From contig NZ_LOAJ01000001.1 of the NCBI RefSeq assembly GCF_001542905.1, positions 1,178,001 through 1,242,000 on the forward strand: a DNA stretch of 64,000 bases, in the 5' to 3' direction. Source of the DNA: Halorubrum aethiopicum (GTDB lineage: Archaea; Halobacteriota; Halobacteria; Halobacteriales; Haloferacaceae). The position numbers and the translations under genes are program-made. Below the pieces are notes generated by a model. The model was given only the letters and a program-made list of their open reading frames with translations, did no database searches and was not told the origin of the DNA. Below, piece by piece: positions 1-64,000 of this stretch. Numbering within the stretch: position 1 is the stretch's first letter; each line of letters opens with the position of its first letter.

Positions 1-109
1 CGGACACTTCGTCGATCCGGCCGTCGACGACTCGAACGTTCGCCTCGATCGCCGGACCTCCCGACCCGTCGTACACGGTCGCCCCTCTGAACTCGACGTT
101 CTCGGTCAT
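1..109 (-). CDS. Amidohydrolase / N-acyl-D-amino-acid deacylase-like, N-terminus only (cut by window edge)
   Basis: Only the first 36 residues are inside the window. They form the small N-terminal beta domain of a metal-dependent amidohydrolase: a strand, then 'GATVYDGSGGPA', then 'VRVVDGRIDEV'. The same pattern opens the D-aminoacylase at 1565 ('NARIVDGTGAPW', 'VEDGRIESI'), so the two are probably paralogues. A TATA-like 'gatttagc' (reverse strand, near 132-139) lies about 27 bp upstream of the ATG, which suits a leaderless transcript. It is divergent from the M20 hydrolase at 199. The catalytic residues lie outside the window, so the substrate cannot be judged. Confidence 0.7.
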   Translation of the reverse strand, partial: MTENVEFRGATVYDGSGGPAIEANVRVVDGRIDEVS

Positions 110-198
110 GGACGGGGAAACCCTCCCGCCACGCTAAATCGCACCCCCACACATGGGAGGCGGAGGAGTGAAAGCCGGAACAGTCGTTCCATCGAAAC

Positions 199-1443
199 AT
201 GCCACGAACGATATCGGGAGAACGGTTCAGAGACCGGTTCGATCGCTTCAACGAGATCGGGGCGACGGAGCGGGGCGGCGTGAACCGGCCGACGCTCTCC
301 GAGGAGAACGCGCGAGCGCGGGACACGCTGGTCGAGTGGTTCGAGGACGCCGGGCTCGAGGTCCGCGTCGATGAGATGGGGAACCTCTTCGGACGACGTG
401 CGGGTCGGAACGACGACCTTCCGCCGGTGATGGTCGGATCCCACGTCGACAGCCAGTACAACGGCGGTCGGTACGACGGCGTCATCGGCGTGCTCGGCGG
501 CCTCGAGATCGTCGAGACGCTGAACGACGCCGGCGTCGAGACGGAACGGCCGATCGAGGTGGTCTCCTGGACCAACGAGGAGGGCGTCCGGTTCCAGCCG
601 GACATGCTGGGAAGCGGCGTGTTCGCGGGGAAGTTCGACCTCGAGTTCGCGCACTCCCTCGAGGACAAGGAGGGGAACGTGTTCGGCGAGGAACTCGAGC
701 GGATCGGCTACCGCGGCGACGAGCCGTGTGAGCCCCGCGACCTCCACTGTTATCTCGAGCTCCACGTCGAGCAGGGGCCGAAACTCGAGGACGCCGGGCT
801 TGCCGTCGGCGTCGTCGAGGGCGTCTACGGCTTCGTCTGGTTCGACGCCGCGTTCACGGGCAGCGCGGACCACGCCGGACCGACGCCGATGCACCTCCGG
901 AACGACGCGCTGGTCGCGACGAGCGACGTGATCGAGTCGGTCCGACGCATCGCCGGGACGGGCGGCGACGACCTCGTGGGGACGGTCGGGTCGCTCGACG
1001 TCGACCCCAACTCGATCAACGTCATCCCGGAGCGCGTGGAGTTCACGGTCGACTTCCGCTCCTACGACGACGCCGTCGTCGACAGAGCGGCCGACCGGGT
1101 TCGCGAGGAGATCGACCACGCCGCCGCACGCGAGGGGATCGAGGCCGAACACGAGGTGATCATGCGGATCGAATCCCAGTCGTTCGACGACGACGTGGTC
1201 GAAGCGGTCGCCGACGCGGCGTCCGCGCTCGACGCCGACGCCACCCGACTCGTCAGCGGGGCGGGCCACGACGCGAGCTATCTCAACCGCGTCTGTCCGA
1301 CCGGGATGGTGTTCGTCCCCAGCGTCGGCGGCGTCAGCCACACCGAAGACGAGTTCACCGAGTGGGACGACGTCGTCACCGGCGTGAACGTCCTCCTGAA
1401 CGCGGCCGTCGAGAAGGCGAACGAACGGTCCGACGGCGAGTGA
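199..1443 (+). CDS. M20-family Zn-dependent amidase (N-carbamoyl-L-amino-acid hydrolase / allantoate amidohydrolase type)
   Basis: The 414-aa protein hydrolyses an N-carbamoyl or ureido amide bond to release an amino acid, by family; it is probably cytoplasmic (no signal peptide). The expected dinuclear metal ligands are all present: H82 in 'GSHVDS', D93 in 'GGRYDG', E128 in 'TNEEG', H189 in 'LHVEQGP' and H381 in 'SHTEDE'. 'GSADHAGPTPM' (221-231) opens the dimerisation lid and 'GAGHDA' (354-359) is the substrate carboxylate site typical of the HyuC/AllC branch. It stands between two D-aminoacylase-like genes. This suggests a route for salvaging N-substituted amino acids, though no hydantoinase is visible here. 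L-carbamoylase, allantoate amidohydrolase and beta-ureidopropionase cannot be separated by eye. Confidence 0.88.
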   Translation: MPRTISGERFRDRFDRFNEIGATERGGVNRPTLSEENARARDTLVEWFEDAGLEVRVDEMGNLFGRRAGRNDDLPPVMVGSHVDSQYNGGRYDGVIGVLGGLEIVETLNDAGVETERPIEVVSWTNEEGVRFQPDMLGSGVFAGKFDLEFAHSLEDKEGNVFGEELERIGYRGDEPCEPRDLHCYLELHVEQGPKLEDAGLAVGVVEGVYGFVWFDAAFTGSADHAGPTPMHLRNDALVATSDVIESVRRIAGTGGDDLVGTVGSLDVDPNSINVIPERVEFTVDFRSYDDAVVDRAADRVREEIDHAAAREGIEAEHEVIMRIESQSFDDDVVEAVADAASALDADATRLVSGAGHDASYLNRVCPTGMVFVPSVGGVSHTEDEFTEWDDVVTGVNVLLNAAVEKANERSDGE

Positions 1444-1564
1444 ACGCCGGGGCGTCTCCCCGTCGGCGTCGGATCTTCGTCGCCGTCGAGTGAAGCGCCT
1501 CGCTCGCTCCGACCCGAGAATGGACGGGGGCGGGTTTTTCTAGGACGGAACGGGACCACCTCGC

Positions 1565-3160
1565 ATGACGGACCTGCTCATCGAGAACGCTCGGATCGTC
1601 GACGGAACGGGCGCACCGTGGTTCCGCGGTGCCGTGACCGTCGAGGACGGTCGGATCGAGTCGATACACCGCAAGTCATCTCCTGACGTCGATCCGGAAA
1701 CGACCGTCGACGCGGAGGGAAAGGTGGTGTGTCCGGGATTCATCGATACGCACTCGCATTCGGATCTGGAACTGTTCGCGGATCCCACGCTCGCGCCCAA
1801 GATCCGACAGGGGATCACCACCGAGGTACTGGGTCAGGACGGCTTCTCCATGGCTCCGATGTACCGCGAGGGCGGTGCCGACCAGTGGGCGAAACAGCTC
1901 GGCGCGCTCGCCGGCGACGTCGACGTCGAGTGGAGCTGGGGAAGCGTCGCCGACTATCTCGACGCCGTCGAGGAGAACGGCGTCGCGCCCAACGTGGCGC
2001 TCCTCGTGGGGCACGGAGCCGTTCGGTTCGACGTGCTCGGAATGGCCGACCGCGCTCCCACCGACGACGAACTCGAGGAGATGAGAGAACTGGTCACCGA
2101 GGCGTTAGAGGACGGGGCGGTCGGCTTCTCGACGGGGCTGATATACACGCCGTGTACCTACGCGGACACACACGAGATACGGGAACTGGCCGCCCGTCTC
2201 GGACCGTACGGGCGGCCGTTCGTCGCACACGTCCGGAGCGAAGGGCGGTGGATCTGGGAGGCGCTCGACGAGTTCGTCGACGTCGGCGCAGAGGAGAACG
2301 TCCCGCTTCACCTCTCTCACTTCAAGGTCGCCGGTCCGATGCAACACGGAAAGGCCGACCGTGCGAGGAAACTCGTCGAGACCGCCCGTGAACGGGGAGT
2401 CGACCTCACGGCCGAACAGTACCCCTACACGGCCGGCAGCACGATGCTCTCGGCCGTTCTCCCGCCGTGGGTTCACGCGGAGGGACCGGACGGAACGCTC
2501 GAACTCCTGACCGACGAGACGGCCAGGGAACGCATCCGTCGTGACATCGAGGAGTGGCGCGTCGACGAGTGGGAGAACATCGGCAAGCTCACCGGCTGGG
2601 AGAACGTCGTCATCGCGAACGTCGAGACGGAGGCGAACGAACACGTCGAGGGGATGGACGTGGCCGCGATCGCCGCGGAGCGCGGCGTAGAGCCGGTCGA
2701 CGCGATCTGCGATCTCCTCGTCGAGGAGGAGCTCGGCGTCAGCATGACGGTCCACATGCTCGAGGAATCGGACGTTCGAGACATCCTCTCGTACGAGCGG
2801 GTCTGTGTCGGGTCCGACGGACTGTTCGGCGGCAAACCGCACCCTCGCGTCTACGGCACGTACCCACGGATCCTGGGACACTACGTCCGTGAGGAGAACC
2901 TTCTGACCGTCGAGGAGGCGGTGCGAAAAATGACGTCGCTTCCGGCGCGTGCGATGGGACTCGACCGGAAGGGCGTCCTCCGGCCGGGGATGGACGCCGA
3001 CCTGGTCGTGTTCGATCCGGTCACCGTGGAGAGTCGGGCGACGTTCGAGAACCCGCGACGGCATCCGAGGGGGATCGACCACGTGCTCGTGAACGGCGAG
3101 TTCGTGGTTCGTGACGCCGAATCCACCGGGAACTTGCCCGGTCGATCCGTCCGAAAGTAG
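1565..3160 (+). CDS. N-acyl-D-amino-acid deacylase family amidohydrolase
   Basis: The 531-aa protein belongs to the amidohydrolase superfamily (D-aminoacylase/dihydroorotase-like). Residues 1-55 and the C-terminus (about 470-531, 'GMDADLVVFDPVTV') form the beta-sandwich; the TIM barrel lies between. The first metal motif is 'GFIDTHSHSD' (H63, H65). In classical D-aminoacylases the next motif is GNCG, whose Cys is a metal ligand. Here it reads 'GQDGFSMAP' (90-98), so Cys is replaced by Asp. 'VGSDGLFGGKPHPR' is the late Asp motif. A T-rich box at 1535-1541 is about 25-30 bp upstream of the ATG. It follows the M20 amidase on the same strand after 121 bp, with a promoter of its own. The exact substrate is unknown. 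Confidence 0.85.
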   Translation: MTDLLIENARIVDGTGAPWFRGAVTVEDGRIESIHRKSSPDVDPETTVDAEGKVVCPGFIDTHSHSDLELFADPTLAPKIRQGITTEVLGQDGFSMAPMYREGGADQWAKQLGALAGDVDVEWSWGSVADYLDAVEENGVAPNVALLVGHGAVRFDVLGMADRAPTDDELEEMRELVTEALEDGAVGFSTGLIYTPCTYADTHEIRELAARLGPYGRPFVAHVRSEGRWIWEALDEFVDVGAEENVPLHLSHFKVAGPMQHGKADRARKLVETARERGVDLTAEQYPYTAGSTMLSAVLPPWVHAEGPDGTLELLTDETARERIRRDIEEWRVDEWENIGKLTGWENVVIANVETEANEHVEGMDVAAIAAERGVEPVDAICDLLVEEELGVSMTVHMLEESDVRDILSYERVCVGSDGLFGGKPHPRVYGTYPRILGHYVREENLLTVEEAVRKMTSLPARAMGLDRKGVLRPGMDADLVVFDPVTVESRATFENPRRHPRGIDHVLVNGEFVVRDAESTGNLPGRSVRK

Positions 3161-3215
3161 TCGTCGGGGCGTCCGACGGGAGCCGTCCGGAACCCCTCCC
3201 GCGACGAACAAAGCC

Positions 3216-3219
3216 TTTA
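3216..3219 (+). promoter_or_regulatory. TATA-like box of srp54
   Basis: 'CTTTAC' centred about 28 bp upstream of the srp54 ATG. This is the usual haloarchaeal spacing for a leaderless transcript. Confidence 0.5.
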
Positions 3220-3245
3220 CCGCGTGGCCCGCCTACCTCCGGTAA

Positions 3246-4643
3246 ATGGTGCTCGACGACCTCGGAACGTCCCTGCGGAGCAGCCTCGACACGCTCCAGG
3301 GGAAGACGCGTCTCGACGAGGACGACGTCGAGGAGATCGTCAAGGAGATCCAGCGGTCGCTGCTCTCCGCCGACGTCGACGTCTCCCTCGTCATGGAGCT
3401 GTCGGACTCGATCGAGACGCGCGCGCTGGAGGAGGAGCCGCCCGGCGGCACGACCGCCCGCGACCACGTCCTCAAGATCGTCTACGAGGAGATGGTCGAC
3501 CTCGTCGGCGACTCCACGGCGCTGCCGCTGGAGCCGCAGACGATCCTCCTCGCGGGGCTTCAGGGCTCCGGGAAGACCACCTCCGCCGCCAAGATGGCGT
3601 GGTGGTTCTCGACGAAGGGACTCCGCCCGGCCGTGATCCAGACGGACACCTTCCGCCCCGGCGCGTACGACCAGGCGAAACAGATGGCCGAGCGGGCGGA
3701 GGTCGACTTCTACGGCGACCCCGACGGCGACGACCCGGTCGAGATCGCCCGCGAGGGGATGGAGGCGACCGCCGACGCCGACGTGCGCATCGTCGACACC
3801 GCGGGCCGACACGCCCTCGAGGACGACCTGATCGCCGAGATCGAGGAGATCGAACGCGAGGTCGACCCCGACCGGTCGCTGCTCGTGCTCGACGCCGCCA
3901 TCGGCCAGGGGGCCAAGGACCAGGCCCGCCAGTTCGAGGAGTCGATCGGGATCGACGGCGTCGTGATCACCAAACTCGACGGGACCGCGAAGGGCGGGGG
4001 AGCGCTCACCGCCGTCAACGAGACGGGCTCGTCCATCGCCTTCCTCGGCTCCGGCGAGACGGTCCAAGACATCGAGCGGTTCGAGCCCTCCGGGTTCATC
4101 TCGCGGCTGCTCGGGATGGGCGACCTGAAACAGCTCTCCGAGCGCGTCGAGCGCGCGATGCAGGAGACCCAGGAGGAGGACGACGACTGGGACCCGGAGG
4201 ACATGCTGGAGGGGAGCTTCACCCTGAAGGACATGAAAAAACAGATGGACGCGATGAACCGGATGGGGCCCTTAGACCAGGTGATGGACATGATCCCCGG
4301 GATGGGCGGCGGGATGATGGACCAGCTTCCCGACGACGCGATGGACGTGACCCAAGACCGGATGCGCAAGTTCGAGCGGATCATGGACTCGATGACCGAC
4401 GAGGAGCTCGAGAACCCCCGCGTCGTCGGTCAGGAGCGAACCCGCCGGATCGCCCGCGGTTCGGGGACCGACGAGGAGACGGTCCGCCAGCTGCTCGAAC
4501 AGCACTCGATGATGGAGCGGACCATCGAGCAGTTCCAGGGGATGGGCGAGGGCGACATGCAGCGCATGATGAAGAAGATGGGCGGCGGTGGCGGCGGCGG
4601 CCTCGGCGACATGATGGGCGGCGGCAAGGGCCCGTTCGGGTAG
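3246..4643 (+). CDS. srp54: Signal recognition particle 54 kDa protein
   Basis: SRP54 is the GTPase of the archaeal signal recognition particle. It binds 7S RNA and signal peptides and docks with FtsY at the membrane. The 465-aa protein has the N domain (1-90), then the G domain: P-loop 'GLQGSGKTT' (104-112), '[10 protein letters not shown]' (134-143), 'DTAGR' (184-188) and 'TKLDG' (242-246). The M domain (about 300-435) is rich in Met. The tail is Gly/Met repeats ending 'GGGKGPFG', common in haloarchaea. A 'TTTA' box at 3216-3219 is 27 bp before the ATG, so the mRNA is probably leaderless. It is a single gene; ftsY is not in the window. Confidence 0.98.
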
Positions 4644-4691
4644 CCACGCCCGTCGGCTCTCCCGTCCGCCAACCCTGCCGACTTCCTCCGG

Positions 4692-4696
4692 TTTAA
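4692..4696 (+). promoter_or_regulatory. TATA-like box of the MFS gene
   Basis: 'GTTTAAG' at -26 to -30 from the ATG at 4722. Confidence 0.5.
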
Positions 4697-4721
4697 GAGC
4701 CCGACCGGACAAGGGCGACCG

Positions 4722-5948
4722 ATGGACCTCCGGCGGCTCGCCGAGTACGACGTGCTCCTGTTGACGGCGCTTCTGTGGTTCCTCGGCAAGTTCATCCGGT
4801 ACGCGTTTCCGCCGCTGTTCGAGTCCCTCCAGACGGGGTACGGCGTGAGCAACGCCGCGGTCGGGACGGCCTACACCGGATTCATGCTGGTGTACGCGCT
4901 GATGCAGTTCCCGAGCGGCGCGCTCGCCGATCGGGTCGGCGCGGTGCGGGTGATGGCCGTCGGCGCGGCGGTCGCGGGGGTTGGGGCGCTCGCGCTCGCC
5001 GTCGACGCCCCCTTCGTCGCGCTCGCGGCCGTCATGCTCGTCATCGGCGGCGGGACCGGCGCGCACAAGACGGTCGCGGTGCGGCTGATCGCGCGCGTCT
5101 ACCCGGCGCGGACGGGTCGCGCGCTCGGCGCGCACGACACCCTCGGCGCGCTCGGCGGGGTCGCCGCGCCCGCGGCCGTCGTGCTCTTCCTCTCTGCCCC
5201 GCCGTTTCTCGCGAGCGTGCTGGCTCGTCTGCCCGGTGCGGACTGGCGCGGGCTGTTCGTCGTCTCCGGGGTCGTCGTCCTCGCGGTGGCGGCCGCGTTC
5301 GCGCTCCGCGTTCCGGGCCGGCTCCCCGAGAACGCCGATCGCGGGGAGCCTCGCGGGGGGCCCGACCCGCGACCGCGCGACTACCTCGTGTTGTTTCGCG
5401 ACCGGCGGATGGCGGCGTTCGTGCTCGTGACGATCGCCTCCTCGTTCGCGTACAACGGGGCCGTCGCCTTCTTCCCGCTGTATCTCTCCCGGGCCGCCGG
5501 GCTCTCCACCTCCACGGCGAGCCTGCTGTACTCGGTCCTCTTCGCGGTCACGTTCGTCCAGCTCGTCTCCGGCGACCTCTCCGACCGGCTCGGCCGCCTC
5601 CCGGTGATGACGATCGCGCTCGGGCTGGCTGCGGCCTCGCTCATCGGGGTCGTCGTCCTCGTTGACGCCGGCCCGCTCGTTCTCGGCGTGCTCGTCGCGG
5701 TTCTCGGGATCGGTTCGCACGGGTATCGCCCCGTTCGGGGGGCCTATCTGATCGAGGAGCTCCCCGATCGGATCGCCGGCGGCGGGCTCGGGGCGATCCG
5801 CACGCTCCTCATGGGAGCCGGCGCGCTCGCGCCCGGGATCGTCGGCGCGACCGCCGACGTCGCCGGGTTCCGTCCCGCGTTCGCGCTGCTCGCGGGCTCC
5901 GTCGCCCTGGCCGCGCTCGCGGCGGCGGGACTGTGGATCACCGAGTGA
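4722..5948 (+). CDS. MFS transporter
   Basis: A 408-aa, 12-helix major facilitator permease in the cytoplasmic membrane. Helices are evident at about 8-25, 45-65, 74-92, 100-118, 135-160 and 172-195, then six more after a hydrophilic loop (about 205-225). The MFS motif A follows helix 2 ('GALADRVGAVRVMAVG') and its degenerate repeat is 'GDLSDRLGRLPVMT' in the second half. 'GGGTGAHKTVAVRLIAR' in the fourth segment carries charged residues that could face the substrate path. Substrate unknown. The 'TTTAA' box at 4692-4696 is 26 bp before the ATG, so the transcript is probably leaderless and separate from srp54. Confidence 0.9.
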   Translation: MDLRRLAEYDVLLLTALLWFLGKFIRYAFPPLFESLQTGYGVSNAAVGTAYTGFMLVYALMQFPSGALADRVGAVRVMAVGAAVAGVGALALAVDAPFVALAAVMLVIGGGTGAHKTVAVRLIARVYPARTGRALGAHDTLGALGGVAAPAAVVLFLSAPPFLASVLARLPGADWRGLFVVSGVVVLAVAAAFALRVPGRLPENADRGEPRGGPDPRPRDYLVLFRDRRMAAFVLVTIASSFAYNGAVAFFPLYLSRAAGLSTSTASLLYSVLFAVTFVQLVSGDLSDRLGRLPVMTIALGLAAASLIGVVVLVDAGPLVLGVLVAVLGIGSHGYRPVRGAYLIEELPDRIAGGGLGAIRTLLMGAGALAPGIVGATADVAGFRPAFALLAGSVALAALAAAGLWITE

Positions 5949-6313
5949 TCCGAACCGCCGTCCCCCTCGACGATCCGCGGACGCGAACGCCCGACGAGGC
6001 GATCGAGCCCGACCGCGGAACGTTTTGCCGGTCAACGATCCGCCAGAAAACACGAGATTCGCGTTACTTGTCTCGCCGATCGAACGACGGAATTCATCGA
6101 TTCGACTACTGTTCACGGTTCACGTGTTTACATTAACACATTTTGTTTGGACATCGGTGGGTTTATGTACGATATCTCTCGACACTACACCGGACGTGGT
6201 AGGGAGTCGCACATGTTACCTGTACACAGCCTAACCACCGGAACGGAGCACGGACCGAGCCACGACCCGCCGGCGGGTCGTCTCGAAGCATCTCGCGGCA
6301 CGGGGAGCAGCCG
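5949..6313 (+). promoter_or_regulatory. AT-richer leader/promoter region of the nhaC-like gene
   Basis: A 365-bp gap that is clearly less GC-rich than its flanks around 6030-6235. It contains AT-rich stretches ('gtttacattaacac' near 6126-6139, 'gggtttatgtac' near 6160-6170) that could be promoter elements. The antiporter ATG at 6314 is preceded by 'GGGGAG' (6302-6307), a fair Shine-Dalgarno sequence. The antiporter is therefore probably translated from a leadered mRNA, unlike most genes here. A 50-codon reading frame inside the leader is listed separately. Confidence 0.5.
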
Positions 6314-6317
6314 ATGA
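6165..6317 (+). CDS. Possible 50-aa upstream ORF overlapping the antiporter start
   Basis: An ATG-started open frame of 50 codons. Its TGA stop overlaps the antiporter start as ATGA (6314-6317). The product would be hydrophilic and rich in His, Arg, Gly and Ser, with two cysteine-free halves. An AT-rich box around 6131-6146 lies 20-34 bp upstream of its ATG. The codons include several that are rare in this genome (TTA, CTA, AGG), which argues against an efficiently expressed protein. It could be a leader peptide with terminate-reinitiate coupling, or a chance frame in a 5' UTR. I do not recognise the peptide. Confidence 0.25.
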   Translation: MYDISRHYTGRGRESHMLPVHSLTTGTEHGPSHDPPAGRLEASRGTGSSR

Positions 6318-7927
6318 CGGGAGCCGAGACGTTCGGGGCGATCTCGGTCGTCCCGCCGCTCCTGGCGATCGTTCTCGCGATCGTCACCCGTCGGGCGATC
6401 CTCTCGCTGTTCCTCGGGATATGGTCTGGCGGGATCATCTTCACGGGGAGCATCGGGATCATCCAGACGCTCAACTGGACGGTCTCGTCACTCGGCGAGA
6501 GCCTGTTCAACGCCAAGATCCTCACGATCGTGATGTTCCTCGGCGGCGGGGTCGCCATGATATGGCGGCTCGGTGGGGCGAAAGCCATCGGAAACGCCGC
6601 CACATCGCGGCTCGACTCACAACGGAAGGTCGGGCTGGCGACCTGGATCTTCGGCATGCTCTGGTTCTTCGGGGACTACTCCAACACCGCCATCGTCGGC
6701 ACGACGATGCGGGACATGGCCGACGAGATGCGGATGTCCAGAGAGAAGCTCTCGTACATCATCGACTCCACCGCCGCGCCGGTGGCGACGTTCGGCATCT
6801 CCAGTTGGGTCGTCTACCAGCTGAGCATGATCGAACAGGGGTACGAGGCGGCCGGGATCTCCGGACAGGCTCCGGAGGCGTTCAGCCTGTTCCTCCAGAG
6901 CATCCCATTCAACATGTACTGTCTGTTCGCCATCGTGATGGTGGGGATCATCATCATCACGCAGCGTGACTTCGGCGAGATGCTCGACGCCGAGCACCGT
7001 TCGTGGAAACACGGGAAGGTGCTCCGGGACAACGCGGTCCCGATGCAGAGCGCCGAGGACAGCCTGGGCGAGATGGCGACGGACTCGCCGCAGCTCCGGT
7101 ACTTCCTCCTCCCCGTCGGCTCGCTCATCACCGTCGTCTTCGCCGGCTCCGCCTACACCGGTATCGCGGCGGCCGGCGAGAACCCGGCGCTCATCGACAT
7201 CGTCGGCAACGCCGCGTTCGTCGACGCCCTGCTGTGGGGATCCTTCTCGATGGTCGCGATGGGCCTGATCAGCGGGGTCACCGGCGGCCTGATGGACCTC
7301 GAGGAGGCGATGGAGACGATCATCGACGGGTTCAGCATGATGATCACCGCGGCGTCGATCCTCGTCATGGCGTGGACCATCGGTACCGTCACGACCGAGC
7401 TCGGGACTGGTATCTACGTGACGAACGTCGCGGAGACGATCATCTCCCCGATGCTCCTGCCCGTCGTCATCCTCTTCGCCTCGGCGGTGATCGCCTTCTC
7501 CACCGGGACGTCCTGGGGGACGATGGCCATCGTCACGCCGATCGCCATTCCGCTGGCGTGGAGCATCGGCGGCTCCGCTCCGACGCTCCTGCCGGTCGCG
7601 GTGGGGACGGTGTTCAGCGGTGCCATCTTCGGCGACCACTGTTCGCCCATCTCGGACACGACGATCCTGTCGTCGACGTTCACCGGGGCGGACCACATCG
7701 ACCACGTGCGGACGCAGATGTACTACGCGGTGACCGTCATCCTCGTCGCCTCGGTGATGCTGCTGGTCTGGGGCGCGACCCGGATCACGCCGCTCGTCCT
7801 GCTGCCGATCGGCGTCGGCCTGCTCTACGGGCTCGTCTACGGGCTCTCGGAGTGGGACGCCAGCCGGAAGAACCTCGCGCCGCAGGCGGCGCGGACCGAA
7901 CAGCAGTCCTCGCCGTCGGACGACTGA
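6314..7927 (+). CDS. Na+/H+ antiporter, NhaC family
   Basis: A 537-aa polytopic membrane protein with about 11-12 hydrophobic segments. It exports Na+ (or exchanges a small solute such as malate/lactate, as some NhaC relatives do) against H+. Family signatures seen include 'GDYSNTAIVGTTMRDMADEM' early and 'FSTGTSWGTMAIVTPIAIPLAW' followed by 'GTVFSGAIFGDHCSPISDTTILSS' in the second half; these polar, Gly/Ser-rich re-entrant segments hold the ion site. The N-terminal start is supported by 'GGGGAG' 6 nt before the ATG. Ion homeostasis suits a halophile. A seven-T run at 7946-7952 marks the end of the unit. Confidence 0.9.
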   Translation: MTGAETFGAISVVPPLLAIVLAIVTRRAILSLFLGIWSGGIIFTGSIGIIQTLNWTVSSLGESLFNAKILTIVMFLGGGVAMIWRLGGAKAIGNAATSRLDSQRKVGLATWIFGMLWFFGDYSNTAIVGTTMRDMADEMRMSREKLSYIIDSTAAPVATFGISSWVVYQLSMIEQGYEAAGISGQAPEAFSLFLQSIPFNMYCLFAIVMVGIIIITQRDFGEMLDAEHRSWKHGKVLRDNAVPMQSAEDSLGEMATDSPQLRYFLLPVGSLITVVFAGSAYTGIAAAGENPALIDIVGNAAFVDALLWGSFSMVAMGLISGVTGGLMDLEEAMETIIDGFSMMITAASILVMAWTIGTVTTELGTGIYVTNVAETIISPMLLPVVILFASAVIAFSTGTSWGTMAIVTPIAIPLAWSIGGSAPTLLPVAVGTVFSGAIFGDHCSPISDTTILSSTFTGADHIDHVRTQMYYAVTVILVASVMLLVWGATRITPLVLLPIGVGLLYGLVYGLSEWDASRKNLAPQAARTEQQSSPSDD

Positions 7928-7945
7928 CGGCGTCGCGGTGGCCGG

Positions 7946-7952
7946 TTTTTTT
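7946..7952 (+). terminator. Poly-T terminator after the nhaC-like gene
   Basis: Seven consecutive T residues about 20 bp after the stop codon, in GC-rich surroundings. This is the typical intrinsic archaeal termination signal. Confidence 0.55.
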
Positions 7953-8029
7953 GGTCGAATCGGGGTCGTTCGGCGAGCGTCGGCGTCACGGATGTTTCGA
8001 TGGGGATCGAGGCGAGTAGAACGGGATCG

Positions 8030-8528
8030 TTGCTGGCGCGGTGAACACTACCAACGCCCCAGCCGCTCGGCTGTACGCTGCTGAAAACGTGACTGCGGAG
8101 AACGTCTCCAAAGCCCCAGCCGGGAGGACTCGCGCACCTCGCTGCGGTCCTCAGTCGCTCGCGCTGCTCGCTCCCTGCGGTCCTTACGTCGGTGTGCTTC
8201 GTCCTCCCGGCTGCCCCTTTGAGTCCACCCGACCACTGGAAGACGGTCCTGCTCGCTCACTCCGTTCGCTGCGCGGGCTGCGACTTCCGTGCTCCCGCTC
8301 GCTTCGTCGCCGGCGCGAAGCGCCGGCTGTCAGAGGGACCTTCGGTCCCTCGCTACTCGCGGGAACGCACCCGCCCCGCGCCTCACGCCTCCCCAGCCTC
8401 GCCGCTCGCGGCTCGCGGTTACACCGCTCGCAATCGAGGTACTCACTTCGTTCGCACCTCGCCACGCTCGCGACGTCCCTCGCGTTCCGGTCGCGGGCCT
8501 GCGGCCCGCTCCCGGGCGCGCCACCGCG
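8030..8528 (+). repeat. Dispersed structured intergenic element, copy 1 (long form)
   Basis: One of four copies; taken as forward when it reads CAAAGCCCCAG...CTGCCCCTTTGAGTCC. Stem 1 is a perfect 12 bp (8118-8129 with 8201-8212), flanked by a C4/GCCC internal loop and CAAAG/CTTTG closing pairs. Hairpin 3 is GCGGGCC-TGC-GGCCCGC (8493-8509). The end reads GGCGCGCCACCGCG, and CGCGGTG (8037-8043) near the left end is the inverse of CACCGCG (8522-8528). This copy is expanded with an extra 'ACGCCCCAGCCG' mini-hairpin (about 8057-8075) and two further 8-bp hairpins (8309-8327, 8333-8351). GATCGTT occurs just outside both ends. The open frames crossing it are composition artefacts. Confidence 0.85.
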
Positions 8529-8597
8529 ATCGTTACTTCGACTGTACTGAGTGATTCCATCCGTGATGGATCCGCGATCGACCGTCACGGCCGACAG

Positions 8598-8603
8598 TAT
8601 AAG
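8598..8603 (+). promoter_or_regulatory. TATA box of polX
   Basis: 'TATAAG' 27-32 bp upstream of the ATG at 8630, implying a leaderless or nearly leaderless mRNA. It lies 70 bp downstream of repeat copy 1, so the repeat is upstream of the core promoter and not in the transcript. Confidence 0.6.
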
Positions 8604-8629
8604 ACCCGGCCGGCCGAACGGGTCGTCGA

Positions 8630-10384
8630 ATGAGCCGGAACGACGAGGTCGCGGCGCTCCTCGAGGAGTTCGCGGATCGACTCGAGGCGACGGGCGTCGA
8701 GTACAAGCCCACGGCGTACCGCCGCGCGGCCGAGAACGTCCGCGAACACCCGACCCCGATCGAGGACCTGGCGGCCGAGGGCGAGGAGGCGGTCGCCGAG
8801 ATCGACCGCGTCGGCGACGCCATCGCGTCGAAGATCGTCGAGTACGTCGAGACGGGCGAGATCGCGGAACTCGAGGAGCTTCGCGAGGAGCTGCCGGTCG
8901 AGATCGAGGCGCTGACCGCGATCGAGGGCGTCGGCCCGAAGACCGTCGGGACGCTGTACGAGGCGCTCGCGATCACGACGCTCGACGAGATGGAGGCGGC
9001 AGCCGAGGCGGGCGAGATCCGCGAGGTGAAGGGGTTCGGCGCGAAGACCGAGGAGTCGATCCTCGAGAACCTCCCCTTCGCGCGCGAGTCGCAGGAGCGG
9101 ACGCGGCTCGGGGACGCCCGGCCCGTCGCCGACGACGCCCTCGCGTACCTCGCCGACCTCGAAGGGGTCGCCCGCGTCGAGGTGTGCGGCTCGATCCGCC
9201 GGTGGAAGGACACGATCGGCGATATCGACCTGCTCGTCGCGAGCGACGAGGGCGAGCCGGTCGTCGACGCCTTCGTCGACTGGCCGGCCGCGGACGCGAC
9301 GATCGAGGCCGGCACCGGGAAGGCGAGCGTCCGCGCGGACGGCACCCGCGTCGACCTGCGGGTCGTCGACGACGCGGAGTTCGGCGCGGCCCTCCAATAC
9401 TTCACGGGCTCGAAGGCGCACAACGTCGCGGTCCGTAACCGCGCGATCGACCGCGGGCTCAAGCTCAACGAGTACGGCCTCTTCGACGTGCGCGACGTCG
9501 AGGACCCGGACGCCGGTCAGCGGGTCGGCGATCGGGTCGCCGGCGAGACGGAGACGGGCGTGTACGACGCGCTCGACCTGGCGTACGTCCCGCCGGAGCT
9601 CCGAGAGGACACCGGCGAGGTCGCGGCCGCGGCCGCCGGCGATCTCCCCGATCTCGTCGCCCCCGACGACCTTCGCGGCGACCTCCACACCCACACGGAC
9701 TGGTCCGACGGCGCGTTCACGGTCGCGGAGATGATCGCGGCCGCGGCCGACCGCGGCCACGAGTACCACGCGGTCACCGATCACGCCGCGGGGCCGGGCG
9801 TGTTCGGAAACGTCGGGCTCGAGGAGGCCGAGATCGCGGACCAGGCGGCGGCGGTCGCCGAGGCGGCCGACGCGGTCGACGCCGACGTCGAGGTGCTCCA
9901 CGGCATCGAGGCCAACATCGACGCCGACGGCGGGATCACCACCGACGACGCGACGCTCGCCGACCTCGACGTCGTGGTCGCCTCCCCGCACGCCGCGCTC
10001 GACGCGGAGCCTGACGCCGCCACCGAGCGGCTCGTGCGGGCGGTCGAACACCCCGAGGTCGACGTTCTCGGTCACCCCACCGGCCGGCTGATCAACGAGC
10101 GCCGCGGGCTCGATCCCGACATGGAGCGGGTCGCGGCCGCGGCCGCGAGCGAGGGCGTCGCGATCGAGGTGAACGCGAACCCCGCCCGGCTCGACGCCGA
10201 CGGTGCCGCCGTCCGCGCCGCGATCGAGGCGGGCGCGACCGTCGCCGTGAACACGGACGCGCACGCGCCCCGCGAACTCGACAACGCCCGGTACGGCGTC
10301 CACACCGCCCGCCGCGGCTGGGCCGAGACCGCCGACGTGCTCAACGCGTACCCGATCGACGAGCTTCGCGACTTTCTCGCGTAG
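8630..10384 (+). CDS. polX: Family X DNA polymerase with PHP domain
   Basis: A 584-aa PolX protein for base-excision/gap-filling repair. The N-terminal 8-kDa-like region (1-85) is followed by helix-hairpin-helix motifs ('IEGVGPKTVGTLYEAL', 'VKGFGAKTEESILENL', about 100-145). The polymerase palm has 'CGSIRRWKDTIGDIDLLV' with catalytic D198 and D200 and a third acidic site in 'RVDLRVV'. The C-terminal PHP domain (about 345-560) starts 'DLHTHTDWSDG' and continues with 'YHAVTDHA', 'HGIEANI', 'VVASPHA', 'LGHPTGR' and 'NTDAHAPREL'. Its full set of metal ligands predicts an active 3'-5' exonuclease or AP-endonuclease activity. The next gene follows after 10 bp and may be co-transcribed. Confidence 0.95.
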   Translation: MSRNDEVAALLEEFADRLEATGVEYKPTAYRRAAENVREHPTPIEDLAAEGEEAVAEIDRVGDAIASKIVEYVETGEIAELEELREELPVEIEALTAIEGVGPKTVGTLYEALAITTLDEMEAAAEAGEIREVKGFGAKTEESILENLPFARESQERTRLGDARPVADDALAYLADLEGVARVEVCGSIRRWKDTIGDIDLLVASDEGEPVVDAFVDWPAADATIEAGTGKASVRADGTRVDLRVVDDAEFGAALQYFTGSKAHNVAVRNRAIDRGLKLNEYGLFDVRDVEDPDAGQRVGDRVAGETETGVYDALDLAYVPPELREDTGEVAAAAAGDLPDLVAPDDLRGDLHTHTDWSDGAFTVAEMIAAAADRGHEYHAVTDHAAGPGVFGNVGLEEAEIADQAAAVAEAADAVDADVEVLHGIEANIDADGGITTDDATLADLDVVVASPHAALDAEPDAATERLVRAVEHPEVDVLGHPTGRLINERRGLDPDMERVAAAAASEGVAIEVNANPARLDADGAAVRAAIEAGATVAVNTDAHAPRELDNARYGVHTARRGWAETADVLNAYPIDELRDFLA

Positions 10385-10394
10385 CCACGAAGCC

Positions 10395-10877
10395 GTGACT
10401 CGTGATCCCACGGGGGACGACCCGCCCCGCGTCCTCCTCGACGTCATGTGCGGCGCGCTCGCGAGGTACCTCCGGTTCTGCGGGTACGACGCGGCGTACG
10501 CGCTCGATGAAGGCGTCGAGGACGACGACCGGCTCGCGGCGCTGGCCGCCGCCGAGAAACGGACCCTCCTCACCCGTGACCGCGAGCTCGCCGCCCGCGT
10601 CGACGACTCCCTGCTTCTCACCGAGCGCGACGTGCTCGACCAGCTCCGCGAGGTCGCCGACGCGGGCTATCCGGTCTCGATCGCGACGGAGCCGACCCGG
10701 TGTGGCTCCTGTAACGGCCCGCTGGAGCGGGTCGACGGGGCGGCCGATCCCCCGTCGTACGTCCCCGACGATCCCCGGCCTCGATGGCGGTGTCGCGACT
10801 GCGGCCAGTGGTTCTGGAAGGGGAGCCACTGGGCGTCGGTCGCCGAGCGGGTGGCGGGGATCGGCGCGGACGGGTAG
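10395..10877 (+). CDS. Mut7-C RNase domain protein with zinc ribbon
   Basis: A 160-aa protein with a GTG start 10 bp after the polX stop, so probably co-transcribed. The N-terminal half is a PIN-like fold ('LLDVMCGALARYLRFCGYDAAY', then 'RTLLTRDRELAARV') with conserved acidic residues expected of a metal-dependent RNase. The C-terminal half is a rubredoxin-like zinc ribbon with 'CGSC' and 'CRDC' and ends in the family-typical 'GQWFWKGSHW'. The target RNA is not known. Co-location with polX hints at a nucleic-acid quality-control role (inference). Confidence 0.85.
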   Translation: MTRDPTGDDPPRVLLDVMCGALARYLRFCGYDAAYALDEGVEDDDRLAALAAAEKRTLLTRDRELAARVDDSLLLTERDVLDQLREVADAGYPVSIATEPTRCGSCNGPLERVDGAADPPSYVPDDPRPRWRCRDCGQWFWKGSHWASVAERVAGIGADG

Positions 10878-10949
10878 CCGGTCGTCGACTCCCCGTCGTC
10901 CCCACGCCGAGCGCAACCCGTATGGCCGACCCGCCCGTACCGCGGGCCG

Positions 10950-11624
10950 ATGGAACTGGAGCGGGCAGTCGACCGGCTGGAGGCGATCGTCGACCGCGTC
11001 GAGGAGGAGGAGATGCCCGTCCCCGTCCGCGAGGTGTGGGCGTTCGGCGACGTCGCGCTCGGGCTCGACCCGATCGACCGGCTCGACGTCTACCTCACGA
11101 AGGACGTGCTGATGGAGAGCGACGCGGACGCCGCGGCGGACTTCGAGGCGGAGTACGGGGTCAAGGGGGTCGGATCGACGGTTCGCGCGTCGTGGGCGGA
11201 GGCGAACCCCGACCGCGTGCGCGCCAGCGACAACGGCTACGCCGCCCCCGAGAAGTGCCTCGCGGCCGAGCTGCTCGCCGGGATCGACGCGGACGCCGCC
11301 GGCACCGATGCCGACGCCCCGATCCACCTCGAGGTGTGTAACGCGAGCTTCGGCGACAACGTGACCCAGCGGCTCAAGGGCGCGCTCGCTCGGGAGGCGT
11401 ACGGCGAGGTCCTCGACCCTCGCGGCGTCTGTCTGTGGGCGGACGGCCGCCGGGACGAGGAGGCCCTCTCCCGGCTCCGTGAGGCGGCGTTCGCGATGCC
11501 GACGCTGCCCGCCGCGCTCGCGTCGCTCGGCGTCGACGACGACGTCGCCGGGGCGGTCGCGGACGCGCTGGCGGCCCAGCGCGCCGACCAGGACGGGTCG
11601 TCGGTCCGCGGCGACATGGTGTAG
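10950..11624 (+). CDS. Conserved haloarchaeal protein of unknown function (possibly DUF7095)
   Basis: A 224-aa soluble acidic protein. It contains 'VREVWAFGDVALGLDPIDRLDVYLTKDVL' near residues 28-55, reminiscent of the strand-loop-Asp region of a nucleotidyltransferase-like fold, but the diagnostic GS...DxD pattern is not complete. 'HLEVCNASFGDNVTQRLKGAL' is a further well-ordered block. No cysteine cluster, membrane segment or signal peptide. I connect it with a haloarchaeal DUF only from memory and assign no activity. Confidence 0.7.
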   Translation: MELERAVDRLEAIVDRVEEEEMPVPVREVWAFGDVALGLDPIDRLDVYLTKDVLMESDADAAADFEAEYGVKGVGSTVRASWAEANPDRVRASDNGYAAPEKCLAAELLAGIDADAAGTDADAPIHLEVCNASFGDNVTQRLKGALAREAYGEVLDPRGVCLWADGRRDEEALSRLREAAFAMPTLPAALASLGVDDDVAGAVADALAAQRADQDGSSVRGDMV

Positions 11625-11716
11625 CGGGGGCCGCCGGTCCGCGGCGACGCGGCGCAGACCCTCCCGACGATTTCCGCGACCCGACTCCTTTTGGGACCGA
11701 TCCGCGTGGGGATCGT

Positions 11717-12871
11717 ATGCCCACGCCGACCGACCGCGTCCGGAACGCGGACCGATCGAGCATCCGCGTGATGTACGACCTCGCCCAGGAGCAGGGCGGA
11801 GACCTCGTCAGACTCGAGGTCGGCGAGCCCGACTTCGACACGCCCGGACACGTGATCGACGCGGCCGCCGACGCCGCCCGCGGCGGCGCGACCCACTACA
11901 CCTCCAACGCCGGGATGCCCGCCTGCCGCCGGGCGATAAGCGACACGCTCGCGCGCGACTACGGCGTCGAACACGACCCCTCGGAGATCGTCGTCACCGT
12001 CGGCGGGATGGAGGCGCTCCACCTGGCCACGCTCGCGACCGTCTCGCCGGGCGAGGAGCTGCTCGTCCCCGGTCCGACCTGGCCCAACTACGCGACGCAG
12101 GCGCGGCTCGCGGACGGCACGTTCCGGGAGGTGCCCATGCCCGCCGAGACCGGGTTCGACCTCGAGGCGGACCGCGTGATCGACGCGATGAGCGACGACA
12201 CCGCCGCGGTCGTGCTCACGACGCCCTCGAACCCGACCGGCCGCGTCTTCGACCCCGAGGAGTGCCGGGCGGTCGTCGAGGCCGCCGCCGACCACGACGC
12301 CTACGTGATCGCCGACGAGGTGTATCTCGGGCTCACCTACGACGGCCCCGCCGAGGGCATCGCCGCCTACACCGGCCACCCCGACCACGTCCTGACCGTC
12401 GGCTCCTGCTCGAAGCGGTACGCCATGACCGGCTGGCGGCTCGGCTGGCTCGCCGGCGACGACCACGTGATCGACGACGTGACCCGCGTCCACGAGTCGA
12501 CGACCGCCTGCGCGTCGAGCGTCGCCCAGCACGCGGCGATCGCCGCGCTCACCGGCCCGCAGGAGCCGTACGAGGAGATGTACGACGCCTTCCGGGAGCG
12601 TCGCGACCTCGTCGTCGACCGCGTCGCCGATATCGACGGCCTCTCGTGTCCCCGTCCGGAGGGCGCGTTCTACGCCTACCTCGACCCCGGCCTCGACGCG
12701 CCCGCGATCGACGTCGCGAAGTTCCTCCTCAAGGAGCACGGCGTCGTGCTCGCGCCCGGCGACGGCTTCGGCGACTCGACGCCCGGCCGGCTCCGCCTCT
12801 CCTTCGCGAACTCCACCGAGCGGATCGAGGAGGGGTTCGACCGGATCGAGGCGGGACTGGACGCGTACTGA
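11717..12871 (+). CDS. PLP-dependent aminotransferase, class I/II (AspC-like)
   Basis: A 384-aa fold-type I aminotransferase that moves an amino group between an amino acid and a 2-oxoacid. Motifs in order: 'GEPDFDTPGHV' (about 35-45), 'GGMEALHLATLA', 'PSNPTGRVFDPEE', 'VIADEVYLGL', and the PLP lysine in 'SCSKRYAMTGWRLGW' (K233). The C-terminal Arg of 'GRLRLSFANS' binds the substrate carboxylate. A T-rich box near 11687-11691 is 26-30 bp before the ATG. The neighbours do not define a pathway, so substrate specificity (aspartate, aromatic or branched chain) remains open. Confidence 0.9.
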   Translation: MPTPTDRVRNADRSSIRVMYDLAQEQGGDLVRLEVGEPDFDTPGHVIDAAADAARGGATHYTSNAGMPACRRAISDTLARDYGVEHDPSEIVVTVGGMEALHLATLATVSPGEELLVPGPTWPNYATQARLADGTFREVPMPAETGFDLEADRVIDAMSDDTAAVVLTTPSNPTGRVFDPEECRAVVEAAADHDAYVIADEVYLGLTYDGPAEGIAAYTGHPDHVLTVGSCSKRYAMTGWRLGWLAGDDHVIDDVTRVHESTTACASSVAQHAAIAALTGPQEPYEEMYDAFRERRDLVVDRVADIDGLSCPRPEGAFYAYLDPGLDAPAIDVAKFLLKEHGVVLAPGDGFGDSTPGRLRLSFANSTERIEEGFDRIEAGLDAY

Positions 12872-12950
12872 GGCGGCGGTTCCCGCATCGCGAGAGCCGG
12901 CACCCGTCTTCATATTAGTCGGCCGAGTGGTCGACCGTGGAGGGTCACGA

Positions 12951-13637
12951 GTGTCCGCCGATACGAAGCGCCCCGCGTCTCGGTCCGCCCCGTCGCTCGC
13001 CGTCGTCGTCGGGCTGGTCGTTGCGCTGTTCGGGAGCCCGCTGATCGGTCTGCTGGACGTTTCGGAGCGTCTCGGCACTACGACGGCCGGGCGGCTGTTG
13101 GTCAACTCGGCCGTCATGTGGATCCTGGTCGGCGTGGTCCTCGCGGTCGTCCTGTACTGGGAGCGACGGCCCCTCGGATCGATCGGGCTCGAACCGCCGA
13201 GCCGCCGCGACGCGGTCCTCGGAGCGGCCGCGGGGGTCGCGGGAGTCGTGCTCGGCGTGCTGGTCACGGGGGCGGCCGTCGTCGCGTTTCGGTTGGAGCA
13301 GCCGGAGACGCTCTCGACGCTCGCGACCCTGTCTCTGCCGGTGAAACTGGCGATCGTCGCCACGGCGGTCGTCACCGAGGAAGTGCTGTGGCGGGGGTAC
13401 CCCATCGAGCGCCTGACCGAACTCACGGGCAGCGTCCGGCTCGCGGCGGCCGCGAGCGGGGTCGTCTTCCTCGCCGTCCACTACCCCGCGTGGGGACTCG
13501 TCGGCGCGATCCCGCAGGCGGTGTTCACGTCGGCGATCGTCGGCGTCTACGTGTGGACCCGCAACCTCGTCGCCTGTGTGCTCGCGCACGCCGTGATCAA
13601 CGTCGCGATGATACTGGTGATCCCGGCGTTCGTGTGA
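12951..13637 (+). CDS. CPBP-family intramembrane glutamic protease (CAAX/Abi type)
   Basis: About 228 aa with roughly seven membrane helices. The CPBP active-site motifs are present: 'VTEEVLWRGYPIERL' (EExxxR, about residues 144-150), 'FLAVHYPAWG' with the catalytic His, and 'CVLAHAVINVAMIL'. These proteases cleave membrane-anchored peptides; the substrate is unknown. I chose the GTG at 12951 because 'GGAGGG' (12939-12944) precedes it by 6 nt. An in-frame GTG at 12927 would add eight residues but lies too close to the 'catatta' promoter-like box (12911-12917). Confidence 0.85.
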   Translation: MSADTKRPASRSAPSLAVVVGLVVALFGSPLIGLLDVSERLGTTTAGRLLVNSAVMWILVGVVLAVVLYWERRPLGSIGLEPPSRRDAVLGAAAGVAGVVLGVLVTGAAVVAFRLEQPETLSTLATLSLPVKLAIVATAVVTEEVLWRGYPIERLTELTGSVRLAAAASGVVFLAVHYPAWGLVGAIPQAVFTSAIVGVYVWTRNLVACVLAHAVINVAMILVIPAFV

Positions 13638-13722
13638 CCGATCGGTTCACCCTCCGCCGGTTACCGTCGAGAGACGGCCGGTCCTCGTCGTCCTCGACGA
13701 GAGCGCATCGCCTCCTCGCCGA

Positions 13723-14451
13723 TCAGTTCATCAACTCGCCGCCGTTCACGTTCAGCGTCTCGCCGGTGACGAACCCCGCGTCCCGGAGGTAGGCGGCCGC
13801 CTCGGCGATGTCCTCCGGTCGACCGAAGCGGTCGACGGGGATCGCCTCGAGCTGTTCGCGCTCCTCCTCCGGCGTCCGGTCGCCGGTCATGTCCGTCTCG
13901 ACGTGGCCGGGCGCGATGGCGTTCACTCGGACTTCGGGCGCGAAGTCGGCGGCGTGGCTGCGGGTGAGAGACAGCAGCGCCCCCTTCGAGGCGGCGTAGT
14001 GGCACTCGATCGGCGCGCCGGTGTGTGCGAGAATGGAGGAGACGTTCGTCACCGAGGGACCGTCCGCGGAGTCTCGGAGGTACGGCAGCGCCGCCTTCGT
14101 GGCGTTGAACGCGGAGTTGACGTTCACGTCCATGACCCGGTCGAAGTCGTCGGGATCCAACTCCTCGGTGTACACGTGCTGGTCGATCCCGGCGTTGTTG
14201 ACGACGTGGTCGACGCCGCCGAACGCGTCCGCGGCGGTCTCGACCAGTCCGGCGGCCGCCTCGGGATCCGAGACGTCCGCCCCGACGACGACCGCCTCTC
14301 GCCCTCGGTCCCGGACCTCGGCCGCCACCGACTCGGCGGCGTCCTCGCTCGTGTGGTAGTTGACGGCGACGTCGTAGCCGTCCTCGGCGAACCGAAGCGC
14401 GATCCCGCGACCGATCCCCCGCGACGACCCCGTCACGACTGCGGCTGGCAT
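13723..14451 (-). CDS. SDR-family oxidoreductase (FabG-like)
   Basis: A 242-aa short-chain dehydrogenase/reductase using NAD(P)H. The Rossmann motif 'TGSSRGIGRG' is at the N-terminus, followed by 'NNAGID', the catalytic Ser in 'VSSILAHTG' and 'YAASK' (Tyr and Lys). The C-terminal 'RDAGFVTGETLNVNGG' is typical of 3-oxoacyl-ACP reductase relatives. The ATG at 14451 gives the canonical start directly before the first strand; the upstream extension has no Rossmann-like sequence. The gene converges on the CPBP gene. The substrate could be a 3-oxoacyl thioester, a sugar or a polyol. Confidence 0.9.
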   Translation of the reverse strand: MPAAVVTGSSRGIGRGIALRFAEDGYDVAVNYHTSEDAAESVAAEVRDRGREAVVVGADVSDPEAAAGLVETAADAFGGVDHVVNNAGIDQHVYTEELDPDDFDRVMDVNVNSAFNATKAALPYLRDSADGPSVTNVSSILAHTGAPIECHYAASKGALLSLTRSHAADFAPEVRVNAIAPGHVETDMTGDRTPEEEREQLEAIPVDRFGRPEDIAEAAAYLRDAGFVTGETLNVNGGELMN

Positions 14452-14547
14452 GTCTCTCCGGTCCGGGCCGACCGACTTCGTCCTTCCGGACCCGGCGAGG
14501 GAGGGGCGGGAAGCGACGGCCCGCACTCTACCGAACTCGACTCGCCG

Positions 14548-15360
14548 TCACCGAACCCGCCCCACCGTCACCTCGAAGGGAACGAGCTCGACGCGCTCGT
14601 ACTCGCCGTCGCGCATCGCCGCGACCACGTCTCGACCCATCTCCCGCCAGCGACGGCGCAGGTCGTCGTACGCCGCCGGCGACAGCACCTCGCGCAGCTC
14701 CGTCCGGTGGTCGTCGAGCCCCGCGCCGGACGCCTTCCGGGCGGCGGACTCGAGGGCGGGCTCGGCGTACGGCGGGGCCGTCCGCTTCTCGTGGAGGTAC
14801 CGCCGGGTTCGGACGTCGACGAGGCCGGCGTCCGCGAACAGCGACTCGACGCGGTCGCCGAGGGCCACGTCGGTCCCGACGCCCGCGAGGTACGCCTCCC
14901 GCGCCTCCCGCTCGAGGTCCGACTCGGCCTCGACCGTCGAGGAGACGGCCACCTCGGCGTTGTTCGGCTCCACGGCCGTGACGAGGTCGGCGGAGACCCG
15001 CGCGAGTTCCCGCACCGCGTCCGCCGGCTCGGGCAGGTTGATGAGGAGCGCCTGACAGGTCGCGAGGTCGACGCCGTCGTCCCGGACGGGGAGCCGCGTC
15101 GCGTCGCCGGCGGCGTAGGACGCGGGCGCGGACGTCTCCTCGCGGGCGACCGCCAGCAGGTCCGCGTCGGCGTCGACGCCGATCACGGTCGCGTCCGGTC
15201 CCGCCTCCTCGGCGAGGACCCGGGTGAACTCGCCCGTGCCGCAGCCGACGTCGAGGACGCGCTCGCGGTCGGGAAGCGAGAGATCCGCGAGCGCCTCGCG
15301 CCCGTCCGCCCACATCCCCTCGCGGGTGAACTCGAGGTACTCGGCCGAGAACCGTCTCAC
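14548..15360 (-). CDS. Class I SAM-dependent methyltransferase
   Basis: A 270-aa protein. The SAM-binding motif I is 'RVLDVGCGTGEFTRVL' (about 33-48). 'VIGVDADADLL' is the acidic end of strand 2 and 'AAGDATRLPVRDDGVDLATCQALLINLPEP' gives motifs II-III. The C-terminal half lacks a recognisable specificity domain, so the acceptor is unknown. It begins with GTG at 15360. A 'CTTAATCC' box on the reverse strand (near 15384-15391) is about 26 bp upstream, consistent with a leaderless mRNA. 'DVGCGTGEF' and 'REGMW' suggest the UbiE/small-molecule branch, but not firmly. Confidence 0.85.
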   Translation of the reverse strand: MRRFSAEYLEFTREGMWADGREALADLSLPDRERVLDVGCGTGEFTRVLAEEAGPDATVIGVDADADLLAVAREETSAPASYAAGDATRLPVRDDGVDLATCQALLINLPEPADAVRELARVSADLVTAVEPNNAEVAVSSTVEAESDLEREAREAYLAGVGTDVALGDRVESLFADAGLVDVRTRRYLHEKRTAPPYAEPALESAARKASGAGLDDHRTELREVLSPAAYDDLRRRWREMGRDVVAAMRDGEYERVELVPFEVTVGRVR

Positions 15361-15399
15361 GTCGTCCCGTTCGCGGCGGCGGGGATTAAGCGGTCGGGT

Positions 15400-15834
15400 T
15401 CACTCGCCCGACCCGATCCCGACGAGGTCGGCGACCAGCGCGGCGGTGACGCCCGCACAGAAGCCGACGAACGCGCTCGCGAGGCCGCCGGCCAGAAGCG
15501 ATCCCGTGAGGTCGGCGACCCACGCGCCGCCGTCGACCACCGGTGCGCCGAGCGCGCTCGCGACCCCGAGGACGACGACCGGGACGACGCCGACCGCCAG
15601 ACAGGCCGGTCCGCCGCAGCGGGCGTACGCGCCGACGGCGGCGATCGGCGCGGGCGCGTACACCGCCACCGCGGGGAGCGTCCGCGTCGAGAGCGTCGCC
15701 ACGGTCCGGTGATCGACCGCGCTCGCGAGGAGGGTCGCCGCCGTCACGATTCCCACGGCGACGGCGAATCCGACCACGAGCCCGACCGCTCGCCCGCGCC
15801 CGCGCCCGAACAGCAGCGCATTCGTGGCCGTCAT
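15400..15834 (-). CDS. Small integral membrane protein, unknown
   Basis: A 144-aa protein with about four hydrophobic segments (roughly 15-38, 52-70, 78-98, 112-138). A short Arg-rich N-terminus ('GRGRGRAV') suggests the N-terminus is cytoplasmic. Two Cys occur in 'YARCGGPACLA'. No catalytic motif is visible. It precedes the methyltransferase on the same strand with a 39-bp gap, so they may share a transcript. I do not recognise the family. Confidence 0.65.
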   Translation of the reverse strand: MTATNALLFGRGRGRAVGLVVGFAVAVGIVTAATLLASAVDHRTVATLSTRTLPAVAVYAPAPIAAVGAYARCGGPACLAVGVVPVVVLGVASALGAPVVDGGAWVADLTGSLLAGGLASAFVGFCAGVTAALVADLVGIGSGE

Positions 15835-15910
15835 GGGTCGCGTTCACACGCCGAACGGACTTAAAAACGCGTCAGACGGGCGTCTCCGGTCTCCCGCGTC
15901 CCCGTCGCCC

Positions 15911-16786
15911 TCACTCGCCGCGGAGCTCCCGGACGCGCTCGATGTTCCACGCGAAGCTCTTGCCGTCCTCCGTCGGGGTCTCGAGCACGAACGGGAGCTC
16001 GGCGAGGTCGGGGTGGTTTATCACCCGCTCCATCCCCTCCTCGCCGATGAGCCCCTCGCCGACGTGGGCGTGTTCGTCCTTGTTGGTGCCGCAGGCGTGT
16101 TTCGAGTCGTTGAGGTGGATACACTTCAGGTGCTCTAACCCCACCACGTCGTCGAACTCCGCGACCGTCTCGTCGACCGCCTCGGCCGTCGAGAGGTCGT
16201 AGCCGGCCGCGAACGCGTGGGCGGTGTCGATACAGACGTCGATGTCCGTCTCCGTCCGATCGATGACGCCCGCGAGGTGTTCGAACTCGCCGCCGAGTTT
16301 CGTCCCCGCGCCCGCGTCGCTCTCGACCAGGATCGTCACGCCCTCCGGGACGTCGACGTCGTCGATGACGCTCGCCGCGTTGTCGAGGCCGCCCTCGACG
16401 CCCGCGCCGGTGTGGGCTCCGAGGTGGACGTTCACGTAGGGGATCCCGAGCGCGGCCGCGGCGTCGACCTCCCGTTGCATCGACTCCAGCGACTTCTCGC
16501 GGAGCCCCTCCTTCGGCGTACAGAGGTTGACGAGGTAGGAGGTGTGGATGACCCACGGCCCGTCGAGGTCGCGTTCGGTGTACTCGCGGAACTGTGCGGC
16601 CTCCTCCTCGTCGAGGTTCGGATCCTCCCACACCTGCGGGGAGTGGGTGAAGATCTGTCCGCAGTTGCCGCCGAACTGCGTCTGTCTGAACACCGCGTTC
16701 GCGATGTTTCCATGTGGTGGTGTCTCGGGATCGTTGGACGCTCTCGACGTGGAGATGGAGACGTGCGCGCCGACCTTCAGGCTCAT
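15911..16786 (-). CDS. nfo: Deoxyribonuclease IV (AP endonuclease)
   Basis: A 291-aa TIM-barrel AP endonuclease that incises 5' of abasic sites using three Zn ions. Diagnostic segments: N-terminal '[11 protein letters not shown]', '[13 protein letters not shown]', '[13 protein letters not shown]', '[22 protein letters not shown]', '[15 protein letters not shown]', '[27 protein letters not shown]' and 'PFVLETP'. These supply the expected His/Glu/Asp metal ligands. I chose the ATG at 16786 because it begins the barrel and lies about 30 bp after a 'CTTTTCCC' promoter box on the reverse strand. With polX it makes base-excision repair well represented here. Confidence 0.96.
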
Positions 16787-16842
16787 ACGGGCGATAGGCG
16801 GGGGAGGGGAAAAGCCGCTTCGGAAGGCGCCGGCCGGACCGC

Positions 16843-17721
16843 TCAGCGGTCGCCGGGACGCGACCGAACCCAGTCGTCGTCGCGGTACCGCTCCGCGACG
16901 AGATCTCGCGCGCGCTCGAGTTCGGCGTCGGTCCACGAGCCGTCCCGGTCGAGCGAGCCGGCTCCGTCCGAGCGACCGTCTCCGGGCCTGCCCTCCCTCT
17001 CGGCCTCCGCCTCGATCCCCGCCTCGACCCACGACGCGAGCGACTCCTCGACCGCCGCGACCGCCTCCGCGCGGTCGACGTCGGCCAGCTCGTCGATACC
17101 GACGACGCGCTCCCGGAACGTCTCCGGATCCACCGGCGGGTCGGCGAACGCGTCGAGGTGGGCCTCCGCGTCGACCGAGAAGGTGAGCGAGCCGTGCTGG
17201 ATCACCGCATCGCGGGTCCGGTACTGCGCGTTGCCGGCGACCTTCCGACCCGCGGCGACCACGTCGTGAGCGGGGTGGAGCTCCCGGAGGTAACACGCCG
17301 GGTGGTACAGCTCCGGGACCGCCTCCTCGACGTAGTCGGCGTCGATCCCGAGCCGGGCGAACGCGTCCAGGATCGGCTCACACAGCAGGTGGTAGGCGTC
17401 GAGGAGGTCTCCGGGCACGTCTCCGGCGGGGACGGCGATCGAGTAGGCGACGTCGCCGTACGAGTCGTGGACGATCCCGCCGCCGCCGGTCCGCCTGCGG
17501 GTGACGTCGACGCCCGCACGCTCGCAGGCGTCCCAGTCGACCGTCTCCGGGTCCTGCCCGTAGCCGAGCGTGAGACAGGTCGGGTCCCAGCGGTAGGTGC
17601 GGACCGTGGCGGGTCCGCCGTCGCTCGCGGTCTCAGCCGCGACCTCGTCGAGCGCCATCTGGATCGGCCCCGGACGGGCCTCCTCGCGGATCAGCCGCCA
17701 CTCGCCTGCCGGCGCGGTCAT
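16843..17721 (-). CDS. Lipoate-protein ligase A family / biotin-lipoyl ligase-like protein
   Basis: A 292-aa BPL_LPL-family protein that attaches or transfers lipoyl (or octanoyl) groups to the lipoyl domains of 2-oxoacid dehydrogenases or GcvH. Signature motifs are '[17 protein letters not shown]', '[15 protein letters not shown]' and '[24 protein letters not shown]', where the Lys of 'GRKVAGNAQ' contacts lipoyl-AMP. The C-terminal segment (about 240-292) is acidic with '[17 protein letters not shown]', resembling the C-terminal accessory region of LplA. The ATG at 17721 is preferred; upstream frame sequence is low-complexity Arg/Ser. It sits in tandem behind the unknown gene at 17777. Confidence 0.88.
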
Positions 17722-17776
17722 ACCGTCACCGTCGGACGGCGCGCCGAAAGCGGTTGCGTTCGCGGTCGGCCGCGAC

Positions 17777-18262
17777 TCAGTGTCCGCCGCCGTCCGTCTC
17801 GATCGTCGTCTCCTCGTACTCGATGCCGGCCTCCTCGAGGAACGACGCCAGCGTCTCCATCCCACGGTCGAAGTCGAAGCCGACCCCGTCGATGTGGGCG
17901 TTGCCGGTCTCGGTCGGTTCGAGCTCCCAGTGGGCGTGAAGCTCGATCCGTCCGTCCTCGCCGTGCCAGCCGCGAAGGTGCGTCTGCCACCAGCGATACG
18001 TCGTCCCGTCGACCGTCCGTTCCTCGTACACCACGCGGGCGAGGTTCAGGATCTCGCCGCGCTCGTAGTAGGAGAATTCCCAGTTGGGCGCGAAACTGAA
18101 CGCGCCCAGCTCCCGTTCGAGCTCCGGGACCGTCCGGTCGACGACGAGGTACTCTCCCGAGGGTCTCGACGCCGTGAAAAGCGCCTTTCGAAGCTGGCGG
18201 TACGCGGTCCGAACGGCGTCGAACGGGACGTTGACGACGTCCCAGAGGTTGATCCCCGTCAT
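17777..18262 (-). CDS. Conserved hypothetical protein (161 aa)
   Basis: A soluble protein with alternating strands and many aromatics: 'APNWEFSYYERGEILNLARVVYEERTVDGTTYRWWQTHLRGWH', then 'RIELHAHWELEPTETGNAHIDGVGFDFDRGMETLASFLEEAGIEYEE'. The pattern suggests a compact alpha/beta or lipocalin-like beta fold. No catalytic signature, cysteine or membrane segment stands out. It lies 55 bp upstream of the lipoate-ligase-like gene on the same strand. Function unknown. Confidence 0.7.
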   Translation of the reverse strand: MTGINLWDVVNVPFDAVRTAYRQLRKALFTASRPSGEYLVVDRTVPELERELGAFSFAPNWEFSYYERGEILNLARVVYEERTVDGTTYRWWQTHLRGWHGEDGRIELHAHWELEPTETGNAHIDGVGFDFDRGMETLASFLEEAGIEYEETTIETDGGGH

Positions 18263-18711
18263 CTACCCGACCGAGAACGACGCGGGTGCGGTCGGAGCCG
18301 AGACGGACGCGGTGCGGTTCGTGGACCCGTCGGTCGTTGGATGCGCATAGTTGGCAATTGTCACCGAACTATTTAATACCGGATCCCAAACACGACCCGA
18401 CCGGGAACTGCCGTGTTACCGGGTTGCGTCCGTCCTTCGCGCGATCCGCCGCCTACCCGCGGGCGAATCCACTCCTCCGATCGGGACCGGTCGCCGTGGT
18501 GATCCCCCTCGGGCTCCCGCCCAAACGTTTAATCCTTGCCCGTGTGACACTATGGCATGATCGCTGCTCGGCGGACGGACGGTTCGCGCACGGAGACGAC
18601 GCTTCGGGGCCGTGCGAGCGACACGGTCGGGTCCGACGCGGCGACCGGACCCCGTACGCCGAGCGGGTCGGGTATGACCGAGCCGGTACGACCGAGCCGG
18701 GGTGAGCACGC
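18263..18711. promoter_or_regulatory. Divergent intergenic region with two TATA-like boxes
   Basis: A 449-bp gap. 'TATTTAATA' near 18369-18377 is nearly palindromic and could serve either strand, including the 161-aa gene to the left. 'GTTTAATCC' near 18528-18536 is followed about 25 bp later by an ATG at 18557 and would give GMC gene 1 (18712) a roughly 155-nt leader. Apart from the short frame at 18557, I see no gene or repeat. Confidence 0.4.
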
Positions 18712-18739
18712 ATGGTCGCGGACGCCTATGACGCGGTAG
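18557..18739 (+). CDS. Possible leaderless 60-aa ORF overlapping the GMC-1 start
   Basis: An ATG placed about 23-28 bp after the 'TTTAATCC' box, exactly where a leaderless haloarchaeal transcript would begin. The frame runs 60 codons and overlaps the first 28 nt of the GMC gene in another frame. The product is Arg/Thr/Ser/Gly-rich and looks disordered. It could be a regulatory uORF or a coincidence of GC-rich sequence. Confidence 0.22.
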   Translation: MIAARRTDGSRTETTLRGRASDTVGSDAATGPRTPSGSGMTEPVRPSRGEHAWSRTPMTR

Positions 18740-20421
18740 TGGTCGGGGCGGGCGGTGACGGCCCCGTGACGGCCTGGAAGCTGGCGGAGGCCGGGCTGTC
18801 GGTACTGGTACTCGAAGCCGGCCCGTTTCACGGCAACGAGCAGTGGCCGAACCCGCACGAGGAGCCGGGGGGAGAGGCCTCCTCGAGCGTCGAGGACCTG
18901 AGCGGCGACCTCCTCGACGAGCAGTTCACCACCCGCGAGTTCGAGATGCTGAACGAGCTGCTCTTCGGGCCGGCCGATCACGAGCGGGGGCTCTGGTTCC
19001 GGAAGTTCCCCGGCGACGGCGCGATCCTCCAGTGTGCCGGCGTCGGCGGCACCACCCTCCACTACCTCGGGAACCATCCCCGCGCGTACCCGGCGTCGAT
19101 CGACGAGCAGGGCCACTGGCCGATCGAGTACGCCGACCTGGTTCCCTACTATCGGGAGGTCGAGGAGATGTGTGAGGTCGCCCCCGCCCCGTTCACCGCC
19201 AAGGAGGAGCTCTTCGCCCGCGGGGCGGAGGCGGCGGGGTGGGACCTGATAGAGGACCTGAACGTCACCGAGCCGGGGTACCGGCCCCAGCCGAACGCGA
19301 TCAAGCGGCCGGACGAGCGGCTCCACGTCGACGGCGACTACGACGGCGAGTTCACCTATCCCGACGTGGAGGGCGACACCCTCGCGCTCGGCAACATCAC
19401 GGGGAACCCCCACCCGCGGGGCGCGCCCTTCGAGGAGAAGGCGAAACAAGCCAGCAACGTGAGCTTCGTTCCCGCGGCGCTACGCACCGACAACGTGACG
19501 ATCCGGCCGAACGCCTTCGTCACCGACGTGATCACCGAGCGGGGGTTGGGGGACGTTCCGACCGCGGCGGGCGTGGAGTTCCGGGACACGTGGTCGGGGT
19601 CGACGGAGCGGGTGGACGCGGAGGTGGTCGTCCTCGCGGCGGGGGCGATCGAGACGCCCAGGCTCTGGCTCAACGCCGATCTCCCCGAAAACGACTGGGT
19701 CGGTCGCGGGATGACCATCCACTTCCCGGACAGCGTGATGGGGCTGTGGGACGGCGACGATCTCGAGGAGACGATCGGGAAGAGGACGGTCGACCAGCAC
19801 CACGGCCAGGACAGCGCGGTCCGGTTCGACTATCCGGGCGTGGGGATGTTCCAGCCGATCACGGCCGCGCCCGGGATCGCCGCGTTCCTCGGCTTCGGCG
19901 CGAGCGCGTCGGGGTTCGCGTTCCAGAACGACCCCGCGGACGCGCCCTGGGACACGACGGGCCGGCTGGTCGGATCGGAACTCAAGCGACTGCTCGCGGA
20001 CTACCGCCGCCTCCTCCCCCTCTTCGTCCTCACCGACGACCGGCCGCACGAGCGCAACGGGATCTCGGTCGCGCCCGGGATCGCGGACGAGCACGGGCCG
20101 GTCGCGCAGGTCAACTTCGAGCCGAGCGAGGGGGATCGGAAGCGGCGGGACGAACTGGCGGAGATCGCGGCGGAGGTCCTGCGGGAGGCGGGGGCTTCAC
20201 ACGTCCACCGCTCGGACTCCCCGCCGACCGCCATCCACATCCACAGCACGATGCGGATGGGGAAGGTGGTGGACGAGGCGTGCGAGGCGTACGACGTGGA
20301 CCGGCTGTTCGTGGCCGATCACTCCGCGCTCGCGAACGGCGTCGGCGGACCGAACCCGACGAACACGGGGCAGGCGCTGGCCGCCCGCACGGGCGAGAAG
20401 ATCGTCGAGCGGCACTTCTGA
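18712..20421 (+). CDS. GMC-family FAD oxidoreductase, paralogue 1
   Basis: A 569-aa flavoprotein that oxidises an alcohol, sugar or sugar acid. The FAD-binding Rossmann motif is '[21 protein letters not shown]' shifted by a few residues from the N-terminus, followed by 'VLVLEAGP'. 'CAGVGGTTLHY' is the GMC flavin-cap motif. 'VVVLAAGAIETPRLWL' is GMC signature 2. The C-terminal active site has 'HIHSTMRMG' (catalytic His region) and 'NPTNTGQAL' (Asn). No signal peptide. The same-length paralogue at 24060 is near-identical over long stretches. It is followed after 7 bp by a membrane protein gene and probably co-transcribed with it. The electron acceptor is probably a partner protein, not O2 (inference from the gluconate-dehydrogenase-like partner). 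Confidence 0.92.
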   Translation: MVADAYDAVVVGAGGDGPVTAWKLAEAGLSVLVLEAGPFHGNEQWPNPHEEPGGEASSSVEDLSGDLLDEQFTTREFEMLNELLFGPADHERGLWFRKFPGDGAILQCAGVGGTTLHYLGNHPRAYPASIDEQGHWPIEYADLVPYYREVEEMCEVAPAPFTAKEELFARGAEAAGWDLIEDLNVTEPGYRPQPNAIKRPDERLHVDGDYDGEFTYPDVEGDTLALGNITGNPHPRGAPFEEKAKQASNVSFVPAALRTDNVTIRPNAFVTDVITERGLGDVPTAAGVEFRDTWSGSTERVDAEVVVLAAGAIETPRLWLNADLPENDWVGRGMTIHFPDSVMGLWDGDDLEETIGKRTVDQHHGQDSAVRFDYPGVGMFQPITAAPGIAAFLGFGASASGFAFQNDPADAPWDTTGRLVGSELKRLLADYRRLLPLFVLTDDRPHERNGISVAPGIADEHGPVAQVNFEPSEGDRKRRDELAEIAAEVLREAGASHVHRSDSPPTAIHIHSTMRMGKVVDEACEAYDVDRLFVADHSALANGVGGPNPTNTGQALAARTGEKIVERHF

Positions 20422-20428
20422 TCCACCC

Positions 20429-20824
20429 ATGCCGACCACGATCGACCCCGACCGGGTGCGGTACACGCCGCACGCCCTCGCGGCGACGTTGGTGTTCGAG
20501 TTCATGCATATCGCCGACGAACTCGCCGGGAACTGGGCTCCCTTCGACCCGATAAACGCCCCGCCGGTGGCGACGGTCGGGATGGGGGCGTTCACGCTCG
20601 TCGGCGCGGTGGGGTTGTGGTGGGTCGCGGCCGACCGGCCCTGGGGGTACGCGCTCGCGACCCTCTTCGGCCTCTTCTTCCTGCTGGCGGAGGGCTGGCA
20701 TCTCGTGGACCCGGCGCACATGACTCCAGTCCGGTGGGTGATCGTCCTCCTCGCACAGCTCTCGGGCGCGGTCACGGTGGTCCTCGGCGCGACCGGCCTC
20801 CGCGTCCACGAGCCGTGGCGCTAG
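20429..20824 (+). CDS. Small membrane protein downstream of GMC-1
   Basis: A 131-aa protein starting 7 bp after the GMC-1 stop, hence in the same operon. It has about four hydrophobic segments: 'HALAATLVFEFMHIADEL', 'MGAFTLVGAVGLWWVAA', 'GYALATLFGLFFLLAEGWHL' and 'WVIVLLAQLSGAVTVVLGATGL'. Conserved-looking His in 'FMHIADE' and 'EGWHLVDPAHMTP' could bind a cofactor such as heme, which would suit an electron-accepting membrane partner (speculation). I do not recognise the family. Confidence 0.65.
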   Translation: MPTTIDPDRVRYTPHALAATLVFEFMHIADELAGNWAPFDPINAPPVATVGMGAFTLVGAVGLWWVAADRPWGYALATLFGLFFLLAEGWHLVDPAHMTPVRWVIVLLAQLSGAVTVVLGATGLRVHEPWR

Positions 20825-20867
20825 CGTCTCCCCGCGCCGACACCGCGTTCCGTCCGCGGAACCGACG

Positions 20868-21551
20868 CTACCGGGGGAAGACCACGTCGGGCTCCTCGAT
20901 CGCCGTGAGGTTCGCGGCCACCTCGAGGATCACCCCGCCGAGCGCCTCCCGCATGTCGAGGTACCAGAACTCCAGCCCGTCGAAGACGCCGCTCTGGACC
21001 ACCGGGATCCCCGCGTCCTCGTACTCCGCGACGACCGCGTGCGGGTCGTCGTAGGCGAAACAGCCGACGTGGTGGATCCCCTCGCCGCCCTCGGCGAGGT
21101 GCTCCGTGTACGTGCTCGGTCCCCGCAGCGGCTCGATCAGCTCCACGTTCACGCCCGGGATCCCCGGCGTCGGTAGCTCCGGGAGCGGGATCCCTGGCGG
21201 CGGTTCTCCGTCTCCACTCCCGTCCGGACCGGTCCCCGCTGACGATCCGAACCCGAGCAGGTCGCGGAGCGACGTCAGCCACCCGAGCAGGCGCTTGACC
21301 GTGCCTCCCCCGGCGACGGACGCCGCCGCGTCGATCGGTCCCTTGACGTCCGCCATCGCCACCCGCATCGAGTACTCGGCGGGCTCGCCGCGGTAGGTCG
21401 TGTCCGTCAGCCGCGGCGGCTCGTAGCGGTACACCAGCCACGGCTCGACGCCGAGGAGATCACCGAACCGGCGCATGCTCTCTTCGAGGTCCTCGACGAC
21501 GAACGCGACGTGCGAGATCTCCGGCAGCGGCTTCTCGATCTTCGGGCGCAT
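20868..21551 (-). CDS. VOC-superfamily (glyoxalase/epimerase-like) protein with Pro/Gly insert
   Basis: About 227 aa from the ATG at 21551. The N-terminal module 'ISHVAFVVEDLEESMRRFGDLLGVEPW' and the C-terminal 'HHVGCFAYDDPHAVVAEYEDAGIPVVQSG' followed by 'FWYLDMREALGGVILEVAA' are the two beta-alpha-beta-beta-beta modules of the vicinal-oxygen-chelate fold. The metal-ligand positions are the His residues in 'SHVAF' and 'HHVGC' and the Glu in 'LEVAA', as in methylmalonyl-CoA epimerase and glyoxalase I. Between the modules lies an unusual segment (about 70-120) rich in Gly, Ser and Pro. It is the last gene of the reverse-strand group 22955-20868. The substrate is unknown. Confidence 0.78.
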   Translation of the reverse strand: MRPKIEKPLPEISHVAFVVEDLEESMRRFGDLLGVEPWLVYRYEPPRLTDTTYRGEPAEYSMRVAMADVKGPIDAAASVAGGGTVKRLLGWLTSLRDLLGFGSSAGTGPDGSGDGEPPPGIPLPELPTPGIPGVNVELIEPLRGPSTYTEHLAEGGEGIHHVGCFAYDDPHAVVAEYEDAGIPVVQSGVFDGLEFWYLDMREALGGVILEVAANLTAIEEPDVVFPR

Positions 21552-21669
21552 CGGGTCGCTCACGGGCACCACCGGCCCGCCACGCCGCCGCCGGTCCGCT
21601 CTCCCGACCCCGGTCGCTCGCGTCCGGGGCGTCCGGAGCGTCCGAGTCGACGCGACACGTCCATGCGGC

Positions 21670-22608
21670 TCACGCCTCCGGCCCGTCCTTCGCCTCCATC
21701 ACGTAGTAGAGACAGAGCCGGTCCTCCGTCGGCGTGTCCTCGGCGTGGAGGTGGCCCAACGAGCCCTCACCGAGCGACGGCAGCAGCTGGCGCTCGTTCT
21801 GACAGTACTTCCCGACCATGAACTCCTCCGTCACCTGGCGGATCTCGTCGTGCCAGTTCGAGAAGTCGAACATCTGTAGCTGCTCCTCGTCGAAGTCGAG
21901 CCGGACGTCGCCGCCCGCCGCGTCGAGCACCTCGTAGCGCCCGTCGACGCCGTGTTCGGTGGTCTCGAACTCGAACTCGAAGTGCGGGGCCGACAGCCCG
22001 GCGTTCGAGACGAGCCGGACGTCCCACCACCCCTCGAGCGCGTCGGGCTCGGGGACCGTCCCCTCTTCCCACAGCGCCGCGTGGTCCGCCGGCGCGAGGA
22101 AGTCGAAGTCGTACCGCCGCGTCAGTCCGAACGTCAGGAGACGGATCCCGTACGGGAACCGGCCGACGAACGCCTTGCCGACCGCGAGGTCCTCGGTGAC
22201 CGGCAACAGGAGGTCGTAGAACGGGCGGTACTGGAGGTCCGTGTAGGTGAGTAAGCCGTACGGCCGCCCCTCGTGTTCCACCTCCCGGATCCGGTTGTGG
22301 CCGGTGACGACGCCGTCGGCGTCCGTCGTCTCGCCGACGTACGCGTCGCCGTCGGGCCGGAACCGCTTGTGGAACCCGGCCGGCAGCGGCAGGAACCGGT
22401 TCGCGGTGCTGACGACGTGGTCCGACGGGAAGAACCCGCGCCAGTGCTCGTCGACGCGGACCTCCCGTTCGGGGACGTTCACCCGCCGTCCTCCCTCGTT
22501 GACGAGCGTCTCCAGCGGGAGCGGGTCCGCCGTCCGGAACACCGCCTCGATCGTTTCGCGGGTGCTGCCCCTCGGGTCGTCCGTGAACGCCTCGGTGTGT
22601 TCGTTCAT
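21670..22608 (-). CDS. Conserved hypothetical protein (312 aa) in the GMC region
   Basis: A soluble acidic protein without membrane segments or obvious catalytic motifs. The middle part has many aromatics ('GLLTYTDLQYRPFYDLLLPVTEDLAVGKAFVG', 'LTFGLTRRYDFDFLAPADHAALWEEG'). The C-terminal part has 'FEFEFETTEHGVDGRYEVLDA' and 'YCQNERQLLPSLGEGSLG'. The many beta strands suggest a lipocalin or START-like binding fold, but I cannot name it. It lies 38 bp downstream of the membrane gene at 22647 and 118 bp upstream of the VOC gene, all on the reverse strand, so the three probably form one operon between the two GMC units. Confidence 0.7.
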   Translation of the reverse strand: MNEHTEAFTDDPRGSTRETIEAVFRTADPLPLETLVNEGGRRVNVPEREVRVDEHWRGFFPSDHVVSTANRFLPLPAGFHKRFRPDGDAYVGETTDADGVVTGHNRIREVEHEGRPYGLLTYTDLQYRPFYDLLLPVTEDLAVGKAFVGRFPYGIRLLTFGLTRRYDFDFLAPADHAALWEEGTVPEPDALEGWWDVRLVSNAGLSAPHFEFEFETTEHGVDGRYEVLDAAGGDVRLDFDEEQLQMFDFSNWHDEIRQVTEEFMVGKYCQNERQLLPSLGEGSLGHLHAEDTPTEDRLCLYYVMEAKDGPEA

Positions 22609-22646
22609 GTCGTCTCACCCGTGTGATCGACCCGTCCCCGGCGGCG

Positions 22647-22955
22647 TCAGTCGTCGCAGAGATCGAGTCCCAGCTTCATCCAGAGCGGATAGGCGGCGAA
22701 CATGATGACGGCGAGGACGTCCGTTCCCGGTCCCCTGGTCAGATCCGTGTCCAGCCCCGAGTTCAGCATCCACTCGGGGCCGTCCTCGTCGGTGAACCAC
22801 CACGGGAGGACGTCGAGGTACAGCAGCGTGCTCGTGGTGAGAAACGTGAGCACGACGCCCGCGGCCAACCGGGCGCGACGAACCGGCGATCCGACGTAGC
22901 GGTCGAGCAGGACGCCGATGCCCACGAGCGCGGGAGGATCCAACAGAAAGCTCAT
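22647..22955 (-). CDS. Small membrane protein, first gene of the reverse operon
   Basis: A 102-aa protein with about three hydrophobic segments ('PPALVGIGVLLDRYVG', 'ARLAAGVVLTFLTTSTLLYLDVLPWWF', 'GTDVLAVIMFAAYPLWMKLGL') separated by an acidic loop. The ATG at 22955 is preceded by 'GGAGAGG' and, about 45 bp upstream, by the AT-rich 'AATAATATAGA' box, so the mRNA has a short leader with a Shine-Dalgarno site. Family not recognised. Position suggests a link with the flanking GMC oxidoreductases. Confidence 0.68.
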   Translation of the reverse strand: MSFLLDPPALVGIGVLLDRYVGSPVRRARLAAGVVLTFLTTSTLLYLDVLPWWFTDEDGPEWMLNSGLDTDLTRGPGTDVLAVIMFAAYPLWMKLGLDLCDD

Positions 22956-22995
22956 TGTCCCTTGATACCTCTCCACACGTACTTGTTGGGTCATC

Positions 22996-23006
22996 AATAA
23001 TATAGA
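22996..23006 (-). promoter_or_regulatory. Promoter of the reverse-strand operon
   Basis: A strongly AT-rich patch ('TCTATATTATT' on the reverse strand) in GC-rich surroundings, about 40-50 bp upstream of the ATG at 22955. A second T-rich box at 23126-23132 faces the other way and serves 23157. Confidence 0.5.
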
Positions 23007-23156
23007 TTTTGGTGGATCGCGGTCGCCGCCGGCGCGTCCGCGTCGGGCACGCTCGCCGCCGTTCGCGTCCGGACGCTCGCGCCCGCGGTCCGTGACGCGC
23101 CGATCGAAGGATGTCATCGGGACAAGATTTTTCCACTCGCTCGTTCCACTTGATTC

Positions 23157-24053
23157 ATGGTAACTAGTCGCATCGGGGCGTGGCTGACGGCCGCGCGGCG
23201 AAGCCTGACGTCCACCGTGGGACTGCTCTTGGAGCTCCTCGGGATCGGTCCGGACGTCGACCCCCACACGCGGGTGACGTTCCGGGCCATCGCCGACGCG
23301 GTCGTTCCCGAGACGCCGGCGCTCGCGGAGGAGATCGGCCCGGAACACGTCGCCGGCGGGCTCGCGATCGACCTCGACGAGTTCGCGATCACCTACGTGG
23401 ACGACGGCTTCCAGTTCGGGCTCCCCCATCTCGGCCCCCAGGGGAACATCCCGATCGCGGACCCGATCGCCCACGTCCTCGACGCGGCGGCGCTGACGCT
23501 CGTGGAGCGCGGCGACAACGAGGCGGAGCCGAGCCTCGACCGCGCGCTGTCGCTTCTCGGCCCCGACGATCCCTCGGCGGCGAAGACCGAAGACGCGGTC
23601 GGCCCGTTCGCGAAGCTGTCGCGGCGCGACCGGCTGCGGGCCATCGCCATCCTCGACGAGTTCGAGGTCGAGTTCACTCCGACCGACCACGACCTCCTCG
23701 AGCTGGACGCCGGCCTCGTCGGCCAGCTCGTCGTCGGCTTCATGGAGATGATCTACTACAGCGAGTGGCAGGGGTACGACGAGTTCACGCAACCCCCGAG
23801 CCGGCGCGAACATCCGAACGACCCGGCCGCGGTTCAGAGCTGGCGACAGACCGGCTTCCCGGGGTTCGCGAACGGCTACGCCGCGTTGCGCGGGTACGTC
23901 GGGACCGCCGACGGCCCGCTCGGCGACGGCGACGCGTGGACGACGATAGACGAGTCGACCGGGGTCGCGATCCGCCGCGAGCCCGGGTCGTTCCGCGAGA
24001 ACGAGTACGACACGAGCGGCTACGAGGAGCCGTTCCCCGTCGAGTCCGGGTGA
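23157..24053 (+). CDS. Gluconate 2-dehydrogenase subunit 3-like protein (GMC partner)
   Basis: A 298-aa protein whose stop is 6 bp before GMC-2, so the two are one operon. 'HTRVTFRAIADAVVPETPALAEEIG' (about 36-60) resembles the 'L..I.D.ivP' start of gluconate 2-dehydrogenase subunit 3 and of the N-terminal region of long-chain alcohol oxidases. These partner the GMC flavoprotein. 'GFMEMIYYSEWQGYDEF' and 'SWRQTGFPGFANGYAALRGY' are also in keeping with that family. The N-terminus has 'ARRSLTSTVGLLLELLGIG', a twin-arginine-like hydrophobic start, but it is not a clean Tat signal. The assignment is by pattern and context; a search would settle it. Confidence 0.6.
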   Translation: MVTSRIGAWLTAARRSLTSTVGLLLELLGIGPDVDPHTRVTFRAIADAVVPETPALAEEIGPEHVAGGLAIDLDEFAITYVDDGFQFGLPHLGPQGNIPIADPIAHVLDAAALTLVERGDNEAEPSLDRALSLLGPDDPSAAKTEDAVGPFAKLSRRDRLRAIAILDEFEVEFTPTDHDLLELDAGLVGQLVVGFMEMIYYSEWQGYDEFTQPPSRREHPNDPAAVQSWRQTGFPGFANGYAALRGYVGTADGPLGDGDAWTTIDESTGVAIRREPGSFRENEYDTSGYEEPFPVESG

Positions 24054-24059
24054 GCGCCG

Positions 24060-25769
24060 ATGGTCGAGAACGCCTACGACGCGGTGGTGGTGGGGGCGGG
24101 CGGTGACGGTCCGGTGACGGCCTGGAAGCTGGCGGAGGCCGGACTCTCCGTGCTGGTGCTGGAGGCCGGCCCGTTTCACGGCAACGAGCAGTGGCCGAAC
24201 CCGCACGAGGAGCCGGGCGGAGAGGCCTCCTCGAGCGTCGAGGACCTGAGCGGCGACCTCCTCGACGAGCAGTTCACCACCCGCGAGCTCGAGATGATCA
24301 CGAACCTCGTGTTCGGGCCGGCAGACCACGAGCGGGGGTTCTGGTTCCGGAAGTTCCCCGGCGACGGAGCGATCCTCCAGTGTGCCGGCGTCGGCGGCAC
24401 CACCCTCCACTACACCGGCTGTCACCCCCGCGCGTACCCGGCGTCGATCGACGAGCAGGGCCACTGGCCGATCGAGTACGCCGACCTGGTTCCCTACTAT
24501 CGGGAGGTCGAGGAGATGTGCGAGGTCGCGCCCGCCCCGGTCACCGCCAAGGAGGAGCTGTTCTTCCGCGGGGCGGAGGCGGCGGGGTGGGACCTGATAG
24601 AGGACCTGAACGTCACCGAGCCGGGGTACCGGCCCCAGCCGAACGCGATCCGACAACCGGACGAGAAGCTCCACGTCGACGGCGACTACGACGGCGAGTT
24701 CACCTATCCCGACGTGGAGGGCGACACCCTCGCGCTCGGCAACATCGCCGGGAATCCGCATCCGCGGGGCGCCCCCTTCGAGGAGAAGGCGAAACGGGCG
24801 AGCAACGTGAGCTTCGTCCCTGCGGCGCTACGCACCGACAACGTCACGATCCGGCCGAACGCCTTCGTCACCGACGTGCTGACGGAGACCCCCCGGGGCG
24901 ACACGCCCACGGCGACGGGCGTGGAGTTCCGGGACACGTGGTCGGGGGCGACGGAGCGGGTGGACGCGGAGGTGGTCGTCCTCGCGGCGGGGGCGATCGA
25001 GACGCCCAGACTCTGGCTCAACGCCGATCTCCCCGAAAACGACTGGGTCGGCCGCGGGCTGACGATCCACTTCGGCGACAACGTGATGGGGCTGTGGGAC
25101 GGCGACGACCTCGAGGAGACGATCGGCAAGCCGACCGTCGACCAACACGAGGGACAGGACATCGCCGCCCGCCTCGACTACCCCGGCGTGGGCATGCTCC
25201 AGACGGTCGGCACCGCGCCGGGGATCGGGGCGATCCTCGGGTTCGGCGCGAGCGCGTCGGGGTTCGCGTTCCAGAACGACCCCGCTGACGCGCCCTGGGA
25301 CACGATGGGACGGCTAGCAGGGAGCGATCTCAAACGCCTGCTCTCCGACTACCGCCGGATGTTACAGGTGCTCGTCGTGAGCGACGACCGCCCCCATCAA
25401 CGAAACGGCGTGAGCGTCGCTCCGGGTGCCTCGGACGAGCACGGACCGATCCCGATCGTCAACTACGAGCCGAGTGAGGGCGACCGGAAGCGGCGGGACG
25501 AACTCGCCGAGACGGCGGCCGAGATCCTGCGGGAGGCGGGGGCCTCGCACGTCCACCGCTCGGACTCCCCGCCGACGGCGCTCCACGTCCACAGCACGAT
25601 GCGGATGGGGAAGGTGGTGGACGAGGCGTGTGAGGCGTACGACGTGGACCGGCTGTTCGTGGCCGATCACTCCGCGCTCGCGAACGGCGTCGGCGGCGCG
25701 AATCCGACGAACACGGGGCAGGCGCTGGCCGCCCGCACGGGCGAGAAGATCGTCGAGCGGCACTTCTGA
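24060..25769 (+). CDS. GMC-family FAD oxidoreductase, paralogue 2
   Basis: A 569-aa flavoprotein, the same length as the gene at 18712 and with the same motifs: 'GAGGDG' FAD loop, 'CAGVGGTTLHY', 'LAAGAIETPRLWL', 'HVHSTMRMG' and 'NPTNTGQAL'. DNA identity is nearly complete at the 5' end (first 180 bp) and the 3' end (last 200 bp) but lower around residues 250-430, a mosaic that suggests duplication with gene conversion. Substitutions in the cap region (for example 'LGNHPRAYP' in paralogue 1, 'TGCHPRAYP' here) may change the substrate. It is co-transcribed with the subunit-3-like gene, which could serve both paralogues. Confidence 0.92.
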   Translation: MVENAYDAVVVGAGGDGPVTAWKLAEAGLSVLVLEAGPFHGNEQWPNPHEEPGGEASSSVEDLSGDLLDEQFTTRELEMITNLVFGPADHERGFWFRKFPGDGAILQCAGVGGTTLHYTGCHPRAYPASIDEQGHWPIEYADLVPYYREVEEMCEVAPAPVTAKEELFFRGAEAAGWDLIEDLNVTEPGYRPQPNAIRQPDEKLHVDGDYDGEFTYPDVEGDTLALGNIAGNPHPRGAPFEEKAKRASNVSFVPAALRTDNVTIRPNAFVTDVLTETPRGDTPTATGVEFRDTWSGATERVDAEVVVLAAGAIETPRLWLNADLPENDWVGRGLTIHFGDNVMGLWDGDDLEETIGKPTVDQHEGQDIAARLDYPGVGMLQTVGTAPGIGAILGFGASASGFAFQNDPADAPWDTMGRLAGSDLKRLLSDYRRMLQVLVVSDDRPHQRNGVSVAPGASDEHGPIPIVNYEPSEGDRKRRDELAETAAEILREAGASHVHRSDSPPTALHVHSTMRMGKVVDEACEAYDVDRLFVADHSALANGVGGANPTNTGQALAARTGEKIVERHF

Positions 25770-25851
25770 TTCGTCGATCGACACCTCTGATCGGCGGCCG
25801 GTCGCGGACGGTCCGTCGGCACGGGCCCGACCGGGCGCGTCGGACTCGATC

Positions 25852-26274
25852 TCACGCCGGGTCGCGGACGCGGCGCTTCAGCACGAACGAGTACCTGGAG
25901 CCCTCCCGCCACTCCGCGACGCTCCCCTCGTGGATCTCGCCCGAGGAGTACACGCGCTCGTCGTCGAACGCGATCACGTGCCGGGGCCAGGGGTACGGGA
26001 GGTTCCAGCAGAACCCGATCCCGATCCCGTCGCGGTCGTGCGCGACGGCCCACGAGAGCGCGACGAGCGCGTAGTCCTCGCAGTCCCCGCGGTCCGCCTC
26101 GACGCACTCGCGCGGCCGCCGCGCGAAGTCCCGGAAGCCGTTCCACGGGTCCTGCGTCCAGTCGTACTCCGACCGGGACCACTCCGCGAGGTCGAACTCC
26201 TCCCACCGATCGTCGCGGTCGACGTAGCGACTGGGTGCGAGGAAGGTGAACGGCGTCCATCGCCGGAGGTCCAT
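25852..26274 (-). CDS. Transglutaminase-like cysteine protease-fold protein
   Basis: A 140-aa protein. 'ECVEADRGDCEDYALVALSWAV' matches the catalytic Cys helix (GDCEDYA) of bacterial-type transglutaminase-like peptidases. 'PRHVIAFDDERVYSSG' provides the His and the following Asp of the triad. It is shorter than typical members and has no signal peptide. Substrate unknown. It is divergent from rio2. Confidence 0.65.
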   Translation of the reverse strand: MDLRRWTPFTFLAPSRYVDRDDRWEEFDLAEWSRSEYDWTQDPWNGFRDFARRPRECVEADRGDCEDYALVALSWAVAHDRDGIGIGFCWNLPYPWPRHVIAFDDERVYSSGEIHEGSVAEWREGSRYSFVLKRRVRDPA

Positions 26275-26452
26275 GGCCCCCGGTACGCGGCCGATCGTGG
26301 TAATGGTACGGGTTCACACGACCCCTCGGACGGCGCTTCCCGTCTCGTGTTCGTTTGACACGCCGAACTCGATTCTATATCGCGAAGTATGGTTTACCGA
26401 CCGCACCTTTCGAACGCGGGCCGTTTTTACGAATCCCCGGAGTAGGGCCCGT

Positions 26453-27367
26453 ATGGTACGCAACGTCGCCGGCGACATGGCGGAACTCGAGCCCGAGGAC
26501 TTCTACCTCCTCTCGGGCGTCGAGCAGGGGATGCGTTTCTCCGAGTGGGTGCGCCGCAACAAACTACCCGACTACGCCGACCTGACGGCAGAGGAGATCG
26601 ACTACCGGATCGACCGCTGTCTCGACCGGGAGCTGATAGAGCGGAAGACGCTCCAGTACGAGGGGTACCAGCTCACCTTCGAGGGGTACGACGCGCTCGC
26701 GCTCCGAACGTTCTCCGAGCGCGGGACGATAGACGGGGTCGGCTCCCCGCTCGGGCTCGGCAAGGAGGGCGACGTCTACGAGGTCCAGTCGTTCAAGCCG
26801 CTCGCGTTGAAGTACCACCGGGAGGGGTACACCAACTTTCGGGCGGTCAACCGCGAGCGGGAGTACACCGCCGACCGTGACCACGTCTCCTGGATGTACA
26901 CCGCGCGCAAGGCGGCCGAACGCGAGTACGAGGCGATGGAGTCGCTGTATCCAGACGTGTCGGTTCCCCGTCCGGTCGACCACAACCGGCACGCGATCGT
27001 GATGGACAAGTTCCCCGGCGTCGAGCTCGCCCGCGCCAAGCTCGAACCCGAACAGGCCGCGGGCGTCCTCGATCTGATCTACCGCGAACTGGTGACCGCC
27101 CACGATCTCGGCTGGATCCACGCCGACGTGTCCGAACACAACGTCGCCGTCGCCGAGGACGGCGTCACGCTGTTCGACTGGCCTCAAGCGGTCCCGACCG
27201 ACCACGAGAACGCCCGCGAGTTCCTCGAACGCGACGTCGCCAACCTGTTGCGCTACTTCGGCCGAAAGTATCCCCACGAGATCGACCGCGACGCCGACAC
27301 CGCCGCGATCGCCGCCGCGATCGCCGACGGCTCCTTCGAGACCGTTCGGACCTTCGAGAGCCAATAA
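26453..27367 (+). CDS. rio2: RIO2-type atypical serine/threonine kinase/ATPase
   Basis: A 304-aa protein needed for late maturation of the 30S ribosomal subunit in archaea and eukaryotes. The N-terminal winged helix (1-90) with 'ADLTAEEIDYRIDRCLDRELIERKTLQYEGYQLTFEGYDALAL' is diagnostic of Rio2 rather than Rio1. The kinase domain has the ATP loop 'GLGKEGDVYEVQ' (about 101-112), the Lys in 'LALKYHREGYTNF', the catalytic 'HADVSEHNV' (about 223-231) and the metal Asp in 'LFDWPQAV'. The true start is the ATG at 26453, which opens the winged helix and sits 23-30 bp after the 'TTTTTAC' box at 26423-26429; the longer upstream frame has no family resemblance. Confidence 0.96.
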   Translation: MVRNVAGDMAELEPEDFYLLSGVEQGMRFSEWVRRNKLPDYADLTAEEIDYRIDRCLDRELIERKTLQYEGYQLTFEGYDALALRTFSERGTIDGVGSPLGLGKEGDVYEVQSFKPLALKYHREGYTNFRAVNREREYTADRDHVSWMYTARKAAEREYEAMESLYPDVSVPRPVDHNRHAIVMDKFPGVELARAKLEPEQAAGVLDLIYRELVTAHDLGWIHADVSEHNVAVAEDGVTLFDWPQAVPTDHENAREFLERDVANLLRYFGRKYPHEIDRDADTAAIAAAIADGSFETVRTFESQ

Positions 27368-27706
27368 ACCACATGTCGCGATAGAAAATTGGAAACGTTC
27401 CGGTCGCGCGAACCGGGCCTCGTTGGTCGTCGACCGCGTCCTCACCGAACAGGCGCCGTCTTCCGGGGAGAGCGCCGATCAGTGACCCAGCGTTCCGCCG
27501 AACGGCTGGAATGAGACATCGGACGGGGAAGTGAATCCGGATCGCCGTCAGGTGTGCCGCCGGGACGTCACGTGACGTCTCTCTCGAACCACTCCCGTAG
27601 CGCTACGTGAAACGGCGGCCGCGGATCGGACCCGTCCGGGGTCGTGATGCCGCTCTCGGCGGCCGGCGACGGCGCGACCCCGCCCGGCGTCGCTCGTCTC
27701 CCCGGA
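27368..27706. other. Intergenic gap between rio2 and the APC permease
   Basis: A 339-bp region between convergent genes. A short AT-rich stretch 'gatagaaaattgga' (27381-27394) just after rio2 may act as its terminator region. Otherwise I see no promoter, repeat or convincing gene. Confidence 0.4.
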
Positions 27707-30067
27707 TCAGGTCGTCTCGTTCGACGCGTCCGGACCGGAATCGAGCGATCGTCGCTCCACGAGGTGGCGCCGGAGGTATCGGTAGACGGGATACAGGTAG
27801 TCCTCGATGCGGCCCGAGACGTCGCTCGTCCCCGCGTACACCAACACGGGGACGTCGGCCCCGCGGGCCAGCGTGATGACGCGGTCGGGAGTGCTCCCGA
27901 ACACCCACCGCCGGAGCCGACGATCGCGGGTCGCGCCGATCAACAGGAGCCCGCCGTTCCGCTCCGCGGTCGACACCAGCCCCTCCGCGATCGTCTCGGC
28001 GGTCACGTTGTGGACCGAGACGGACTCGACGTCGGTGAGCGCGCCGACCGTCCGTTCGACGGGCTCTGCGCCGCCGTCGCGTTGCGGGTCGATGCTGATG
28101 ACGTGGATCTCCGCGCCCTCGCTCCCCAGGCGGTTGATGAACGGCAGCAACGCCGTGTGGTGTGGCCCCCCGCCCGCGCCGAGGTTGATCGTCGTGAGGT
28201 CGTCGATCGCGTCGACGTTGCTCGTGAAGAACACGTCGCAGGGGGCCTCGTACTCGACGGTCTCGGCGATGTCCTGGTGCTCCTCCGGGTACCCCATCAG
28301 GATGCGGTCGGCCCCGTCGTCGCGGGCGGTCTGGAGGATGTCGAACGCGACGTCCTGACAGACGTGGCCCTCGACCGTGTACTCGACGCCGATCTCCGCG
28401 TCCGACTCCCTGAGCAGGTCGTCGATGCGCTCGATCCGGTCCTGAGCCGTCTCGCGGACCATCTCGTTCGGCGTCTGCTCGGGGATGTGCGTGACGTTCA
28501 ACACCTGGACGACCGGGTCGCGGTCGGTTCCCCTCGCGATCCGCTCGGCGAGCTTGACGTACGGCACGACGCGACTCGGGCGCGCCACGGAGACGAGGAT
28601 CCGGAACCGGTCGTCGCCGGATTCCTCCCCGCTCGTCGTCGCCGCGCCCGCCACGGACGGCCCCCCGCCGCCGGCGCCCATCGGGATGTGCGGCGAGACG
28701 ACCTCCTCGACGAGTTCCTCGACGTGTGGCGCCCCGCCCCAGACGAGGTACGCGGCGAGGTGCGCGAGCACGACCAGGACGCCGACGCCGACGCCGACGG
28801 GCGGGAGGTTCGAGATCAACGCGAGGTTCGCCGCGATCCCCACGACCGGCAGCGCCGGCACGAGCGGCATCCGGAAGCCCCGCTCGATCTCCGGGAACTT
28901 CCGGCGCGAGTAGACGAGCGTGGCGTTGACGACGGCGAGCGGGACGAGGAGGTTGAACGTGGCGAACCCGGTGAGCGGGTTGAGCCCGAGCAGCCCGACG
29001 CCGAGCAGGCCGTGTTCGGAGAACAGGGTGATGAACACGACGATGAGCGCGACGATGGTCGCGATCACGGCCGAGACGCTCCAGAACGGGGTCCGGTAGT
29101 CGGGATGGATGCGGGCGAACCGGCGCGGCCCGTGTCCCTGTCGACCCATCAGCGACCCGATGCCGCTGGCGGCGAGGATGGAGGCGTTCGAGGCCGACAC
29201 CATCGAGAAGACCGCGCCGGCGACGATGAGGAGCTGTCCCCACGGGCCGAGAAACGACGCCGCGACGGTGCCCATCGCGGTCTCGCCCTGCGCGAGCACC
29301 TCGCGAGCAACCGGCGCGTTCACCATCGCCACGATGACCAGCGCGTACAGCACCGTGACGGTGAGGATGCTCGCGCCGATCGCGCGGGGAACGGTCCGCC
29401 GCGGCTCGATGATCTCGCCGGCGCTCGCCGCGATGGCCGAGAAGCCGAAGAAGGTGATGAACGCGAGCGCGGCCACGGAGACGATCCCGACGGGTTCGAA
29501 CTGGAACCCGGTCGCGAACGTCGTCGCGGCGTCGCCGGCGCCGACGAAGAGGATCGCCCCGGCGACGAACACGAACAGGACGCCGACCTTCGCGCTCGTC
29601 ACGATCAGCTGGAAGAGTCCGGACTCCTCGGTCCCCCGCGCGTTGAGGACGCCGAGGACCACCGCCGTGAGCACGCCGACGGTGCCGTGGGGAAGGACCT
29701 GGAGCGACTCGGGGAGGATGAACCGGAAGAACCACTCGTCCATCGTGGCGAGGTAGAACGCCGTCGTCCCGCTGTATCCGAGGAACAGCGATATTCCGAC
29801 GCCGTACTTCAGGCGGTCGAACTCCTCGAACGTGCGCGAACAGAAGAGGTACCCGCCGCCGTTCTCGGAGTAGACCGAGGCGAACTCGGAGTAGGCCGCG
29901 GCGGTGATCCCCGCGACGACGGCGGCGAGCACGAACGCGATGACGGCGCTGGAGCCGATGCGGTAGACGGCGGTCCCGGACAGCGAGAAGATCCCCGCCG
30001 CGATCATCGTCCCCAGCCCGATGGCGAAGGCCACCTTGAAATCCAGCGTTCGCGTGTGCTCTACCAT
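27707..30067 (-). CDS. APC-family permease with C-terminal tandem Usp domains
   Basis: A 786-aa transporter-sensor fusion. The N-terminal 470 residues form the 12-helix amino acid/polyamine permease (LeuT fold), beginning 'FKVAFAIGLGTMIAAGIFSLSG', the unwound first helix where substrate binds. The C-terminal 290 residues (after 'ESGDDRFRILVSVARP') contain two universal-stress-protein folds: 'VQVLNVTHIPEQTP...DGADRILMGYPEEH' and 'IHVISIDPQ...NGGLLLIGATRDRRLRRWVFGSTPDRVI'. The second ends with a G-x2-R-type nucleotide loop. The Usp part may gate transport in response to ATP/AMP (inference). The ATG at 30067 immediately precedes the permease fold. Divergent from the CBS gene. Confidence 0.9.
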   Translation of the reverse strand: MVEHTRTLDFKVAFAIGLGTMIAAGIFSLSGTAVYRIGSSAVIAFVLAAVVAGITAAAYSEFASVYSENGGGYLFCSRTFEEFDRLKYGVGISLFLGYSGTTAFYLATMDEWFFRFILPESLQVLPHGTVGVLTAVVLGVLNARGTEESGLFQLIVTSAKVGVLFVFVAGAILFVGAGDAATTFATGFQFEPVGIVSVAALAFITFFGFSAIAASAGEIIEPRRTVPRAIGASILTVTVLYALVIVAMVNAPVAREVLAQGETAMGTVAASFLGPWGQLLIVAGAVFSMVSASNASILAASGIGSLMGRQGHGPRRFARIHPDYRTPFWSVSAVIATIVALIVVFITLFSEHGLLGVGLLGLNPLTGFATFNLLVPLAVVNATLVYSRRKFPEIERGFRMPLVPALPVVGIAANLALISNLPPVGVGVGVLVVLAHLAAYLVWGGAPHVEELVEEVVSPHIPMGAGGGGPSVAGAATTSGEESGDDRFRILVSVARPSRVVPYVKLAERIARGTDRDPVVQVLNVTHIPEQTPNEMVRETAQDRIERIDDLLRESDAEIGVEYTVEGHVCQDVAFDILQTARDDGADRILMGYPEEHQDIAETVEYEAPCDVFFTSNVDAIDDLTTINLGAGGGPHHTALLPFINRLGSEGAEIHVISIDPQRDGGAEPVERTVGALTDVESVSVHNVTAETIAEGLVSTAERNGGLLLIGATRDRRLRRWVFGSTPDRVITLARGADVPVLVYAGTSDVSGRIEDYLYPVYRYLRRHLVERRSLDSGPDASNETT

Positions 30068-30268
30068 GCCCCCCACCGCGTCTTTCGAGCGTAAAAAACG
30101 GCGGGGTTCGATCCCCCGTCGAGGGAATCCGTCCGTCTCGCCGTCGATCCGTCTCCCCGGTCCGACGACCCGCCGAACCTCCCGCCTGACGTCCGCCGAA
30201 CCCCCCGCCCGCGACACGCTCGTCCCGCCGGTCGTAACGCCTACCACCCGTGGCCGCGAGGGGCCGGT

Positions 30269-30760
30269 ATGAACGCACGCGACCTGATGGTCGAGGACGT
30301 GAAGACGGTCTCCCCGGACGCCGACGTGAGCGACGTCTTCCACAAGTTCGCCCGCAACCCCTTCTCCGGGTTCCCAGTCGTCGACGACGACGGGGTCGTC
30401 GTCGGCGTGATCACGGAGTCCGACCTCGTCGATCTCTTCGAACCCGAGGAGGAGACGCTGTGGATCCCGATCGGGCTCCCGCCGTTCGTCGACACGCTCA
30501 CGTATCAGGTGAAACCGCCGTGGGGCGACCTCGATCTCGGGATCGACCTCGTTCGCAACGCGGACCGGCCCATCTCGGAGGTGATGACCGCCGACCCCGC
30601 GACGGTGACGCCGGACGTCGGCGTCGACGAGGTCCTCGAGCTGCTCTCCGGCGACGATCCGGACATCAACCGACTGCCCGTGGTCGACGACGACGGGGTT
30701 CTGGTCGGGCTCGTCGCGCGCCAGGACGTGATCCGCGCGTTCCGGGACCGACGGATCTGA
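30269..30760 (+). CDS. CBS domain protein
   Basis: A 163-aa protein with two CBS motifs forming one Bateman module: 'ARDLMVEDVKTVSPDADVSDVFHKFARNPFSGFPVVDDDGVVVGVITESDLVDLF' and 'ISEVMTADPATVTPDVGVDEVLELLSGDDPDINRLPVVDDDGVLVGLVARQDVIRAF'. Such modules bind AMP, ATP, SAM or metal to report cell energy state. The linker 'PIGLPPFVDTLTYQVKPPWGDLDLG' is long for a stand-alone protein. It lies divergent from the Usp-fused permease, which may share adenylate sensing (inference). Confidence 0.88.
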   Translation: MNARDLMVEDVKTVSPDADVSDVFHKFARNPFSGFPVVDDDGVVVGVITESDLVDLFEPEEETLWIPIGLPPFVDTLTYQVKPPWGDLDLGIDLVRNADRPISEVMTADPATVTPDVGVDEVLELLSGDDPDINRLPVVDDDGVLVGLVARQDVIRAFRDRRI

Positions 30761-30772
30761 GCTTCCTCCCGC

Positions 30773-31858
30773 TCACTCGAGTTCCAGCCGGGTGAGCTCC
30801 GCCTCCACGTCCTCGACGAACGCGCCCTGCCCGCCGACGGAGACGGAGCCCGCGTCGGTCTCGATGGTGAGCGAGTTCTCGACGGGGAACTCGTTGCTCG
30901 TCGGCTCGACCATCGCCTGCCTGACCGAGCGGACGCGGCCGCTCACCTCCACCGATTCGGCGTCCTCGTCGAGCCGCCTGCCGGCGACCGTCGCGCGGAC
31001 GGTTTCGCCCTCCCTGAGGCGTCGCGTGGCTTGGAACACCGCGTGTCTGAAGTCCTCGTACTCGGCCGGGAGCGCGGCCGGCTCGGAGAGGGACACCTCG
31101 GTCGCGGCGGGCCAGTAGTTCCCCAGGAACGCCCCCACGATGACGGGCGAGAGCTGCTCTTGGGCGAAGACGATCGCCTGGCGGTCGGAGTCGGACCGCC
31201 GCAACAGCTCGGGGGGCGCGATCAGCCCCCTCCCGGTGTCGACCGTCAGGATCGTCGGCATCGCCTCGCCCCAGGTTCGGACGACGCTCGCGATCCGCTC
31301 GAGGGTCGGATCGGTGCCCTCGGTCTCCCCGAGCGCCTCGCGGACGCCATCCGCGTCCTCGACGGCCGTGACGACGAGTAACACGAGGACGCCGCGGTCG
31401 ACCGCGTCCGCCAGCGCGTCCCGGACCGCGGGGAGGTGCTTCGCGGGGAGCGACAGGGTCAGCTCCGCCTCGGCTCCCTCGACGAGCGACCGGATCCGCT
31501 TGATGACGGTGACGCGGGATTTGACCACCTCGAACTGCTCCGTCTCCCGCTCCGCCCGCGAATAGCGCTCCTCGAGCCCGAGGCGGATCGCGTCCGCGTC
31601 GGACCGGAGCCGCTCTATCGCCTCCTCCGGGGGGTTCGCGCGGATCCTCGTCGGCACGGCGTGGTCGTGGACCTCGACGAACCCCCGGTCCGCGAGCGAC
31701 TCGCTCACGCTGTACACGTAGCGTTTCGAGACGCCCGCGGCGTCGGCGACGGTGCTGGCCTTCGCCTCGCCGTATTCCAGGAGGGCGAGGTACGTGTCGG
31801 TCTCCTTCTCGGAGAGTCCGAATCGCTGGAGGAGGTCCGCGAGCGTTCGGTCGTCCAT
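30773..31858 (-). CDS. TrmB-family transcriptional regulator (sugar-responsive)
   Basis: A 361-aa regulator. The N-terminal winged helix reads 'LLQRFGLSEKETDTYLALLEYGEAKASTVADAAGVSKRYVYSVSESLADRGFVEVHD' (1-60). A short coiled linker is followed by the TrmB sugar-binding domain (about 110-361), with 'LTLSLPAKHLPAVRDALADAVDRGV' and 'VSVGGQGAFVEDVEAELTRLELE'. TrmB proteins bind maltose, trehalose or glucose. The adjacency to the GH13 and GH15 genes predicts control of starch/maltodextrin breakdown. The ATG at 31858 is preferred over an upstream in-frame start that adds eight non-family residues. The stop is 13 bp from the CBS stop; the two genes converge. Confidence 0.9.
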   Translation of the reverse strand: MDDRTLADLLQRFGLSEKETDTYLALLEYGEAKASTVADAAGVSKRYVYSVSESLADRGFVEVHDHAVPTRIRANPPEEAIERLRSDADAIRLGLEERYSRAERETEQFEVVKSRVTVIKRIRSLVEGAEAELTLSLPAKHLPAVRDALADAVDRGVLVLLVVTAVEDADGVREALGETEGTDPTLERIASVVRTWGEAMPTILTVDTGRGLIAPPELLRRSDSDRQAIVFAQEQLSPVIVGAFLGNYWPAATEVSLSEPAALPAEYEDFRHAVFQATRRLREGETVRATVAGRRLDEDAESVEVSGRVRSVRQAMVEPTSNEFPVENSLTIETDAGSVSVGGQGAFVEDVEAELTRLELE

Positions 31859-31935
31859 ACGTCGAACGGGGGGACGCGACACTTATACCGGTCGGTGGAC
31901 CCCCTGGATCGGCCGGCGGATCTCGGATCGGTCGC

Positions 31936-34242
31936 TCACGCGAGGACCGCGACGCTCCCGACGACGACCTCCCCGTCGACGGGCTCGTCGGCGAACAGCT
32001 CCCGACCGACCCGGTCCGGCACCGCGACGGTCGCGGGGTCCGAACCGAAGTTCACGACGACGAGCAGTCGATCGGCGGTCCCCTCCGTTCGCGTCGAATC
32101 GGCCGTCCGCTCGTAGGCGGTCACCCGGTCCGAGTCGCCGTCGACGACCTCGACGGCCGCGCGCCCGGCCGCGAAGTCGACCGCCCGCGACCGGAGCGCG
32201 GGCTCGGCGTCCCGGAGCGCCGAGAGCCGACGGTGGTGCGCGGTGAGCGCGTTGTCGCCGTCGTGCCAGCGGAACGGTCCGCGCGTCGTCTCGTTGCCGC
32301 GCTCCTGGCCCGCGTACACCATCGGCGCGCCGGGGAGGGTGAACGTCACCGCGGCGGCCGCGCGCAGCGCCGCCTCGCCGTGGGACGCGAGGTAGCGGTC
32401 CTCGTCGTGGTTCTCGACGTAGCGCAGCTGCGCGCTCGGGTCGTCGAAGCCGAGCCACCGCGCTCGCTCGAGCGCGTCGGCCAGCGCGTCGGCCGGCTCC
32501 CGCCCGGCTCCGATCGCGTTCAACGTCGCGTACAGCGAGGTGTCGTAGTGGAGGTCGAACTCGCCCTCGCCGTAGAAGGGATCGTGCGGGAGCGTCTCGT
32601 CGAGCAGCAGGAAGCCGTCGGGGACGCGGTCGGCGACCTCCTTCCAGAACCCGTGCGGGACGCCCCAGGCCACGTCCGCGCGGAAGCCGTCGACGACGCC
32701 CGCCCACTCGTCGACGACCGACAGCATCCACGCCCGGACGGCGGGGTCGTCGTAGTTCAGGTTCGGGATCTTCTCCCAGTCGAAGCGGTACTCCGGCACG
32801 TCGCCCGCCGGCAGCGCGGCCCAGTCGATCCCCGTCACGTCGACGTCGGCGTCGGCCCGGCGGTAGCGGTCGGCGTACGCCGGAACGCCGGCCGAGTGGA
32901 GCTGGAACGCCGGGTGGTCCCGCGAGGTGTGGTTGATCACCAGGTCGAAGATCACCCGGATCCCGGCGTCGTGACAGGCGTCGACCAGCGACTCGAACGC
33001 GGCCCGCGAGCCGAGGTCGGCGGCCGTCTCGAAGTAGTCGGTGACGTGGTAGCCGTGCTCGGTCGGCGAGGCCAGCACGGGCGTCAGCCAGAGCGCGTCG
33101 ATCCCGAGGCTCTCCAGGTACTCGACCCGGCGCTCGATCTCCTCGAAGGTCGTCGGGAGCGTGTCGCCCGCGAACGACCGAACGTACACTTCGTACACCG
33201 TCGGCGACTCGGCCCACGCCGGGCGGGCGTGCGGGTCGGTCGCCGTCGGCCGCCCCTCCGCGTCGCGACCGAGCCGCAGGGTCGCCGCCACGCCGTGCCG
33301 CTCCGCGTGCGGGACGGCGTGGATCCGGAGCCCGCCGTCGCCCTTCCCGCTCTCGTCACCGGCCGCTTTGCTCCCCTCTCCGGCCGTCCCGATCGCCTCG
33401 AGTTCGCCGAGCGGAACCGACAGCGTGCGACCCTCCGCGCGCCCCTCGATCCGTTCGACGGTCTCGGGGTCCGCGTCCCGGTCGTCGACCAGAAAGATCA
33501 CCTCTACGTCTCCGGGATCCGTCTCCGAGTCCGGCGGGACGCCGACGTCGGCGGTCACGACGAGGCGGGGGTTCCCGATGTCGTCGCCCACGCCGTCGCG
33601 GTCGCCGTCGGCGTTCCCGCCACCGCCCTCGACCCGCCAGTCGAGCGAGAGCCGGGGACGGCCCGGTCCCTCGACCTCGTGGACGACGTGGCGTTCGGTC
33701 GCGCGGTCGTCGTTGGCGACGAAGCCGACGCCGTGACGGCCCGGGGGGACGCGGGTCCGGTAGACCCACTCGTCGCCCTCGCGGGTCGGGCGGTCGCGCG
33801 CGAGCAGGCGGTCGTTGTACCGCCACAGGAGCGAGACTCGGTCGACCGCGTCGTCGTCGATCGGGAACTCGTCCGCTGAGACGCGGATCGTCGTCTCGCG
33901 ACGCTCGTCGGGGAAGACTCGCACGCGCTGGCGATGGGAACCGTCCGGGGCGTCGAGCCGGAGGACGTAGATTCCCGGCGCGTCCGGGTGAAGGTGAACG
34001 ACCGGGTCGTCCGGACGACTCGTCTCGCCGGGCTCGAGGACGGGATCGTCCCGTTCTTCGGGGTCGCCTCCGGGTTCGTCGCCGTCGCCGTCACCGTCGA
34101 TGGGATCGTCGACCACGGCGTCGCTGTCGGCGGGCGTCTCGAGCAGCGTCCATTCGTAGCGTCCCGCCGGGTCCGGGTCGCGGGGGGCCAACTCGACCGG
34201 CCGCCCGACGCTCGTCGTCCGCGGCGGACCGGGCTCGTGCAT
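31936..34242 (-). CDS. Alpha-amylase family glycoside hydrolase (GH13)
   Basis: A 768-aa GH13 enzyme acting on alpha-1,4-glucans. An N-terminal beta-rich extension of about 330 residues includes a carbohydrate-module-like part ('HGVGFVANDDRATERHVVHEVEGPGRPRL'). The catalytic barrel begins 'PTVYEVYVRSFAGD'. The GH13 regions are I 'DLVINHTS' (about 431-438), II 'GFRADVAW' (nucleophile Asp, about 517-524), III 'LLLDETLP' (acid Glu, about 545) and IV 'YVENHDED' (about 607). No signal peptide: likely an intracellular maltodextrin/cyclodextrin hydrolase (neopullulanase type). The ATG at 34242 is preferred over 34284. It is divergent from the glucoamylase. Confidence 0.92.
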   Translation of the reverse strand: MHEPGPPRTTSVGRPVELAPRDPDPAGRYEWTLLETPADSDAVVDDPIDGDGDGDEPGGDPEERDDPVLEPGETSRPDDPVVHLHPDAPGIYVLRLDAPDGSHRQRVRVFPDERRETTIRVSADEFPIDDDAVDRVSLLWRYNDRLLARDRPTREGDEWVYRTRVPPGRHGVGFVANDDRATERHVVHEVEGPGRPRLSLDWRVEGGGGNADGDRDGVGDDIGNPRLVVTADVGVPPDSETDPGDVEVIFLVDDRDADPETVERIEGRAEGRTLSVPLGELEAIGTAGEGSKAAGDESGKGDGGLRIHAVPHAERHGVAATLRLGRDAEGRPTATDPHARPAWAESPTVYEVYVRSFAGDTLPTTFEEIERRVEYLESLGIDALWLTPVLASPTEHGYHVTDYFETAADLGSRAAFESLVDACHDAGIRVIFDLVINHTSRDHPAFQLHSAGVPAYADRYRRADADVDVTGIDWAALPAGDVPEYRFDWEKIPNLNYDDPAVRAWMLSVVDEWAGVVDGFRADVAWGVPHGFWKEVADRVPDGFLLLDETLPHDPFYGEGEFDLHYDTSLYATLNAIGAGREPADALADALERARWLGFDDPSAQLRYVENHDEDRYLASHGEAALRAAAAVTFTLPGAPMVYAGQERGNETTRGPFRWHDGDNALTAHHRRLSALRDAEPALRSRAVDFAAGRAAVEVVDGDSDRVTAYERTADSTRTEGTADRLLVVVNFGSDPATVAVPDRVGRELFADEPVDGEVVVGSVAVLA

Positions 34243-34346
34243 GCCACCTACCCGAGCCCGGACGCGCTTGAACGTTTCCCACACGGAAAATCGTGATTGA
34301 TAATTTCACCAAAGATTCATTCACGTTCGGCACGTCCCGGCGACCA
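34243..34346. promoter_or_regulatory. Shared divergent promoter of the amylase and glucoamylase genes
   Basis: A 104-bp intergenic region with an AT-rich core at about 34287-34325, in strong contrast to the flanks. It holds a weak palindrome GTGA-N9-TCAC (34293-34309) centred on 'ttgataatt', placed so it could act on both directions. It is a candidate operator for the TrmB regulator at 30773, but it does not match the TACT-N8-AGTA type motif described for haloarchaeal TrmB. Confidence 0.4.
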
Positions 34347-36464
34347 ATGCAACTACGCGACGCGCTCGACGACTACAAGCGACACGCGGGCCACGAGCGG
34401 CTCTTCGCGGGCGAGCGACGCACCGTCGAGGGACGGTTCACGGGCGGGGACGGCCGGCTCGTCCACGTCGCCCCCGACGGCGGGCTCCGCGACTTCGGCT
34501 ACCCGCTCACCGGGAAGACCGGGCTCACCCGCTCGCGGTTCGGCCTCGCCGTCGACGGCGACGTGACCTGGTTCGAGGCCTCCCGCTCGCGGCAGCGCTA
34601 CGTCGACGACACGCCGCTCGTCGAGACGGTCCACGAGACCGACCGCGCGACCGTGCGCCGGTACGACCTCGCGGTCGGCGACGCCCACCTCACGCACGCG
34701 ATCGTCGAGCCCGCCCCGGACGCCGACCGCGACGCCGACGATTTCGCGCTCGTCGCGTACGCGGCGTTCGCCCCCGACGGGCGCGACGAGCGGGTCGGAC
34801 AGCTCCGCTACGACGACGCCGTCGAGGTGTACCACGCCGACGAACACGACTTCCTCGCGAGCGCCACCGGCCTCGCCGACCTCCGCGGCCAGCTCCCGCC
34901 CACGTTCCCCGAGGTGCTCGACGACGCGCCGATGGACCTCCCGCGCGACCGCGACGCCGCCCGCTACGACGAGGAGCGGCTCTCCGGGGAGGTCGTCGTC
35001 GAGGTCCCTTTCGAGGACGGCGCGGCGACCCTCGGCACGCTGCTTTCGGACCGGTCGGAGACCACCCGCGAGGCGGCCCGGAGCCGCCTCGACGCGCTGT
35101 TCGCCGGGCTGGACTCCCCGGAGGCGTTGGCGGACGCCGCCGCCGACACGACCCCGGCGGTGCCCGCGTCGGTCCCGGAGCGCGAGTCGGTCGTCGCGGA
35201 CCTGCGGGTGCTGTCGCTCCTGTCGGCCGAGACGGGGCTGCGGATCGCGGGTCCCGATTTCGACCCGCACTACCAGCACTCGGGCGGCTACGGCTACACC
35301 TGGTTCCGCGACGACGCCGAGATCGCGACGTTCCTCCTCGAGTCCGACGACCGGCTCGGGCTGGGGCTCGACGACTGGCACGCCCGATCGGCCGCGATGT
35401 ACGTCGAGACCCAGCGTCCCGACGGCTCCTGGCCCCATCGGGTGTGGCCGCGGAACGGCGCGCTCGCGCCCGGCTGGGCCAACGCGCGCATCGAGGACGG
35501 CCCCGACGTGGACTACCAGGCCGACCAGACCGGCAGCGTGATCGCCTTCCTCGCGCGGGCGAGAGGGGCGGGCGTCGACGTCGACGGGCTCGACGCGACG
35601 CTCGTCGACGCGCTCGCGAGCCTCGACTCGACGCTCACGGACGACGGCCGCCCGGTGGCCTGTCAGAACGCCTGGGAGGACTCGATCGGCCGGTTCACGC
35701 ACACGACCGCGACGTTCCTCGAGGCGTACAGCGCGCTGGCGCGCCACGGCGAGGGGCTCGAGGACCTCGCCGGCGACGAGGACGGCGAACGCGACGACGC
35801 CGACCGGTTCAGCGACGGCCCCGCCGCTCACGCCCGCCGCCGGGCCCGTGAGGTGTACGACGCGATCGACGACCTCTGGGTCCCCGATCGGGGTCGGTAC
35901 GCGCTCCGCGAGACGGTCCACGGCGACCTCGACGACCGGATCGACTCCGCGACGCTCGCGCTCGCGAGCGCGCACCGGGCGTACGACGCGCTCGAGGACG
36001 GAACCGACGCGGGCGGCGCGGTCGACGACGAGCGGCTCGACCGGCTGGTCTCACACGTCGAGACCGTCGTCGACGGGCTGACCCGCGAGACGGACGAGGT
36101 ATCGGGGCTGTTCCGCTACGAGGGCGACGGCTGGCGACGCGGCGACCAGCCGACGGAGAAGGTGTGGACGGTCTCGACCGCGTGGGGCGCACACGCCTGC
36201 GGGGAGCTCTCGGCCCTGCTCGACGCCCGCGACGACCCGCGGGCCGAGCGGTTCGCCGAGCGCGCCCGCGACCTGCTCGGACTCGTCTCGCCGGACGGAT
36301 CGCTTTGTGAGCCGACCGGCTACCTCCCCGAGCAGTTCTTCGACGACGGGACGCCGGACAGCGCCACGCCGCTCGGGTGGCCCCACGCCATCCGGCTGGC
36401 GACCGTGGGGCTGCTCGACGAACACGACGCGTTGGCGGCCGAGCCCGTCCCCGCCGACGACTGA
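34347..36464 (+). CDS. Glucan 1,4-alpha-glucosidase (GH15 glucoamylase)
   Basis: A 705-aa archaeal-type glucoamylase releasing glucose from the non-reducing end of maltodextrins. The N-terminal beta-sandwich (about 1-270, 'DGGLRDFGYPLTGKTGL') precedes the (alpha/alpha)6 barrel. Barrel motifs: 'YGYTWFRDDAEIATFLLE' (about 312-330), 'GSWPHRVWPRNGALAPGWAN', 'CQNAWEDSIGRFTHTTATFLEAYSAL' with the general-acid Glu region, and 'PTEKVWTVSTAWGAHACGELS' with the catalytic base region. No signal peptide. With the GH13 enzyme and TrmB it makes a compact intracellular glycogen/maltodextrin module. The ATG at 34347 is preferred because the upstream in-frame ATG (34293) lies within the AT-rich promoter core. 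Confidence 0.92.
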   Translation: MQLRDALDDYKRHAGHERLFAGERRTVEGRFTGGDGRLVHVAPDGGLRDFGYPLTGKTGLTRSRFGLAVDGDVTWFEASRSRQRYVDDTPLVETVHETDRATVRRYDLAVGDAHLTHAIVEPAPDADRDADDFALVAYAAFAPDGRDERVGQLRYDDAVEVYHADEHDFLASATGLADLRGQLPPTFPEVLDDAPMDLPRDRDAARYDEERLSGEVVVEVPFEDGAATLGTLLSDRSETTREAARSRLDALFAGLDSPEALADAAADTTPAVPASVPERESVVADLRVLSLLSAETGLRIAGPDFDPHYQHSGGYGYTWFRDDAEIATFLLESDDRLGLGLDDWHARSAAMYVETQRPDGSWPHRVWPRNGALAPGWANARIEDGPDVDYQADQTGSVIAFLARARGAGVDVDGLDATLVDALASLDSTLTDDGRPVACQNAWEDSIGRFTHTTATFLEAYSALARHGEGLEDLAGDEDGERDDADRFSDGPAAHARRRAREVYDAIDDLWVPDRGRYALRETVHGDLDDRIDSATLALASAHRAYDALEDGTDAGGAVDDERLDRLVSHVETVVDGLTRETDEVSGLFRYEGDGWRRGDQPTEKVWTVSTAWGAHACGELSALLDARDDPRAERFAERARDLLGLVSPDGSLCEPTGYLPEQFFDDGTPDSATPLGWPHAIRLATVGLLDEHDALAAEPVPADD

Positions 36465-36478
36465 GTTCCCACGATCGT

Positions 36479-36736
36479 GCGGTGGCGCGCCGGTGAGCGG
36501 GCCGAAGGCCCGCGAACCGCCCGCGAGGGATGTCGCGAACGAAGTGAGCGACGAGGCTGGGGAGGCGTGAGGTGCGGTGCTGGGCGTGCGGGGTGGGACT
36601 CAAAGGGGCAGTCGCGAGGACGAAACCCGACGACACAAGCACCGCAGACCGTGAACGGAGTGAGCGGTCGAGGAGCGCAGCGAGTCGCGCGAGTCCTCGC
36701 GACTGGGGCTTTGGCGGTGGTCTCCGCGTCAGCAAC
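36479..36736 (-). repeat. Dispersed structured intergenic element, copy 2
   Basis: Reverse orientation. Stem 1 is a perfect 12 bp (36610-36621 with 36693-36704) with the sequence AGTCGCGAGGAC/GTCCTCGCGACT. It differs from copies 1 and 3 at several positions, with compensating changes on both arms. Hairpin 2 is GTCGC/GCGAC (36532-36536, 36548-36552); hairpin 3 is GCGGGCC-GAA-GGCCCGC (36497-36513). The blocks CTGCCCCTTTGAGTCC and CTCACGCCTCCCCAGCCTCG (read on the reverse strand) are conserved. It occupies the gap between the convergent glucoamylase and small-protein genes. I see no coding gene between 36465 and 36802. Confidence 0.85.
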
Positions 36737-36802
36737 GACGTTCGACGCGGACTATCCTCCGATCGGTCGAACACCGCTGATGAATCGACCGCACCGAACC
36801 AC

Positions 36803-36988
36803 CTACCGCCACTCCTCGCGCGGCACGCAGTCGGCCGCCCGCACCGTGATCCACCGCGTCGTCCGCTCGTCGGGGTCCCGATCCGCCTCGAAGAACGTCA
36901 CCTCGTCGTCCGGGGACTCCTCATCCGCCGCCGACCGGCAGACGATCTCCGGCCGCTCGCCGCGAACACGCATCGGTGACGTGGACAT
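36803..36988 (-). CDS. Small conserved haloarchaeal protein (possibly DUF7511)
   Basis: A 61-aa soluble acidic protein, 'MSTSPMRVRGERPEIVCRS' then 'DEVTFFEADRDPDERTTRWITVRAADCVP'. The block 'TRWITVRAADCV' resembles a family of tiny haloarchaeal proteins that I recall as DUF7511. I chose the ATG at 36988 because the box 'GCTATTATCC' (37011-37020) is 26 bp upstream, giving a leaderless mRNA; an in-frame ATG seven codons earlier would fall upstream of the expected transcript start. Function unknown. Confidence 0.65.
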   Translation of the reverse strand: MSTSPMRVRGERPEIVCRSAADEESPDDEVTFFEADRDPDERTTRWITVRAADCVPREEWR

Positions 36989-37010
36989 ACATGATAGTTC
37001 ATGTTCCATC

Positions 37011-37020
37011 GGATAATAGC
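37011..37020 (-). promoter_or_regulatory. TATA box of the 61-aa protein gene
   Basis: 'GCTATTATCC' on the reverse strand, centred about 27 bp upstream of the chosen ATG; it decides the start. Confidence 0.5.
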
Positions 37021-37112
37021 TGTTGGTTCGTGGCTCGCGGCGGGGATGGACGAATAACTGCGACGGATCCGAACTATCGAGAGAAGATCTGATCGAACGA
37101 TCTCAATTCTTC

Positions 37113-37931
37113 CTACAGCCGGACCGGAACGCCCCGTTCGTCGAGGTACTCCTTCGTCTCCTCGATGGTGTAATCGCCGAAGTGGAAGATGGAGGCGGCG
37201 AGCCCGGCGTCGGCGTTCGCCTCGGTGAACACCTCGTACATGTCCTCGGGGCCGCCACAGCCCGACGAGGCGATGACGGGCGTGGAGACGGCCTCGCAGA
37301 CGGCCGTCATCAGCGGGATGTCGTACCCGTCCTTCGTGCCGTCCATGTCGATGGAGTTGACGAACAGCTCGCCCGCGCCGCGCTCCTCGGCCTCCTTCGC
37401 CCACGAGACCGCGTCGATCCCGGTGCCCTCGCGGCCGCCCTTCTTCGTGCACTCGAACCACACCTCCTCGCCATCGGCGTCCTCGTAGAAGTGGTCGCCG
37501 GCGTCGTCGTGTCGGCGTCGGGCGTCGACGGAGATGACGATACACTGGGAGCCGAACGCGGCCGCGCCCTCCTCGATGAGCTCGGGTCGCTCGAGCGCGC
37601 CGGTCGTGATGGACACCTTGTCCGCGCCCGCGCGCAGCGTCTCCTTGATGTCCGCCTTCGTCCGGATCCCGCCGCCGACCGTGAGCGGGATGAAACACTC
37701 GTCGGCGACCGCGTTCACCACGTCGAGCATCGTCTCGCGCCCCTCGGCGCTGGCGGTGATGTCGAGGAAGACGAACTCGTCCGCGCCCGCGGCGTTGTAC
37801 TTCTTCGCCAGCTCGACCGGGTCGCCGGTGTACTCCAGGTTCTCGAAGTTGACGCCCGTGTAGACGGCGGCGTCGCCGTCGTCGTCGAGGTCGACGTCGA
37901 TACAGGGGATGATCCGCTTCGTGAGTCCCAT
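37113..37931 (-). CDS. hisF: Imidazole glycerol phosphate synthase, cyclase subunit
   Basis: A 272-aa TIM barrel that uses ammonia from HisH to form imidazole glycerol phosphate and AICAR in histidine synthesis. '[17 protein letters not shown]' holds the first catalytic Asp (CIDVD) and '[10 protein letters not shown]' the second. '[13 protein letters not shown]' and '[17 protein letters not shown]' are the phosphate-binding and C-terminal signatures. A 'CCTTTTACTT' box on the reverse strand sits about 27-33 bp upstream of the ATG. It is a lone his gene, as is usual for haloarchaea. Confidence 0.97.
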
Positions 37932-38015
37932 TCGTTGTCGACCGTTCGCGACGAGGGAAGTAAAAGGCGCGGGGACGGCGTCGATCGTTCTCCTCCGCGT
38001 CGACGAGTCGACGAC

Positions 38016-39053
38016 TCACTCCCGCACGTCGTACCGGGCCACCGCGCGGTCGGCGCGCGTCGAGACGCCGTTGGGGTTGCGCGCGGGGCTCCGGTCGCGA
38101 GCGCGCGCGACCAGCCCGTCGGAGCCGCCGGAGACGATCCCGGCGACCACGTCGCGGCCGTTCGCGACCCATCCGGACGGCGTGGCCTCCCCGCGGACCA
38201 CGTCGCGGGCGACCGCGGTCGCGTCCGTGACCGCGTGCTTGCCGGTTCGAACCAGCGTCGTCGGGCGGATCCCGTAGTTCTTGGCGAGCCGGTACGCGAG
38301 CGCCCGGTACTTCCAGCCCCAGTCGCGGGCGGTCCGCCCGCCGTCGGCCGCGGTCGGATTCGGCGGCTCCTCGACGACCGCGACCTCGGAGCGCCAGACG
38401 ACCTCGCGCTCCATCCGCGCGAGCCGGTGGGAGGCGTCCCGCGCCCCGCCGACCCGGAGGTACTCGTCGAAGCCGTCGAGGTCCCGCAGCGCCTCCCGCC
38501 GGAACGCCACGTTCCCGCCCGCGAAGTACGTCACCTCCCGACCCGCGATCCGACGGCGCTCCGGGCCGTCGGAGTCGTCATCCTCGCGGTCGTCGCGTCG
38601 GTTGCCGCCCCGACCGTCCTCGCGACCGTCCTCGCGACCGTCGGTCCGACCGTCCTCACGGCCGTCGGTCCGATCGTCAGCGTCGGCTCGGCCGTCGTCG
38701 GCTCTCGGTCCGCTCTCGCGGACCGGCCCGGTCACCACGTCGGCGTCCGAGAGTCCCGCGCGGACGCCCGCGAGCCACGACTCGCCGATCCGGTTGTCGA
38801 AATCGACCAGCGCGACCGCGTCCCCGTTCGCCACCTCGATGCCGGCGTTGCGGGCGACGTTGACGGTCCGGTCCGAGATCTCCACGAGCACGTCGACGTC
38901 GTCGCGGTCGCGAACCATCCCCGTCGTGCCGTCCGCGGACGGGCCGTTGACGACGATCACCTCCGTGTCGGGCGCGTGCGCCGCCAGCGCGTCGAGGCAG
39001 GCGGCTAACCGGTCCCGACCGTTGAGCGTCGGGACGACGACCGACAGGTCCAT
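38016..39053 (-). CDS. GT2-family glycosyltransferase with an RxDG repeat insert
   Basis: A 345-aa glycosyltransferase using a nucleotide-sugar donor. 'LSVVVPTLNGRDRLAACLDALA' starts the GT-A fold. 'VIVVNGPSADGTTGMV', 'NVARNAGIEVANGDAVALVDFDN' (DxD-like) and 'YFAGGNVAFRREALRDLDGFDEYL' follow. Between the donor and acceptor halves lies an Arg/Asp/Gly-rich insert of about 45 residues with (R-T/E-D-G) repeats, encoded by a 12-bp tandem repeat at 38611-38682. The start at 39053 matches a TTTTTTA box 25-30 bp upstream (39077-39083); an ATG four codons earlier is less well placed. The product (exopolysaccharide or glycoprotein glycan) is not known. Confidence 0.85.
   Translation of the reverse strand: MDLSVVVPTLNGRDRLAACLDALAAHAPDTEVIVVNGPSADGTTGMVRDRDDVDVLVEISDRTVNVARNAGIEVANGDAVALVDFDNRIGESWLAGVRAGLSDADVVTGPVRESGPRADDGRADADDRTDGREDGRTDGREDGREDGRGGNRRDDREDDDSDGPERRRIAGREVTYFAGGNVAFRREALRDLDGFDEYLRVGGARDASHRLARMEREVVWRSEVAVVEEPPNPTAADGGRTARDWGWKYRALAYRLAKNYGIRPTTLVRTGKHAVTDATAVARDVVRGEATPSGWVANGRDVVAGIVSGGSDGLVARARDRSPARNPNGVSTRADRAVARYDVRE
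38611..38682. repeat. 12-bp tandem repeat within the GT2 gene
   Basis: Six imperfect units of 'cgaccgtcctcg' type in frame with the reading frame, encoding RxDG tetrapeptides. It probably expands and contracts by slippage and would give a variable disordered loop. Confidence 0.85.
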
Positions 39054-39125
39054 ACGGGTGTCCATCGGGTCGAGGGTAAAAAAGGGCTCCGTGGTGAGAC
39101 GGCGGGATCGCGCGGCGGAACCGAG

Positions 39126-39398
39126 CTAGACCGTCAGGAAGTAGACCTGCTTGCGGGCGTCCTTGAAGCTGTAGCGGGAGTCGACGAGTTCCTCCTCCTC
39201 CAGGCGGTTGAGCGCGTAGCGGACGGTGCGGTCGGGCAGAAGCGACTCCTCGGCGAGCCCGCCCTGCGAGAGCGGGGCGTCGCCCTCCAGGACCTTCGCG
39301 ACGAGCTTGGCGCTCGGCGGGAGCTCGCGAAGACGCTCGCGGTATTCGTTCTCGGTGAGACGGTCCTGATCGGCTGACCCCACGGGACTGGTACTCAT
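39126..39398 (-). CDS. Winged-helix DNA-binding protein (MarR-like)
   Basis: A 90-aa protein. 'LPPSAKLVAKVLEGDAPLSQGGLAEESLLPDRTVRYALNRLEEEELVDSRYSFKDARKQVYFLTV' is a complete winged helix: helix 2 'SQGGLAEESL', recognition helix 'PDRTVRYALNRLEEE' and the wing 'RYSFKDARKQVYFL'. No effector domain. Its promoter region (39399-39480) is AT-rich with several box-like elements and is divergent from the methyltransferase at 39629, a candidate target. It may instead be a global chromatin-like regulator. Confidence 0.85.
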   Translation of the reverse strand: MSTSPVGSADQDRLTENEYRERLRELPPSAKLVAKVLEGDAPLSQGGLAEESLLPDRTVRYALNRLEEEELVDSRYSFKDARKQVYFLTV

Positions 39399-39628
39399 AC
39401 GTCCGGAAAACTCCGCGATCGGTGGTAAAGGTTGGCTACATATAGAGGTATACGATCGTTATTATATAAGGTGTTAATATCATCCCTGCCGACGCGGTTC
39501 TCTCGGATCGCAGGTGACTCGGAGGGCGCTCGGATCGCCGGCGACCCGGACGACTCCCGCCGTCCGGGGGAGCTCCGTCGACGCGCATCCAGTACGGTTT
39601 TGGTCGTTCGGCGTCCACCGGAGACAAC
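39399..39628. promoter_or_regulatory. AT-rich divergent intergenic region
   Basis: The stretch 39437-39482 is strikingly AT-rich ('catatagaggtatac', 'gttattatataagg'). A 'CTTTACC' box on the reverse strand (about 39426-39432) lies 28-34 bp from the wHTH start. Several box-like elements could bind the wHTH protein itself. Confidence 0.5.
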
Positions 39629-40345
39629 GTGAAGGGTCAGGACTGGTATCAGGCCGACGAGGTCGCCGAGGAGTACGAGGACCTCCGCTTTTCGGGCGGC
39701 GGGGCCCTCATCGACCGGCGCGAGAAGGAGGCGGTGCTCTCCGCGCTCGGACCGATCGACGACGGCCACCGGGTGTTGGAGGTCGCCTGCGGCACCGGTC
39801 GGTTCACGACCATGCTCGCGGACCAGGGGGCGGACATCGTCGGACTCGACATCTCCAGGGAGATGCTCGAGCAGGGCCGGGAGAGCGCCGCCGAGGCGGG
39901 CGTCTCGGATGCGGTCGAGTTCCTGCGCGGTGACGCCTCGAGGCTGCCGTTTCCGGACGATCACTTCGACTCGGTGGTCGCGATGCGATTCTTCCACCTG
40001 ATGGACGAGCCGCTCGAGTTCATGCGGGAGCTCCGCCGGGTGAGCAGCGACCAGGTGTTCTTCGACACGTTCAACGCCCGCAGCCTCCGCGTGCTGTACA
40101 CGTGGCTGCTCCCGATGGGCTCGCGGCTCTACTCGGAACGCCAGGTCGCGGAGCTCCTCGGGGCGGCCGACATGACCCTCGCGGGCGAGGAGCACGACTT
40201 CGTGCTGCCCTACGGGTTCTACCGCGGCCTCCCGAGCGCCGTCGCGAAACCGTTCCGGACGGTCGACGAACTGATCGGGAACACGATCCCCGGCGACTAC
40301 GTCGCCACGGTCTCCTACTGGGACGCCAGGATCGGAGCCGAGTGA
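39629..40345 (+). CDS. Class I SAM-dependent methyltransferase
   Basis: A 238-aa Methyltransf_11-like enzyme with GTG start preceded by 'CGGAGA'. Motif I is 'HRVLEVACGTGRFTTML' (about 47-63), 'IVGLDISREMLEQGRESA' the adenosine-ribose site, and 'LRGDASRLPFPDDHFDSVVAMRFFHLMDEPLEFM' motifs II-III. The C-terminus ('AVAKPFRTVDELIGNTIPGDYVATVSYWDARIG') may form a small lid. The substrate is probably a lipid, quinone or other small molecule, by analogy with UbiE relatives; not proven. Confidence 0.85.
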   Translation: MKGQDWYQADEVAEEYEDLRFSGGGALIDRREKEAVLSALGPIDDGHRVLEVACGTGRFTTMLADQGADIVGLDISREMLEQGRESAAEAGVSDAVEFLRGDASRLPFPDDHFDSVVAMRFFHLMDEPLEFMRELRRVSSDQVFFDTFNARSLRVLYTWLLPMGSRLYSERQVAELLGAADMTLAGEEHDFVLPYGFYRGLPSAVAKPFRTVDELIGNTIPGDYVATVSYWDARIGAE

Positions 40346-40380
40346 GGTCGCGGAGCCGACGCGCCCCGACGCGCACCCGC

Positions 40381-40785
40381 CTACACGTCCTCGTCGATCA
40401 CTTCGCCGACCGCGAAGTTCGATTTCACTTCCGTCACCTCGATCTTCACGCGCTCGCCGACCTCCGTGTCCGGGACGATGATCACGTACCCGCGCTCGAC
40501 GCGAGCGATCCCGTCGCCCTGCTTGCCGAGGTCCTCGATCTCGACGTACCGCATCTCGCCGGGCTCGACCGGGGGCTGCGGACCGTCGCCGGCGGACGCG
40601 GACGCGCCGTCGCGCTCGTCGCTCTCGCCGCCGCCGCCCCGCTCGATGAGCGCGACCCGGTAGGTGCCGCCCGGCTCGATCGATCCGGTCTCGACCTCTC
40701 GGCGCGGTACCTCCACGACGTACTCGCCGTCCTCCTCGCGGACGTCGGCGCTGAACAGACAAAGGAGCTTCTCGGAGATTTCCAT
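40381..40785 (-). CDS. TRAM domain protein
   Basis: A 134-aa protein. The C-terminal 60 residues are a TRAM fold: 'MRYVEIEDLGKQGDGIARVERGYVIIVPDTEVGERVKIEVTEVKSNFAVGEVIDED'. This is an OB-like RNA-binding module; stand-alone TRAM proteins act as archaeal RNA chaperones. The N-terminal half has 'YVVEVPRREVETGSIEPGGTYRVALIERG' and then a Gly/Ser/Asp-rich linker. Haloarchaea carry several such paralogues. Confidence 0.9.
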   Translation of the reverse strand: MEISEKLLCLFSADVREEDGEYVVEVPRREVETGSIEPGGTYRVALIERGGGGESDERDGASASAGDGPQPPVEPGEMRYVEIEDLGKQGDGIARVERGYVIIVPDTEVGERVKIEVTEVKSNFAVGEVIDEDV

Positions 40786-40965
40786 GATATACTCCGACCG
40801 GTACGTCGAGACCGGTTACCATAGTTGTACCGCTGCCGACCCGTGTCGCGGTCCGAGCGTCGCCGGACCGCCCCGCCCTCGCCCGTGTCCCACGTCCGGC
40901 CCCTCGCTCCCGGCAACTGCCGCGGGGGACGAACGCCTTTGTGACGCCCCGCCGAACCGGACCTC

Positions 40966-41871
40966 ATGACCGGACCCGAGTTCCGCTACGGAGCCGTCTC
41001 GCCCCCGATCGTGACGCCGTTCGACACTGACGGCGGCGTCGATGTCGACGCGCTCGCGAGCCACGTCGACGCGCTCGTCGACGCCGGCCTCGACGGGATG
41101 GTCCCCTGCGGGACGACCGGCGAGTTCGCCAGCCTCGACGACGCGGAGTACCGAACCGTGATCGAGGCGGTCGTCGAGGCGGTCGACGGGCGCGTCCCCG
41201 TGGTCGCCGGCGCGGCGGACACCGCCGTCGCCGGCGTGTGCGACCGGCTCGCGGTCGCCCGAGAGGTCGGTGCCGACGCGGGACTGATCACGCTCCCCTA
41301 TTTCCACACCTCGACCGATCTCGAGGGCCAACTGGCGTTCATCGAGGCCGTCGCCGACGACGCCCCCCTGCCGTTCTACCTGTACGACATTCCCGCGACC
41401 GTGGGCGAGGCGATCGATCCCGACGTCGTCGCCGACGTGGCCGACCACGAGTCGGTCCTCGGGCTGAAGGACACGAGCGGCGACCTCACCGCCCTCGACG
41501 CGAAGATCCGCGCGACCCCGGAGTCGTTCACCGTGTTTCAGGGCGTCGACGCGCAGCTGTACCCGAGCACGAGCGTCGGCGTCGACGGCGGGATCAACGC
41601 GCTCTCGCAGGTGATCCCCGAGGCGTTCGTCGCGCTCGGCGAGGCGATCCGCGCCGGCGACGACGACCGCGCGCTGGCCCTCCATCGCCGCGCGGTCGCC
41701 CCGCTCTTCGCCCGGTGTGCCGAACACGGCTTCGCGCCCGCGACGAAGGTCGCGGCCGCCCACCGCGGGTTCATCCCCGACCCGGCGGTCCGCCCGCCGC
41801 TGACGCTCCCCGACGAGGCGGGGCGCGAGGCGATCGCGGCCGACGTCGACGCGGCGCTGGACGCGGTGTGA
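40966..41871 (+). CDS. DapA/NanA-family aldolase (dihydrodipicolinate synthase-like)
   Basis: A 301-aa TIM-barrel class I aldolase forming a Schiff base with pyruvate. 'GMVPCGTTGEFASL' is the carboxylate-binding loop, 'YLYDIPA' carries Tyr140 and 'VLGLKDTSGDL' the Schiff-base Lys168. 'STSVGVDGGINALSQV' replaces the usual G-A-x-G-x-I-S loop. No dapB/dapF neighbour is present, so it may be a 2-keto-3-deoxygluconate aldolase or related enzyme rather than lysine-pathway DapA. A 'CTTTG' box near 40936-40940 is 26-30 bp before the ATG. Confidence 0.87.
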   Translation: MTGPEFRYGAVSPPIVTPFDTDGGVDVDALASHVDALVDAGLDGMVPCGTTGEFASLDDAEYRTVIEAVVEAVDGRVPVVAGAADTAVAGVCDRLAVAREVGADAGLITLPYFHTSTDLEGQLAFIEAVADDAPLPFYLYDIPATVGEAIDPDVVADVADHESVLGLKDTSGDLTALDAKIRATPESFTVFQGVDAQLYPSTSVGVDGGINALSQVIPEAFVALGEAIRAGDDDRALALHRRAVAPLFARCAEHGFAPATKVAAAHRGFIPDPAVRPPLTLPDEAGREAIAADVDAALDAV

Positions 41872-41887
41872 GGGGATCTCTCGGTTT

Positions 41888-42658
41888 TCACCCGCCGCCG
41901 ATCGGCGTCCCGTCCGCGTTCTTCGCGCCCTCCGAGTCGAAGACGACGACGTCGCCGTCGGCCCGCTCGGCGGCGGTCGGGTCGTAGCCGTCCCGCACCG
42001 CGATCGCCTCCTCCAGCTCCCGGATCGCCCGCTCTTTCAGCGCCGCCGCCAGCGACTCGGCGTCCTCGCGGGCGATGTCCCGACCCAGTCCCTCGCACTC
42101 GTGGGCGCGGACCATCCCCTCGCCGTCGACCGCCTCGCCCATCGGCTGGCTCGTCCCGCCGAGCGCGACGCTGAAGGGGTAGGTCCGACAGATCAGCGGC
42201 CGCGAGTCGTGGACGGTACAGGCTCCCCGCCCGTCCGACTCCTCGTAGAAGGTGCAGTCGCCGCAGTCGTCGGTCGCGAGCGCCCACTCGAAGGTCTCGC
42301 CGGCGGGGTCGCCGTCCTCGCCCTCCACGAGCCCGTACGGCATGGGGCGGGCCACGTCGCGCCAGTCGTACGCCTCGCCGAAGGCGTCCTCGGCGGCGTC
42401 GGCGACCTCGCGGACCTCGTCGGGGAAGACGGTCGCGGTGTGGGGTTCGCGGTCGGTGCCGGCGCGGTCGCCGTCGGCCTTGCTGTCGACCTCGCTCTCG
42501 TCCTCGTCGGCCGGCGCGCCCCCCGGCTCGTCTGGGGCGTATCCCGTACAGCAGCCGCCACAGCGCGTACACTCGAAGCCGATCGACTCGATCGCGTCGG
42601 CCAACTCGGCCACGTCGAGGTCGCGGGCGCGGTCGAGTTCGGCTTCGAGCGGTTCCAT
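41888..42658 (-). CDS. YkgJ-family cysteine cluster protein
   Basis: A 256-aa protein with the putative metal-binding cluster 'FECTRCGGCCTGYAPDEPGG' (about 29-48) and the later cysteines of 'CGDCTFYEES', 'ACTVHDSRPLICRTYPFSVALGG' and 'HECEGLG'. The family probably binds a Zn or Fe-S centre and has no settled function. A haloarchaeal acidic insert (about 50-75) follows the first cluster. It follows the membrane glycosyltransferase on the same strand with a 50-bp gap. Confidence 0.88.
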   Translation of the reverse strand: MEPLEAELDRARDLDVAELADAIESIGFECTRCGGCCTGYAPDEPGGAPADEDESEVDSKADGDRAGTDREPHTATVFPDEVREVADAAEDAFGEAYDWRDVARPMPYGLVEGEDGDPAGETFEWALATDDCGDCTFYEESDGRGACTVHDSRPLICRTYPFSVALGGTSQPMGEAVDGEGMVRAHECEGLGRDIAREDAESLAAALKERAIRELEEAIAVRDGYDPTAAERADGDVVVFDSEGAKNADGTPIGGG

Positions 42659-42708
42659 GTCGGTCGATCGGGTCGCGATCGGGTTAACGGCGTCCCTTCG
42701 GGCGGCGG

Positions 42709-44289
42709 TCACTTCTTCATCGCGGACGGCGCGTTCGGCTCCCGCTCGGGGGCGAGCGGCGCGTCCGTCTCCTCGACGGCCGCCGACGGCCCGATGGCCC
42801 GCTGTCTGGCCCGCGTCGGCTTCAGCCACTCGTCGTCCCGACCGGGACGGAGCGCGCCGAGGCTCCGGAGCAACACGGCGTCCTGAAACTGCTTGTACCC
42901 GAAAAGCGAGAACGGCGCGAGCACGACGAGCCGGAGGTCCTCGCCCTCGATCAGGACCGCGAGCGCCGACAGCAGCACCTGGAGGAGGACGAAGAAGCCG
43001 GCCAGCTGGAGCAGCAGTCCCGTCCCGCCGGCGAAAAGCGAGAACACGATGAGCGCCAGGACGAGGACGCCGAGGAGCGGCAGCGCGGACATCGAGAGGA
43101 ACACGTAGGGGAACGCCACCCGGTGGAGGATCCCGTACCGGCCGTCGGCGAACACCTCGCGGTGTTTGACCACCGTCTGGAGGTTTCCCTGGAACCAGCG
43201 CCGGCGCTGCGCGTAGAGGTCACGCCACGTGTCGGGGGCCTCGGTGTACACGATCGCCTCGCTGGCGTGGATCGCGTACCCGCGCTTGAGGATCGCTATC
43301 GTGAGATCGAAGTCCTCGGTCACGGTGTCGGCGCTGTACCCCCGGACCTCCTCGAGGACGTCCCGGCGGAACGCGCCGAGGGAGCCGGGAACGACCGTCA
43401 CGGCCCCGAACAGGTCGAACGCCCGCCGGAAGGTGTTGATCCCGACGACGTACTCCAACGCCTGGAGGTTCGTCACCAGCGACCCCCGGTTGACCACCTT
43501 GACGTTCCCGGCGATCGCCCCGACGTTCTCGTGGCGACCGAAGTCCCGGACCAGCTCCGCGAGCGCGTCCGGGTGAAGCGTCGAGTCGGCGTCGACGGAG
43601 ACGACGAGGTCCGTCTTGACGTGCTCGAGGCCGCGGTTCAACGCCGCGTGCTTCCCGCCGTTCTCGGTGCGTATCACCCGCGTCCCGTCGGCCGCCGCGG
43701 CCGACGCCTCCGCGTACGTGCCGTCCGTGCTCCCGTCGTCGATGACGACGATAGAGAGCGGGCCGGGGTAGCGCGACGTCTGGACCGACCGGAGGCAGTC
43801 GCCCACGTAGTACTCCTCGTTGTAGGCGGGGACGAGCACCGTCAGCGGGGGCCACTCCGCGGGTTCCGGGGCCGCGTTCGCGTTCCGGATCTTCTGGAAC
43901 AGCGCCAGCGGCACCACCAGCCAGTAGTAGAGGAAGACGAACAGCAGCCCGAGCGCGAACACCACCGCGACCGGCGTCAGAAGCGCCCGGTAGTGGTAGC
44001 CGACGACCGCGACGACGACGAGCGGGAAGCCGACGCCTAAGACTACGGGGAGACCGTCGAACCGGGCCGGAATCCACGCCGGGCGCGCGAGCAGGTAGAC
44101 CGCGCCGCTGAAGTACACGGTCGCCATCGCCGCGACGGCGACGACGAGCACGAGCAGCTCCGGGGGGAGAAACAGCGCCAGCCCGAGGACGGCGACCGCG
44201 ATCAGCGACAACACCGCGATCACCTCCCACGTGATGACGCCTCGAGAATACATTCGACCCGTCAGGAGGCGGCGTGAGGAGATAACCAT
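42709..44289 (-). CDS. Membrane-embedded processive-type GT2 glycosyltransferase
   Basis: A 526-aa protein similar to poly-N-acetylglucosamine/hyaluronan/cellulose synthases. Four N-terminal helices (about 15-135) precede the GT-A domain: 'TVLVPAYNEEYYVGDCLRSV', 'IVVIDDGSTDGTY', 'VSVDADSTLHPDAL', 'TVTEDFDLTIAILKRGY' and the processivity motif 'QRRRWFQGN'. Four helices follow (about 385-470). It probably makes or exports an extracellular polysaccharide. The start could be 44289 or the ATG at 44253; both precede the first helix. Confidence 0.9.
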   Translation of the reverse strand: MVISSRRLLTGRMYSRGVITWEVIAVLSLIAVAVLGLALFLPPELLVLVVAVAAMATVYFSGAVYLLARPAWIPARFDGLPVVLGVGFPLVVVAVVGYHYRALLTPVAVVFALGLLFVFLYYWLVVPLALFQKIRNANAAPEPAEWPPLTVLVPAYNEEYYVGDCLRSVQTSRYPGPLSIVVIDDGSTDGTYAEASAAAADGTRVIRTENGGKHAALNRGLEHVKTDLVVSVDADSTLHPDALAELVRDFGRHENVGAIAGNVKVVNRGSLVTNLQALEYVVGINTFRRAFDLFGAVTVVPGSLGAFRRDVLEEVRGYSADTVTEDFDLTIAILKRGYAIHASEAIVYTEAPDTWRDLYAQRRRWFQGNLQTVVKHREVFADGRYGILHRVAFPYVFLSMSALPLLGVLVLALIVFSLFAGGTGLLLQLAGFFVLLQVLLSALAVLIEGEDLRLVVLAPFSLFGYKQFQDAVLLRSLGALRPGRDDEWLKPTRARQRAIGPSAAVEETDAPLAPEREPNAPSAMKK

Positions 44290-44394
44290 GTCTCTTCCGT
44301 CTGTCGAATTCCTCTCGGGGGCTTCCGCCCGGATCGAACCGCTCCGCCCGCCCGGCCGAAGGAGCGAAGTGCGACCGCCCCCTACGCCCCGGTC

Positions 44395-44835
44395 GTGAGA
44401 GAGTACGAGCGGAAGGGACTCCTCGAGCGCGTCGAGCGCGAGGCGGCCACGGTCGGCGCGCGGATCCCGGAGGAGATCGAGGTCCAGGGGGAGCCGATCG
44501 ACCTCCAGTCGTTCGTCTTCGAGATCAAGCGACGGGAGACGGTCCCGCCGGGCGAGCGCGACCGCGTCGAGCGGGCGAAACGGAACCTCCGCCGCGAGCG
44601 ACTGGAGCGGCTCGAGCGCATCGAGGAGAACGAGGTGAGCTACGAGCGCGGCGAGGAGCTGGCGGCGTCGATCATCGGGATCGACCGGGCGCTGGAGGCG
44701 CTCGAGGGGCTGAACGCGCCCGACCCCGAGACCGAGGCGAAACGGCAGGAGGCCGCGGACCGGAAGCGGTGGATGAACTTCTTGAAGAAGGCGCTCGGCC
44801 GCGAGGACGCCGGCGGCGGCCGCACGCGCTTTTAG
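44395..44835 (+). CDS. Haloarchaeal protein, DUF5788-like
   Basis: A 146-aa soluble, highly charged, mostly helical protein with GTG start. 'REYERKGLLERVEREAATVGARIPEEIEVQGEPIDLQSFVFEIKRRETVPPGERDRVERAKRNLRRERLERLERIEE' matches what I recall of the haloarchaeal DUF5788 family. It has a helical N-terminus, then a central Arg/Glu coil and a basic C-terminus ('KRWMNFLKKALGREDAGGG'). Its stop overlaps the convergent Rieske gene's stop (TTTAG). Function unknown. Confidence 0.8.
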   Translation: MREYERKGLLERVEREAATVGARIPEEIEVQGEPIDLQSFVFEIKRRETVPPGERDRVERAKRNLRRERLERLERIEENEVSYERGEELAASIIGIDRALEALEGLNAPDPETEAKRQEAADRKRWMNFLKKALGREDAGGGRTRF

Positions 44836-45425
44836 TTTCCGGTGAAGTCGATCCGCGAGTCGCCGGCGTCGTCGTCTCGGTGGCTCGGACCGCGCCGGAC
44901 GAACTCGTAGGCGTCGTCCGCGAGGTACACCGCGCCGTCGTCGACCGTCACGTCGACGCCCTCGAGCACCGCGCCCTCGCAGGGACCGAAGTTACAGTAG
45001 CCCGTCCCGCCCTCGAAGGTCGCGCCGTGTTTCTGACAGAACACCTCCCCGTTCCGGACGAACGCGCCGTCGTCCTTGTCGAGGCGCACGTCCGTCCAGT
45101 GTTGACAGTAGTTGCGGAACGCCGAGACGCCGTCGTCGAGGCGGATCAGGATCGCCTCGGCCTCGAGGGCGCCGCCGCCGTTTGCCGCCGCGTCGTCACC
45201 GTCCACGCCAGAGTTCGCCTCCACGCCGCCGTTCGTCTTCACGTTCCGGTTCGCCTCCACGCCGCCGTTCGTCTTCACGTTCCGGTTCGCGTCCACGTCG
45301 CCGTTCCTCCCCACGTCGCCCTCGCTCTCGGAGACCGAGTCGGGATCGACCGGGCGGAGCGTCACGAGAAGCGTGCTGTCCTCCGGCACCTCGTCGAGGG
45401 CGGCGATCCGCCGGTCCGCGTCCAT
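44832..45425 (-). CDS. Rieske [2Fe-2S] protein with tandem-repeat insert
   Basis: A 197-aa stand-alone Rieske ferredoxin-like protein. The cluster motifs are 'YCQHWTDVRL' (C-x-H) and 'VFCQKHGATFEGGTGYCNFGPCEG' (C-x2-H), spaced as in soluble Rieske proteins. The region between the first strand pair and the cluster (about 35-75) is an acidic Asn/Gly-rich insert made of 'NRNVKTNGGVEA' repeats, encoded by a 36-bp tandem repeat. The extra CNFGPC pair may form the disulphide seen in high-potential Rieske proteins. A soluble electron carrier or a sensing role are both open. Confidence 0.88.
   Translation of the reverse strand: MDADRRIAALDEVPEDSTLLVTLRPVDPDSVSESEGDVGRNGDVDANRNVKTNGGVEANRNVKTNGGVEANSGVDGDDAAANGGGALEAEAILIRLDDGVSAFRNYCQHWTDVRLDKDDGAFVRNGEVFCQKHGATFEGGTGYCNFGPCEGAVLEGVDVTVDDGAVYLADDAYEFVRRGPSHRDDDAGDSRIDFTGN
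45214..45306. repeat. 36-bp tandem repeat inside the Rieske gene
   Basis: Two identical 36-bp units (45214-45249, 45250-45285) and a diverged partial third (45286-45306). Their length is a multiple of three and each encodes 12 residues, so expansion would keep the frame. Confidence 0.9.
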
Positions 45426-45516
45426 ACGAACCGGTGGCTTGCGGCCGGTTTGAACGTTGCGCGTCGGGACGACCGGATCGACCACGAGCGCCACGCGACG
45501 CCACGACCGCCACCCG

Positions 45517-46479
45517 CTACGACCGCTCGCCGCCGTAACACGCCGCCTCCACGCGCCGGTCGAACAGCCGCGAGAGCAGCGTCGTGAGCGGGCCGGCGAC
45601 CCCGTCCCCGTCGCCGTCGACGGCGATCCCGTCGACCGTCCGAACCGGCCGGATCCCCCACGTCGCGTTCGCGAGGAGGACCTCCTCGGCCTCGCGCACC
45701 TCGCTCGGGGCGTAGGATCCCTCCTCGACCGGCACTCCCTCCTCCTCGGCGACGTCTATCACCTCCGCGCGAGCGACGCGCGGGACGACGGGACCGTCGA
45801 GCGAGGGCGTCTTGAGTCCCGTGCCGTCCGTGAAAAAGAGGGTCGAGTCCGCCCCACCGACGACGCGGCCGTCGGGGTCCGAAAGCATCGCCTCGTCCGC
45901 GCCGGTCACCCGGAGTTCGAGCCGCGCGAGGACCTCGTTCACTCGCGCGTGCGTCGCCGCGTCCGCGGGAACCGCCCGGTCCGGCGTCTTCCGGGTCTTG
46001 ACGGTCTGGAGCGTCGCGGGTCCGTCGAAGACCGGATCCGACCCGACGCCGCCCCTCGGCAGCGGGCGAACCGTCACGACGACCGTCGGATCGCCCCCGA
46101 CGCGGGGGTCGAACCGGTCGCCGGACCCACCGGATCGACCGGATCCGCCCGCCCGGCGGCCGCGGGTTACCGACACCTCGACGACCGCCTCGGACAGGTC
46201 GTTCGCCGCCAGCGTCTCGTCGACCCGCCCTCTCAAGTCCGCGTCCGAGAGGCCGTGGTCTATCGAGAGCGCCTCACAGCTCCGGGCCAGCCGATCGGCG
46301 TGTCGCTCCCACCGGAAGACGCGACCGCCGTACGCTCGCATCGTCTCGCGGGCCGCGTCGCCGTAGACGAACCCGCGGTCCTCGACGTGGACCGTCGCCG
46401 ACTCCGCCGGGACGATCTCGCCGTCGACGTGGTACCGGCGATCCGCGTCGTCGCCCCTGCGGTCCGCGTCGTCGCTCAT
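45517..46479 (-). CDS. Class IV PLP aminotransferase / aminodeoxychorismate lyase-like
   Basis: A 320-aa fold-type IV PLP enzyme. N-terminal 'VHVEDRGFVYGDAARETMRAYGGRVFRWERHADRL' is the family opening. The PLP Lys is in 'LQTVKTRKTPDR', and 'VLARLELRVTGADEAMLSDPDGRVVGGADSTLFFTDG' with 'GPVVPRVARAEVIDVAEEEGVPVEE' are the later signatures. Members include BCAT, D-amino-acid transaminase and 4-amino-4-deoxychorismate lyase (PabC). In haloarchaea PabC usually sits with pabAB, which are absent, so the specificity is open. It carries a Gly/Ser-rich insert at about 110-125. Confidence 0.85.
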   Translation of the reverse strand: MSDDADRRGDDADRRYHVDGEIVPAESATVHVEDRGFVYGDAARETMRAYGGRVFRWERHADRLARSCEALSIDHGLSDADLRGRVDETLAANDLSEAVVEVSVTRGRRAGGSGRSGGSGDRFDPRVGGDPTVVVTVRPLPRGGVGSDPVFDGPATLQTVKTRKTPDRAVPADAATHARVNEVLARLELRVTGADEAMLSDPDGRVVGGADSTLFFTDGTGLKTPSLDGPVVPRVARAEVIDVAEEEGVPVEEGSYAPSEVREAEEVLLANATWGIRPVRTVDGIAVDGDGDGVAGPLTTLLSRLFDRRVEAACYGGERS

Positions 46480-46515
46480 TCGCGTTGCCGGACCGGACGG
46501 TCGCCGGCGGACACC

Positions 46516-47148
46516 TCAGAACTCCTTGGCGCGATCGACCCACTTGACCGCGCGCTTCTCGCCGATGCTCGCGCCCTCGGCCACGTCGGCGGGATCGGCG
46601 GCCGCGAGGTCCTGGACCGTCTCGATCCCCATCGTCCCGAGCCGCTCGGCGTACGCCGGCCCGATACCCTTGATCCGGTCGACGGGGTCGCCGTCGACGC
46701 CGCCCTCGTCGCCCTCGTCGTCCGCGTCGCCCTCGTCGGACGCGTCGTCCGCACCGTCCGCGCCGTCGACCTCGGACTCCGCGCTCGCGTCGGCGTCGTC
46801 CTCCCCGTCCTCGATCGCCTCCTCGTCCGCGGATTCCGGCGCGTCGACCTCGTCTTCGTCGGCCTCGTCTCCGGCTGGTCCGTCTTCGTCGGTCTCGTCC
46901 CCGGCCGCTTCGTCCTCGATCGACTCGTCCCCGCCGGGCTCGCCGTCCTCGTCGGTTTCTCCCTCGTCCACGACGGCGTCCGCGGTCCCCGCGGCGTCGT
47001 CGTCGCTTCCGTCGGGCGCGTCGCTCCCGTCGTCCGGCTCGCTGCCGCCGGCGTCCCGCTCGACGGTCACCGTCGTCTCCCCGCTCTCGTCGTCGGACGC
47101 GTCGCTCCCGAACCCGAGCTTCTCCTTGATCTTCTTCAGCAGGGCCAT
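46516..47148 (-). CDS. Helix-hairpin-helix protein with a long acidic disordered linker
   Basis: A 210-aa protein in three parts. Residues 1-15 'MALLKKIKEKLGFG' form a basic amphipathic helix. Residues 18-150 are almost entirely Asp/Glu/Gly/Ala/Ser and surely disordered. Residues 150-210, 'PVDRIKGIGPAYAERLGTMGIETVQDLAAADPADVAEG', form a helix-hairpin-helix of the 'IKGIGPAYAERL' type seen in DNA-binding and ribosomal-protein-like HhH domains. The combination suggests an anchored or condensate-forming DNA-binding protein; function unknown. It lies 36 bp upstream of the class IV aminotransferase on the same strand. Confidence 0.75.
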   Translation of the reverse strand: MALLKKIKEKLGFGSDASDDESGETTVTVERDAGGSEPDDGSDAPDGSDDDAAGTADAVVDEGETDEDGEPGGDESIEDEAAGDETDEDGPAGDEADEDEVDAPESADEEAIEDGEDDADASAESEVDGADGADDASDEGDADDEGDEGGVDGDPVDRIKGIGPAYAERLGTMGIETVQDLAAADPADVAEGASIGEKRAVKWVDRAKEF

Positions 47149-47258
47149 TGGGGTCGGATACACGCGCCCGGTATTTAAAGGCCCGCGACGAGCCCGGGCG
47201 CGAGCGGTCGGGGTACCGGTCTCGCCGCGGTTAAGTCGTCGCGGGCACACGATCGGTC

Positions 47259-47717
47259 ATGTCGATCCTCGATGCGGTCATGTGGTCCGTACACGTCGGG
47301 TTCGCGGTGCTCTGGACGGGAAGCGTGCTCTTCGTCGCGCTCGCGGTGGTCCCGCCGGCGACCCGCGGGGACCTCGGCGGCGACGCGCTCGCCGCGGTGG
47401 CGGGTCGGCTCCGGTGGATCAGCCGGATCGCGGCGCTCGCGTTCCTCGCCACCGGCGGACACATGGCGGGAACGCTGTACACCGTCGAGTCGCTGACCGG
47501 CACCGGGCGGGGCCACCTCGTGCTCACGATGCTCGCCCTCTGGTTCCTGATCACGGGACTCGTCGAGGTCGCGAGCGGGAAGCTCCTCGACGGACTCGAG
47601 ACCGGGAAACTGCGGGAACCCGCCCGCGACGCGAAGCCGTTCTTCTACGCCGCGGCCGGGCTCTCGGTCGGGCTGATCCTCACCGCCGGGGTGCTGGCGA
47701 GCCCCGCCGGGCTATAA
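47259..47717 (+). CDS. Four-helix membrane protein (CopD-like)
   Basis: A 152-aa protein with about four helices: 'DAVMWSVHVGFAVLWTGSVLFVALAVVPPAT', 'WISRIAALAFLATGGHMAGTLY', 'LVLTMLALWFLITGLVEVASG' and 'AAAGLSVGLILTAGVLA'. Conserved-looking His in 'WSVHVGF' and 'GGHMAG' recall DUF2269/CopD-type proteins that handle copper or heme; this is a suggestion from pattern. A 'TTAAG' box at 47230-47234 is 25-29 bp before the ATG. Confidence 0.72.
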   Translation: MSILDAVMWSVHVGFAVLWTGSVLFVALAVVPPATRGDLGGDALAAVAGRLRWISRIAALAFLATGGHMAGTLYTVESLTGTGRGHLVLTMLALWFLITGLVEVASGKLLDGLETGKLREPARDAKPFFYAAAGLSVGLILTAGVLASPAGL

Positions 47718-47730
47718 GCCGAGTGCGCGG

Positions 47731-48576
47731 TCACTCGAGTTCGGCGCGCAACGCCGCGTTCATCTCCTCGACCGGCGCGTCCTCGCCGGTCCAGCGCTCG
47801 AACGCCTCGACGCCCTGGAAGAGCAGCATCCACGCGCCCTCGATCGTCGTCGCCCCCGCCGCCGCGGCCTCGCGGAGCAGCCGGGTCTCGGTCGGCGTGT
47901 AGACGGCGTCGAGGACGGCCAGGTCGGCGTGAAGCAGGTCGGCGGGAACCGGCGTCGCGTCCTCCTCCATCCCGACGCTCGTCGCGTTCACGAGCACGTC
48001 GGCCGCGGGCACCCGTTCGTCGAGGCCGTCGAGGCCGCCGCCGGTCGCGCCGGGCACCTCCGCGGCGAGGTCGGTCGCCCGCTCCGCCGTGCGGTTGGCC
48101 ACGTGGACGCTCGCGCCGGCGTCCGCAAGCGCGAACGCCGCCGCACGACCCGCGCCGCCCGCGCCCACGACGACCGCGTCGCGCCCGTCGAGGGGGACGC
48201 CGTGGCGCTCGAACGACCGGGTCACGCCCGCCGCGTCCGTGTTGTAGCCGCGGGGAGCGTCGCGCCCGCTTCCGTCTCCGGCGTCGACTTCTTCCTCCCC
48301 GTCGTCGGGGAAGACGACCGTGTTCACCGCGCCGATCCGTTCGGCGAGCGGATCGGGGTCGACGGCGGCGAGCACGTCGCGTTTGAACGGGATGGTGACG
48401 TTGAGGCCGGCCACGCCCAGCGCGGCCGCGCCCTCGACCGCCCGCGCGGCGTCGTCCGGCTCCGGCTCGAAGGTGACGTAGCGCGCGTCGATCGAGAGCG
48501 CCTCGTACCCCGCCTCGTGCATCGGCGGCGACAGCGAGTGGCCGACCGGGTTGCCGATCAGTCCGTACACGTCCAT
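47731..48576 (-). CDS. aroE: Shikimate 5-dehydrogenase
   Basis: A 281-aa NADPH-dependent enzyme reducing 3-dehydroshikimate in aromatic amino acid synthesis. '[23 protein letters not shown]' binds shikimate. '[13 protein letters not shown]' holds the catalytic Lys, and the Asp partner is in 'YNTDAAG'. '[20 protein letters not shown]' is the NADP motif with 'NRTAERA' the phosphate-binding loop. '[18 protein letters not shown]' is the C-terminal signature. The ATG at 48576 is preferred. Confidence 0.97.
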
Positions 48577-48680
48577 ACCCGCCCCGGCGACCCGGACGGA
48601 CAAAAACCCGCCCCACTCGCGGCCGGTCCGCGGACCGGTCAGGGGGCGGACGCGACCGGACCCGCTCGCCGTCGACTCCG

Positions 48681-49820
48681 TCACTCGCCTTCCGTCCCGC
48701 GGTCCGGGTCGGCGTCGGTCTCGATCACGTCCTCCAGCGTCTCCGTCCCCACGTCGCTCGCGAGCTTGACGCCGACGAGCGAGACCACGACGCCGGCGAC
48801 GATGAACGCCGCCAGCCGCTGGGCGGGCGCGACCGGGAACCCGGCGACCACGGTGGGCGGACGGAGCGCCTCCTGTTCGAGGAAGTAGCCGGCGAACCCG
48901 CGCACGACGAGCGCGACGGCGACGATCACGAACGGGAGGTTGAGGTACGGCGTCCGGATCCCCTCGTCGCGGATCAGCTCGTCGAGCAGGCGGCCGACCG
49001 CGGCGGTCACGCCCGCGATCGCGAGCCACGGGACGGCCTCGTAGGTGAACTCCATCGCCTGGACGGTCAAGAGCGCGTTCTCGAGCTCCGTGGCCGCCAG
49101 CACGCCGAAGAAGCCGCCGACGAGCGAGAGCCCGGCGGCGACGACGTACGTCACGACCGACACCTGTCCGGCGTACAGCGCCTCCCGCACCCGTTCGGGC
49201 ATCCCCGCGACCAGCCGGTCGATCCCGAGTCCCTTGTATAAAAGCGCCGCGCCGAGCAGCCCGGCGACGCCGGCGACCGCGGCCGCCGCGGAGAACTGGA
49301 CGAACAGGACGGGGAGCAACAACAGCGCGATCCCGATCGGGACGAGCACGGTCGAGCGGAGCTGCTCGTCGGCGAGGAACTGCTTCAACAGGTAGTACGT
49401 CGACTCGATGTCGCGGGCCTGCCGGACCACGACGCGGTCGACGCCGTCGACGGGCATCCGCGACTCGACGATCGGGAGGACGCGCTCGTCCTCCGCGGAG
49501 TCGACGACGACGATCGCGGCGCTCGGGTCGTAGCGGTCCACGAGGTCGTCGAGCTGGGCCGCGATCGAGCGGTCGGCACCGACCGGGCTCTCGCTCTCGG
49601 CCGAGACGACGGCCACGACCGACTCCTCGCGCTCGTCGCGGAGGTCGCGGGCGACTCGAAGCGCCTCGAGCAGGCAGTTGACGCTGGCGTCCTCGGGGTC
49701 CGCGACCCCGGCGTCGGTGACGAGCGAGCGCACGGCCTCCCAGCCCGCCACCGGCATCGGGACGTTGGTGGCCCGTCCGATCGTCCCGGAGCGGTCCACG
49801 CAGATCACCAGCGTCGTCAC
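48681..49820 (-). CDS. DUF373-family membrane protein
   Basis: A 379-aa archaeal protein with GTG start. An N-terminal soluble domain of about 150 residues begins '[20 protein letters not shown]' with Asp-rich loops ('[24 protein letters not shown]') and is followed by about seven helices (155-360). The family has no known activity, but its N-terminal domain is Rossmann-like. A 'CTTTTTACT' box (near 49845-49853 on the reverse strand) is about 25-30 bp upstream of the start. It is 104 bp upstream of aroE on the same strand. Confidence 0.9.
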
Positions 49821-49915
49821 GGATGGTCACACACCCCGACGGAGTAAAAAGTCTCGCCGTCGGGGAGTGTCGCGGCCGGCTCCGAGCCGGGACGAGCGGA
49901 GCCGCCGGCGCTGCT

Positions 49916-49960
49916 GGGACTGCCGGGACTGCCGGGACTGCCGGGACTGCCGGGACTACC
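49916..49960. repeat. 9-bp tandem repeat over the sppA stop codon
   Basis: Five copies of GGGACTGCC (the last GGGACTACC) running into the sppA 3' end, with the TAG stop (49956-49958, reverse strand) in the final unit. Expansion or point change here would lengthen the protein by (SRQ)n. Confidence 0.8.
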
Positions 49961-50891
49961 GGAACTCGACCTCGACGTCGCGGCCGTCGCCGGCGAAGAC
50001 GCTCGCGACGCCGTTGCCGGCGGCGAACGCGACGCGCTCCGCGCCGATCCCGAGCCGCTCCGCGAGCCCCCGCTCGGGCGTGAACTCTTTGACCTCCACG
50101 TCCTCGCCGATCGACTCCGCGATCCGGTCTTCGACCGCCGACTCGACGCCGAGCTCGTCGACGAGGCCGATCTCGAGCGCGTCGGGGCCGAGGTAGACGC
50201 GCGCCTCCGTCTCGCGGATCGTCTCCGGGTCCATCTCCCGGCCCTCGCTCACGGTCTCGACGAACTGCTCGTAGTAGCCGTCGATGAGCGACTGGAGGTA
50301 CTCGCGCTCGTCCTCCTCGATCTCCCGCAGCGGGACGCCGGCGTCCTTGTACTCGCCGGCGGTGAACTGCTCGTAGGAGATGCCGAGCTTCTCGGCCAGC
50401 CCGGCCGCGTTCGGCCGCGAGCCGATGACGCCGATCGAGCCCACGAGGCTCCCCTCGCGGGCCCACAGCTCGTCACAGCCGCTCGCGATCCAGTAGCCGC
50501 CCGACGCACAGAGGTCGGTCGCGTACGCCACCGTCGGCCCGTCGAAGTCGGCGACCGCCCGCCGGATGTCGTCGCTGGGGACGACCTCCCCGCCCGGCGT
50601 GTTGAGGTGGACGAGCAGCGCCTCGACGTCCTCGTCGTCGTCGGCCGCCTCCACCTGCTCGACGACCTCGTCGGCGGTCGTGCCCCCGGGACCCGAGAGC
50701 GGCGAGGGGCGGCCCTTATCCCGCTTTATCGCCCCCGAAATCGACACCTTCGCGACGTTGTACTCCTCCGTGTCGCCGAATCGGCCGCGGGTGAGCCGGC
50801 CGACGAGTCGCTTGCCAGCCACCGCGCCCGCCGCGCCCACCGCCGCGGCCGCGAGGAGGTCCGTTCCGGTCGAACGCGCGTCGTCGTCCAT
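49956..50891 (-). CDS. sppA: Signal peptide peptidase A-like S49 serine protease
   Basis: A 311-aa membrane-anchored protease. One N-terminal helix ('[19 protein letters not shown]') precedes the ClpP-like fold. The catalytic Ser region is '[32 protein letters not shown]' and the general-base Lys is in '[13 protein letters not shown]'. '[23 protein letters not shown]' is the N-terminal family motif. Archaeal S49 enzymes trim released signal peptides and degrade membrane proteins. Repeat copy 3 lies 91 bp upstream of the start. Confidence 0.93.
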
Positions 50892-50981
50892 ACCGCCGGT
50901 TGGTGGCGGGCGCGTTTCACGTTGTTGGCTGCGTGGCGATCCGACGGTACCATCCCGGATTCGCTCTCCTCGGGTTCCTGC

Positions 50982-51250
50982 CGCGGTGGCGCGCCTCCGA
51001 GTGACCCAACGGGGCACGAGGAGCCCGCGAGGGATGCGGCGACTGAAAGGAGCCGCGAGGCTGGGGAGGCGTGAGGTGCGGGGTTGGGCGGTGGGCGGGA
51101 CTCAAAGGGGCAGCCACGAGGAGTCCGTAGGGGACGCAAGCACCGCAACGAGGGAGCGGTAGCGACCGAGTGAGGAGCACAGCGAGCGTACGGACTCCTC
51201 GTGGCTGGGGCTTTGGAGATGTTCTTCGCAGTCGCGTTCACCGCGCCAGC
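50982..51250 (-). repeat. Dispersed structured intergenic element, copy 3
   Basis: Reverse orientation. Stem 1 is a perfect 18 bp (51112-51129 with 51189-51206), the longest of the four. Hairpin 2 is GCGGC/GCCGC (51036-51040, 51052-51056). Hairpin 3 is GTGACCC/GGGGCAC (51001-51007, 51011-51017) with outer CTCC/GGAG. The same blocks as the other copies are present, and the left end GCGGTGGCGCGCC matches. It fills the gap between the 3' end of the coiled-coil gene and sppA; no gene is seen in 50892-51356. Confidence 0.85.
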
Positions 51251-51356
51251 GACGACGTATAACGCCGACTCCGACGGGACGCGCCGCTCACGGGCATCGC
51301 TCCACCTCCAACCTCGCGAAAAAGACCGCAAACCGCAGTAGAGAGCCGAGCCGGAC

Positions 51357-52280
51357 TTACAGAAGCCCCGTCTTCTGGAGCTTCATCAGGTCCTCGGTGT
51401 CGAGGGTCTCGCCCTCCTTGAACTTCTGGTAGATCTCCTCGGCCTCCTCCTTCTCCTCCTCGCGCTTCTCGGCGCGCTCGTCCTTGCGCTCCTCCTCCTC
51501 CTTCTTGTCGAGCTCGCGCAGGCGCTTCTGGACGCGGACGAAGTCCTCGTGGTGGCGGTCCGCCGCCTCCTGGGCCTCGACGAAGAGCTCGTGCATCTCG
51601 TCGGCCTCGTCACGGATGTCGTCGGCCTCGCGGTAGGCCTCGATCATCTGGTTGTGGTGCTCCTGGGCCTTGTCCGCGAGCTCCGTCACCTTCTGGTGGT
51701 GTTTCGACGCCTCGGAGCGGACCTCCTCGGCCTCCTCGACGAGCTCGTCGAGCTCGCTCGTGTCGTCGATCTTCTCTTTCTTCTCGGCGAGCTCCTCGCG
51801 TTTGTCGTCGATCTTCTCGATGAGCTCGCGCTCGTCCTCCGCGTCGAGGACCTCCGTCTGCTGACGGAACTCGAGCTCCTCGATCTCCTCTTTGAGCTCC
51901 TCGATGGACTTGCCGGAGCCGAGCTCCATGTCGCCTTTGAGCTCCTCGACCTCGTCGAACAGTTCGTTCGCCTTCGCGTTGAGCTCGTTGCGCTTGTCCT
52001 TGTGCTCCTGGACCTGCTCGTTGAGCTCGTCGCGCTTCTCGCGGTGCTGTTGGGCCTCGTCGACCTTCTCTCGGGTCTTGGCGTTGAGGTCGTCGCGGTT
52101 CGACGCTCGCTCGGAGGCCATCTGGTTCAGCTCGTTGCGTCGGTCGCGCAGCTGCCCGGCGCGTTTGATGAGCTGACCCTTGGAGCCGTTCTCCAGGTCG
52201 TCTTCAGAAAGGTCCACGTTGTCCGCGTCGTTCATCGGCTCGATGTCGTACTGTTCGATGACTTCTTCTTTCGTTACCAT
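51357..52280 (-). CDS. COG1340-type coiled-coil protein
   Basis: A 307-aa protein that is nearly all coiled coil: 'RAGQLRDRRNELNQMASERASNRDDLNAKTREKVDEAQQHREKRDELNEQVQEHKDKRNELNAKANELFDEVEELKG' and a long Glu/Lys/Arg continuation to 'RAEKREEEKEEAEEIYQKFKEGETLDTEDLMKLQKTGLL'. It belongs to a coiled-coil family conserved in archaea (COG1340), sometimes wrongly called phosphoserine phosphatase. The C-terminal 'F..GE.L...DL..LQ..G.L' is diagnostic. A structural or translation-linked role is possible. The mRNA has a long 5' leader (see below). Confidence 0.9.
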   Translation of the reverse strand: MVTKEEVIEQYDIEPMNDADNVDLSEDDLENGSKGQLIKRAGQLRDRRNELNQMASERASNRDDLNAKTREKVDEAQQHREKRDELNEQVQEHKDKRNELNAKANELFDEVEELKGDMELGSGKSIEELKEEIEELEFRQQTEVLDAEDERELIEKIDDKREELAEKKEKIDDTSELDELVEEAEEVRSEASKHHQKVTELADKAQEHHNQMIEAYREADDIRDEADEMHELFVEAQEAADRHHEDFVRVQKRLRELDKKEEEERKDERAEKREEEKEEAEEIYQKFKEGETLDTEDLMKLQKTGLL

Positions 52281-52596
52281 TTTTTGATCACTCCATCACC
52301 GCTCCGGAGATAGCGACCGCTCGCCGTCGTGCGTTGGGCCGTCGGCAAGAACTCCCGTTCATTTCAGCGTGCGATCCACCAGCGCCGGAGGCGTTCTGGT
52401 ACCTCAACGTACCGCAGGCCGACATATAAATACTTCGGTGGAATCGTGTGAAAGTCGGTAGCACGGGGCGTGTACCGCCCGATCTTGGGAACCTCCCACG
52501 TGCGGCGTGGGTGTCGTTGACGGGCGAAACCCGAGCGCGAGTCGAGTTGAACGGGGGCGAGCTGAGCGTGAGTTGAGTCCAGCGCGAGTCGATCCG
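52281..52596 (-). promoter_or_regulatory. Promoter and leader of the COG1340 gene
   Basis: The reverse-strand box TATTTATA (52425-52432) with a purine-rich BRE-like 'CCGAAG' upstream is among the best promoters in the window. It predicts a transcript start near 52400 and a roughly 120-nt 5' leader, unusually long for a haloarchaeon. The leader carries GGTAC-N5-GTACC (around 52398-52412). Beyond the promoter, 52437-52596 is GC-rich, with CCCACG/CGTGGG arms (52496-52513); I see no gene. Confidence 0.6.
52288..52362 (-). CDS. Possible 24-aa uORF in the leader of the coiled-coil gene
   Basis: A short frame inside the predicted 5' leader of the COG1340 gene. It ends a few bases before the ATG of the main gene (start 52280). 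Arg-rich, with no recognisable features. It may regulate the coiled-coil gene or be accidental. Confidence 0.18.
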   Translation of the reverse strand: MNGSSCRRPNARRRAVAISGAVME

Positions 52597-53268
52597 TTAC
52601 GAGCGCTCTCCCACGTCGTACGAGAGCACGACGCCGTCGTCGAGCCGCTCGATCCCGGTCAGATCCAGTCGCGGGAACGCCTCCAGGAACCCGTCGCCGT
52701 CGACCAGCGTCGGCGCGTCGCGTCCGCCCACGACGAGCGACCCGACGTACACCTGGAGCTCGTCGACGATCCCGGCCGCGAAACACGAGTAGATCACCTC
52801 GCCGCCCCCCTCCACCATCAGCCGGTCGACGCCCGCGTCCTCGAGCGCGCTCGCGGCCTCGTCCAGGTCGACGCGTTCCTCGCCGGCGACGACCACCTCC
52901 GCGCCAGCGGCCGACAGTTCCTCGCGGCGCTCGGGGGTCGCCGCCGCCGACACGAGCAGGTAGGTGGTCGCCGCGTCGTCGAGGATCCGCGCGTCCGTCG
53001 GCGTCCGGCCCGTCGAGTCGACGACGACGCGCGCGGGGTCACCCGGCCGGCCGTTCCGCAGCCGCTCGACGCGGCGCGCCTCCTCGTCGAGCGTGAGGTG
53101 CGGGTCGTCGGCGAGGACGGTCCCGACGCCGACCAACACCGCGTCGGCGGCCGCCCGGATCCGGTCCACCCGGTCGAAGTCCTCCTCGCCCGAGATCCGG
53201 AGCTGCTCCCGGCGGCGCGTCGAGAGCTTCCCGTCGACGCTCTGGGCCGCGTTGACGACGACGTACAT
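52597..53268 (-). CDS. 2,5-diamino-6-ribosylamino-pyrimidinone 5'-phosphate reductase (riboflavin synthesis)
   Basis: A 223-aa RibD C-terminal-domain reductase. Archaea use it before deamination in riboflavin biosynthesis. 'YVVVNAAQSVDGKLSTRRREQLRISGEEDFDRVDRIRAAADAVLVGVGTVLADDPHLTL' is the family signature with the DHFR-like fold. 'DRLMVEGGGEVIYSCFAAGIVDELQVYVGSLVVGG' binds NADPH. No deaminase domain is attached, as expected for archaea. Confidence 0.92.
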   Translation of the reverse strand: MYVVVNAAQSVDGKLSTRRREQLRISGEEDFDRVDRIRAAADAVLVGVGTVLADDPHLTLDEEARRVERLRNGRPGDPARVVVDSTGRTPTDARILDDAATTYLLVSAAATPERREELSAAGAEVVVAGEERVDLDEAASALEDAGVDRLMVEGGGEVIYSCFAAGIVDELQVYVGSLVVGGRDAPTLVDGDGFLEAFPRLDLTGIERLDDGVVLSYDVGERS

Positions 53269-53363
53269 ACGCGCCGGTGGGGGCGGGCGTCGAATGGTCG
53301 TTTCGGTCCGGCGCGTCCCAGGCGACTCGACCGACGCGTCGCGAGCGACCCGCCCCGTCACCA

Positions 53364-53371
53364 GATATATT
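53364..53371 (+). promoter_or_regulatory. TATA box of the 41-aa gene
   Basis: 'GATATATT' 24-31 bp upstream of the ATG at 53395, fitting a leaderless transcript and supporting that this tiny gene is real. Confidence 0.5.
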
Positions 53372-53394
53372 CGGCGCAGTCTCCAACGACGCTC

Positions 53395-53520
53395 ATGAGG
53401 GTCTCCACCCTTCTCGTCGTGCTCGGCGTGCTCCTGTTCGTGCTCCCGCTGCCCGGAACGTTCGTCGTCGGCGCGCTCGCCGTCCTCGCGGGGGTGGTCG
53501 CCCGCCTGCTCGGCGCGTGA
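53395..53520 (+). CDS. 41-aa single-pass or hairpin membrane peptide
   Basis: A tiny protein with two hydrophobic halves: 'LLVVLGVLLFVLPLPGTFVVGALAVLAGVVARLLG'. The central 'LPLPGTF' would allow a hairpin. It is similar in style to small haloarchaeal 'transporter'-annotated micro-membrane proteins. Supported by an excellent TATA box at the right spacing and an ATG. It is too short for a gene caller with a 60-codon limit. Function unknown. Confidence 0.65.
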   Translation: MRVSTLLVVLGVLLFVLPLPGTFVVGALAVLAGVVARLLGA

Positions 53521-53559
53521 CCCGACACGGTTTTCTCGCCGGTCGCCGACGCTCCGCCC

Positions 53560-53979
53560 GTGTCCGATCCGACCGCACACCACGCCGGAATCACCGTCTC
53601 GAACCTCGACCGCGCCGTCGCCTTCTACACCGACGTCTTCGACCTCGAGGTCGTCGCCGAGTTCGCCGTCGGCGGGGAGGCGTTCGCCGACGCCGTCGAC
53701 GTCGCCGGCGCGTCCGCCTCGTTCGCGCACCTCGCGGCCGACGGGATCCGCGTCGAACTCGTCGAGTACGACCCCGAGGGCGAGCCGATGCCGGCGCGCT
53801 CGCTCGACCGACCGGGCGCGACCCACCTCGGGCTCTCCGTCGACGACGTGGACGCCTTCCACGGCGACCTCGCGGACGACGTGGAGACGCTGAGCGGGCC
53901 GCGAACGACCGAGAGCGGGACGACGATCCTGTTCGTTCGCGACCCCGACGGGAACCTGATCGAGATTCTCGACGCCTGA
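53560..53979 (+). CDS. VOC-family protein (glyoxalase/bleomycin resistance-like)
   Basis: A 139-aa protein with GTG start. 'HAGITVSNLDRAVAFYTDVFDLEVVAEFAVGG' and 'TTILFVRDPDGNLIEILDA' are the two ends of a VOC module pair, with the His in 'HAGI' and 'HLGL' and the C-terminal Glu as metal ligands. Typical of dioxygenase-like or lactoylglutathione lyase-like proteins; substrate not known. Confidence 0.87.
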   Translation: MSDPTAHHAGITVSNLDRAVAFYTDVFDLEVVAEFAVGGEAFADAVDVAGASASFAHLAADGIRVELVEYDPEGEPMPARSLDRPGATHLGLSVDDVDAFHGDLADDVETLSGPRTTESGTTILFVRDPDGNLIEILDA

Positions 53980-54016
53980 GGCGGTCGATCGACTCTCGTT
54001 CGCGACCCTCGTCCGA

Positions 54017-54226
54017 TCAGTTCGCGCCCGCCTCGCGCAACACGAGAAGCGACACCGGGAGGCTCGCGGCGACGAGCCCGTAGACGCCGCCGAGGATCGG
54101 CTCGACGCCGAGTTCGGGGGCGATCAGGTAGCCGGCGGTAAAGCCGATCGGGTCGCAGACGACCGCGAGGATGACGATCTGCCGCTCGAAGGGCTGTATC
54201 TCGAACCAGCGGGGAAGCAGGGACAT
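54017..54226 (-). CDS. 69-aa membrane protein
   Basis: Two hydrophobic segments, 'QIVILAVVCDPIGFTAGYLIA' and 'ILGGVYGLVAASLPVSLLVL', after an amphipathic start 'LLPRWFEIQPFERQ'. It is just downstream of metG's stop on the other side (77-bp gap) and is read toward the VOC gene. Function unknown. Confidence 0.7.
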   Translation of the reverse strand: MSLLPRWFEIQPFERQIVILAVVCDPIGFTAGYLIAPELGVEPILGGVYGLVAASLPVSLLVLREAGAN

Positions 54227-54302
54227 GACGGGAGGACGTTCTCCGCCCCGCGGTATAAATTCCGAAGAACTCGTCGGAAGCGGCGGGACCGCGTCGTCGC
54301 GC

Positions 54303-56438
54303 TCAGAGCACCTTCGTGCCGGGTTCCGCGTCCTCGTAGGTAGTGAGGAGGTCGGCCTGCTCGCCCGCGGCGAGCACCATCCCGTTCGACTCCACGCCGA
54401 ACAGGTCCGCCTTCTCCATGTTGGCGAGGACGACCACCTTCGTCCCGGGGAGGTCCTCGACCGCGTGGAGCCCCTTGAGTCCCGCGACGATGGTGCGGGT
54501 CTCGACGCCGAGGTCGACGCGGAGCTTCAGGAGGTCGTCGGCTCCCTCGATCTCCGCTGCCTCCTCGATCCGCCCGACGCGGACGTCGAGTTCCTGGAAC
54601 TGCTCGAAGCTGATGCGGTCGTCGCTGATGGGGTCGATGTCGGTCATGTCGGTGTCCTCGGTGTCGTCTTCGTCGTCTTCGTCGCCTTGATCATCACTCG
54701 ATCCGTCCGCGTCGTCGCTTGCCTCGTCGCCTTCCGCCTCGGCGACGCGCGACTCCAGTTTCGCGTTCAGCTCCTCGACGCGGTCGTCCTCGACCTTCTC
54801 GAAGAGCTCGGTCGGCTCGGAGAGGTCGCCCTCGGGCTCCTCGCTCGCGGCCGCGACGGTGACCTCGTGGACGGAGCCGTCCTCGCCGAGCTGGTCCCAC
54901 AGCCGCTCGCACTTCTCGGGGGCGATCGGCTCGAAGAGCACCGCGATCGCCTTCGCGATCGCGACGCAGTCGTGGATCACCCGCGCGGCCTCCTCGGGCT
55001 CGTCGTCGACGAGCTTCCACGGCTCGTTGTGCTGGATGTACTCGTTGCCGAAGCGCGCGAGGTCGGTCACGGCGTCGCCGAGCGCCCGCACCGAGTAGTC
55101 GTTGACGGCGGCCTCGACGTCGGCGACCGCCTCGTCGATCCGGTCGGCCACCTCCTCGCTCGTCGCGTCCGCGATCGGCGCGTCGTCGTAGTTGCGGTGC
55201 GCGAAGAGCAGCGACCGGTAGAGGAAGTTGCCGACCGTGCCCACGAGTTCGGTGTTCACGCGGTCGCGGAACTTCTCCCACGAGAAGTCCACGTCCTGTT
55301 GGAACCCGCCGTTCGTCGCGAGGTAGTAGCGCAGCGGGTCGGGATGGAACCCCTCCTCGAGGTACTCGTCGGCCCAGACCGCGCGGTCGCGGCTGGTCGA
55401 GAACCCCTTGCCGCCGAGCGTGACGAAGCCGCTCGCCATCACCGCCCGCGGCTCCGCGTGCCCGGTCGCCTCCAGCATGGCGGGCCAGAAGATCGTGTGG
55501 TGCTGGATGATGTCGCGGCCGATCACGTGGACGATCTCGCCGCCCTCGGGGTGGGCGTCGTCCGCGCCCTCCTTCCAGGCCGCCTCCCAGTCGAAGGCGT
55601 CCGCGCCGACGCGCTCCGTGTACTGTTTCGTCGAGGAGACGTACTCGATGGGGGCGTCGACCCAGACGTAGAGGACGAGGTCCTGCGGGTTCTCGCCGGG
55701 CATGTCGATCCCCCAGTCCATGTCGCGGGTGATACACCAGTCCTGGAGCCCCTGTTCGATCCACTCGCGGGGCTGGTTCCGGGCGTTCGAGGTCCCCTCG
55801 AGACGGTCGAGGAACCCGGAGAGGTACTCCGAGAACGCCGAGACCTCGAAGAACTTGTGGGTGCGCTCGCGGTACTCGGCGGGGTTGCCGGTGATCGTCG
55901 AGACGGGATCCTCGACCTCGCCCGGCTCGAGGTGGCGCTGGCAGCCCTCGTCGCACTCGTCGCCGCGGGCGTGCGCCCCGCAGTACGGGCAGGTCCCCTC
56001 GACGTAGCGGTCCGGGAGGAACTGGTCGTCGACGGGGTCGTACGCGACCATGATCTCCTTTTCGTACAGGTGGCCGGCCTCGTCGAGGTCGCGGACGAGT
56101 TCCTGGGTCGTTTCGGTGTTCGTCTCGTCGTGGGTGTGGCCGTAGTTGTCGAAGTCGACGTTGAACTTCGGGAACGTCTCGGCGTACCGCTCGTGCCAGT
56201 CGAGCGCGAAGTCCTCGGGGGAGACGCCCGCCTGCTCGGCGTTGACCGCGACGGGCGTCCCGTGCATGTCCGAGCCCGAGACGAACGCGGTCTCCTGGCC
56301 GAGCCGCTCGAGCGCGCGGGCGTAGACGTCGCCGCCGACGTAGGTGCGGAGGTGCCCGATGTGGAGGTCGCCGTTGGCGTACGGCAGTCCACAGGTCACC
56401 ACCGCCGGATGATCGGTGGGGAAGTCGTCATGGCTCAT
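54303..56438 (-). CDS. metG: Methionyl-tRNA synthetase
   Basis: A 711-aa class I synthetase. 'HIGH' is intact (26-29 in 'NGDLHIGHLRTY'); the KMSKS loop reads 'GGKGFSTSRDRA'. The zinc knuckle is 'CPYCGAHARGDECDEGC'. After the anticodon domain comes a long acidic low-complexity linker (about 570-620, 'DDADGSSDDQGDEDDEDDTEDTD') to the C-terminal tRNA-binding OB fold ('FEQFQELDVRVGRIEEAAEIEGADDLLKLRVDLG'). The ATG at 56438 is preferred over 56468: a reverse-strand 'CTTTTGG' box lies about 30 bp upstream of 56438. Confidence 0.97.
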   Translation of the reverse strand: MSHDDFPTDHPAVVTCGLPYANGDLHIGHLRTYVGGDVYARALERLGQETAFVSGSDMHGTPVAVNAEQAGVSPEDFALDWHERYAETFPKFNVDFDNYGHTHDETNTETTQELVRDLDEAGHLYEKEIMVAYDPVDDQFLPDRYVEGTCPYCGAHARGDECDEGCQRHLEPGEVEDPVSTITGNPAEYRERTHKFFEVSAFSEYLSGFLDRLEGTSNARNQPREWIEQGLQDWCITRDMDWGIDMPGENPQDLVLYVWVDAPIEYVSSTKQYTERVGADAFDWEAAWKEGADDAHPEGGEIVHVIGRDIIQHHTIFWPAMLEATGHAEPRAVMASGFVTLGGKGFSTSRDRAVWADEYLEEGFHPDPLRYYLATNGGFQQDVDFSWEKFRDRVNTELVGTVGNFLYRSLLFAHRNYDDAPIADATSEEVADRIDEAVADVEAAVNDYSVRALGDAVTDLARFGNEYIQHNEPWKLVDDEPEEAARVIHDCVAIAKAIAVLFEPIAPEKCERLWDQLGEDGSVHEVTVAAASEEPEGDLSEPTELFEKVEDDRVEELNAKLESRVAEAEGDEASDDADGSSDDQGDEDDEDDTEDTDMTDIDPISDDRISFEQFQELDVRVGRIEEAAEIEGADDLLKLRVDLGVETRTIVAGLKGLHAVEDLPGTKVVVLANMEKADLFGVESNGMVLAAGEQADLLTTYEDAEPGTKVL

Positions 56439-56526
56439 CGTGTGTCGTGTGTCGTGGATACGCGCCAAAAGCCCGCTGGTTTTCGGGTGCGAGCCCGCCG
56501 CTTACGACACGTCCGTGTTCCCGTCC

Positions 56527-57465
56527 CTACAGCAACTCCCGAACGATCCGCGCCGCCTCCGGCGCGGTCGGCGCGAGGACGTACACGATCGGCTCGACGC
56601 CGACCGCGCCGGTCTGATAGCAGACGAGCGTCCCGTCGTCCGCCGAACCCCCGACGTTTTCGGGGGGATCGGCGGCCGCGACCGCCTCCGTGACCGCCTC
56701 CACGACCGCCTCGCGCGTCCCCCGCTCCGCGTCGAACTCGACGGTCGGATGCGACTCGGCGAGCGTCGCGACGAGGTCGGGGTCGTACCGGACGTTGACC
56801 GCGCCGCGGGCCGACGCGCCCGCCTCGCGGGCGGCGAGAAGCACCGTGGCGACGTGCTCGCTCACGCCGAACTCCGGCTCGCCGGGCACCATCGCGCGCC
56901 CCTTCACGTCGACGAGCCGGCCGGGGACGGCCGCCACGTCGTCGACGGCGGTCGCGTCGGGGAGACACTCGACCACGTTCGCGCCGACGTTCGGAATGAG
57001 CCCCGCGAAGCCGGAGGCGTTCGTCAGGGTCCGGAGCCCGCGGCGGACCGACGCGAGGACGGCCTCGCGCTCGCGGAGCCCGCTGTCGGGGTCGTGGACC
57101 GAGAAGTCGACGTCGGCCGCCGCGAGTCCCGGCATCGCCTCCTCGTGGAGCTCCGCGAGGAGGTCGCCCTCCTCCAGCCGCCGGATCAGTACCTCGATCT
57201 CGACGAGCGCCGCCACGGGTGAGAGGTCCCCCGCGGCGAGCCCCTCGCCGACCCGCTCGACGAGGTCGCGCACGCGCTCGTCGGCGACGATCCGATCGTG
57301 GCGGGCCACGTCGCCGTGGGCGTACTTCGAGACGGCCGACTGGGAGATGCCGAGCGCGTCGGCGACCTCCCGCTGGGTGAACCCGCGCTCGCGGAGGTCC
57401 TCGGCGAGCATCGAGCGCACCGTCGGCAGGAATTCGTCGACGACGACCTCCTCGATGAACTTCAT
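56527..57465 (-). CDS. thiR: ThiR-like regulator: HTH plus ThiN domain
   Basis: A 312-aa protein. The N-terminal HTH is '[28 protein letters not shown]' (about 26-55). The C-terminal half is a ThiN-type fold that binds thiamine phosphate ('[68 protein letters not shown]'). In haloarchaea such HTH-ThiN proteins are the repressors of thiamine genes, not thiamine phosphate synthases. It overlaps dcd by 4 nt (ATGA), so both are in one transcript downstream of dcd. Confidence 0.85.
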
Positions 57466-58052
57466 TCGGACTCACCACCGAACTCCGGATCGGACCCGAT
57501 CCGGGACGCCTGCGGGCCGTCCTGGTCCTGGTACTTCGAGCCGCGCTCGCTGCCGTACGGGCGGTCGGCGGCCGACTTCAGCTCCGTGAAGGTGAGCTGT
57601 GAGACGCGCATCCCCGGCGAGAGCGCGACCGGGGCGGTGCCGAGGTTCGAGAGCTCGAGGGTGATCTGCCCCTTGTAGCCGGGGTCACAGAGCCCCGCGG
57701 TCGCGTGGACGACGATCGCGAGCCGCCCGAGCGACGACCGCCCCTCGACGTGCGCGACGAGGTCGTCGGGGATCTCGACGCGCTCGGTCGTCGTCCCGAG
57801 CACGAAGTCGCCGGGGTGGAGGATGAACTCCTCGCCCTCCGGCACGGTGGTTTCCGTGACGTACTCGCCGACCTCGTCGGCGTCGGTGGGGTGGATACAG
57901 GGGATGTTGGTGCGCTGGAACTCCAGGAAGCGCTCGCCGAGCCGGAGGTCGACGCTCGCGGGCTGGACCTGCTGGTCGACGTCCGCGAGCGGCTCGATGG
58001 CGAGGTCCCCGGCCGCGAGGCGGTCGAGGATGTCCGAATCCGACAGGATCAT
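57462..58052 (-). CDS. dcd: dCTP deaminase
   Basis: A 196-aa trimeric enzyme converting dCTP to dUTP (or to dUMP in bifunctional archaeal forms) for dTMP synthesis. '[18 protein letters not shown]' is the opening motif; '[38 protein letters not shown]' is the core nucleotide-binding and catalytic region, with Glu of 'TLELSN'. Its start is upstream of ThiR with a 4-nt overlap. Confidence 0.95.
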
Positions 58053-58142
58053 GCCGGGAGAGGGAGGGGCGCGACCTAAAGAGTCCCGGAAACCGTCGGA
58101 AACCGTCGTCGGGAGCCGTCGTCGGAAACGCCGGTCGGCTCC

Positions 58143-58790
58143 TCACTCCTCGTGCGGCTGGACCACGACGAACCCCTCCGAGCCCGTGAACTCCATCTGA
58201 ACGGACTCGCCGGAGGTCTGCCCGAACTCGAACGTCTTGTTGATCGACACCGACGGCGAGAGGTCGCTGCTCCAGGCGACGGTCGCGTCCGGGTCGGTGA
58301 AGACCGGCGGCTCCAACACGGCGGGGTCGCCGTGCGTGGAGATCGCGACCTGCCCCGGCCCGGTGAGGTAGACGTTCGTCAGCCCGCCCGCGGCCGCCTC
58401 CGAGACGCTGCCGATCGTGTTGATCTCGTAGTCGACGGAGGACTCGAAGGCGAGCACGTCGTTGCCGCTGACGGAGATCGACTCGCCGGCGTCCAGATCG
58501 AGTATCCGCACCTTCTTGCTCTGCTCGGCGACGTAGAGGTAGCCGCTGCCCTCAGCCTCCATCACCGGCGTCCCCTCGCTGCTCACCGCGTCCTTGAGGA
58601 AGCCGGTCACGCCGCCCTCGGCCGAGGCCTTGCCGGTGAACGTCACGTCGCCCGTGTACGCCACCATCGAGCCGGCCTTCACCGTCACGGTCCCGTCGAG
58701 CGGGACCCCGAGCAGCCGGTTGTTCTCCTTTCGAAACTCGTCACCGTCGCGTTCTGGCGCGCTCGTGCGCGCGAACTCGTCCAGATCCAT
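58143..58790 (-). CDS. AIM24-family protein
   Basis: A 215-aa protein of the AIM24/TRAP-like beta family: '[91 protein letters not shown]' with '[20 protein letters not shown]'. These proteins form flat beta prisms; the mitochondrial homologue organises inner-membrane complexes. In archaea the function is unknown. The ATG at 58790 starts the family sequence; a reverse-strand T-rich box lies near 58848. Confidence 0.88.
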
Positions 58791-58907
58791 GGGAACCAAG
58801 CGTCGCGGGGACGACGCGGTCGAACTCGTCGAGCGCGATCAAAAAATCCTGACGATTCGGTCGCCCGAGAGAACAGAGCTATACCCGCGGCGGGGCTCTC
58901 ACCCCGT

Positions 58908-59246
58908 ATGAAACAGGCGATCGTCGCCCGCCGGGACCTCGGCATGGGCGAGGGGAAACTCGCCGCGCAGGTCGCACACGCGTCGCTGTCGGCCTACGAG
59001 GACACGGGCCGACGAAGCCGCAAGAAGTGGAAGGGATCCGGCCAGAAGAAGGTCGTCCTCGGGGCCGACTCCGAGAGCCAGCTCTTCGAACTCGCGGACA
59101 AGGCGGACACGGAGGGGATCCCGTACGCGATCATCCGCGACGCCGGCCACACCGAACTGGAGCCGGGGACCGTCACCGCGCTCGCGGTCGGTCCCGCGAG
59201 CGACGACCTCGTCGACCGCGTCACGGGCGAGCTCCCGCTCTACTGA
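58908..59246 (+). CDS. pth2: Peptidyl-tRNA hydrolase, archaeal type (Pth2)
   Basis: A 112-aa enzyme releasing tRNA from prematurely ended peptidyl-tRNA. '[30 protein letters not shown]', '[35 protein letters not shown]' are the complete Pth2 signatures. 'CTATACCC' at 58879-58886 is 22-29 bp upstream. The stop is directly followed by the truD ATG (TGAATG), so translation of both is coupled. Confidence 0.97.
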
Positions 59247-60752
59247 ATGGTCGACTCATCTCCGGACGACCCCTCCCCCCGCGACCGCCGCGAGGCCCAC
59301 CCCGTCGAGCGCGCGGTCGGCATCGCGCAGTTCGTGAGCGACGCCGACGGGATCGGCGGGCGGCTCCGCGAACGCCCCGAGGACTTCCGCGTCACCGAGC
59401 TGGAGGCGTTCGATCCGGATCCCCTCGATGCCGACCGCGGCGGCTACCCCGAGCTCGTCGTCCGCGCCACGCTCCGGAACTGGGACACGAACGACTTCGC
59501 GCGCCGGATCTCCGACGCTTTGGGGATCAGCCGCGAGCGCGTCTCCTGGGCGGGCACGAAGGACAAACGCGCCGTGACGACCCAGCTGTTCACGCTGCGG
59601 GAGGTCGACCCCGAGGACCTTCCCGAGATCCGCGGCGTCGACGTCGAGCCGATCGGGCGAGCCGGCCGCCGGCTCTCCTTCGGCGACCTCGCCGGCAACG
59701 CCTTCGAGATCCGCGTCGCCGACGCGGTCCCGGACGCGGAGGAGCAAGTCGGAGCGATCGTCCGCGACCTCCGGGCGTTCGCGGGCGCGGACCCCGACGA
59801 CCCGGACGCGCCCGTCGCGGTCCCCAACTACTTCGGGCAACAGCGGTTCGGCAGCGTCCGGCCGGTCACCCACCGCGTCGGGCTCGCGGTCGTCCGCGGC
59901 GACTTCCGCGAGGCGGTCCGGCTGTACGCGGGGAACCCCTCGCCGGCCGAGCCGGACGACACCCGCGCCGGTCGGAGGCGCGTCGACGACGCCTTCGGGG
60001 TCGCGGGCGGCGACGGGGAGGACGCCACGGGCGGCGGAGAGGGCGCTCCCGCCGCGGACGACGACTCCCGCGCCGCCGCCGGCACCGGCGACGGCGACTG
60101 GGAGGCCTGTCTCGACGCGATGCCCCGCAAGCTCCGGTTCGAGCGCGGGATGCTCTCCCGGCTCGCCGAGCGCGGGGTCGACCCGGCCGCGCCGCCCGCG
60201 GACGACGACTGGCGGCACGCGCTCGAGGCGGTGCCCTCGAACCTCCAGCGGCTCTTCGTCAACGCGGCCCAGTCGGTGTTGTTCAACCGGATCGTGAGCG
60301 AGCGGCTCTCCAGCGGGCTCCCCTTCGACCGCCCCGTCGTCGGCGACGTGGCGTGTTTCGCCGACCGCGATGTCCCCGACGAGCTGTACGCGCCCGACCC
60401 CGACCGCGAACAGCGGGTGACCGACGAGCGGGTGGAGGTGATTGCGCGCCACTGCGCGCGCGGGCGGGCGTTCGTCACCGCGCCGCTCGTCGGCACCGAG
60501 ACCGAACTCGCGGCGGGGGAACCGGGCGATATCGAGCGGTCGGTGCTCGCGGACGCCGGGATCGAACCCGCGGACTTCGACCTCCCCGGCGAGTTCGACT
60601 CGACCGGAACCCGCCGGGCGATCCAGGTCCGGACGGACCTCGAGGTGACGTTCGAGGCGGGCGATCCCACCTTCGCGTTCGCGCTCCCGAGCGGGTCGTA
60701 CGCGACCGTCCTGCTGCGGGAGTTCACGAAGACGGATCCGCTGGAGCGGTAG
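59247..60752 (+). CDS. truD: tRNA pseudouridine(13) synthase TruD
   Basis: A 501-aa TruD forming pseudouridine in tRNA. The catalytic Asp is D106 in '[13 protein letters not shown]'. '[22 protein letters not shown]' and '[18 protein letters not shown]' are further family motifs. A low-complexity acidic/Gly-rich insert of about 50 residues ('[20 protein letters not shown]', about 250-285) lies in the middle. Co-transcribed with pth2; both act on tRNA. A five-T run at 60766-60770 after the stop is a likely terminator. Confidence 0.97.
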
Positions 60753-60852
60753 CGGTCCGAGCCCGGTTTTTCGGGGTCGAGATCCACAACCGTGGATCAT
60801 TATTGCCGAGCGTGACCGAGAACCGGCACGACCCTGCGTCAATTCCGAGTCG

Positions 60853-60860
60853 TTTTTGTG
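60853..60860 (+). promoter_or_regulatory. Promoter box of guaA subunit A
   Basis: 'TTTTTGTG' 22-29 bp upstream of the ATG at 60882, consistent with a leaderless transcript. Confidence 0.45.
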
Positions 60861-60881
60861 CCGCCCCCGCGGATCGCGTCC

Positions 60882-61436
60882 ATGACACGGATCGTCGTCT
60901 TGGACCTCCACGGCCAGTTCACCCACCTGGAGCGGCGCGCGCTCCGGGACATGGGCGTCGACACCGAGATCGTCGACGCCGACACGCCGCCCGCCGAGGT
61001 CGACGCGGACGGAATCGTCCTCTCGGGCGGTCCCGACATGGACCGGATCGGCAAGGCGCGCGAGTACCTCGACCTCGAGGTCCCCGTCTTCGGGATCTGT
61101 CTCGGGATGCAGGTGATCGCGGACGAGCGAGGCGGGCGCGTCGGCGGCGGCGACTACGGCGGCTACGCCGACGTCGACGTGGCGATCGTCGACGAGGACG
61201 ACCCGCTCGTCGGGTCGCTCGCGCCCGACACCCGCGTGTGGGCCTCCCACGCCGACGAGGTGAAGGAGCTGCCGCCGGGATTCACCCACACCGCGACCTC
61301 GGACGTCTGCGGCATCGAGGCGATGTCGAACGCGGAGGAGGGCCTGTACGGCGTCCAGTGGCACCCCGAGGTCGCCCACACCGAGGAGGGCGAGGCGGTC
61401 TTCGAGAACTTCGTCGCGATCTGCGAGTCGGCGTAG
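60882..61436 (+). CDS. guaAA: GMP synthase subunit A (glutamine amidotransferase)
   Basis: A 184-aa class I amidotransferase supplying ammonia to the separate GMP synthase subunit B of archaea. The catalytic triad is present: Cys73 in 'FGICLGMQ', and His161/Glu163 in 'GVQWHPEVAHTEEG'. Being encoded as its own gene is the archaeal arrangement; subunit B is not within the window. Confidence 0.95.
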   Translation: MTRIVVLDLHGQFTHLERRALRDMGVDTEIVDADTPPAEVDADGIVLSGGPDMDRIGKAREYLDLEVPVFGICLGMQVIADERGGRVGGGDYGGYADVDVAIVDEDDPLVGSLAPDTRVWASHADEVKELPPGFTHTATSDVCGIEAMSNAEEGLYGVQWHPEVAHTEEGEAVFENFVAICESA

Positions 61437-61696
61437 GGCGTTTCGATACTGTGGACGTTCAGTACATCCGATCAGAGTATCGCTGAATAACGCGATTCTC
61501 TGTAGCGTAGCGGCCTCATCTTCGTTTCAAAAAAAGTGGACAGCGGTCCGATCGATACCCGTATGTTCGTCGGAAGTGTGTGGAACTCACTTAATATGGC
61601 GTACCGACAGTTCGATCCCTCGCTGTCGTCCTGCTGACTCGCCTTGGATTGGTTTCTATCGGAAGGTTATAGTGTTTTCTTGTTAACAACTCTCCC
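61437..61696. other. AT-rich intergenic patch before the exported-protein gene
   Basis: The base composition drops sharply from the flanks ('ctgaataacgcgattctctg', 'ttcaaaaaaagtgg', 'aactcacttaatatgg', 'aaggttatagtgttttcttg'). CGATACT (61444-61450) and AGTATCG (61476-61482) form inverted arms just after guaA's stop and may be a terminator stem. Promoter-like boxes occur at about 61591-61597 and 61665-61678. No gene or IS is recognisable. Confidence 0.55.
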
Positions 61697-62512
61697 ATGG
61701 AGAGGCGCGGAATTCTGGAATTTATCGGCGGCGTCGGATGTGGAACGTTCGTAGGGTATTACGTCGGCGCGAAGGAGTTACTCGGTATCCAGGGTCCCTC
61801 AACGGACAGCGAGCAGCGGTCACCGGATACCGGCGAATCGGCGGAGACCTCACCCGAAAACGAGACCGCTCCATCCGACACGGATGAGACCGGAAGCGAA
61901 GGTTCTGACACGATCTCGCTGTATGACGATTTCGAGGACGGGACGCTTGATGATCCGGAGTGGCGCGCCGTCGGAGGGGGACCGGGAGGCCTCGCACAGG
62001 AAAACGAGATCGGAATCGCGAACGACGGACATCAAAGCCAGTATTCGCTCTACCTCGATCAAGGTGGGAGTATCAGTAATTTCAGCGCTGAATCTAGCCT
62101 CGATCGAACTGTCTCACCGAGTGGGATGTCCTTCTATATAAGACCGGTGAGCGCGGACCAGTACACCAAAAACCAACTGAGGTTGATCAACGGGGACACT
62201 ATTGGGATTCGGTTCGTCAATCACATACAAAACGACGGGCTGTACTTCAGATTCGGAGACGGGAACGATGAGGAGGACAGGGCTCGGATCCGCGATGGTG
62301 CCATCAGTCCGGACGTTGAGCGGTTCGTCCAAGTCCGCATACAGGGGATCGACTGGACTGACGGAACGATCGGCGAGGTGTACGTTGACGGAGAACGGGT
62401 CGCCACGGACGCGCCCTTCGAGAACGATATCTCCGGATTCGATACGGTTTCCTTTGCGGCTATCGGTGGCGGAGACACGGTTTTCAGAGTGGATGATATC
62501 AGTTGGCAGTGA
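61697..62512 (+). CDS. Predicted exported protein with a concanavalin A-like lectin domain
   Basis: A 271-aa protein with a hydrophobic N-terminus ('MERRGILEFIGGVGCGTFVGYYVGAKELLG') that has an RR pair and a Cys, reminiscent of a Tat lipoprotein start. An acidic Ser/Thr/Glu linker (about 33-72) leads to 'ISLYDDFEDGTLDDPEWRAVGGGPGGLAQENEIGIANDGHQSQYSLYLDQGGSI', typical of jelly-roll LamG/DUF1080-like domains, and ends 'VYVDGERVATDAPFENDISGFDTVSFAAIGGGDTVFRVDDISW', the closing strands of that fold. It probably binds extracellular glycan. Codons are AT-richer than neighbours, a sign of recent acquisition. Confidence 0.7.
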   Translation: MERRGILEFIGGVGCGTFVGYYVGAKELLGIQGPSTDSEQRSPDTGESAETSPENETAPSDTDETGSEGSDTISLYDDFEDGTLDDPEWRAVGGGPGGLAQENEIGIANDGHQSQYSLYLDQGGSISNFSAESSLDRTVSPSGMSFYIRPVSADQYTKNQLRLINGDTIGIRFVNHIQNDGLYFRFGDGNDEEDRARIRDGAISPDVERFVQVRIQGIDWTDGTIGEVYVDGERVATDAPFENDISGFDTVSFAAIGGGDTVFRVDDISWQ

Positions 62513-62551
62513 GAACCGCCGTGACGATTGACTGTCCCATCGAAACATCAG

Positions 62552-62810
62552 GTGTGAACGCGTCCAAAGCCCCAGGCGCGAGGAGGTCGTACGCTTGCTG
62601 TGCTCCTCTCTCGCTCGCTCGTTTCACTCGCTCTCTCGTTGCGGTGCTTGCGTCGCCTACGGCCTCCTCGCGACTGCCCCTTTGAGTCCCACCCCGCACA
62701 GCACCGCACCTCACGCCTCCCCAGCCTCGCGGCTCGCGGTTTCACCGCTCGCCGCGTCCCTCGCGGGCTCCTCGTGCCCCTGCGGGGCACTCGGAGGCGC
62801 GCCGCCGCGG
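62552..62810 (+). repeat. Dispersed structured intergenic element, copy 4
   Basis: Forward orientation, starting around GTGTGAACGCGTCC, with a weak left edge. Stem 1 pairs 62574-62591 with 62658-62675 (16 Watson-Crick pairs, one U.G on the forward strand, one mismatch). Hairpin 2 is GCGGC/GCCGC enclosing GCGGT-TTC-ACCGC (62729-62755). Hairpin 3 is GTGCCCC-TGC-GGGGCAC (62774-62790) with outer CTCC/GGAG. It ends GGCGCGCCGCCGCG. It fills most of the gap before the DUF2070 gene. No coding gene is seen in 62513-62912. Confidence 0.85.
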
Positions 62811-62912
62811 GAATCACGTTTCGTTTGACGCCCTCCTGGCGGGTGATTCCGATCCTCTCCCGGCGTCCGGAAGCCGGAGAGATTTTCATCCGCGGGCGAG
62901 TATCGCGAACCC

Positions 62913-64000
62913 GTGACCGCGACACAGGGACGGCTCGCCGGGCTCTCCAAGTTCATCTTCCGTGCGCCGCGCTGGCCGCGAACGCTCGCGTTCGCCGTGC
63001 TCCTCGGCGGGCTCACGGGGATCGCCGTCTTCGACTCCGCCTCGACGATGGGGTCGACGTACCCCGTGTTGCTCGTCGGCCAGGACGCCTGGCAGGGGAT
63101 CGTCTTCCTCGGCGCGCCGACGGTCGTCGCCGCGCTCACGACCACCACGGTCGACCGCGCGCTCGGCGGGAACCTCACGTACAACCGCTCGGCGCTTCTG
63201 GCGCTGCTGTGTGAGCTGTTCGTCGTCGTCGTCCTCGTCGTCGCCGGCGTCTTCGCCGCCGTCTTCGGGCTCTCCCAGCGGTTCGTCTTCGACGCGCTCG
63301 TCGTCGCGCTCGCGTCCATCTTCGCCCTCCGACTGCTCGCCGTCCTCGCCGTCTCGCGGGTCTCCGTCCCCGCCGCCAGCGTCCCCGCGCTGGTCCAGAC
63401 CGCCGTCGCCGCGGTCCTGCTCTTCGTGTACGGCGGGACCGCGCGCCTCCTCATCGACGGGGGCTCCGCCTACGAGGCGTACGTCGTGTTCCTCTCGCGG
63501 ACCGACCACGGCCCGCCCGTCTTCGACGCGGTGACGCTCGACCACTTCCTGCTTTTGGGCGCGCTCTGTCTGCTCTACGCCGTCGCGGTCTGGGGGTTCC
63601 TCGTCGCCGTCGAGCGGCCGTGGCGGCGCGCGCTCGACGTCTCGGTGCTGGATTTCATCCGCGGGTTCATCGGCTACGCCGCCGAGGAGTCCCGTGACCT
63701 GGAAGAGTTCTTCGAGCGGCTCGGACAGGAGGCGGTCGTCCCCGTCTCGGCGCTGTCGTTCCGGGTGATCGAGGGAGACGACGCCGGCACGGAGGTCCCC
63801 GACGCGGCGGCCGACGCGGCCGGCGACGACCCCGACACGACCGCCGCCGACGGCGGGCGGGTCGATCCCGACCGCCTCGGCGAGGAGAAGGCCCGGTTCG
63901 TGCTCCCGATGATCCACCCCGGTCCGCTCGGCGAGATCGGCGGCGGCGACCTCCCCCGTCGGGTCGCGCTCTCCGCGGACGGCGTCGGCTTCCCGCCGCA
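62913..64000 (+). CDS. DUF2070-family membrane protein (N-terminal part)
   Basis: Continues beyond the window. GTG start. The 362 residues visible contain a cluster of about seven helices (20-240: 'TLAFAVLLGGLTGIAVF', 'GIVFLGAPTVVAALTT', 'LLALLCELFVVVVLVVAGVFAAVFGL', 'VFDALVVALASIFALRLLAVLAV', 'ALVQTAVAAVLLFVYGG', 'FLLLGALCLLYAVAVWGFLVAVE') and then the soluble domain ('FIRGFIGYAAEESRDLEEFFERLGQEAVVPVSALSFRV', 'FVLPMIHPGPLGEIGGGDLP'). 'MIHPGPLGEIGGGD' is characteristic of DUF2070, an archaeal membrane protein with a conserved His/Gly catalytic-looking loop. Activity unknown. Confidence 0.88.
   Translation, partial: MTATQGRLAGLSKFIFRAPRWPRTLAFAVLLGGLTGIAVFDSASTMGSTYPVLLVGQDAWQGIVFLGAPTVVAALTTTTVDRALGGNLTYNRSALLALLCELFVVVVLVVAGVFAAVFGLSQRFVFDALVVALASIFALRLLAVLAVSRVSVPAASVPALVQTAVAAVLLFVYGGTARLLIDGGSAYEAYVVFLSRTDHGPPVFDAVTLDHFLLLGALCLLYAVAVWGFLVAVERPWRRALDVSVLDFIRGFIGYAAEESRDLEEFFERLGQEAVVPVSALSFRVIEGDDAGTEVPDAAADAAGDDPDTTAADGGRVDPDRLGEEKARFVLPMIHPGPLGEIGGGDLPRRVALSADGVGFPP

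Follow-up and report, generated by a model that had tools for sequence, protein, structure and literature searches.

The closest described systems to the locus reported here are the bacterial FAD-dependent glucose and fructose dehydrogenases (BcGDH, an alpha-gamma-beta enzyme, and FDH), in which a GMC catalytic subunit with an FAD-attachment histidine and a His/Asn pair is accompanied by a separate small subunit that is encoded directly upstream and carries a Tat signal. Hitchhiker subunits have been described as the vehicles by which a catalytic partner is exported. Cytochrome-less bacterial pairs of a gluconate-2-dehydrogenase subunit 3 and a GMC protein (Paraburkholderia, Komagataeibacter, Deinococcus, Caballeronia plasmids) also place the small subunit first, and some of these small subunits have no Tat signal in the annotated N-terminus. 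We analyzed a 64,000-nucleotide stretch of Halorubrum aethiopicum DNA (contig NZ_LOAJ01000001.1, positions 1,178,001 to 1,242,000; hereafter the window), which has the same subunit order and active-site residues. It differs from the cytochrome-less pairs in that GMC identity is below 30%, their small subunits cannot be aligned with significance to that of the window (GSU3), and two window proteins described below, M131 and U312, are not among their annotated neighbours.

As the sequence-only reading had described, two GMC flavoproteins of 569 amino acids surround a group of reverse-strand genes. Both open reading frames, GMC1 (positions 18712 to 20421) and GMC2 (24060 to 25769), lie intact on the forward strand, with PF00732 and PF05199 matched in each copy above the Pfam gathering cut-offs. 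GMC2, the conserved catalytic subunit, directly follows the gene of the gluconate-2-dehydrogenase-subunit-3-like GSU3 (23157 to 24053, forward strand); GMC1, a derived paralogue, has no GSU3 gene directly upstream and is followed by the gene of M131 (20429 to 20824, forward strand), a membrane protein of 131 amino acids with 3-4 hydrophobic segments. The reverse-strand genes between the two intact GMC frames are real, and encode a VOC-fold protein (20868 to 21572; Glyoxalase_4, PF13669) with a linker of about 64 amino acids between its halves, U312 (21670 to 22608), a protein of 312 amino acids with no assigned family, and M102 (22647 to 22955), a membrane protein of 102 amino acids whose start was set by a conserved MSFLLDPP. 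Drawn with relatives as reference, the duplicated unit is roughly the GMC gene alone, similarity running from 18 nucleotides before the start codon to 2 nucleotides past the stop. The left neighbour of the locus, H161 (17777 to 18262, reverse strand; 161 amino acids), is kept in Halorubrum, and weaker relatives of it adjoin GSU3-GMC in Halobellus and others; it had no match in Pfam or NCBIfam and a weak one to PHROG 6788, a family of unknown function.

The GMC family of the window was found in 48 of the 392 haloarchaea sampled. Its closest solved structures by sequence were FAD-glucose dehydrogenase (8hdd, 6a2u) and the large subunits of fructose dehydrogenase, although the match was weak (E about 1e-12). 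Alignment with FAD-glucose dehydrogenase assigned the catalytic roles to His509 and Asn548 of GMC2, which are kept in 70 and 69 of 71 aligned GMC sequences, respectively. His117, present in 60 of the 71, aligns to His105 of the Burkholderia enzyme, which is reported to be connected to FAD by continuous density (structure paper, PMC6719666), and FAD is probably bound covalently to this histidine in the window enzyme as well. In contrast to BcGDH and FDH, the cysteines of the 3Fe-4S cluster (Cys212, Cys218 and Cys222 in BcGDH) are absent; GMC2 has cysteines only at 108, 121, 154 and 524, and every relative examined has at most one in the cluster region. No trihaem cytochrome c was found either: neither the window nor any of 25 related loci has an open frame in which CxxCH occurs at least twice. 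The best NCBIfam matches of the window GMC proteins, the models for mycofactocin-associated GMC (MftG) and choline dehydrogenase, gave 47-59 bits against cut-offs of 387-605 (MftG equivalog, 59 against 387), which places both copies outside these families.

The proposed partnership of a flavoprotein with a small subunit was borne out across genera, where GSU3-GMC is a conserved two-gene unit with the small subunit directly upstream in nearly all relatives. The trp and LonB genes that adjoin the pair in Haloarculaceae and Natronomonadaceae were taken to reflect genomic location rather than function. GSU3 is an open frame under purifying selection (dN/dS 0.20 between genomes). Its assignment to PF13618 lacks secure statistical support, the best score (E=0.014) being that of one relative (L058), and profile comparison with hhalign against bacterial small subunits gave no significant match; its AlphaFold model was poor, and a PDB search with it returned none. 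A Tat signal is present on 47 small-subunit relatives and absent from GSU3 of the window and from that of its clade. When the signal region was left out of a small-subunit tree, the 16 no-Tat sequences of the window group form one clade (support 95/87), a distribution that points to a single loss in a Haloferacaceae-centred clade, with the signal retained in most other haloarchaea. Tat-bearing Halorientalis sequences fell inside the no-Tat group on the GMC tree, without decisive support. Some Tat labels were revised: by eye, L129 and L130 were rescored as Tat and L060 as ambiguous, and L036 and L047 were rejected as Tat, their RR preceding the conserved start within a charged stretch. GMC proteins average 3.84 cysteines in the no-Tat group against 1.92 in the Tat group, kinship being ignored in this comparison. 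We do not claim an amphipathic N-terminal helix as a substitute for the signal because, though significant in some species, it was not so in the window (p=0.39). In H. rubrum, a search throughout the 98%-complete genome found no GSU3, and its GMC has a dN/dS of about 0.11 despite the missing partner; this species lost GSU3 after the Tat loss, with GMC still under purifying selection.

GMC1 and GMC2 share 88.9% of their nucleotides and 508 of 569 amino acids, the differences lying mostly mid-gene. The sequence-only reading had spoken of near-identical ends; the last 30 nucleotides are indeed identical, but the description proved too simple, since four homogenised blocks (nucleotides 1-236, about 514-685, 856-990 and 1540-1707) occur together with two unhomogenised ones. 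In two genomes with both copies, the window and the uncultured A07HR67, sites of paralogue type (67), genome type (85) and a third pattern (11) were clustered along the gene (0 of 20000 permutations). Thirty-five copy-specific residues are common to GMC1 of both genomes, with 23 lying in 334-469 and 6 in 80-121, and single-copy species have the GMC2 residue at nearly all of these sites. Because residues are shared by copy in this manner, GMC1 is not a recent copy, the duplication predating the split of the two genomes. The rest of the gene has been homogenised within each genome by gene conversion, hence the similar ends. The GMC of H. rubrum has a GMC2-type body and an upstream region like that of GMC1 as far as window position 18377, which gives only weak support to the idea of a simple GMC1/GMC2 crossover product. 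In the Haloarculaceae bin JAHENO, the GMC following GSU3 is GMC1-like, which may reflect conversion or misassembly.

GMC1-type sequence, M131, the long VOC protein and U312 were found together in the window, Halorubrum sp. CBA1125, A07HR67 and JAHENO, and GMC1-type sequence occurs only in these module genomes (4 of 4), so that co-occurrence is perfect over four genomes, of which two are draft or metagenomic. Because these four share the same genomes, the gene families do keep company outside the window, and the sequence-only reading is not refuted by the co-occurrence check that it had set itself. Across 342 haloarchaeal genomes M131 had no match beyond the four carriers; it is an open frame under purifying selection (dN/dS 0.25-0.51 between genomes). 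M102 is retained alone in H. aquaticum (L046). U312, with 72% identity in the other carriers and a dN/dS of 0.37-0.43, had no match in Pfam, NCBIfam or PHROG and no relative on plasmid or viral contigs. Resemblances of U312 to NadB in two haloarchaea were chance matches only, and a GMC of Streptomyces, compared together with the hypothetical genes on its flanks, showed no similarity to U312 or GSU3. Apparent truncation of VOC and U312 in A07HR67 was a scaffold gap of Ns and not decay. The VOC protein scored 31.7 bits against the 115 needed for the methylmalonyl-CoA epimerase equivalog TIGR03081.

We favour, with a probability of about 0.55, an old two-subunit GMC dehydrogenase that lost its Tat signal in one clade and whose duplicate GMC1 was retargeted together with a rare module. 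GSU3 and GMC2 would work like the alpha-gamma pair of bacterial FAD-glucose, fructose or gluconate dehydrogenases, oxidising an alcohol or sugar on the His-bound FAD through the His/Asn pair. Since the small subunit bears Tat in most haloarchaea, the folded pair is presumably exported there by hitchhiking; following the single loss, the enzyme of the window clade is presumably on the cytoplasmic side, where it would pass electrons to some acceptor. In the four genomes the catalytic gene was also duplicated, GMC1 being altered near the active site and in 331-470 while conversion kept the remainder GMC2-like. GMC1 travels with M131, the long VOC protein, U312 and M102, and with SnoaL and SDR genes in relatives. 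It most likely oxidises a different alcohol, whose product would be handled by the module enzymes, and perhaps shares GSU3. An extended version is possible but tentative: Tat loss would have moved the enzyme inside and made GSU3 dispensable, and the freed GMC would have been duplicated and retargeted to a new U312-containing haloarchaeal catabolic module, conversion keeping the scaffold and selection parting two substrate-site segments.

An ordinary recent tandem duplication under relaxed constraint and heading to loss would fit the lower dS of the two copies within the genome (0.29) than of orthologues between genomes (0.56), and the lack of a GMC1-type gene in H. rubrum and H. aquaticum. We consider it very improbable, as the 35 by-copy residues, unless convergent or due to faulty assembly, date the duplication before the split, dN between the copies is confined mostly to two segments and each copy has a dN/dS near 0.08 between genomes. 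This constraint on GMC1, together with active-site copy-specific residues that survive conversion, also speaks against GMC1 being a passenger, that is, a homology arm left at the integration of a transferred cluster with another job beside an unrelated GSU3-GMC pair. Such a history, which we judge rather unlikely, would account for a cluster present in just four scattered genomes, for the duplication of the GMC gene only, and for the H. aquaticum locus, where the sequence upstream of GMC1 abuts the 3' end of the M102 gene; gene order is, however, preserved across a family boundary. Consistent with a passenger origin, the best matches of the VOC protein, about 55-65% identical over both halves, lie in haloarchaeal acetoin-dehydrogenase-type operons (E1 alpha, E1 beta, AcoX-like, E2-OsmC). 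These relatives lack the linker, and the operon partners are not near the window gene.

The sequence-only reading had joined the genes into one respiratory oxidation, from flavoprotein and partner subunit through M131 as membrane electron acceptor to a VOC epimerase or lyase and U312 as a binding protein. Co-occurrence in four genomes would suit such a chain, as would the M131 histidine motifs TPH, FMHxADELAG and WHxxDPA, kept in all four relatives. Nearly all other GSU3-GMC carriers lack the membrane proteins of the window, M131 among them, so the pair does not depend on them. M131 follows GMC1 in the window, but this arrangement is not conserved: a reverse-strand SnoaL-like gene separates the two in A07HR67 and JAHENO, and an SDR gene precedes M131 in CBA1125. 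U312 has neither a family nor a usable fold (mean pLDDT 34 in the AlphaFold model), and we regard a single pathway with M131 as a putative acceptor as improbable.

The single Tat loss placed on the tree, followed by loss of GSU3 in H. rubrum with its GMC still under selection, constitutes a natural experiment on the roles of the small subunit other than export. The GMC paralogues reveal residues held apart by selection against ongoing gene conversion, and residues kept apart in this way are a pointer to substrate-determining positions in an uncharacterised archaeal enzyme family.

This family of GMC flavoproteins was found in 48 of 392 genomes of the order (19 of 95 genera), and in almost all of these carriers a small protein homologous to GSU3, the gluconate-2-dehydrogenase-subunit-3-like protein of the window, is encoded directly upstream. 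The pairing that the sequence-only reading had noted for GSU3 (23157-24053, forward strand) and GMC2 (24060-25769, forward strand) is the usual order of these genes. The wider neighbourhood varies by lineage: trpC-trpB-trpA, sometimes with LonB, lie near the pair in several Haloarculaceae and Natronomonadaceae, neighbours that reflect location and not function. In H. saccharovorum, H. persicum and another Halorubrum, a single GMC gene is flanked on the left by H161, a 161-aa protein (17777-18262 in the window, reverse strand), and on the right by the gene of a 140-aa protein (25852-26274, reverse strand). H161 matches PHROG 6788, a virus-derived family of unknown function (E=4e-7), and has relatives that adjoin GSU3-GMC in Halobellus and others. 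The 140-aa protein, for which no Pfam match was obtained, occupies the same place in Halorubrum and has GDCEDYA and PRHVIAF motifs resembling those of transglutaminase-like cysteine peptidases. Haloglomus halophilum carries two complete GSU3-GMC pairs in tandem (8742-15036 of its locus), with GMCs 72% and 53% identical, a duplication different from that of the window.

Among solved sequences, GMC comes closest to the large subunits of FAD-glucose dehydrogenase and fructose dehydrogenase. The gamma subunit of the Burkholderia enzyme serves as a Tat (twin-arginine) hitchhiker required for folding and secretion, Cys212, Cys218 and Cys222 bind a 3Fe-4S cluster, and the beta subunit contains three haems c (PMC6719666). 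The FAD-linked His105 of that enzyme aligns with His117 of the window protein and its catalytic pair with H509/N548, all widely conserved; the cysteine cluster is missing here. Neither the window nor any of 25 related loci contains an open frame with at least two CxxCH motifs. Bacterial pairs of gluconate-2-dh3 and GMC genes that have no cytochrome come closest in layout, and three of them likewise show no Tat signal. GSU3 shares two short motifs in like order with bacterial small subunits and nothing further; it had no significant placement in PF13618, where the best match, in Haloglomus, reached E=0.014. Neither GSU3 nor U312, a 312-aa protein, gave a usable structure. In the open-access papers searched, neither the haloarchaeal pair nor a loss of its Tat signal is described.

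Tat signals were assigned by a simple pattern, after which the labels of five rows were changed by eye. In Halorientalis, Halorarius, Haloglomus and many more haloarchaea, the small subunit opens with a clear twin-arginine signal. The small subunits of Halorubrum, Halobellus, Salinigranum and the rest of their clade have no such signal, and in several of them an in-frame stop just ahead of the conserved start rules out a longer form. When the tree was computed with the signal region removed, the 16 small subunits lacking Tat formed one clade (support 95/87), sister to Tat-bearing Halorientalis, which points to a single loss. In the GMC tree, Halorientalis fell inside or beside this group, with support that was not decisive. 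GMC itself begins at the FAD-binding motif and thus carries no signal either. A cytoplasmic site of the complex in this clade can reasonably be inferred. GMCs without a Tat partner contained on average 3.84 cysteines versus 1.92 in the nearest Tat relatives (raw means, uncorrected for descent), as would be expected if the enzyme now stays inside. A separate four-row GMC clade (loci L135, L164, L165 and L170), with cysteine-richer GMCs, seemingly also has a small subunit without Tat. In H. rubrum no GSU3 was found anywhere in the genome; despite this absence, dN/dS of its GMC against neighbours was about 0.11.

The 3.3-Mb genome of the window encodes a second 569-aa flavoprotein, GMC1 (18712-20421, forward strand); in both copies the N- and C-terminal GMC domains exceed the Pfam cut-off. 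The copies were compared with those of uncultured A07HR67, the only other genome with both in full. At 67 positions GMC1 of the window agreed with GMC1 of A07HR67 against both GMC2s, at 85 GMC1 equalled GMC2 inside each genome, and 11 followed the third pattern. Since paralogue-type and genome-type sites were clustered along the gene (0/20000 permutations) and the longest within-genome identical runs exceeded expectation (p about 0.002), the pattern is that of an old duplication overwritten in part by gene conversion, a process with ample documentation between genome copies of polyploid haloarchaea (e.g. PMC11276520). The paralogue difference is retained in residues 80-122 and 331-470, the remainder being homogenised; in these segments dN was 0.12 and 0.165 between copies, and 0.00 and 0.03 for GMC1 between genomes. 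The stretch 334-469 contains 23 of the 35 copy-specific residues and the stretch 80-121 another 6; some of the 35 adjoin active-site motifs (119 and 121 by His117, 508 and 510 flanking His509, 547 before Asn548). Single-copy Halorubrum, Salinigranum, Halorientalis and Halobellus have the GMC2 state at most copy-specific positions, which makes GMC1 the derived copy.

Between the copies lie the small membrane protein M131 (20429-20824, forward strand) and, on the reverse strand, a VOC-fold protein (20868-21572), U312 (21670-22608) and a second small membrane protein, M102 (22647-22955). No true relatives besides the window were found for U312 in 392, or for M131 in 342, haloarchaeal genomes searched; both are present again in Halorubrum sp. 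CBA1125, A07HR67 and the Haloarculaceae bin JAHENO, in the order M131-VOC-U312-M102-GSU3-GMC wherever contigs permit. GMC1-type sequence was detected in these four carriers alone, two of them draft or metagenomic; the co-occurrence of GMC1 and the module is thus seen in three genomes besides that of the window. The placement of M131 behind GMC1, from which it had been proposed as a possible membrane electron acceptor in one oxidation pathway, is not conserved, since a SnoaL-like gene intervenes in A07HR67 and JAHENO and an epimerase/3-beta-HSD-type SDR precedes M131 in CBA1125. The GMC behind JAHENO GSU3 is GMC1-like, which could reflect conversion or misassembly. In H. aquaticum the sequence upstream of GMC1 runs straight into the M102 gene at its 3' end, so that the genes from GMC1 to U312 were either lost in this species or never present. 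The VOC protein of the window is related to VOC proteins from acetoin-dehydrogenase-type operons and has an extra linker. In many haloarchaea (L104-L119) a 177-aa VOC adjoins E1 alpha, E1 beta, an AcoX-like NAD-kinase-fold protein and E2-OsmC, a seemingly unusual fusion of a 2-oxoacid-dehydrogenase E2 to OsmC, which suggests a role for this VOC in an acetoin-dehydrogenase-type complex.

On homology and comparative evidence, GSU3-GMC2 would be an FAD alcohol dehydrogenase, now probably facing the cytoplasm. Co-occurrence in four genomes suggests that GMC1 may act as another catalytic subunit, one whose substrate site has changed and which perhaps also uses GSU3; its product would pass to a small enzyme set that isomerises or cleaves it; M131, by its conserved histidines, is a possible electron acceptor.
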